DNA of 22,967 nt from a virus. The stretch's first letter is position 1; each line of letters opens with the position of its first letter. This document shows, piece after piece, positions 1 through 22,967 of this stretch. Below the pieces are notes generated by a model that was not told the DNA's origin, ran no database searches, and was given only the letters and a program-made list of their open reading frames with translations. A program made the position numbers and the translations under genes. The stretch is taken from positions 1-22,967 of the IMG/VR virus record IMGVR_UViG_3300044568_004338. One strand, given 5' to 3'.

Positions 1-1
1 C

Positions 2-1372
2 AACGATCCAAAAGTGGGTGCTACTAACACTAACGCTCCACACGTAATTAAAGATAAAGTATTGACAGGTTGTTCAGGTGCTGAGTTCGGCGTACGTTGC
101 TTTATCGCAGCTTACAACTTAAAAGACGGTTCTTTAGCATGGAAAGCCTACTCAACAGGTCCTGATGCTGAAATGTTAATCGGCGAAGGCTTCAACAAAG
201 ATACACCTGAGTACAGCGCACTATCAGTTTACCAAGACGTAAACGGTGGTAACAAATTAGGTGGTTCTTTCAACACTATCCCTAATGACAAATTAGTAAT
301 TGGTCAAAAAGAGTTAGGCACACGTACATGGTTGAAACCACAAGCAGTTAAAGATGGTTGGCAACATGGTGGTGGCTCTGTATGGGGCTGGTGGCCGTAT
401 GATGCTCGTACAAACTTGGTTTACTACGGAACAGGTAACCCATCAGTTTGGAACCCAGATGTACGTCCAGGCGACAACAAATGGTCTATGACTGTTTTCG
501 CTCGTGACTTAGACACTGGCGTTGCAAAATGGGGTATGCAAATGACTCCACACGATGAGTGGGATTACGATGGTATTAACGAAGTAATCTTGTTCGACAA
601 AGGTGGTAAAACATACGCATGGCACCATGACCGTAACGGTTTTGCTTACACTTGGAATGCTGGTAACGGTAAATTAGTTGCTGCAGAAAAAGTACACCCA
701 TTCGTTAACTGGGCAACTGGTGTTGATTTGAAAACAGGCGTGCCTAACAAATTGGCTACTGCTTCAACTCACCAAGATTACAATGCAAAAGGCGTTTGTC
801 CAGCTGCTTTGGGTACTAAAGACCAACAACCAGCTGCGTACTCACCAAAAACTGGTTTAATTTACACTCCATTGAACCACGTATGTATGACATACGAGCC
901 AGTTGAGTCTAAATACGTTGCAGGTCAACCATGGGTTGGTGCTACATTGACCATGTTCCCAGGTCCAGACGGTGTAATGGGTGGTTTCGGTGCTTACGAT
1001 CCAATGACAAACAAAAAAGTTTGGTACAACAAAGAGAAATTCTCTGCTTGGGGTGGTGCTTTAACAACTGCTTCAAACTTAGTATTCTTCGGTACTTTAG
1101 ATCGTTGGTTTAAAGCTGTAGATGCATCATCAGGTAAAGAACTATGGAAATTCCAAGTTGGTTCTGGCGTGATTGGTAATGCATTCACATACGGCCACAA
1201 AGGCAAACAATACGTTGGTGTATTATCAGGTATTGGTGGCTGGGCTGGTGTAGCTATGAACCTTGGTATGACTAACCCAACAGATGCACTTGGTGCAGCT
1301 GGTGGTTATGCTGAATTGACAAAATACAACGCTGCTCCTGGTGGCGGTGCATTAAGCGTGTTCAGTCTTTAA
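2..1372 (+). CDS. xoxF: Lanthanide-dependent methanol dehydrogenase XoxF, C-terminal part (5' end outside window)
   Basis: PQQ-dependent periplasmic alcohol dehydrogenase that oxidises methanol and passes electrons to a c-type cytochrome. The frame is open from base 2, so the signal peptide and N-terminal blades lie upstream. The remaining roughly 455 residues form most of the eight-bladed propeller. Visible motifs are GAEFGVRC (metal-ligand Glu region), GGGSVWGWWPYD (tryptophan that stacks on PQQ), GTGNPSVWNP (metal-ligand Asn) and HDEWDYDG. In the last, the catalytic Asp is at nt 563-565 and a second Asp follows two residues later at nt 569-571. That extra Asp marks lanthanide-type XoxF; calcium-type MxaF normally has Ala there. 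The gene is visibly less AT-rich than most later genes, which suggests acquisition from a host. It ends at a strong hairpin terminator, with pqqA next downstream. No internal stop is seen. A bacterial location cannot be formally excluded from this end of the window alone. Confidence 0.95.
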   Translation, partial: NDPKVGATNTNAPHVIKDKVLTGCSGAEFGVRCFIAAYNLKDGSLAWKAYSTGPDAEMLIGEGFNKDTPEYSALSVYQDVNGGNKLGGSFNTIPNDKLVIGQKELGTRTWLKPQAVKDGWQHGGGSVWGWWPYDARTNLVYYGTGNPSVWNPDVRPGDNKWSMTVFARDLDTGVAKWGMQMTPHDEWDYDGINEVILFDKGGKTYAWHHDRNGFAYTWNAGNGKLVAAEKVHPFVNWATGVDLKTGVPNKLATASTHQDYNAKGVCPAALGTKDQQPAAYSPKTGLIYTPLNHVCMTYEPVESKYVAGQPWVGATLTMFPGPDGVMGGFGAYDPMTNKKVWYNKEKFSAWGGALTTASNLVFFGTLDRWFKAVDASSGKELWKFQVGSGVIGNAFTYGHKGKQYVGVLSGIGGWAGVAMNLGMTNPTDALGAAGGYAELTKYNAAPGGGALSVFSL

Positions 1373-1385
1373 TCTGTAGTTGAAT

Positions 1386-1412
1386 AAAAAGCCCACTTCG
1401 GTGGGCTTTTTT
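1386..1412. terminator. Intrinsic terminator after xoxF
   Basis: The stem AAGCCCAC/GTGGGCTT is closed by a TTCG tetraloop, preceded by a run of A and followed by six T, so it could work in both directions. It separates xoxF from pqqA, so pqqA probably has its own promoter or depends on read-through. Confidence 0.93.
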
Positions 1413-1570
1413 ACGAGTATACACTTGCCACAATTCAATGAGTAATTGCAAGAAAATTACTAGTCTTTAATGATTTTACGTATGTTAAATGGTGGTTTTC
1501 GGTGCTATTATAGTTATAAGTACTAGTAACAACACAACGTTGTTTTAGACTTTTAACTAGGAGAATTATT
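1413..1570 (+). promoter_or_regulatory. pqqA upstream region
   Basis: This AT-rich 158-base leader lies between the xoxF terminator and pqqA. It has a possible -10 TATTAT at 1506-1511 but only a poor -35 (TGTTAA at 1483-1488). A perfect palindrome ACAACGTTGT lies downstream near 1533-1542 and could be an operator or a small hairpin. The ribosome binding site AGGAG is about eight bases before the pqqA ATG. The promoter is weakly supported; the ribosome binding site is clear. Confidence 0.4.
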
Positions 1571-1642
1571 ATGTGGACTACACCAGCAGCAACAGAAATG
1601 CGTTTCGGTTTTGAAATTACAGCTTATATCATGAATCGTTAA
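1571..1642 (+). CDS. pqqA: PqqA, precursor peptide of the cofactor PQQ
   Basis: This 23-residue ribosomally made peptide is the substrate of the PQQ pathway. PqqD presents it to the radical SAM enzyme PqqE, which crosslinks a Glu and a Tyr; proteases, PqqB and PqqC complete the cofactor. The sequence begins MWTTPAATEM and contains GFEITAY, giving the obligatory Glu15-x3-Tyr19 pair, and ends MNR as in many methylotroph PqqA peptides. It has a good AGGAG ribosome binding site and its own terminator. No pqqB, C, D or E gene is in the window, so it would feed a host or distant pathway. Its position next to xoxF, the enzyme that needs PQQ, supports the assignment. The peptide is short but recognisable over its full length. 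Confidence 0.93.
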   Translation: MWTTPAATEMRFGFEITAYIMNR

Positions 1643-1660
1643 GATTTAACCCGTAATAAT

Positions 1661-1686
1661 AAAAGCTCTTTTATAGAGCTTTTTTA
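1661..1686. terminator. Terminator after pqqA, shared with the converging HNH gene
   Basis: The stem AAAAGCTCT (1661-1669) pairs with AGAGCTTTT (1675-1683) around a five-base loop and is followed by T-rich sequence. The A-run on the other side makes it usable for the minus-strand HNH gene, whose stop codon lies in the loop. Confidence 0.88.
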
Positions 1687-2153
1687 TTGGCTCTAGTTTC
1701 TGCTAATGTCTTTCTTATTTTTTCTCGTGTTTCTTCAGATACAGCATGCCCTTTACGACTAGCAGACCAATTAGCAATATGTTCTTCTGATTTCACTTTG
1801 CCTTTATGCGATTCTGAACGTTTCTTATTAGCAGCTTCTAGTGTACCATCTGCGCGATGTCTTTCGACTCGTTTACGAGCTGCCTCTTTATACCTAGCCC
1901 GTTGTTCATCGGTGCGTTTCTTACCTTTATTAGCCATACCTTGTTTCATCCTTAATATTTCTTCTTGCCCAATACGTCCGGACAATGCTTGCCACGCACA
2001 ATAGTCTTGCCAATTGCCGTGTTGCTCGTATAATAAGCGATGCGCTTCTGCGTGAGCTTCTACAGTAAGTTCTATTAGGTTACTAGGATCGTCAGTGCCG
2101 CCTAGGTATTGAGGTAAGATGTGATGTATATGTTTCATACAGTTATTTATCAT
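1671..2153 (-). CDS. Free-standing HNH homing endonuclease with NUMOD3 repeats
   Basis: Probable self-propagating DNA endonuclease of the phage HNH type. The N-terminus has HHILPQYLGG, then DDPSNLIELT and EAHAEAH, the layout of a compact HNH nuclease fold. The C-terminal half is basic and carries repeated NUMOD3-like DNA-binding motifs around GKVKSEEH and GHAVSEETREKIRKTL. The ATG at 2153 was chosen because the longer frame begins with TTG; the ATG at 2138, immediately before the HHI motif, is also possible, and neither has a strong ribosome binding site. The gene converges on pqqA and shares its terminator. Such genes often sit beside the site they cleave in rival phages, so the pqqA-ahpC interval may be its target or insertion point (inference). 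Confidence 0.88.
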   Translation of the reverse strand: MINNCMKHIHHILPQYLGGTDDPSNLIELTVEAHAEAHRLLYEQHGNWQDYCAWQALSGRIGQEEILRMKQGMANKGKKRTDEQRARYKEAARKRVERHRADGTLEAANKKRSESHKGKVKSEEHIANWSASRKGHAVSEETREKIRKTLAETRANKKAL

Positions 2154-2177
2154 TGTTACTTCATAACCTATAAACAA

Positions 2178-2291
2178 AACTTATTGCGACCATTTAAAAA
2201 TACAATTAAAAAAACCTATTAATTGGGCTTTTTTTATTAAAAATTTTAATATATAATATATGTACATTAACAATTTAATAAGGAGAAGTAA
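2178..2291 (+). promoter_or_regulatory. ahpC leader with possible promoter
   Basis: This very AT-rich stretch contains a TATAAT at 2252-2257 but no convincing -35 at the usual distance. An A-run, an AACC...GGG pairing and a T-run around 2205-2236 resemble a weak terminator or attenuator. The ribosome binding site AAGGAG at 2280-2285 serves ahpC. Confidence 0.35.
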
Positions 2292-2858
2292 ATGAGTTTA
2301 ATCGGAAAACAAGTAGAAGCATTTAAAGCACAAGCATACCAACAGGGTAAGTTTGTAGAAGTAACAGAGCAAGATTTAACAGGTCGTTGGAGCATAGTAT
2401 TCTTTTACCCAGCAGACTTTACATTTGTCTGCCCGACAGAGTTAGCAGATTTACAAGAAGTCTACACAAGTGATTTCAAAGCCTTGGGAGTTGAAGTATA
2501 CAGCGTAAGCACAGACACACACTTTGTACACAAAGCATGGGCAGATGCTACAGACACAATCCGTAACATCACCTACACAATGATTGGCGATGCTAACCAT
2601 CAGTTAGCAAAACAATTTGGTGTATTAATTGAAAGCGAAGGCTTAGCTGACCGCGGCACATTTGTTATCGACCCAGATGGTGTAGTACAGATCATTGAGA
2701 TCAATCCAGGTGGCGTTGGTCGTGATGCTCGAGAACTATTGCGTAAAGTAAAAGCGGCAAAATACACACGTGAACATCCAGGTGAAGTATGTCCAGCTAA
2801 ATGGCAAGAAGGAAGTGCTACACTAGCACCTAGCTTGGATCTAGTTGGTAAGCTATAA
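2292..2858 (+). CDS. ahpC: Typical 2-Cys peroxiredoxin, alkyl hydroperoxide reductase subunit C
   Basis: Cytoplasmic peroxidase that reduces hydrogen peroxide and organic peroxides. The 188 residues match the full family length. The peroxidatic cysteine is Cys47 in DFTFVCPTE, and the resolving cysteine is Cys167 in GEVCPAKW near the C-terminus. The start has an AAGGAG ribosome binding site. No ahpF reductase gene lies nearby, so recycling would depend on host AhpF or thioredoxin. The stop codon overlaps the start of a 21-codon ORF (TAATG), which suggests coupled translation. In a phage this would be auxiliary metabolic cargo, perhaps countering peroxide stress during infection of an aerobic methylotroph (inference). 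Confidence 0.95.
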
Positions 2859-2923
2859 TGTACGCTAGCGAATATGATGACTATGTAAACTACTGCCGCA
2901 GTTTATTTTGGTGTCTATTATAA
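2858..2923 (+). CDS. 21-residue micro-ORF translationally coupled to ahpC
   Basis: The ATG overlaps the ahpC stop in a TAATG junction. The ORF encodes a Tyr- and Cys-containing peptide beginning [10 protein letters not shown] with a hydrophobic end (SLFWCLL), and it stops one base before the terminator stem. The junction and its fit between stop and terminator suggest real translation, but no family is recognised. It could be a regulatory or membrane-associated peptide, or a chance extension. Confidence 0.4.
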   Translation: MYASEYDDYVNYCRSLFWCLL

Positions 2924-2950
2924 GATAAAAGCCCTTACGGGCTTTTATTT
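2924..2950. terminator. Terminator after the ahpC unit
   Basis: The stem AAAAGCCC (2927-2934) pairs with GGGCTTTT (2939-2946) around the loop TTAC, followed by T-rich sequence. The complementary A-rich 5' flank lengthens the stem. Confidence 0.9.
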
Positions 2951-3007
2951 TATCTAAACAAAATGCGTATATAAATAATAAGGTATTATTATAAATGATA
3001 ATTTAAA

Positions 3008-4357
3008 TTGAATAAATTAAACCCAAAAATTGTAATAGCAACTGTTCCGTTCGTTGACGAAGACACTCCTCTAGCTGCTCCAGCGGTGCTCAAATCAAGT
3101 TTAGTAAAACACGGATTTGAATGTGTTGCGATCGATTTGAATATTGAAATATTTAATAAAATACAGCATCATCCCAATAGACAATTATTTTTAAAGTTCT
3201 TTTATTTTCAAGAAATTAACCAAGAGATTGTAGATGAATTAACTAGGATGATTGACTTCTATGTACACACAATACTTGCGCACAAGCCTGATATCATTGG
3301 GCTTTCATTATTTTCATTTAATTGCCAGACATTTACTGCTTGGTTGTGCGCAAGTCTTAAGCATCATTCACCCCAAAGCAAAATTGTCATCGGCGGACCT
3401 GGATTACAAACATTAGAGAATTCTTTTTTTAAATATCCTGATCGGTTAAAACAGCTTGGTCTAATCGATGATTATATTGTTGGAGACGGGGATACATCCT
3501 TTGTAGAATATGCTAAAGGTAATTTAACATATCCTGGTATAAATTCAACAATATGGAAATCTGTAGAGTCTTTTGATTCCTTACCAACTCCGGACTATTC
3601 GGATTATACTTTTTTTCATTACAAATACCCCCTACTTCCAATAATTGATAGTCGTGGGTGTGTGCAAAATTGTGAGTTTTGTGATGTTATTTCCTTTTGG
3701 AATAAATTTCAATATCGTTCCGCAGACACAATATATAATCAAATTTTAGATTATATTAGAATCTATAAGATATATAGATTTCAATTTAGTAGTAGTATTT
3801 CCAATGGAAATCTTAGAGAGTTTAAAAAATTAGTAACAATGATTTCTGACTATAATAAAAAAAATGTTGACAATGCTAACGAGCAGATACATTGGATTGG
3901 CTCATTTATTATCAGACCAACTATTCACCATAAAGAAAAACTTTATCAGCTAATTAAAGAATCCAATGGGTTTTTAATATGCGGAGTAGAAAGCATAATT
4001 TCTGATGTTAGAAAAAAACTTGGCAAAAATTTTGATAATGATGATCTTGAATACCATCTGAGTATGTGCAAAAAATATCAGATCGAAATGAATTTTTTGT
4101 TAATTGCTGCATATCCTACAGAAACCGTTGAAGATTATACAGCAGCTAAACAATGGTTTATAGATCGTAAACACCTTGCCAATGACCCAATCAAACAGGT
4201 ACAGGTAACTGTGCCCATTATTTTGCCTGGCACGGAATTAGAAAAAACTATGGATGCGCAAATCTTTTCAGAAAAAGAATATGCTAGGAAAGAACATGCT
4301 TACGAACTTATAAAGGTAATTAAAGAATGCGGATTCAACGTACGATCTTTTGTTTAG
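3008..4357 (+). CDS. B12-binding-domain radical SAM protein
   Basis: Iron-sulfur radical SAM enzyme of unknown substrate. Residues 7-170 look like a Rossmann-type B12-binding domain (IVIATVPFVDEDTPLAAP near the start, DIIGLSLFSF at 95-104, KIVIGGPG at 125-132, YIVGDGDTSF at 156-165), but the DxHxxG cobalamin-ligand motif is not seen. The radical SAM domain follows, with the cluster motif CVQNCEFC (Cys218, Cys222, Cys225). The 449-residue length suits the family. The start appears to be TTG at 3008 with no clear ribosome binding site and no nearby in-frame ATG; an unusual start or weak expression is possible. Its end overlaps the next gene by 31 bases, so the two may act together. The gene is clearly more AT-rich than xoxF. 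Confidence 0.88.
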   Translation: MNKLNPKIVIATVPFVDEDTPLAAPAVLKSSLVKHGFECVAIDLNIEIFNKIQHHPNRQLFLKFFYFQEINQEIVDELTRMIDFYVHTILAHKPDIIGLSLFSFNCQTFTAWLCASLKHHSPQSKIVIGGPGLQTLENSFFKYPDRLKQLGLIDDYIVGDGDTSFVEYAKGNLTYPGINSTIWKSVESFDSLPTPDYSDYTFFHYKYPLLPIIDSRGCVQNCEFCDVISFWNKFQYRSADTIYNQILDYIRIYKIYRFQFSSSISNGNLREFKKLVTMISDYNKKNVDNANEQIHWIGSFIIRPTIHHKEKLYQLIKESNGFLICGVESIISDVRKKLGKNFDNDDLEYHLSMCKKYQIEMNFLLIAAYPTETVEDYTAAKQWFIDRKHLANDPIKQVQVTVPIILPGTELEKTMDAQIFSEKEYARKEHAYELIKVIKECGFNVRSFV

Positions 4358-4815
4358 ACCTACAGTTAAAACACTCTGAATGTAATGGTAAATTTCAGTT
4401 AGATGCATTTGATCAAGCTGGAAATCTGATAGAATTACATTCTGTTAAAAACAATGGTATAGAAACTGTTAGTTTGCATACAACGATGCCAGCTATTGTT
4501 ATGTTAACATTAACTGGTAAAGATTATACTAATGACACTAAGTTTGATTCATTTGGCAGTATTGTCGAAGATAAAACAATCGAACTTGTTGGGATGTCAC
4601 TGATGGGAATTAGGTTTAATTTTAAAAATCTTGAAGATTTAGCTGTATATTTCCCTGACAGGTCTAGTGCAACATCAAGATCATTCGCAGAGTATAATCA
4701 ATTATATCCAAAAAAATCGTTAGTATGGAACCGTAACGGGTGTATAAAGTTTAATTTTTTTGCTTGTGATCCTATTACATATCATTTAAATGTGGGAACA
4801 ATGATTCGATTTTGA
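4327..4815 (+). CDS. Unknown protein overlapping the radical SAM gene
   Basis: This 162-residue protein is not recognised. It begins inside the 3' end of the radical SAM gene, 31 bases before that stop, with an AAAGG ribosome binding site about ten bases upstream of its ATG. The sequence is rich in beta-type alternation with no signal peptide or membrane segment. Two cysteines lie early (MRIQRTIFCL and KHSECNGKF) and two late (NRNGCIKFNFFACDP). The tight overlap suggests it is produced with the radical SAM enzyme, perhaps as partner or substrate, but nothing in the sequence proves this. Confidence 0.75.
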   Translation: MRIQRTIFCLDLQLKHSECNGKFQLDAFDQAGNLIELHSVKNNGIETVSLHTTMPAIVMLTLTGKDYTNDTKFDSFGSIVEDKTIELVGMSLMGIRFNFKNLEDLAVYFPDRSSATSRSFAEYNQLYPKKSLVWNRNGCIKFNFFACDPITYHLNVGTMIRF

Positions 4816-4825
4816 TTTACTGTTG

Positions 4826-4854
4826 TTGACAACTGATCAAAAAGAACATATAAT
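4826..4854 (+). promoter_or_regulatory. Consensus sigma70 promoter (upstream of tandem pair)
   Basis: TTGACA at 4826-4831 and TATAAT at 4849-4854 are both perfect consensus, with a 17-base spacer. It lies just after the unknown gene at 4327-4815 and 72 bases before a second equally perfect promoter. Confidence 0.88.
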
Positions 4855-4897
4855 ATACACATAATTTAGATAAGACATAAATAAATTAACAAACAGG

Positions 4898-4926
4898 TTG
4901 ACAGGCTAATAAATAGACTGTATAAT
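4898..4926 (+). promoter_or_regulatory. Consensus sigma70 promoter (downstream of tandem pair)
   Basis: TTGACA at 4898-4903 and TATAAT at 4921-4926 with a 17-base spacer. From the -10 onward, about 30 bases are nearly identical to those of the promoter at 10594-10622, apart from two single-base length differences in T runs, so the two are duplicated promoter-leader units. Confidence 0.9.
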
Positions 4927-4969
4927 AGTTTTTATAGTAAGAAATTAATTAAAGGAATGCGAAAGCAAA

Positions 4970-5101
4970 ATGTTTAACCAGCTACATCAATTTAAAATAT
5001 CAAAACAAGTCTGCGCACTTGCCACGATGTCTTATTGGTCAGCGATTGAGACATTAGGCAATGATCGCACACCGAATAGTATCTCAGGGGATCTTAATTA
5101 G
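4970..5101 (+). CDS. 43-residue unknown protein driven by tandem promoters
   Basis: A small protein beginning MFNQLHQFKISKQVCALATM, with no recognised family. The 5' leader has AAAGGA at 4951-4956, but the spacing to the ATG at 4970 is long (13 bases). An alternative ATG at 4957 opens only a six-codon ORF, which could act as a leader peptide. Two perfect promoters precede it and a terminator follows at 5136, so this is a self-contained unit expected to be strongly transcribed. The transcript might instead act mainly as a small RNA. Candidate roles, such as an early host-takeover peptide, are inference only. Confidence 0.6.
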   Translation: MFNQLHQFKISKQVCALATMSYWSAIETLGNDRTPNSISGDLN

Positions 5102-5135
5102 AGTTTATATATAATATAAGTGAATTTTAATTAAG

Positions 5136-5166
5136 AACCCTAAGATCGAAAGACTTAGGGTTTTTT
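5136..5166 (+). terminator. Terminator closing the 4970-5101 unit
   Basis: AACCCTAAG (5136-5144) pairs with CTTAGGGTT (5154-5162), and the stem extends to a GAAA loop. A T-run follows. It marks the boundary between the small-protein unit and the RNA island. Confidence 0.93.
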
Positions 5167-5172
5167 GTTTTA

Positions 5173-5433
5173 TGTGTCTCGGAAACGAGGTCCAACAAGG
5201 CACATTAAAGATAGTTTGTAAACGGGCGGACAAGTGGATGGCATGTTCTTATGTGAACAGAAAATACTTGTTATAATAAAGTACATTAGTCGGCAACTAG
5301 GTCCCACCCAGAATAAAAGTGGACGATGTCTTAGGAGAGTAATTAGTGTGCTTTATTATACGCATTCGCAAGAGTGCGTTTATGTAACACGGCTCCTATC
5401 TATTGTCTACGGAGATAGCTTAGAAGTTCTTTA
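5173..5433 (+). ncRNA. Structured non-coding stretch, part 1, upstream of tRNA-Pro
   Basis: No convincing gene is present, but this 261-base stretch is full of potential helices. Examples are CTCG-GAAA-CGAG near 5175-5186 with a GNRA-type loop, ACAAGT/ACTTGT around 5230-5272 enclosing the hairpin GTTC/GAAC, GTGT...ACAC near 5347-5390 enclosing ACGCA/TGCGT, and CTATCT/AGATAG near 5396-5418. The bases flanking tRNA-Pro (AAGTT before, AACTT after) can also pair, so the tRNA may sit on a stem inside one larger RNA with the 5513-5745 stretch. Large ornate phage RNAs such as GOLLD and ROOL occur near tRNA genes. Membership here is a guess made without a covariance search. Confidence 0.4.
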
Positions 5434-5512
5434 CTCAGTGTCGTATAGTCAGGCCTATTATGCGTGCTTTGGGAGCATGAGATCGTTGGTTCGAATCCAA
5501 CCACTGAGACCA
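5434..5512 (+). tRNA. tRNA-Pro(TGG)
   Basis: The acceptor stem CTCAGTG/CACTGAG is perfect. The anticodon arm is CGTGC-TTTGGGA-GCATG, and the T-arm has the loop TTCGAAT. CCA is encoded. It is the first of 25 tRNA genes and is embedded between two structured stretches. Confidence 0.95.
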
Positions 5513-5745
5513 ATTTAACTTGAACACAGGCAAGTATAGTCCTGTGGACTGAGGTGTGGCAGGAGGGGAGATAAGCCCTACGAGAACGAGGATAGCGTAC
5601 TGGCGTAGTATCCAAGGAAGCCCCCAATCTAGAGCGCAGTAGGGAAACATAACTATCCCGACAGGCAGTGCTTGCCTGAGCTAAGGTTATAACCGCTGAT
5701 TTATACTTAATTGCAGGCGGATAAAATGCTAAAGGAGGATTAATC
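5513..5745 (+). ncRNA. Structured non-coding stretch, part 2, downstream of tRNA-Pro
   Basis: Dense helices and no long ORF. They include CACAGG/CCTGTG near 5524-5545, CCCTAC/GTAGGG near 5577-5644 enclosing GGATA/TATCC, CAGGCA-GTGCT-TGCCTG near 5662-5678, the palindrome GGTTATAACC near 5685-5694, and CCGCTG/CAGGCGG near 5693-5720. The last helix carries the 12-base loop segment TTTATACTTAAT (5700-5711). The same 12 bases recur in the apical loop of another hairpin at 7935-7946. The end merges into the ribosome binding site of the next micro-ORF. Confidence 0.4.
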
Positions 5746-5808
5746 ATGAACGAACATGATGTTGAACAAGGGGGCTTTGGCTTTCCTGTTTACAGTAGAT
5801 TAAAATAA
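5746..5808 (+). CDS. 20-residue micro-ORF ending at the first base of tRNA-Tyr
   Basis: The ATG has a near-perfect ribosome binding site, AAAGGAGG, ending about seven bases upstream. The peptide begins MNEHDVEQGGFGFPVYSRLK. Its TAA stop ends exactly one base before the acceptor stem of tRNA-Tyr. The strong ribosome binding site makes translation plausible. Function is unknown; translation might affect processing of the tRNA precursor, or the ORF may be a remnant. Confidence 0.4.
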   Translation: MNEHDVEQGGFGFPVYSRLK

Positions 5809-5892
5809 GGAGTGGAAGCATCAACGGTGATGCAGTGGACTGTAAATCCGCCGCCCATGGCACGCCTGGTTCGATCCCAGGACACTCCACCA
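5809..5892 (+). tRNA. tRNA-Tyr(GTA)
   Basis: A type II tRNA with an extra variable arm. The anticodon arm is GTGGA-CTGTAAA-TCCGC and the T-arm CCTGG-TTCGATC-CCAGG. CCA is encoded. The seventh acceptor pair is a G-A mismatch. Confidence 0.93.
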
Positions 5893-5915
5893 TTTTAAAC
5901 CAAGGAGATCCAATC

Positions 5916-5966
5916 ATGGATAGTGACAAATGTGGTAAGACACGGGAGTGTGGTGTCAACGGTTAA
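5916..5966 (+). CDS. 16-residue micro-ORF running into tRNA-Lys
   Basis: The ribosome binding site AAGGAG is eight bases before the ATG. The context (AAGGAG...AATCATG) resembles that of the micro-ORF at 5746. The peptide MDSDKCGKTRECGVNG overlaps the 5' part of tRNA-Lys, so translating ribosomes would compete with tRNA folding. The two similar leaders suggest a shared origin, but coding function is uncertain. Confidence 0.3.
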   Translation: MDSDKCGKTRECGVNG

Positions 5967-6021
5967 GCACAACGGACTTTTAATCCGCTAAGTAAGGGTT
6001 CGAATCCCTTCACTCCCACCA
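5944..6021 (+). tRNA. tRNA-Lys(TTT)
   Basis: The acceptor stem GGGAGTG/CACTCCC is perfect. The anticodon loop is CTTTTAA, the T-loop TTCGAAT, and CCA is encoded. A 16-codon ORF overlaps its 5' portion. Confidence 0.95.
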
Positions 6022-6226
6022 TACAAAAATACATTCGCCCGCGAGGGTACACTTAGGTAAGTTAAGTCCGGCAATGCGGTTCGAGTCCGTTGAGTGTGTT
6101 TCTGTATGGTATGTAATGGCATATGAAAAGAATAATTACCTTTTCAGCGATGCGACCTTAAAGCTCCTGGTAGAACTTGAGCGTGGGCCAGGAAGGTACT
6201 CAACATTACATACTATAACAATTTTT
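6022..6226 (+). ncRNA. Two adjacent structured elements between tRNA-Lys and tRNA-Asp
   Basis: First element: CCATACA (6019-6025) can pair with TGTATGG (6103-6109), enclosing CCC-GCGA-GGG and a hairpin ACACTTA (6049-6055)/TGAGTGT (6091-6097). That hairpin contains a tRNA T-arm-like segment (GCGG-TTCGAGT-CCGT) but has no anticodon arm, so it may be a reduced tRNA or mimic. Second element: a perfect 10-bp stem GTATGTAATG/CATTACATAC (about 6109-6118 and 6204-6213) encloses two hairpins, GAAAAG/CTTTTC and TCCTGG/CCAGGA, giving a three-way junction. No coding signal is seen, and no known family is recognised. Confidence 0.4.
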
Positions 6227-6304
6227 GGTCTGTTAGAATAGTTGGCCTACTTCGCCTGCCTGTCACGTAGGAGATCACGGGTTCGAATCCCGTACAGACC
6301 GCCA
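6227..6304 (+). tRNA. tRNA-Asp(GTC)
   Basis: Acceptor stem GGTCTGT/ACAGACC with discriminator G, anticodon arm CCTGC-CTGTCAC-GTAGG, T-loop TTCGAAT and encoded CCA. Confidence 0.95.
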
Positions 6305-6312
6305 AAAATATG

Positions 6313-6341
6313 TTGACGACTAGTAAGAATGAATATATACT
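6313..6341 (+). promoter_or_regulatory. Sigma70-like promoter before tRNA-fMet
   Basis: TTGACG (6313-6318), a 17-base spacer, and TATACT (6336-6341). Each hexamer has one mismatch from consensus. The expected start is about 20 bases before the initiator tRNA, so it could drive a second tRNA transcript. Confidence 0.7.
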
Positions 6342-6366
6342 AGTTGTATTAGTTAGAAAGATCAAT

Positions 6367-6441
6367 CGCGGGGTGGGGAAGTGGAAACCCGTCGGGCTCA
6401 TAACCCGAAGATCGGCAGTTCGAATCTGTCCTCCGCAACCA
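6367..6441 (+). tRNA. Initiator tRNA-fMet(CAT)
   Basis: The first base C faces A at position 72, the mispair that marks bacterial initiator tRNAs. The anticodon stem has the run of three G-C pairs (GGG-CTCATAA-CCC). The sequence around CGTCGGGCTCATAACCCGAAG is that of a formylmethionine tRNA. CCA is encoded. The D-loop is slightly shorter than in typical bacterial copies. Confidence 0.94.
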
Positions 6442-6450
6442 AAGTTTTAA

Positions 6451-6526
6451 GCCGGTTTAGCTCAGCAGGTAGAGCAGCGCACTTGTAATGCGAAGGTCAA
6501 CAGTTCGATTCCGTTAACCGGCACCA
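6451..6526 (+). tRNA. tRNA-Thr(TGT)
   Basis: Acceptor stem GCCGGTT/AACCGGC, anticodon arm GCGCA-CTTGTAA-TGCGA, canonical D-arm TAGCTCAGCAGGTAGAGC, and encoded CCA. Confidence 0.96.
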
Positions 6527-6532
6527 GTTTAG

Positions 6533-6608
6533 GCTCCCATCGTCTAGAGGCCTAGGACACCCGCCTTTCACGCAGGTAACACGAGTTCGAATCTCGTTGG
6601 GAGTACCA
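6533..6608 (+). tRNA. tRNA-Glu(TTC)
   Basis: Acceptor stem GCTCCCA/TGGGAGT (first pair G-T), anticodon loop CTTTCAC, and T-arm ACGAG-TTCGAAT-CTCGT. There is one C-A mismatch in the anticodon stem. CCA is encoded. Confidence 0.94.
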
Positions 6609-6613
6609 AACAT

Positions 6614-6698
6614 GCCTCTGTGGCGGAATTGGTAGACGCACTGGATTTAGGTTCCAGCGCCGTAAGGCGTGAGAGTTCGAGTCTCTCCGGGGGCACCA
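6614..6698 (+). tRNA. tRNA-Leu(TAG)
   Basis: A class II tRNA with a long variable arm (GCGCCGTAAGGCGT). The acceptor stem is GCCTCTG/CGGGGGC, the anticodon arm CTGGA-TTTAGGT-TCCAG, and CCA is encoded. It is the only leucine tRNA in the island. Confidence 0.95.
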
Positions 6699-6701
6699 AA
6701 T

Positions 6702-6775
6702 GCGGGATTGGTGTAATGGCAGCACAAGAGTTTTCCAAACTTTTAGCGAGGGTTCGATCCCCTTATCCCGCTCCA
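6702..6775 (+). tRNA. tRNA-Gly(TCC)
   Basis: Acceptor stem GCGGGAT/ATCCCGC with discriminator T, anticodon loop TTTCCAA, T-loop TTCGATC, and encoded CCA. Confidence 0.94.
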
Positions 6776-6982
6776 AACACTAGGGTTACACTTTGTCTTT
6801 ATGAAAGTGGGTAGATTGCCAACACCATAACGGCACAGTGCATACGTTCTACTGCAAGGCTCACTATATGAGCGACTTGAGAAATACGTAGGGGTTTTAT
6901 TGTTTCGTACCAGATGGAAACAGTCGGACAGGGTAACTACTCAGTTTGGGGCCAGGTAGTGCTGGTAGCCAAACACCTATAC
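6776..6982 (+). ncRNA. Structured non-coding stretch between tRNA-Gly and tRNA-Ala
   Basis: Helices visible in 207 bases: CACTTT (6789-6794)/AAAGTG (6804-6809), GCTCA-CTATA-TGAGC near 6861-6875, TGTTTC (6901-6906)/GAAACA (6917-6922), and a two-part hairpin GTTTGG (6944-6949)/CCAAAC (6969-6974) enclosing CCAG/CTGG. No ribosome binding site and start pair supports a gene. It could be an independent small RNA, part of a larger scaffold or a spacer. Confidence 0.35.
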
Positions 6983-7058
6983 GGGGGTGTAGCTCAGTTG
7001 GGAGAGCGTCTGCTTTGCAAGCAGAATGTCGCAAGTTCGATCCTTGTCACCTCCACCA
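6983..7058 (+). tRNA. tRNA-Ala(TGC)
   Basis: The acceptor stem GGGGGTG/CACCTCC contains the G3-T70 pair that specifies alanine charging. The anticodon arm is TCTGC-TTTGCAA-GCAGA. CCA is encoded. Confidence 0.96.
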
Positions 7059-7064
7059 TATTAC

Positions 7065-7140
7065 ACGCGGTTAGCTCATTTGGTAGAGCACTTGCCTTAC
7101 AAGCAAGGGGTGGTTGGTTCAATCCCAACACTGCGTACCA
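7065..7140 (+). tRNA. tRNA-Val(TAC)
   Basis: Acceptor stem ACGCGGT/ACTGCGT, anticodon arm CTTGC-CTTACAA-GCAAG, T-loop TTCAATC, and encoded CCA. Confidence 0.95.
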
Positions 7141-7147
7141 GTTTTAT

Positions 7148-7223
7148 TCCGGTCAAGCAAACACGGTGTAGGCGGTGGACTGTTAATCCATGAAGGTTGG
7201 TTCGATTCCAACGACCGGAGCCA
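7148..7223 (+). tRNA. tRNA-Asn(GTT)
   Basis: Acceptor stem TCCGGTC/GACCGGA with discriminator G, anticodon arm GTGGA-CTGTTAA-TCCAT, T-arm GTTGG-TTCGATT-CCAAC, and encoded CCA. Confidence 0.95.
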
Positions 7224-7231
7224 TTTTAAAT

Positions 7232-7307
7232 GCTTCTTTAGCTCAATCGGGAGAGCAATGTGTTGATAACGCATAGGTACTTGGATCGAAACCAAGAAGA
7301 AGCACCA
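7232..7307 (+). tRNA. tRNA-Ile(GAT)
   Basis: Acceptor stem GCTTCTT/AAGAAGC, anticodon loop TTGATAA, and encoded CCA. The T-loop reads ATCGAAA, so position 54 is A instead of the nearly invariant T. Confidence 0.93.
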
Positions 7308-7341
7308 GTTAAGTTGTTCTTTTCAATCAAAGGTGAATACT

Positions 7342-7812
7342 ATGAAAAAACTAGACATCAATCAAGTGCGTGATTTTATTCAAGCACAAAGTCTAGAAAC
7401 AAAGATCTACATTGGTGGTGATAGCCGCAGATTTCGTCAAAACGGCCAATGGCATGCTGAATACACATTAGCCATTGTAGTACACATTGATGGGAACCAT
7501 GGTTGTAAGATCTTTGGTGAAAGCTCAACAGAAGTAGACTATGATCAAAAACGTAGCCGCCCGAGTATGCGTTTGATGAACGAAGTGTACAAAATTAGTG
7601 AACTATACTTAAAACTACACGAAGTCCTAGAAGATCGTGAAGTTGCGGTACACTTAGACATTAACCCAAACGAAATGTACGGTAGCTCATGTGTAGTACA
7701 ACAAGCTATTGGTTATATCCGTGGTACTTGTAACGTTATTCCAATGGTTAAACCAAACGCATGGGCTGCAAGTTATGCCGCAGATCGTTTAAAAGAAGTT
7801 ATAGCAGCATAG
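7342..7812 (+). CDS. RNase H-like protein of the DUF458/YkuK family
   Basis: A 156-residue protein resembling the YkuK-type RNase H-like fold. Visible blocks are YIGGDSRR with Asp27 at the first strand, a beta-hairpin run (WHAEYTLAIVVHID), HLDINPN with Asp106, and a C-terminal helix with Asp148 (YAADRLKEV). The acidic residues could bind metal as in RNase H nucleases, but the family's activity is not established here. The ATG at 7342 was chosen over the GTG at 7333 because AAAGG lies eight bases upstream of the ATG. The gene is wedged between tRNA-Ile and tRNA-Gln, six bases before the latter, suggesting co-transcription and perhaps a role in RNA handling (inference). Confidence 0.82.
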   Translation: MKKLDINQVRDFIQAQSLETKIYIGGDSRRFRQNGQWHAEYTLAIVVHIDGNHGCKIFGESSTEVDYDQKRSRPSMRLMNEVYKISELYLKLHEVLEDREVAVHLDINPNEMYGSSCVVQQAIGYIRGTCNVIPMVKPNAWAASYAADRLKEVIAA

Positions 7813-7818
7813 TTTTAT

Positions 7819-7893
7819 TGGGGTATGGTGTAATTGGCAACACAACACACTTTGACTGTGTCGTTTCAAGTTCGAGTCTTGATACCCCTGCCA
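7819..7893 (+). tRNA. tRNA-Gln(TTG)
   Basis: The acceptor TGGGGTA/TACCCCT has a T-T mismatch at the first pair; glutamine tRNAs normally have a weak T-A there. The anticodon arm is ACACA-CTTTGAC-TGTGT and CCA is encoded. Confidence 0.93.
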
Positions 7894-8145
7894 GTTTTGT
7901 TAGTGTGTGTACAGTAACCGATATGTGACTACAGTTTATACTTAATCCAACTGTAGTGTACCCGATGTCTGTAGCAATGTATCTTAGGATATGTCAGCAA
8001 GTGAATTAAGTGTAACTTGGTGGCTAACAAATTCAAACACAACCGAGAACGCCTCTTAACAATGCGCAACATCAAACGTGGATTTACACGTGACGCTATA
8101 GGACGCTATAGTCTACGGTCTTCCGGGAGGATAACTCCCAACTAT
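7894..8145 (+). ncRNA. Candidate pseudoknotted RNA between tRNA-Gln and tRNA-Trp
   Basis: A perfect 8-bp stem TTTGTTAG (7896-7903)/CTAACAAA (8024-8031) closes the element. Inside it, CTACAGTT (7929-7936)/AACTGTAG (7949-7956) forms a perfect hairpin. The loop segment ACTTAAT (7940-7946) is exactly complementary to ATTAAGT (8005-8011), still within the outer stem, which gives a loop-to-strand pseudoknot. TATC-TTAG-GATA forms another small hairpin near 7979. After the closing stem are a tandem 10-base repeat (GACGCTATAG twice, near 8092-8111) and a GGGAG/CTCCC hairpin. No gene is apparent. Confidence 0.5.
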
Positions 8146-8221
8146 TCCGGTGTAGTGTTAACGGCTAGCACGATGGTCTCCAAAACCACAAGACGCGGTT
8201 CGAATCCGTGCACCGGAGCCA
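8146..8221 (+). tRNA. tRNA-Trp(CCA)
   Basis: Acceptor stem TCCGGTG/CACCGGA with discriminator G. The anticodon loop is CTCCAAA and the T-loop TTCGAAT. CCA is encoded. The outermost anticodon-stem pair is an A-C mismatch. Confidence 0.93.
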
Positions 8222-8231
8222 AACAATCAAA

Positions 8232-8308
8232 GCACAAGTACCAGAGTGGCCTAATGGCGGGGACTGCAAATCCCTTGTTCGTCGGTTCAAATCCGACCTT
8301 GTGCTCCA
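8232..8308 (+). tRNA. tRNA-Cys(GCA)
   Basis: Acceptor stem GCACAAG/CTTGTGC with discriminator T, anticodon arm GGGGA-CTGCAAA-TCCCT, T-arm GTCGG-TTCAAAT-CCGAC, and encoded CCA. Confidence 0.94.
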
Positions 8309-8320
8309 AATGTTACTTAT

Positions 8321-8359
8321 CGCTAACATTTATAACATTTTGTCAGTCAAATGTTAGCG
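8321..8359. repeat. Perfect 11-bp inverted repeat between two tRNA genes
   Basis: CGCTAACATTT (8321-8331) and AAATGTTAGCG (8349-8359) are exact complements around a 17-base loop. No T-run follows, so it is not an ordinary terminator. In the transcript it would form a stable hairpin and could be a processing site between tRNA-Cys and the next tRNA. Confidence 0.75.
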
Positions 8360-8374
8360 AGAGTTAACACTAAC

Positions 8375-8449
8375 GGTAATGTAGCATAATGGAAGTGCAC
8401 CACCTTCATACGGTGTTCAGTGTTAGTTCGACTCTAACCATTACCACCA
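8375..8449 (+). tRNA. tRNA with CAT anticodon, probably elongator Met
   Basis: Acceptor stem GGTAATG/CATTACC, anticodon loop TTCATAC, T-arm GTTAG-TTCGACT-CTAAC, and encoded CCA. The sequence lacks initiator features. The other non-initiator CAT tRNA (10753-10827) resembles lysidine-type Ile, so this one is most likely elongator Met; Ile cannot be excluded. Confidence 0.9.
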
Positions 8450-8453
8450 ATAT

Positions 8454-8530
8454 CGGCCCGTAATTCAACTGGATAGAAAGCAAGTCTTCGAAACTTGAGG
8501 TTGGGAGTTCGAATCTCTCCGGGCCGGCCA
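8454..8530 (+). tRNA. tRNA-Arg(TCG)
   Basis: Acceptor stem CGGCCCG/CGGGCCG with discriminator G, anticodon arm CAAGT-CTTCGAA-ACTTG, T-loop TTCGAAT, and encoded CCA. Confidence 0.95.
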
Positions 8531-8536
8531 ATCAAT

Positions 8537-8611
8537 GCGGATATAGCGTAGTAGGAAACGCACGTGCTTGCCAAGCATGAGTCACGAGTTCGAATCTCGT
8601 TATCCGCTCCA
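8537..8611 (+). tRNA. tRNA-Gly(GCC)
   Basis: Acceptor stem GCGGATA/TATCCGC with discriminator T, anticodon arm CGTGC-TTGCCAA-GCATG, T-loop TTCGAAT, and encoded CCA. It is the second glycine tRNA of the island. Confidence 0.95.
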
Positions 8612-8613
8612 AT

Positions 8614-8690
8614 GGTGACCATAGTGTAAAGGTTTAGCACCCGACTCTGTGAAAGTCGTAGAATGGGATCGTTACCCATTGGTTACCCCA
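8614..8690 (+). tRNA. tRNA-His(GTG)
   Basis: The extra 5' G at -1 faces a C discriminator, the histidine-specific feature. The acceptor stem is GTGACCA/TGGTTAC and the anticodon arm CGACT-CTGTGAA-AGTCG. The T-loop is ATCGTTA, with A54 and T58 in place of T54 and A58. CCA is encoded. Confidence 0.94.
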
Positions 8691-8719
8691 TTGACATTTT
8701 GGTAAAAAGAATGTATAAT
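8691..8719 (+). promoter_or_regulatory. Consensus sigma70 promoter for the 8746-10067 operon
   Basis: TTGACA (8691-8696), a 17-base spacer, and TATAAT (8714-8719), both perfect. The -35 begins at the base after the CCA of tRNA-His. The leader to the first gene is about 20 bases. Confidence 0.92.
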
Positions 8720-8745
8720 ACTAATAATTAGAAAAGAGATATATC

Positions 8746-9042
8746 ATGAAGTGCGTTGAATGCAAATTTTGTGTGTTAGAAGATTATGGATATTCAAACT
8801 ATACAGTTGAGGGCACTAATGCTGACTGTTACTTAAACTTAAACCCAAAGTTTCCCGTTGATAACTGGTACGGTGAGGCAGAAGCACATAACTTTGCTAA
8901 AGAATGTTCACGATACTCAAAAGGTGAACCAGTTTCGCTTGATGTAGATCACGAAGAAGGACACTTTCTAAACTATGTGGATGATCCAGAACTACGTGAG
9001 ATGGTTGAAAAGGAATTAGTGTGGGAAACTTTAAGCACATAA
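8746..9042 (+). CDS. Unknown Cys-rich small protein
   Basis: A 98-residue acidic protein that opens with a tight cysteine cluster (MKCVECKFC: Cys3, Cys6, Cys9), followed by further cysteines near residue 28 and in KECSRYSKG. This suggests a small zinc-binding or metal site. No catalytic motif is recognised. It is the first gene of a four-gene operon with a consensus promoter. The ribosome binding site is the weak AGAGAT. Its stop overlaps the next ATG (TAATG), indicating coupled translation. Confidence 0.75.
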   Translation: MKCVECKFCVLEDYGYSNYTVEGTNADCYLNLNPKFPVDNWYGEAEAHNFAKECSRYSKGEPVSLDVDHEEGHFLNYVDDPELREMVEKELVWETLST

Positions 9043-9284
9043 TGACTGAAGAAGAACAATTAGCTTGGGATATACTTAGTACGCCTAACAATGCGGACTT
9101 TAAAGAGTATCGTAGGACGCATCGGATGACGTGGTTAACTAAAACACGCAAAGTTCTCTTAATCAAAGATATGGATACAGCGCATATTATAAGTTGTGTT
9201 AATATGTTGGAGAGATTAGAACAACAATATACATTAGCCTATGGTGGCCTAATAGATGAATTAAGAAAGCGAGGACAAGAATGA
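9042..9284 (+). CDS. Unknown small helical protein
   Basis: An 80-residue protein, charged and mostly helical in appearance (MTEEEQLAWDILSTPNN at the start). The ATG at 9042 was chosen because it overlaps the preceding TAA; a GTG 21 bases upstream is the alternative. It ends in an ATGA overlap with the next gene. No family is recognised. The tight coupling on both sides supports a real gene. Confidence 0.7.
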   Translation: MTEEEQLAWDILSTPNNADFKEYRRTHRMTWLTKTRKVLLIKDMDTAHIISCVNMLERLEQQYTLAYGGLIDELRKRGQE

Positions 9285-9667
9285 TGGACTTTACCATAGA
9301 CCCGGAATACCTAACCAGTGTAACTATACATGAAGAATGGAACACTTACACTAAAAACGGTCGTGAGCCAACAGTTGAAGAATTAATATTAATCTTACAA
9401 GGTAAGGGTAAATGTGGTACTACGAGTTCAGAAGACCACCCAGAGTTCGCTAAGTTGCGTGAGCAGTTAGGCGAGCTTGGATACATTAGGATTGAACGAG
9501 GTTGGTGGAATGGTGATAGAGTACTAAAGCCGTTTAGACTTAACGGACGTAAGTTTAAAGAGGGTGATCAGTTTAGCTGTGGAGCCGCAATGGGCAATCA
9601 TCTTAGGGTGCGTGCCAAATACCCAGAATATTATAAGGATGAATACGATGATGAAACCGTGGATTGA
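9281..9667 (+). CDS. Unknown protein, third gene of operon
   Basis: A 128-residue soluble protein. The start ATG overlaps the preceding TGA (ATGA), and a second ATG follows at 9284. A motif-like central part has paired aromatic residues (RGWWNGDRV) and the end is acidic (YYKDEYDDETVD). There is no membrane segment or signal peptide, and the family is not recognised. It overlaps the start of the phosphatase-like gene by 20 bases, so the two are probably co-translated. Confidence 0.7.
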   Translation: MMDFTIDPEYLTSVTIHEEWNTYTKNGREPTVEELILILQGKGKCGTTSSEDHPEFAKLREQLGELGYIRIERGWWNGDRVLKPFRLNGRKFKEGDQFSCGAAMGNHLRVRAKYPEYYKDEYDDETVD

Positions 9668-10067
9668 AAATATCAGTCTTGATGATGTACGTAAAGGATA
9701 TCATTACGACCCGGGTTTCAACAGTATGTTAATCCAGATCGTAGATCCCGGTACAGAATTCCCAACACCCAAATATGACTTCCGCACAGTGCGTCAGTTT
9801 TACTTTTTAGATGTAGAAGAAAGCGACAGCGAAAAGTTTTATTATGCAGCGGCAATTACCAACGCCGATGCTAAGGGGATTGCTGAAGCATTAAAAGAAG
9901 CATGGAAAGAACATATGAACGTAGTGGTACACTGTCATATGGGTGTAGCACGTAGCGGGGCAGTAGCCGAAGTTGGCCATATGATTGGGTTTAGGGACAC
10001 TGAAAAATTTCGTGTGCCGAACCTAATGGTAAAGCATAAGTTAATGCACTACTTGGATTTAGTTTAG
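9648..10067 (+). CDS. Protein tyrosine / dual-specificity phosphatase-like protein
   Basis: A 139-residue protein with the cysteine-phosphatase loop HCHMGVARS, in which His95, Cys96 and Arg102 match HC(x)5R, followed by Ser103. This loop binds phosphate and the Cys attacks the phosphoester. An upstream Asp in YFLDVEESD (Asp55) could be the general acid. The length suits a minimal dual-specificity or phage phosphatase. The ATG at 9648 was chosen because AAGGA lies eight bases upstream; longer starts would overlap the previous gene extensively. The substrate could be protein, nucleotide or RNA 5' phosphate. Its place between tRNA-His and tRNA-Phe makes an RNA-related role worth considering (inference). 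Confidence 0.82.
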   Translation: MMKPWIENISLDDVRKGYHYDPGFNSMLIQIVDPGTEFPTPKYDFRTVRQFYFLDVEESDSEKFYYAAAITNADAKGIAEALKEAWKEHMNVVVHCHMGVARSGAVAEVGHMIGFRDTEKFRVPNLMVKHKLMHYLDLV

Positions 10068-10070
10068 AAT

Positions 10071-10146
10071 GCTACCTTAGCTCATCTGGTAGAGCACCGG
10101 TCTGAAGAGCCGGGTGTACTTGGTTCAAGTCCAAGAGGTAGCACCA
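10071..10146 (+). tRNA. tRNA-Phe(GAA)
   Basis: Acceptor stem GCTACCT/AGGTAGC, anticodon arm CCGGT-CTGAAGA-GCCGG, T-loop TTCAAGT, and encoded CCA. Base 37 is G, where bacterial tRNA-Phe usually has A. It starts three bases after the stop of the phosphatase-like gene. Confidence 0.93.
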
Positions 10147-10500
10147 AAGAATTCTCTAATACCGGTAGGGTTTGAGGTAAGTAGCAGCCCGAGCGAAACG
10201 ATAGCCGTAAGGACTTTGTTAGCAGAAAACCTTAGGTCGTAGGACCGACAAGCTACTAGACTAGAAAGAGAATCTCAACTGCCAAACAGTTGACGACGAC
10301 TGCGGTTACTAGTCAAATTGGGAGAAAGCTGTAACTGTATATATTCGAGGTTAGGAGAGTACAGCAAACCGCCCAACTTACACAACACCAGACCTCAATC
10401 TCGTTAAGAGACAATTCTGGTTCCGCTGACGCGAAAAGAGGATGGGCTGCGCTCACGGGGTTTGTTAGGTTCCTGACACAAAAATACCTAACACTAACAT
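10147..10500 (+). ncRNA. Largest uninterrupted structured non-coding stretch, between tRNA-Phe and tRNA-Ser
   Basis: No gene is seen in 354 bases, but helices are dense. ATTCTCT (10151-10157)/AGAGAAT (10267-10273) encloses AGTAGC (10180-10185)/GCTACT (10252-10257). Then come CAACTG-CCAAA-CAGTTG (10276-10292) and GCGGTT (10302-10307)/AACCGC (10367-10372) interleaved with TTGG (10318-10321)/CCAA (10373-10376), which forms a pseudoknot around the CTGTA/TACAG hairpin (10335-10364). Next are ACCAGA (10387-10392)/TCTGGT (10416-10421) with inner TCTC/GAGA, and finally TGTTAGGT (10463-10470)/ACCTAACA (10486-10493). RNase P RNA was considered because of an AAACCGCC segment, but the other conserved blocks are absent. 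A large ornate phage RNA is the leading idea. Confidence 0.5.
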
Positions 10501-10588
10501 GGAAGTTACTGAGGTTGGCTCCTCACACAGTCTTGAAAACTGTAGTTACCAGGAATGGTAAATCGTTCGATGCGATTAACTTCCGCCA
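10501..10588 (+). tRNA. tRNA-Ser(TGA)
   Basis: A class II tRNA with acceptor GGAAGTT/AACTTCC and discriminator G. The anticodon arm is ACAGT-CTTGAAA-ACTGT. The long variable arm contains TTACC/GGTAA, and the T-arm is AATCG-TTCGATG-CGATT. CCA is encoded. Confidence 0.94.
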
Positions 10589-10593
10589 AATAC

Positions 10594-10622
10594 TTGACAT
10601 TATTGATAAACGGTGTTATAAT
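10594..10622 (+). promoter_or_regulatory. Consensus sigma70 promoter inside the tRNA island
   Basis: TTGACA (10594-10599), a 17-base spacer, and TATAAT (10617-10622). The following leader is almost the same as that of the promoter at 4898-4926. It should drive the last three tRNAs and possibly the downstream small gene. Confidence 0.92.
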
Positions 10623-10652
10623 AGTTTTATAGTAAGAAATTAATAAAGTTTT

Positions 10653-10742
10653 GGAGAGTTGGCCGAGTGGTCGAAGGCAGCGGCTTGCTAAGCCGTCCTC
10701 CCTGTAAAGGGAGCATAGGTTCGAATCCTATACTCTCCGCCA
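10653..10742 (+). tRNA. tRNA-Ser(GCT)
   Basis: A class II tRNA with acceptor GGAGAGT/ACTCTCC and discriminator G. The anticodon arm is GCGGC-TTGCTAA-GCCGT, the variable arm contains CTCCC/GGGAG, and CCA is encoded. It lies 30 bases downstream of a consensus promoter. Confidence 0.96.
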
Positions 10743-10752
10743 TATTTAAGTA

Positions 10753-10827
10753 GGGCCTTTAGCTCAGAGGAAGAGCGGACGACTCATAATCGTTAGGTCA
10801 GGGTATCGTAATCCCTAAGGCCCACCA
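10753..10827 (+). tRNA. tRNA with CAT anticodon, probably Ile (lysidine type)
   Basis: Acceptor stem GGGCCTT/AAGGCCC. The anticodon region ACGACTCATAATCGT closely resembles bacterial tRNA-Ile2, whose C34 is converted to lysidine by TilS to read ATA. The T-loop is ATCGTAA, again with A54 and T58. CCA is encoded. Confidence 0.88.
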
Positions 10828-10829
10828 AC

Positions 10830-10904
10830 CCGGTGTTAGTTAAATGGATATAACAGGGGATTTCTACTCCCTAGTTGGGGGTTCGATTCCCTCACGCCGG
10901 ACCA
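10830..10904 (+). tRNA. tRNA-Arg(TCT)
   Basis: Acceptor stem CCGGTGT/ACGCCGG, anticodon arm GGGGA-TTTCTAC-TCCCT, T-loop TTCGATT, and encoded CCA. It is the last tRNA of the island. Confidence 0.94.
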
Positions 10905-10917
10905 TAAAAGGATGACT

Positions 10918-11166
10918 ATGAAATTTACTCAAGAAGAAATTATTGAACTTGCTAAAGAAGTAGAAATTAGCGATGAAATTGATTGGGATGATTTGCCCTT
11001 AGATAAAGATCGCATATACCAAATCATTGGTAGCCAATCATACGAGCTTTATGAACATTACAGCCAATCGGAAAACGGTGAAGCTATACTCTTAGCCACC
11101 ATCACTAAGTTGTTAATTGAAAACTTTGTATTAAACCTACAGGTAAAAGGAAACAACGTCCTATAA
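10918..11166 (+). CDS. Unknown small acidic protein
   Basis: An 82-residue, strongly acidic, probably helical protein, rich in Glu and Asp in its first third (KFTQEEIIELAKEVEISDEI). The ATG at 10918 was preferred to the one at 10912 because AAGG ends seven bases before it. There is no Cys, membrane segment or known motif. It follows tRNA-Arg by 13 bases and precedes the cyclase by 10, so it may share transcripts with both. Confidence 0.7.
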   Translation: MKFTQEEIIELAKEVEISDEIDWDDLPLDKDRIYQIIGSQSYELYEHYSQSENGEAILLATITKLLIENFVLNLQVKGNNVL

Positions 11167-11176
11167 ATACTAAACT

Positions 11177-13195
11177 ATGAATAAATTTAAAAAACTGTTA
11201 GTCAGTCCGTGGACTGCACTTATTACCTTAGCCATTATTGTCACAGTAATTACATCAGGTCCAATCTTTGTGGAGTCAGTTAGGCTCAGATACTTTGATA
11301 CACTCATTTCCAATAAGGCTCCTACTCAAAATAATATCTATACTGTAAATATAGATGAAGCAACACTAGACAAGTATGGCCAGTGGCCATTTAAGCGTGA
11401 CAAATACGCTGACCTAATCGGCGATTTATATTCACGTAACGCCGGATTAGTAGTTTGGACTATTATGATGCCAGAGGCAGACCGCCAAGGTGGCGACCCA
11501 GCACTAATGCTAGAGCTAGAAGATCATCCAGTTATTCTTACTAACATGCCAAGTCAAACAACAAAAAACATTCCACGTAAGCCAGGCAGTGCTGTTATTG
11601 GTGCAGAGTACAGCAACACAATTATTCAATATCCAGGTATTATTGCTAATATTAAAGAGTTAGAAAACAATGCCGCTGGTGTTGGTATTGCTAACACATT
11701 CCCAGAAGTAGATGGTGTTAACCGTCGCTTGCCTTTATTCGTTGGTTACAACCAAGAAGTATATCCGAGTATCCCATTAGAAGTTCTACGTGTGGTATCA
11801 CAAGACTCAACATTTCAAGTAAAGCTAAATGAGAATGGTGTTGAGAAAATGCGCATACCAAGTTTTCGTCCCATTAGTACAGATAGTCAAGGGCGTATCT
11901 GGGTAGACTGGAGTCAAAAATCAACACAGGTATCAGCAGTAAACTTGCCTAAAGACTTTGGTGGTGCTGTGGTTATTGTAGGTCTAAGTGCCGCAGGGTT
12001 AGCTAATCCAGTGCCAACTTCAATTGGCAGTGTATGGCCACAAGACATGCAGGCCGCTGTGATTGGCACACTAGCTAATAATGTAAATATTGAACGTCCT
12101 GATTGGGCACCTGGCGCTGAGCTACTAGCTCTTATTACGATCAGCTTAATCATCTTAATCTTAAGCCGTTGGGTATATGTCGGACTTGGAGTAGGCGTTG
12201 TGTTGCTAGCCGGTATTACTCCCTTAACTATGTATGCGTTTGCTAACTACAGTTTCTTGTTTGATGCTATTGTGCCCACAGCGGGCGGTGTATTGGTTAT
12301 GCTACATGCTTATGGTGTTAAGTTTATCAGCGAGTTCTTACAGAAACAACAGATCAAGAAACAGTTTGGAAGTTATGTTAACCCTACTATTGTTGAACGA
12401 TTACAGAAAAACCCAGAGCTGATCAAACTAGGTGGCGAACGTAAAGAACTTTCAATTGTTATGACTGACCTACGTGGCTTTACAACATTGGGTGAATCGT
12501 TTGGTGATGATGTAGAAGGTCTTACACAAATCATGAACGATTACATGACAGCACTAAGTATTCCTGTGCTTAAGAACGATGGTACGCTGATCAAGTTTAT
12601 TGGTGATGCGTCACTACATGTACACGGTGCTCCATTAGATGATGTTAATCACGCTAAGACTGCGGTACGAACAGCACTTGAAATGATTGATGCTATTGAA
12701 GACTTTAACGTAGAACTTGTAGCCAGTGGTCGTCCGCCAGTTGGTATGGGTGCAGGTGTTAACACAGGTGAAACCTTAATTGGTAACATTGGTGCTAAGA
12801 GCAAGTTTGGTTATGACGTCTTGGGTGACAGTGTAAGTACAGCAGCACGTTTAGAAGGTCAGACTAAATCATATGGTGTGCTACTAATCATTGGTCCTAA
12901 GACTGCTGAATACTGTAAAGATGCGTTCCCTGTAGTATGGTTAGACAACATTGCTGTCAAGGGTAAAACAATTGGCCTAGACATCTACACCGTTGGTAAT
13001 ACAGTAGCATATATGCACGAAGAATACCGTAAAGAATATACTCGTGGCAATTGGAAAGAAGCAATTATGTGGGCTAAGAAAATGGTTAACAATGATGAAG
13101 TTGATATTAAACATTATTATGAACTGATGATCGAACGTATGGAACAAGGAGTTCCTGCAAACTGGGACGGTACATACCACGCAACTAGCAAATAA
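11177..13195 (+). CDS. Membrane class III nucleotidyl cyclase with CHASE2 sensor domain
   Basis: A 672-residue cyclase expected to make cAMP (or cGMP) in the cytoplasm in response to an extracytoplasmic signal. One N-terminal membrane segment (about 12-28) is followed by a CHASE2 sensor (about 30-305, with the family-like block VNIDEATLDKYGQWPFKRD), three membrane segments (about 313-378), a linker helix and the catalytic domain (about 425-600). Metal ligands are Asp431 in MTDLRGFTT and Asp477 in KFIGDAS. Lys473 and Asp547 (YDVLGD) suggest ATP as substrate. Arg558 is kept in STAARLEG, but the usual transition-state Asn is Ser554, so activity may be reduced or altered. The ribosome binding site is poor. 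The gene is intact, which is surprising in a phage. Confidence 0.88.
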   Translation: MNKFKKLLVSPWTALITLAIIVTVITSGPIFVESVRLRYFDTLISNKAPTQNNIYTVNIDEATLDKYGQWPFKRDKYADLIGDLYSRNAGLVVWTIMMPEADRQGGDPALMLELEDHPVILTNMPSQTTKNIPRKPGSAVIGAEYSNTIIQYPGIIANIKELENNAAGVGIANTFPEVDGVNRRLPLFVGYNQEVYPSIPLEVLRVVSQDSTFQVKLNENGVEKMRIPSFRPISTDSQGRIWVDWSQKSTQVSAVNLPKDFGGAVVIVGLSAAGLANPVPTSIGSVWPQDMQAAVIGTLANNVNIERPDWAPGAELLALITISLIILILSRWVYVGLGVGVVLLAGITPLTMYAFANYSFLFDAIVPTAGGVLVMLHAYGVKFISEFLQKQQIKKQFGSYVNPTIVERLQKNPELIKLGGERKELSIVMTDLRGFTTLGESFGDDVEGLTQIMNDYMTALSIPVLKNDGTLIKFIGDASLHVHGAPLDDVNHAKTAVRTALEMIDAIEDFNVELVASGRPPVGMGAGVNTGETLIGNIGAKSKFGYDVLGDSVSTAARLEGQTKSYGVLLIIGPKTAEYCKDAFPVVWLDNIAVKGKTIGLDIYTVGNTVAYMHEEYRKEYTRGNWKEAIMWAKKMVNNDEVDIKHYYELMIERMEQGVPANWDGTYHATSK

Positions 13196-13232
13196 CTGTT
13201 ACAAAATATTTACACCTTAAAGGTTAAATACT

Positions 13233-13255
13233 GATAACGGCGCCCTGTTATTTTT
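13233..13255 (+). terminator. Probable terminator after the cyclase
   Basis: GATAACGG (13233-13240) pairs with CTGTTATT (13245-13252) around a CGCC loop, including G-T pairs, and is followed by T bases. It separates the cyclase from the secreted-protein gene. A palindrome ACCTTAAAGGT lies just upstream. Confidence 0.6.
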
Positions 13256-13280
13256 CCGACGCCTATAGGGAGAATACAGA

Positions 13281-13709
13281 ATGCGTAAAATACTAATGTT
13301 GTTAACAGCATCTTTGATTCAAACTGCGCCGGCTGCTGATTTGCCTAAAGAAATGTACATGCCCAATGATGCTGGTGGTTTTGTTGTGTTAACCACACGA
13401 CCATGTACAGTTGAAAAGATAGCAGAAGAATATCCGTATCGTGCTTATGCAACAGAAAGCTCTGAATTGGTTAATCACGAAGGATGTTGGAATAGCCCGG
13501 ACACTTCTGAAGTGCCTACTCAACTGATGTCGAAGTCAGAAGGAGCAGGTCCAGCACCCACTATACGTGTTATACCTTTGGTTAATACTTGGTGGGTGGA
13601 AGCTGGCAGAATGACATTTATGCAACGAAGTTTTAGTCCGGAAAAGAAACGTTATTCGAGCAACGGCACAATTGAAATGACATTACAGCCAATTGTAGTT
13701 AAACCTTAA
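13281..13709 (+). CDS. Unknown secreted or periplasmic protein
   Basis: A 142-residue protein with a short N-terminal signal peptide (MRKILMLLTASLIQTAPAA, likely cut after Ala). The mature part has two cysteines (RPCTV and EGCWNS) that could form a disulfide, consistent with export. No family is recognised. The start has the ribosome binding site AGGGAG. It is followed after 13 bases by the penicillin-binding-type peptidase, so an envelope role is likely by context. Confidence 0.75.
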   Translation: MRKILMLLTASLIQTAPAADLPKEMYMPNDAGGFVVLTTRPCTVEKIAEEYPYRAYATESSELVNHEGCWNSPDTSEVPTQLMSKSEGAGPAPTIRVIPLVNTWWVEAGRMTFMQRSFSPEKKRYSSNGTIEMTLQPIVVKP

Positions 13710-13722
13710 CCCAAGGATAACA

Positions 13723-14511
13723 ATGAAATATTTAATTTCAAGTTTACTGTTAGTATTCGCGTTGACTGTAAATGCTAAAACAATTACAGCCAAAAGTTTC
13801 TTAGTAGCAGATACCACTGGCGAAGTTATATTAGAAAAGAATGCTGACCGTGTGCAGCCCATTGCTAGTATTACTAAACTAATGACTGTAATGGTAGTGC
13901 TAGATGCTAACCAAAACTTAGATGAGATGATTACTTTAGATCGTAGATTGGTTAGTAAGTATCACACTCGACTACCTCGTAGTGTCAAACAGTTAACTCG
14001 CGGTGAATTGATTGATCTTGCTATTGTCAAAAGTGATAACTTTGCGGCCTACACCTTAGGCGCAAACTATCCGGGTGGGCTAGCTCGTTGTATAGCTGAA
14101 ATGAATCATATTGCGTTTGTACTGGGTATGTCGAGCACAACGTTTGCTGACCCAACAGGATTAGATCCTAACAATGTTAGTAATGCTCGTGATTTAAGTA
14201 AATTAGTTTTAGCCGCAAACGAATATACAGAGATTACCGAAGCAAGTGGTAAGCCTCAAGTAAGTATAAAAGTTAAACGCCGCTGGTGGCAATTCGGCAA
14301 CACCAATCCCTTGGTTAGAAACACCAATGATGTACGAGTAAGTAAAACTGGTTATATAAATGAAAGTGGTGGATGTGTGGTTATGCTGATTGATACTGAA
14401 CTAGGTCAACGGGTGATTGTATTACTAGGCAGTAAGAATACACATACTAGATTTCCAGAAGCACAAAAAATCGCTGTAACAGTAAGCCACAGCGATGTTA
14501 ATATTGATTAG
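13723..14511 (+). CDS. D-alanyl-D-alanine carboxypeptidase/endopeptidase (S11, PBP7-like)
   Basis: A serine peptidase of the periplasm that trims or cleaves peptidoglycan cross-links. It has a signal peptide (MKYLISSLLLVFALTVNA) and all three penicillin-binding motifs: Ser49-x-x-Lys52 in ASITKLMT, Ser104-Asp-Asn106, and Lys208-Thr-Gly210. At 262 residues it is close to the short PBP7/PbpG type and lacks the C-terminal membrane anchor domain of DacA-type enzymes. The ribosome binding site is AAGGA. It converges on a minus-strand block of membrane proteins and overlaps its last gene by four bases. In a phage it could weaken the wall for lysis or remodel it during infection (inference). Confidence 0.92.
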   Translation: MKYLISSLLLVFALTVNAKTITAKSFLVADTTGEVILEKNADRVQPIASITKLMTVMVVLDANQNLDEMITLDRRLVSKYHTRLPRSVKQLTRGELIDLAIVKSDNFAAYTLGANYPGGLARCIAEMNHIAFVLGMSSTTFADPTGLDPNNVSNARDLSKLVLAANEYTEITEASGKPQVSIKVKRRWWQFGNTNPLVRNTNDVRVSKTGYINESGGCVVMLIDTELGQRVIVLLGSKNTHTRFPEAQKIAVTVSHSDVNID

Positions 14512-14843
14512 TCACTACCACTACTAGCGGCCTGGTCATCTTCTGATTTAGCCTTCTTGTGTTTGCTTAGATCGTTAATTTCTTTCTCAGCTTCGACACG
14601 TTCATATTCAATGGTCTTACCACGTAGGTGTAATACAGTGTTTACTTTTTGATTCAAACGTATAAGATCGTTGTCTAACATACGTATGCGATCTATCAAG
14701 GCAATAAGCACAGTATTTGCGTCACTTATGACTGGTTTTACTTCTTTTGTAGCCCATTCCCATACGTATTTTATAATAAATCCCATACCCACTGCCATAA
14801 CAATGGGAAAGCCATATTTGTTTACTAAATCTACTACATCCAT
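14508..14843 (-). CDS. Small membrane protein with coiled coil, paralogue of 16319-16600
   Basis: A 111-residue protein. One membrane segment (about 10-30, YGFPIVMAVGMGFIIKYVWEW) is followed by a helical heptad-like stretch (VLIALIDRIRMLDNDLIRLN) and a charged, disordered tail (KHKKAKSEDDQ). It aligns clearly by eye with the 16319-16600 product through the GFPI membrane start, the D-x-R block, D-x-IR and VxxxLxL. Small phage membrane proteins of this shape include holins and inner-membrane partners. The start has AAGGGA, and the gene overlaps the preceding one by ten bases. Confidence 0.78.
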   Translation of the reverse strand: MDVVDLVNKYGFPIVMAVGMGFIIKYVWEWATKEVKPVISDANTVLIALIDRIRMLDNDLIRLNQKVNTVLHLRGKTIEYERVEAEKEINDLSKHKKAKSEDDQAASSGSD

Positions 14844-15391
14844 AATAAAATCCCTTGAAGCATTAAAAATACACCTGCACCTGCCATAAAAAAGCTACCC
14901 CAGAACAGGGCCATGCTAACACTTAAGATACTTGCCGATAATAACACAATGCTTAGTTGATATGCAGTTGACGCATAACCTACCCATGGTAGTTGTTGTT
15001 TGTAATGATCACGATCTGCTTCTAATGCTTTAGCCTGTTTGAACAATGCCGGTTTACCTTCTTCGCCTAGTTCATAACTAGCGGCTTTGTTAGTAAACTT
15101 CTTAGCCTTTGCAGGATCTGCGATTTGTTGTGCGGCTAATTCATATTGTGTTTGCTTGATACTTTTAGCTTGATAGAATGCCCAGATATCATTGGCCTGA
15201 ATAGTGTTGTTCATTACCTTGCTGTTCAAGCTACCTTGTAGCCACATGTTAAATGCTAGTAGTGCCGCAAAGATGTTGATAACTAAACCAGCTTTTGATT
15301 TAATTAACTTTTCAGTTGCTGAAACATCTTCTTCAACACCGTCTTTCTTTTGACGTGTTACCATCTTGATTACTGTATCATGTAATGCCAT
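14834..15391 (-). CDS. DUF4337-like membrane protein
   Basis: A 185-residue protein with one membrane segment near 35-53 (LVINIFAALLAFNMWLQG) and two at the C-terminus (about 143-184). Between them is a soluble helical region containing QANDIWAFYQAKSIKQTQYE, which resembles the conserved block of DUF4337 proteins. The function of that family is unknown. The start codon overlaps the lipase stop (TAATG), so translation is coupled. It lies in the minus-strand envelope block, so a role in membrane organisation or lysis is possible. Confidence 0.75.
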   Translation of the reverse strand: MALHDTVIKMVTRQKKDGVEEDVSATEKLIKSKAGLVINIFAALLAFNMWLQGSLNSKVMNNTIQANDIWAFYQAKSIKQTQYELAAQQIADPAKAKKFTNKAASYELGEEGKPALFKQAKALEADRDHYKQQLPWVGYASTAYQLSIVLLSASILSVSMALFWGSFFMAGAGVFLMLQGILLWM

Positions 15392-16167
15392 TATCCGTTA
15401 TCTCCGTCTGCCCAACGTCTTAGGTTAGCCGCATATCGGGTGATACTGTGGTTAACAAAGAAGTTGATGTTTTTACGTTTTAATCCTACTAAGAATCCGC
15501 GCCACACATCTTTAGTCACTTGCCAGAATGTTAGGGCACGTAAGTGACCGTAGTGATTCATATAGTACATGCCGCCAAAGTGTCTAAACGGCCACAAAGG
15601 AACACGTGCTACAATATCAGCGTTATTCACAAAACGGAAGTGTAATACGCCTGTACTTTCGATACCGTTAATATATTTTTTATTACCTACACGTGGACTA
15701 CCATATGTAAATAATGCTTGTGGACTAGGGCAATCTTCTGTGCGTTGTAGTCTATAAGCAATTAGCGTAGCCATGGCAGCACCTAGACTATGTCCAGTGC
15801 ACCATATGGTTCGAGTTTTGCCGTAGTCGTTAGCTAACTCTTCTAGATCGTTCCATATATGATCTACGCTAGTCTTAAACCCTAGATGGTTTTTACCAAC
15901 CCCCGTTGAACTCTTAACTGGTATGGCAGCTAGGTCTGCGGCAATATCAGCAAACTCTGTTGGTTCAGTACCGCGGCAGGCAATGACTAAGTCATCATCA
16001 TTCTTAAGCCAATATGCCTGGCTACCGTTGCGATCAATAAATGTAGCATCAAACCCTAATTCAGCAAAAGCGTTAACTCCGTCTCTAGGATCTAAATAAG
16101 CAATCTCGCTAATTTTAGCAAACAACCAAGCCTGTTCTGGAAACGGGCGCATGTTTATTGCAGACAT
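15391..16167 (-). CDS. Class 3 lipase-family alpha/beta hydrolase
   Basis: A 258-residue esterase or lipase. The nucleophile elbow is GHSLG with Ser127. CRGTEP at 64-69 supplies the oxyanion-hole strand. TYGSPRVGN at 154-162 and NADIVARVP are typical of class 3 lipases, with Asp184 as the acid. The triad histidine is probably His205 or His208 in MNHYGH. There is no signal peptide, so it would act in the cytoplasm or at the inner face of the membrane. It has an AGGAG ribosome binding site and overlaps the small membrane gene upstream by 13 bases. Beside small membrane proteins, breakdown of host phospholipids during lysis or capsid release is plausible (inference). Confidence 0.9.
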   Translation of the reverse strand: MSAINMRPFPEQAWLFAKISEIAYLDPRDGVNAFAELGFDATFIDRNGSQAYWLKNDDDLVIACRGTEPTEFADIAADLAAIPVKSSTGVGKNHLGFKTSVDHIWNDLEELANDYGKTRTIWCTGHSLGAAMATLIAYRLQRTEDCPSPQALFTYGSPRVGNKKYINGIESTGVLHFRFVNNADIVARVPLWPFRHFGGMYYMNHYGHLRALTFWQVTKDVWRGFLVGLKRKNINFFVNHSITRYAANLRRWADGDNG

Positions 16168-16319
16168 AATACTACTCCTATAATTATTCCAAAAACTATA
16201 CCAACGGCAAAAGCCTTGAACATGTCTAGGTCATGCCATACTGCTTGTTTTTTTAAGTATTCTTTTGTATGTACTGGTAAATTATCGTACCATTGTTCCA
16301 ATTTAGTAGTTTCAAACAT
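16155..16319 (-). CDS. 54-residue single-span membrane protein
   Basis: A small protein with a charged helical N-terminal half (MFETTKLEQWYDNLPVHTKE) and one C-terminal membrane segment (about 35-53, FAVGIVFGIIIGVVLC). Its ATG overlaps the stop of the preceding gene (TAATG) with GGAGAG upstream, and its end overlaps the lipase start by 13 bases. This coupling on both sides is good evidence for a real gene. It is shaped like a tail-anchored holin-type or lipase-partner protein; the exact role is unknown. Confidence 0.75.
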   Translation of the reverse strand: MFETTKLEQWYDNLPVHTKEYLKKQAVWHDLDMFKAFAVGIVFGIIIGVVLCLQ

Positions 16320-16600
16320 TAATCTCTCCTAGCATCATTCTTACCGTCAGCGCGAGCAATACGCTCTACATCAGGTTTAAGTCCAAGTGCGTTACTCACA
16401 ATGGTATCGATACGTATAACATCATGATTCATAGTTTTAACACGATTATCTAATGCTGTGATGATACCGGCCATACCTTTGATACTGCCTAGCACACCTT
16501 GTAATAGTAGTTTAATTGTTAGATAAACGAAATAGCCGCCAGCTAAGGCAACCGCGATAGGGAAACCTAAATCCCCTATGAGTTTGAATATATCACCCAT
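16319..16600 (-). CDS. Small membrane protein, paralogue of 14508-14843
   Basis: A 93-residue protein. The membrane segment (about 10-38, LGFPIAVALAGGYFVYLTIKL) is followed by helical DNRVKTMNHDVIRIDTIVSN and a charged tail. It shares order and spacing of conserved positions with the gene at 14508-14843, so the two are duplicates bracketing the lipase and DUF4337 genes. A strong AAGGAG ribosome binding site precedes the ATG. It is the first gene of the minus-strand envelope block. An AATACTT/AAGTATT hairpin lies just upstream, at about 16614-16642. Confidence 0.78.
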   Translation of the reverse strand: MGDIFKLIGDLGFPIAVALAGGYFVYLTIKLLLQGVLGSIKGMAGIITALDNRVKTMNHDVIRIDTIVSNALGLKPDVERIARADGKNDARRD

Positions 16601-16658
16601 GTCTTGCTCCTTGAAATACTTCTTTTTATTATAAAAGTATTTATTGGATTTTGGGTTT

Positions 16659-17900
16659 TTAATTGGTTAGTACATGATGTATATCATCATAGGCTATGGC
16701 GTTATCGTCGTAGCCTATTTCCTTGAATAGCACCTTACAATTATCCAGTAGTTCGCGAGTAATAATATGCTTAAACTCGCCGTAGAAATGATGGAAATTG
16801 TACTCTACGATTGGCGCTATAGCCTCTATAACCTGTTGTTTCTCTTCTGCTGTTAACGCACAGTACCACGCAATCTGCCGAACTACCGCTTCTATACGTT
16901 GATCATTATCTACAATTGTATCATAGCTTTCATCTATAATACCTTCGAACGTTTTAAACCCATACGACTTCAAGTAAGCTAAATTACCAACTGCACCAAG
17001 TAACATGAATGGTTGTTTCATTACAATCGGCTTAAATGTTTTTTCAGTTAAATGTAACTTATCATAGTAGAATACAGTTTCAGTAACTACGTGCCAGAAG
17101 CTATCATTGGCGCATCGTGGAATATCTGCGCTTGCTGATCCTAACACACGTTCGTTGTCAATAACTAGTGATGTACTTGGTAGATGTAACTTAATATGAT
17201 TAACGGCTTTAGTTGATAACTTTGTATTAACATCGGCAATCTCTTCTTGCCAAGAGGCTTGTTCTGTAGCTAGCCCAAAGCTCACTTGCCCATGCTCTAG
17301 CAACAATTCTTCAGCTAATTTACTAATAAAATAACAACGATAACTACGATCATTACTGACTAATCGATTAAAAGTTATATAATCATATTTGTATTCTTTA
17401 ATTATCTGCTTGCTATAATTTAAAGCATAAAACCCACGATACCAATCTAAAGCCGCAAACCCGTGAAAGAAGTAATAAAGAGATTTTAGATTATTAACAT
17501 TTAAACAATTATCTACATCGTTGGAAAATTCACTGGTTACTAAGATTCCTTGCTTATATATACGATTATAATCTGCTAAAAGAATAGACATTGTGTCTTC
17601 GTTGACAGGGTTAATACCATATGGTAAATTATTATTTTTATTTTTAAGAACTATTTCGTCAACAGCATAGTTGTTTGTCCATGTAAATACATTTAAATAT
17701 GGCTCGGACAATTCGCCAATGAGTGGTTCTTGATCATAAAAAAAGATTTTTTTAGTAGTACAGGGACTAGGCGTAAATACTGATATATCGGAGGCAGATA
17801 TATTTTCACCACCAGATACTCCGTTAAACAGGTGGTAAAAATCAAAATCTTTAAAAAGTTTTTGATACAAAAATTCGTAAACGTGATCAATTTGGAGCAT
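16659..17900 (-). CDS. Glycosyltransferase-like protein (exostosin/GT10-like C-terminal motif)
   Basis: A 413-residue soluble protein. The clearest signal is LTEKTFKPIVMKQPFMLLG around 284-302, preceded by TETVFYYDK. It resembles the sugar-nucleotide site of exostosin and fucosyltransferase-like enzymes often seen in large phages. The N-terminal half (FFYDQEPLIG near 53-62) also has the look of phage glycosyltransferases. The sugar and acceptor are unknown. The start codon is one base from that of the divergent dehydrogenase gene, and no ribosome binding site is visible on this strand, so its promoter must lie inside the neighbouring gene. Together with the nucleotide-sugar dehydrogenase it suggests glycan modification. 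Confidence 0.68.
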   Translation of the reverse strand: MLQIDHVYEFLYQKLFKDFDFYHLFNGVSGGENISASDISVFTPSPCTTKKIFFYDQEPLIGELSEPYLNVFTWTNNYAVDEIVLKNKNNNLPYGINPVNEDTMSILLADYNRIYKQGILVTSEFSNDVDNCLNVNNLKSLYYFFHGFAALDWYRGFYALNYSKQIIKEYKYDYITFNRLVSNDRSYRCYFISKLAEELLLEHGQVSFGLATEQASWQEEIADVNTKLSTKAVNHIKLHLPSTSLVIDNERVLGSASADIPRCANDSFWHVVTETVFYYDKLHLTEKTFKPIVMKQPFMLLGAVGNLAYLKSYGFKTFEGIIDESYDTIVDNDQRIEAVVRQIAWYCALTAEEKQQVIEAIAPIVEYNFHHFYGEFKHIITRELLDNCKVLFKEIGYDDNAIAYDDIHHVLTN

Positions 17901-17901
17901 T

Positions 17902-19146
17902 ATGTCAATTCAATTAAAAAATGTAGGATTCGTCGGAATCGGTAAACTTGGCCTACCATGTGCTGAAGTAATGGCACAACACTATGATGTTACTGGCTAT
18001 GATATTTACCCACGCATCTCTGATAAGATAAAAATTTCAAAAACAATGGAAGGTGCATGCAAGGATAAAGATGTTATCTTTGTAGCAGTACAAACACCAC
18101 ATGATCCAATTTATGACGGTAGTCAACCTATTACCCATTTAGCTAATAAAGATTTTGATTATACAATAGTTAAAAATGTACTTAGAGAAATTAATCAATA
18201 TGTAAATAAAGACCAATTAGTAGTTTTGATTAGTACAGTATTGCCTGGCACCACACGCCGCGAACTACGTAAAAATATTACTAATGCACGTTTTATCTAC
18301 AACCCTTATTTAATTGCCATGGGTAGTGTATCATGGGATATGGTAAACCCTGAGATGGTTATTATCGGTACCGAAGATGGTAGTCTAACTGGTGATGCAC
18401 AATTACTCAAAGACTTCTACGCACCCCTTATGGAAAACAATCCCAACTATGCCATTGGAACTTGGGATGAGGCAGAAGCAATCAAAATTTTCTATAACAC
18501 ATTTATTTCAGCTAAAGTTGGCCTAGTAAACATGATACAAGATGTTGCTATGAAGAATGGTAACATGAACGTAGACATAGTTACAGATGCATTGATCAAT
18601 TCAACCATACGTATTGTCAGTGGCAAATATATGAAGGCAGGTATGGGAGATGCGGGTCCATGTCACCCACGTGATAATATTGCTCTACGTTACCTAGCAG
18701 AGCATTTAGATCTAGGTTATGATATATTCGACACTATCATGCATGCTAGAGAAAAGCAAGCAGAAAATCTGGCTAAATTCCTAATAAAACAACAAAAAGA
18801 ACACAATTTACCTATCATTATTCACGGAAAAGCCTACAAACCAGACATCGATATGTTAGATGGTAGTTATAGCTTACTAATTGGCAGTTACTTAGCCGCT
18901 GAAGATGCTGACTTCTTTTACGTAGATCCGTTAACTGATGATCATTTACATGATCCTATGCCAGCTGTTATTTTATTAGCACATAACAAACAAGTGACAT
19001 ACGGTTATACTGGCTTAGCTGATCTGCAGGGATTATATTTTATACCTAGCGGTGGCAGTGTTATTGTAGATCCGTGGCGTACATTTGCAACTGAAAATAA
19101 GAATATCACAGTACTTCACTACGGGAATACTCGTGGACAAGTTTAA
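17902..19146 (+). CDS. UDP-glucose/GDP-mannose dehydrogenase-family protein
   Basis: An NAD-dependent enzyme of the family that oxidises nucleotide sugars to uronic acids. The N-terminal Rossmann motif is GFVGIGKLGLP (9-19). The central helical domain contains EAIKIFYNTF, and the catalytic cysteine is Cys254 in GPCHPRDNIAL, equivalent to the usual GxCFPKD block. The C-terminal domain has HGKAYKPDID and a late DPLTDDH block. At 414 residues it is close to full family length. The ribosome binding site is TTTGGAG. The next gene begins 14 bases before its end. Nucleotide-sugar substrate specificity cannot be read from the sequence. Confidence 0.87.
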   Translation: MSIQLKNVGFVGIGKLGLPCAEVMAQHYDVTGYDIYPRISDKIKISKTMEGACKDKDVIFVAVQTPHDPIYDGSQPITHLANKDFDYTIVKNVLREINQYVNKDQLVVLISTVLPGTTRRELRKNITNARFIYNPYLIAMGSVSWDMVNPEMVIIGTEDGSLTGDAQLLKDFYAPLMENNPNYAIGTWDEAEAIKIFYNTFISAKVGLVNMIQDVAMKNGNMNVDIVTDALINSTIRIVSGKYMKAGMGDAGPCHPRDNIALRYLAEHLDLGYDIFDTIMHAREKQAENLAKFLIKQQKEHNLPIIIHGKAYKPDIDMLDGSYSLLIGSYLAAEDADFFYVDPLTDDHLHDPMPAVILLAHNKQVTYGYTGLADLQGLYFIPSGGSVIVDPWRTFATENKNITVLHYGNTRGQV

Positions 19147-19636
19147 TATAGAGCCTTTTTGGGATGATAGTTTTAAAAATTTAGAGTACACTGTAGAATC
19201 TTTTAACAATCCCAATGACACTGCACAGTGGATGGAACAAGGATATCCTGGTAAGTTCACTGGTGCTATGTGCGATATGCGGAAAGCCCAACCAGTTTGG
19301 AATTCTATGTTTGTTAACTATTTCAATCGTCTTGGTTGGAAAGATGTCTGTACGAGTTATTATCGAATGAGTAGTGGGACCATATTACCTGTTCATCGAG
19401 ATACTTACAAAAGATATATTGAACTGTTTGACCTTAATAGGCAAGAACATACTATACATCGTGCGGTAGTATTCTTAGAATCATGGACCAGTGGCCATTA
19501 TTTAGAATTAGATAATACACCAATTGTCAATTGGTTAGCAGGCGATGTTGTCACCTGGTGCTATGACACTCCGCACCTTGCAGCTAATATGGGATTAACT
19601 CCTAGATACACTTTACAAATAACAGGACACGTATGA
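19133..19636 (+). CDS. 2-oxoglutarate/Fe(II) oxygenase-like protein
   Basis: A 167-residue protein with the layout of an iron(II) and 2-oxoglutarate oxygenase. It has His88-x-Asp90 in LPVHRDTYKRY, a distal His148 in DTPHLAAN, and Arg158 in TPRYTLQITG for the 2-oxoglutarate carboxylate. These resemble phage aspartyl/prolyl-hydroxylase-like enzymes. The GTG at 19133 was chosen because a longer frame starts with TTG deep inside the previous gene. The GTG overlaps that gene by 14 bases and has only a weak GGGA upstream. It ends in an ATGA overlap with the amidinotransferase. It may hydroxylate a small molecule, sugar or protein made by the cluster. Confidence 0.75.
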   Translation: MDKFNIEPFWDDSFKNLEYTVESFNNPNDTAQWMEQGYPGKFTGAMCDMRKAQPVWNSMFVNYFNRLGWKDVCTSYYRMSSGTILPVHRDTYKRYIELFDLNRQEHTIHRAVVFLESWTSGHYLELDNTPIVNWLAGDVVTWCYDTPHLAANMGLTPRYTLQITGHV

Positions 19637-20547
19637 AGATAAGCAGTAGTAATGAATGGGGCAAATTAAAATCAGTAGTTGTGGGTAGTGCTACCCATGC
19701 CAATTGGCCTAGTAACGATCCAGTGTTTGCTTTAGAGAGTGAAAAGACCTTATGGAAGGAAACACCGGTACCATCAGGTGCTGTAGCACAGCACATAATT
19801 GACGAAGCTAACGAAGATTTAGAAGACCTAGCGTTAGTGTTGACCAAATTAGGAATAGAAGTATCACGTCCTAAGGAAATAAATTTCCAAGAGTTGGGAG
19901 GTATGTACAACTATTGCCCACGCGATCGACTAATCATTGCTGGCGATAAAATTGTTGACCCTAATATGATGTATCCCTGTCGCGACCAAGAAATATATGC
20001 ACTGGATTACGTCTATCAAAATGCCAGCGAAGTCCTACACATGCCGCGCCACGCTGGTATGATTATGGATGCGGCAAACGTTTGCCGCATGAATGATCAG
20101 TGGTTGTACTTAGAAAGTCCAAGTGGTAACCGTAAAGCCTATGATTGGTTGTGTGAACAACTACCTGAGATTAATATCGAACTAGTAAACTTCTATAGTG
20201 GTGTACACATTGACAGTACCATCTGCCCCTTACGTGATGGCTTTGTGGTATTGAATGCTAGCCGTGTTAATCCACAAAATTGTCCTAGTGCATTTGATGG
20301 TTGGACTAAACTATGGGTCACTGATGTAGAAGCACAATCCTTCTACGAATATCCTTATGCTAGCAAATGGATTGGCATGAACATGCTGAGTATTGATCCC
20401 AATACAGTTGTTGTAGATCGTCAGCAACACCAGCTAATTGAAGATTTAGAAAGAGCCAAATTTACAGTAATACCGTTAGAACTACGCCATAGCAGGACTC
20501 TAGGAGGCGGCTTCCACTGTGTGACCCTTGATTTAGTTAGAGAATAA
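19633..20547 (+). CDS. Amidinotransferase-family protein (glycine/inosamine amidinotransferase-like)
   Basis: A 304-residue protein expected to move an amidino group from arginine to an amine acceptor. The catalytic triad is visible: Asp146 in MIMDAANVCR, His192 in GVHIDSTICPLRDG, and Cys296 in TLGGGFHCVTLD. These match the glycine and inosamine-phosphate amidinotransferase family rather than arginine deiminase. The start overlaps the preceding stop as ATGA. The acceptor is unknown; an amino sugar or amine on a surface glycan is an attractive idea, given the sugar-handling genes upstream (inference). Confidence 0.88.
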   Translation: MKISSSNEWGKLKSVVVGSATHANWPSNDPVFALESEKTLWKETPVPSGAVAQHIIDEANEDLEDLALVLTKLGIEVSRPKEINFQELGGMYNYCPRDRLIIAGDKIVDPNMMYPCRDQEIYALDYVYQNASEVLHMPRHAGMIMDAANVCRMNDQWLYLESPSGNRKAYDWLCEQLPEINIELVNFYSGVHIDSTICPLRDGFVVLNASRVNPQNCPSAFDGWTKLWVTDVEAQSFYEYPYASKWIGMNMLSIDPNTVVVDRQQHQLIEDLERAKFTVIPLELRHSRTLGGGFHCVTLDLVRE

Positions 20548-20573
20548 CTAAATATACGAAACATGGAAGAATT

Positions 20574-21305
20574 ATGCCAGAAAGTTTTGCAAAATATACC
20601 GAATCGTCAGTAAAAGCCTTAGATTTTAATCCAAAAAATCAAGAAGTTATAGACCGTAAGCAAGAGATTGTTAAGTCTATAGCAGATCATTACGGCAAAA
20701 TTCCAGCCAGCATATTGTTCTATGGATTTAGTCCCTTGATGCTGGGTAGCACCTGTAAGAACATCAGCGTCACTGCTATTACTCCTACAATAAAAAACTA
20801 CCTAGACACTAAAGGTATTAAATATACGTACATTGCAGATGATGATTTAGGTCAATACACTAAGCAGTTTAATTGGGTAGTTGCTAGCGATGAATATTAC
20901 ACATTCGCCAACTCTGAACAAGAACAACTAGACAAGATTAAAGTAACTGCCAATTTAGCCAAAGACCTAATAGTTACAACATTACGTGACTATAAAAATC
21001 AAGACTTCCGTGATAGAGAATTTAGTCAACCGTTGGCAGTACATGCACACAGTGATACTAAAGTATTCTTAGAATATCATAATTATGATTACAATGATAA
21101 GAATGCATGGAACACTATGGTATATGAGCTGCATGGTAATCAAGTTGAAACATACGGAGCATTTGCTCGCCGTAGCATGTTCTTCAAACAGATGGCTAAA
21201 TTTAGCATCGATGCAGGTGCTAAGAGTTTTTACGTACATAAAAATTTAATGTATAAAAGTCTCATAAAAAAGAATTATGAGCATGTGATTTCGATTAGTT
21301 TTTAA
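20574..21305 (+). CDS. Unknown protein, possibly a degenerate methyltransferase fold
   Basis: A 243-residue soluble protein. Strand-like blocks such as ASILFYGFSPLML (44-56) and FNWVVASDEYYTF (98-110) alternate with helices, as in Rossmann-type methyltransferases, but no clear glycine-rich SAM-binding motif is present. It ends with FYVHKNLMYKSL. The ribosome binding site is GGAAG. It sits between the amidinotransferase and the tail-fibre-like gene and is probably part of the same transcript. Function is not assigned. Confidence 0.6.
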   Translation: MPESFAKYTESSVKALDFNPKNQEVIDRKQEIVKSIADHYGKIPASILFYGFSPLMLGSTCKNISVTAITPTIKNYLDTKGIKYTYIADDDLGQYTKQFNWVVASDEYYTFANSEQEQLDKIKVTANLAKDLIVTTLRDYKNQDFRDREFSQPLAVHAHSDTKVFLEYHNYDYNDKNAWNTMVYELHGNQVETYGAFARRSMFFKQMAKFSIDAGAKSFYVHKNLMYKSLIKKNYEHVISISF

Positions 21306-21326
21306 TTTTAGTTTTTCAAAGAGAAT

Positions 21327-22598
21327 ATGGATATCAATCAACAACTGCAACCTATTATAGCCGGCATGGTTTCGGAACTGCGAGGAACTATAGATGTTGA
21401 ACTACGTCAACAGGTGACCGCAGAAGTTGTTAAAACTTTAGCTGGAACAGAATTAACAAGTATAATTAACAATCTCGTAACCCAGCAGGTACAGGCCAGA
21501 CTAGATAAGTTTGATTTCGCTGGCACAGGCGAACAAGAATTAAAAATCGCATTCAAGCAGATCACAGACCAAGTAAGTAAAAACTTAGCCGCAAGTACAA
21601 ACAATCAAATCAGTGCATGGGTTAGTCAAAAACTAACCGCAATTAATATACGCGAGTCAGTTGAAAGTGTAGTGCAAACTGCCATTAGTGACAATCTCAA
21701 AGGTACTACATTTCCAGAAGGTAGTATTCCTCATTCTAGCATTAACTTCACCGGTATTAAACTAACAGGCGATAATATTCAAGGTGGTATTATATCTAAG
21801 TTTGGCAGTACAGGTATAGATGATTTATCTACCCGTATACAAATGACCATTATGGATAATGCGGTAGCATTCGAAAGTGGCCTACATACTCCAGAAGCCA
21901 ATGTCACAGGCAACCTTACAGTCAAAGGTCAAATATCTATACAAGGTGAATTTGACAGTACTACACAGGGCTTTAAAAAGCTAGTAAGTGATACTAGTCA
22001 GGCAGTGCGTGAAGAACTTAATACAGAACTGTTTGATAGCTTTACAGGTACAATCTTTAATAAAATTCAAACAGACGGATTAGACCTAGATAAGATTACA
22101 CAGGCTGGCAAGGAAGTTGTCAGCGGTAATAGACTAGGTTATCATATCATTGACACTAACATTCAACGTGTGGGTGTATTAAATGACCTACAAACATCTG
22201 GTGAAAACTTATTTGTTGATACCCTATATGTTACACAAGGTCGTATAGGCATTAACACCATGGACCCTAGTCATCCTGTTAGCATCTGGGATCAAGAAGT
22301 TGAAATTGTAGCCAGCAAGCACAGCCAAGACACTGGATATTTTGGCACTGCTAGAAACCAAACAATGATCTTAGGATCAAATAACAAGCAAAACATTTCT
22401 TTATTGCCAGACGGCAGTGTAGAAGTTGAAAATATCAGCATCGGTCCTATAGCAATGACCAGTGGTAGCTTGCCTAACTACGAAGCTCGCACAGGTCACA
22501 TTGTTTGGAATGATACTCCTGCAGCTGGCGGCGTCATTGGATGGGTCTGCCTAGGTGGCGCACGTTGGGCAGCTTTTGGGCGCATAGAAAACTCTTGA
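21327..22598 (+). CDS. Tail-fibre or virion structural protein
   Basis: A 423-residue protein with a helical, coiled-coil-like N-terminal part (Gln- and Val-rich, about 1-110) and beta-rich middle segments around VTGNLTVKGQISIQGEF and LYVTQGRIGINTMDPS, as in trimeric phage fibres. The end, GWVCLGGARWAAFGRIE, resembles the C-terminal tip of many tail-fibre-like proteins in large marine and freshwater phages. The ribosome binding site is AAAGAGAA. It is the strongest structural-gene signal in the window and supports a phage origin. It may bind the host surface or form part of the neck or whiskers. Confidence 0.72.
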   Translation: MDINQQLQPIIAGMVSELRGTIDVELRQQVTAEVVKTLAGTELTSIINNLVTQQVQARLDKFDFAGTGEQELKIAFKQITDQVSKNLAASTNNQISAWVSQKLTAINIRESVESVVQTAISDNLKGTTFPEGSIPHSSINFTGIKLTGDNIQGGIISKFGSTGIDDLSTRIQMTIMDNAVAFESGLHTPEANVTGNLTVKGQISIQGEFDSTTQGFKKLVSDTSQAVREELNTELFDSFTGTIFNKIQTDGLDLDKITQAGKEVVSGNRLGYHIIDTNIQRVGVLNDLQTSGENLFVDTLYVTQGRIGINTMDPSHPVSIWDQEVEIVASKHSQDTGYFGTARNQTMILGSNNKQNISLLPDGSVEVENISIGPIAMTSGSLPNYEARTGHIVWNDTPAAGGVIGWVCLGGARWAAFGRIENS

Positions 22599-22623
22599 CA
22601 ACCTAGTCTTTTGGTAGTATAAT
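22595..22623 (+). promoter_or_regulatory. Consensus sigma70 promoter placed for a leaderless uvdE transcript
   Basis: TTGACA (22595-22600), a 17-base spacer, and TATAAT (22618-22623). The -35 overlaps the TGA stop of the fibre gene. The expected +1, seven bases after the -10, is position 22630, which is the A of the uvdE ATG. Confidence 0.92.
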
Positions 22624-22629
22624 AGCTTT

Positions 22630-22967
22630 ATGAATACTACAAAACGCATAGGCTTTGCTTGTAAGTGGATCGATAGCCCAGATCAGGTTAATGGTATCAA
22701 ACCGCTTGATGATGCTAAACAATATAACACTGGCAGTACAACAGTAGCATGGCTTAACCGACAGACTAAGGAAGTTGCCGAAGAAAAACTATGGGACCTA
22801 ATGGTAGGTAACATAGAATCAACACGTAAGTTAATAGAACGAATTGGAACATTAAATGGCAACCTTAGGATGGTTCGTATCAGCTCTGATATATTACCAG
22901 TATACACTCAGTCTGATTGGAGTTATTTTTGGCGCAAGCCTGATGTCGTTAGTTATTGCGAGCAGGC
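22630..22967 (+). CDS. uvdE: UV damage endonuclease UvdE, N-terminal part (3' end outside window)
   Basis: The first 112 residues of a probable UvdE/UvsE repair endonuclease, which nicks DNA 5' to UV photoproducts using a metal-bound TIM barrel. It starts with RIGFACKWID as the first strand. The helical segment WDLMVGNIESTRKLIERIG is followed by NLRMVRISSDILPVY, the hallmark second block of the family. The window ends before the later metal ligands. There is no ribosome binding site, because only six bases separate the -10 box from the ATG. DNA repair genes of this type occur in large phages. Confidence 0.85.
   Translation, partial: MNTTKRIGFACKWIDSPDQVNGIKPLDDAKQYNTGSTTVAWLNRQTKEVAEEKLWDLMVGNIESTRKLIERIGTLNGNLRMVRISSDILPVYTQSDWSYFWRKPDVVSYCEQ

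What the first reader, a model, noticed from the sequence alone, without database searches (positions are those of the whole stretch)
1571..1642. Orphan pqqA as a minimal cofactor-supply gene
A 23-codon gene with its own ribosome binding site, terminator and probable promoter region is kept intact apart from its pathway. If PqqA limits PQQ synthesis in infected cells, a tiny gene would be the cheapest way to raise cofactor output. Genes this short are easily missed by gene callers, so similar phage pqqA genes may be unannotated.
Basis: partly seen in the sequence, partly recalled or inferred. Interest (0 to 1): 0.82.

Follow-up and report, generated by a model that had tools for sequence, protein, structure and literature searches.

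The report
Phage gene for PQQ precursor peptide
A virus of methanol-eating bacteria carries a tiny stand-alone gene for the 23-residue peptide from which the cofactor PQQ is cut, and hundreds of other viruses, including cultured ones whose published maps overlook it, carry the same kind of gene without the rest of the pathway.

Summary
In detail: 1571-1642 encodes MWTTPAATEMRFGFEITAYIMNR, a PqqA scoring well above the curated cut-offs of PF08042 and TIGR02107, with a Shine-Dalgarno site and a hairpin terminator. It lies 198 bases behind a xoxF-type methanol dehydrogenase gene on a 22,967-base virus record. One published case exists (Lake Baikal VP_266, methanol dehydrogenase plus PqqA, PMC7678222), so the window is a new member of a known kind. 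New is the scale. Orphan pqqA is unannotated, or hidden under an opposite-strand 'hypothetical protein', in all nine Methylophilales isolate-phage records detected (P19250A, Venkman, MEP301, MEP401/402, four Melnitz). It is also in at least 329 IMG/VR contigs. No pqqB, C, D or E was found beside it in 343 loci. The gene is under purifying selection (pN/pS 0.16), and Glu and Tyr are intact in 119 of 119 copies found by a pattern that did not require them. Host genomes carry up to 12 pqqA copies, and nearly all have PqqE. Most likely the phage supplies the consumed substrate of host PqqBCDE. Processing by the host, PqqA limitation and a benefit to the phage are untested.

The parts
2..1372 (+). 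3' part of xoxF-type (lanthanide-type, WDYD motif) PQQ methanol dehydrogenase, cut by the contig start
   Evidence: TIGR03075 438 bits for the fragment; full-length sister copy L002:9506-11371, 621 aa, over the cut-off; tree places it beside Methylotenera
1386..1411 (+). hairpin terminator of xoxF, separating it from pqqA
   Evidence: fold -16.3 kcal/mol, z -4.9, followed by T run
1445..1535 (+). upstream block conserved with sister phage; probable promoter/leader region of pqqA (no promoter shown)
   Evidence: alignment with L002; consensus scans inconclusive
1559..1563 (+). Shine-Dalgarno AGGAG, 7 bases before ATG
   Evidence: sequence; SD core in 328 of 333 phage pqqA loci
1571..1642 (+). 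pqqA, 23 aa PQQ precursor peptide
   Evidence: PF08042 and TIGR02107 above cut-offs
1661..1686 (+). hairpin terminator of pqqA
   Evidence: fold -12.6 kcal/mol, z -4.4
1671..2177 (-). HNH homing endonuclease next to pqqA (neighbour, also present in L002)
   Evidence: phrog_655 71.7 bits; conserved at L002:15105-15608
2292..2858 (+). ahpC-type peroxiredoxin, next gene on the + strand; pqqA-HNH-ahpC order conserved in L002
   Evidence: TIGR03137 312.8 bits, over the cut-off

Best explanation
The gene is a phage auxiliary metabolic gene that supplies PqqA, the one pathway component consumed molecule for molecule when PQQ is made. During infection the phage makes the 23-aa peptide. Host PqqD presents it and host PqqE cross-links its Glu and Tyr; host protease, PqqB and PqqC finish PQQ. 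The cofactor loads host XoxF/MxaF and, in this phage, the phage's own XoxF in the periplasm, keeping methanol oxidation (energy and C1 supply) running for virus production. Only the substrate has to be encoded, because the enzymes are catalytic and already present in the host. Shown here: identity, orphan status, selection on the peptide, intact cross-link residues, hosts that have pqqA and nearly all PqqE, phage peptides identical to host PqqA. Inferred: expression in infection, processing by host enzymes, PqqA being limiting once host transcription falls, benefit to the phage.
For: PqqA family hits. Nine Methylophilales isolate-phage records carry it, with full or 96% coverage, E 1e-6 to 4e-4 (contexts). 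A Klebsiella-type PqqA query finds the same set of records, so the host specificity among named phages is not query bias. 336 pqqA-bearing virus loci, 146 distinct peptides, 64 flank clusters even at loose identity, SD in 328 of 333. No pqqB/C/D/E in 343 loci; PqqE, PqqC and PqqB over cut-off only in the bacterial control record; PqqC in 0 of 50 further records. pN/pS 0.16 overall, pN 0.154 / pS 0.474 in codons not fixed by the search pattern. Glu and Tyr intact in 119 of 119 copies found by a pattern not requiring them. 47 of 114 pqqA copies stand alone between opposite-strand genes and terminator-like sites exceed shuffles 19 to 0, so many are independent cassettes. Phage peptides identical to host PqqA. 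36 of 36 Methylophilaceae genomes have pqqA, 1-12 copies; 35 of 36 have PqqE over the cut-off, the exception a 0.9 Mb partial genome; literature: 3-12 pqqA copies, usually one pqqBCDE set (PMC4109929). pqqA shares a contig with pmoC in a methanotroph-type phage fragment and with xoxF in the window, L002 and L004.
Against: No expression or biochemical data. PQQ is not consumed in catalysis, so demand needs new apoenzyme or PQQ loss; nearly all pqqA phages examined lack a PQQ dehydrogenase. PMC9851590 reports that overexpressing pqqABCDE in Methylovorus gave only a limited rise in PQQ, and that pqqE rose strongly in an overproducing Hyphomicrobium mutant, so PqqE rather than PqqA may limit. The window peptide has an unusual ITAY segment (Ala before the Tyr), though phages with EITAY occur elsewhere.
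Confidence: 0.78

Rival explanations
1. Decoy: phage PqqA ties up host PqqD/PqqE and reduces PQQ synthesis, shutting down host methanol metabolism.
For: Orphan peptide without enzymes is also what a competitor would look like.
Against: Cross-linked Glu and Tyr intact in 119 of 119; many peptides identical to the host substrate, which would feed rather than block the pathway; co-occurrence with phage xoxF (window, L002, L004) and pmoC points to promoting C1 oxidation.
Confidence: 0.05
2. Supply of PQQ for a purpose other than methanol oxidation, for example PQQ as an antioxidant during infection; the pqqA-HNH-ahpC neighbourhood would be an oxidative-stress set.
For: ahpC peroxiredoxin is the next + strand gene and the order is conserved in L002.
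Against: ahpC was not seen beside pqqA in the annotated isolate phages; the named phages with pqqA infect methylotrophs; free PQQ as antioxidant is not established in these hosts (own knowledge).
Confidence: 0.07
3. Neutral passenger: a tiny host gene that rides along by chance recombination and has no effect.
For: Only 72 bases; hosts carry many loose copies, so capture is easy.
Against: pN/pS 0.16 with many synonymous changes; retained with SD in dozens of unrelated contexts and in every Methylophilales isolate phage detected by the search.
Confidence: 0.05
4. Host contamination: the contigs are misassigned bacterial DNA.
For: One record, 'Acinetobacter phage MD-2021a', is such a case, with a full pqqABCDE operon.
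Against: Isolate phages with complete genomes carry it; no pqqBCDE in the other 343 loci; the annotated isolate flanks are phage genes.
Confidence: 0.02

Closest known systems
Lake Baikal Methylophilaceae phage populations VP_266 / VP_139 (PMC7678222)
   Same: T4-like methylotroph phages with methanol dehydrogenase; VP_266 also encodes PqqA; proposed as auxiliary metabolic genes
   Different: One metagenomic case; wider spread, cultured phages, selection, orphan rule and host copy number were not described in the passages read
Host PqqA (PF08042 / TIGR02107), multi-copy in Methylophilaceae (PMC4109929)
   Same: Same peptide family, often identical sequence; host copies also often lie away from pqqBCDE
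   Different: Phage copies are on virus genomes with no pqq enzyme genes found
pmoC of methanotroph phages (PMC7674155)
   Same: Phage-borne single component of a host C1 oxidation pathway; both occur on one contig, L456
   Different: pmoC is an enzyme subunit; pqqA is a consumed precursor peptide. That paper does not mention PQQ
psbA of cyanophages (from own knowledge)
   Different: psbA encodes a protein subunit that turns over, not a peptide substrate; the parallel is inference

Membership tests
PqqA precursor peptide (PF08042/TIGR02107) | HMM score above curated cut-off | tested here: met
   38.8 vs 21.1 bits; 36.9 vs 20 bits
PqqA precursor peptide (PF08042/TIGR02107) | Glu and Tyr spaced E-x3-Y in a 20-30 aa peptide | tested here: met
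   MWTTPAATEMRFGFEITAYIMNR; 119 of 119 relatives in a pattern not requiring them
PqqA precursor peptide (PF08042/TIGR02107) | pqqBCDE in the same genome or operon (usual in bacteria; accompanies the family rather than defining it) | tested here: not met
   Absent from the phages searched; present in hosts. Not required of a phage copy, and many host copies are also unlinked
PqqA precursor peptide (PF08042/TIGR02107) | Cross-linked by PqqE with PqqD and converted to PQQ | not testable with these tools
   needs enzymology
Phage auxiliary metabolic gene | Host-derived metabolic gene on a bona fide virus genome | tested here: met
   IMG/VR record; relatives in complete isolate phages; identical host peptides
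Phage auxiliary metabolic gene | Kept functional by selection in virus lineages | tested here: met
   pN/pS 0.16 across 121 distinct sequences; pN 0.154, pS 0.474 in unconstrained codons
Phage auxiliary metabolic gene | Expressed in infection and alters host metabolism | not testable with these tools
   no transcript or metabolite data on hand

The most novel reading that the evidence does not exclude
Orphan pqqA is a general, overlooked auxiliary gene of phages that infect PQQ-dependent C1 oxidisers (methylotrophs and methanotrophs): viruses raise or sustain PQQ flux by supplying only the consumed precursor peptide, mirroring the hosts' own multiplication of pqqA, and sometimes pair it with xoxF, pmoC or formate dehydrogenase.
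Probability: 0.6. Interest if true: 0.75.

Novelty: new member of a known kind. Interest (0 to 1): 0.62.

Why it matters
A gene too short for usual annotation is present in every Methylophilales isolate phage the search detected, so cultured phage-host pairs (MEP301 with HTCC2181, Venkman and Melnitz with H5P1, P19250A with IMCC19250) can be used at once to test whether viruses control cofactor supply in bacteria that consume methanol in lakes and oceans. It also suggests that phages can steer a pathway by supplying its consumable substrate peptide instead of an enzyme, and that virus gene catalogues (the window PqqA matches no PHROG family) miss a class of metabolic genes.

Tried and rejected
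Two IMG/VR scans for other PqqA types returned nothing because the patterns were one base out of frame; one search showed that the first of them fails on a known pqqA, so both are discarded. The corrected pattern (checked on L013) gave at least 120 loci. The consensus promoter scan and TATAAGTA / TATAAATA searches were at chance. The tool's terminator scan missed both hairpins, probably because the stems swallow the T run; folding was used instead. The radical SAM protein at 3008-4357 was considered as a PqqE and rejected (B12-binding type, no TIGR02109 hit). 'Acinetobacter phage MD-2021a' was rejected as a bacterial contig and kept as positive control. Megablast of L397 and L416 against named phages found nothing. 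xoxF-pqqA linkage inherited from the host was rejected: a pqqA of the searched type lies within the fetched flank (at most 6 kb) of xoxF in 1 of 80 host loci.

Full report
Observation. The ORF 1571-1642 reads MWTTPAATEMRFGFEITAYIMNR and is a PqqA by both curated models. It has AGGAG 7 bases upstream and a hairpin with T run at 1661-1686; xoxF upstream ends with its own strong hairpin, so pqqA probably needs its own promoter, which I could not demonstrate. The record is a 22,967-base IMG/VR virus contig. The ORF at 2-1372 is the rest of a XoxF-type methanol dehydrogenase cut by the contig start; the sister phage L002 has it complete.

Prior art. The Lake Baikal study PMC7678222 reports T4-like Methylophilaceae phage populations VP_139 and VP_266 with methanol dehydrogenase, and VP_266 with PqqA. 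The window is therefore a new member of a described kind, and I do not claim phage pqqA as such.

What is new: spread in cultured phages. tblastn of the peptide against 50,697 phage records finds P19250A, MEP301, Venkman, four Melnitz isolates, MEP401, MEP402 and the uncultured ctXG6705. None is annotated as PqqA; in Melnitz and ctXG6705 an opposite-strand 'hypothetical protein' is annotated over it. The Melnitz, MEP301, Venkman and MEP401/402 papers list other auxiliary genes or none and do not mention phage PQQ genes; the P19250A paper was not held. A Klebsiella-type PqqA query returns the same records, so among named phages pqqA is confined to Methylophilales phages plus ctXG6705, whose PqqA is of the same type, apart from the misassigned Acinetobacter contigs.

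What is new: spread in IMG/VR. A codon-scrambled control found none. A sub-pattern also hit the limit, and a corrected [DE]LRxG[FLMI]E pattern gave another 120 or more. In all, 336 pqqA-bearing virus loci with 146 distinct peptides were examined, SD in 328 of 333, falling into 261, 138 or 64 flank clusters at 95, 80 or 65% identity.

Orphan rule. PqqE, PqqC and PqqB exceed cut-off only in the control among 50 records; PqqC is absent from 50 more (a search with no positive control of its own; the same model rang); local tblastn of pqqB, C, D and E finds nothing in 343 loci except the control. Many contigs are fragments, but complete isolate genomes are included. XoxF was found only in L002, L003 and L004 and in none of the second panel; L003 shows no pqqA on its 17.7 kb fragment. 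So pqqA is usually carried without a PQQ dehydrogenase.

Function retained. pN/pS is 0.16 over 121 distinct sequences. Since the pattern fixes some residues, I repeated it on the unconstrained codons: pN 0.154, pS 0.474. With a pattern that stops before the Glu and Tyr, both are intact in 119 of 119 readable copies, though most loci are shared with the first scan. 47 of 114 copies sit alone between genes of the opposite strand, and terminator-like hairpins occur in 19 of 132 against 0 in shuffles: many copies are autonomous cassettes.

Host side. All 36 Methylophilaceae genomes searched have pqqA, 1 to 12 copies each; 35 have PqqE over cut-off, and the exception is a 0.9 Mb partial genome. PMC4109929 states independently that Methylophilaceae carry 3-12 pqqA but usually one set of the other genes. 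Frequent phage peptides are identical to host PqqA. Host xoxF rarely has pqqA of the searched type in the fetched flank (1 of 80 loci), so the phage arrangement is not inherited host synteny.

Mechanism. PqqA is consumed one peptide per PQQ, whereas PqqB-E are catalysts (established pathway knowledge). Supplying only PqqA is thus the smallest genetic way to raise or sustain PQQ synthesis if PqqA is short. I infer that phage takeover of host transcription makes PqqA the first component to run out. Not shown: expression, processing, limitation, benefit. Against limitation, PMC9851590 notes that pqqABCDE overexpression gave a limited increase and that pqqE rose most in an overproducer.

Related C1 genes. 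The XoxF tree needs at least three gains or losses of the phage label, consistent with separate captures from Methylotenera-like, HTCC2181-like and KB13/LSUCC0401-like hosts (bootstrap not fully settled). L004 carries xoxF, then a formate dehydrogenase alpha subunit (885 bits, cut-off 666), and pqqA about 6 kb further on. L002 carries xoxF, pstS, a phosphate porin, pqqA, ahpC and a small cytochrome c. A T4-like fragment, L456, has pmoC and pqqA about 2 kb apart.

Verdict. Interest comes from how widespread and immediately testable this is, not from the window alone.

Noticed in passing
L004:9494-14288 and about 17389-17460: A 72 kb phage contig has xoxF followed directly by a formate dehydrogenase alpha subunit gene (TIGR01591, 885 bits) and pqqA about 6 kb on, plus csgG-like curli genes: a possible phage C1-oxidation set.
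   Followed up: partly
L002:9506-16619: Sister phage of the window has xoxF, a calcineurin-type phosphoesterase, pstS, a phosphate-selective porin, pqqA, HNH, ahpC and a small periplasmic-type cytochrome c; the window lacks the three genes between xoxF and pqqA.
   Followed up: partly
window 1-1414 versus L002: xoxF is 97.5% identical to L002 while the following regions are 80-84% identical, suggesting recent exchange of xoxF between phages.
   Followed up: no
L456:12254-15210: Methanotroph-type phage fragment with pmoC split into two frames (12254-12661, 12890-13294) and an HNH gene behind it, perhaps an intron, and an orphan pqqA at about 15150.
   Followed up: partly
window 5434-10904: 24 tRNA genes in 5.5 kb, interspersed with small ORFs.
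   Followed up: no
window 11177-13195: CHASE2 plus adenylate/guanylate cyclase protein (phrog_35576, 698 bits), also in L002 and L004: a phage-encoded membrane cyclase.
   Followed up: no
window 3008-4357: B12-binding radical SAM protein of unknown role, not PqqE.
   Followed up: partly
CAKLQF020000010.1 (L013): 'Acinetobacter phage MD-2021a' holds a complete pqqABCDE operon and ppk: a bacterial contig misfiled as phage.
   Followed up: yes
L010:2961-3056 and L007:2067-2195: Annotated 'hypothetical proteins' (Melnitz gp152, UOF77531) lie antisense over pqqA and are probably spurious calls.
   Followed up: partly
L397:11008-11061 and L396: Klebsiella-type PqqA (MWKKPEFVDLRLGLEVTLYISNR) behind lambda-like tail genes on contigs of about 40 kb without PqqC; could be a prophage gene or a host flank.
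   Followed up: partly
window 19633-20547: Weak arginine-deiminase-family hit (PF02274, just under the cut-off).
   Followed up: no
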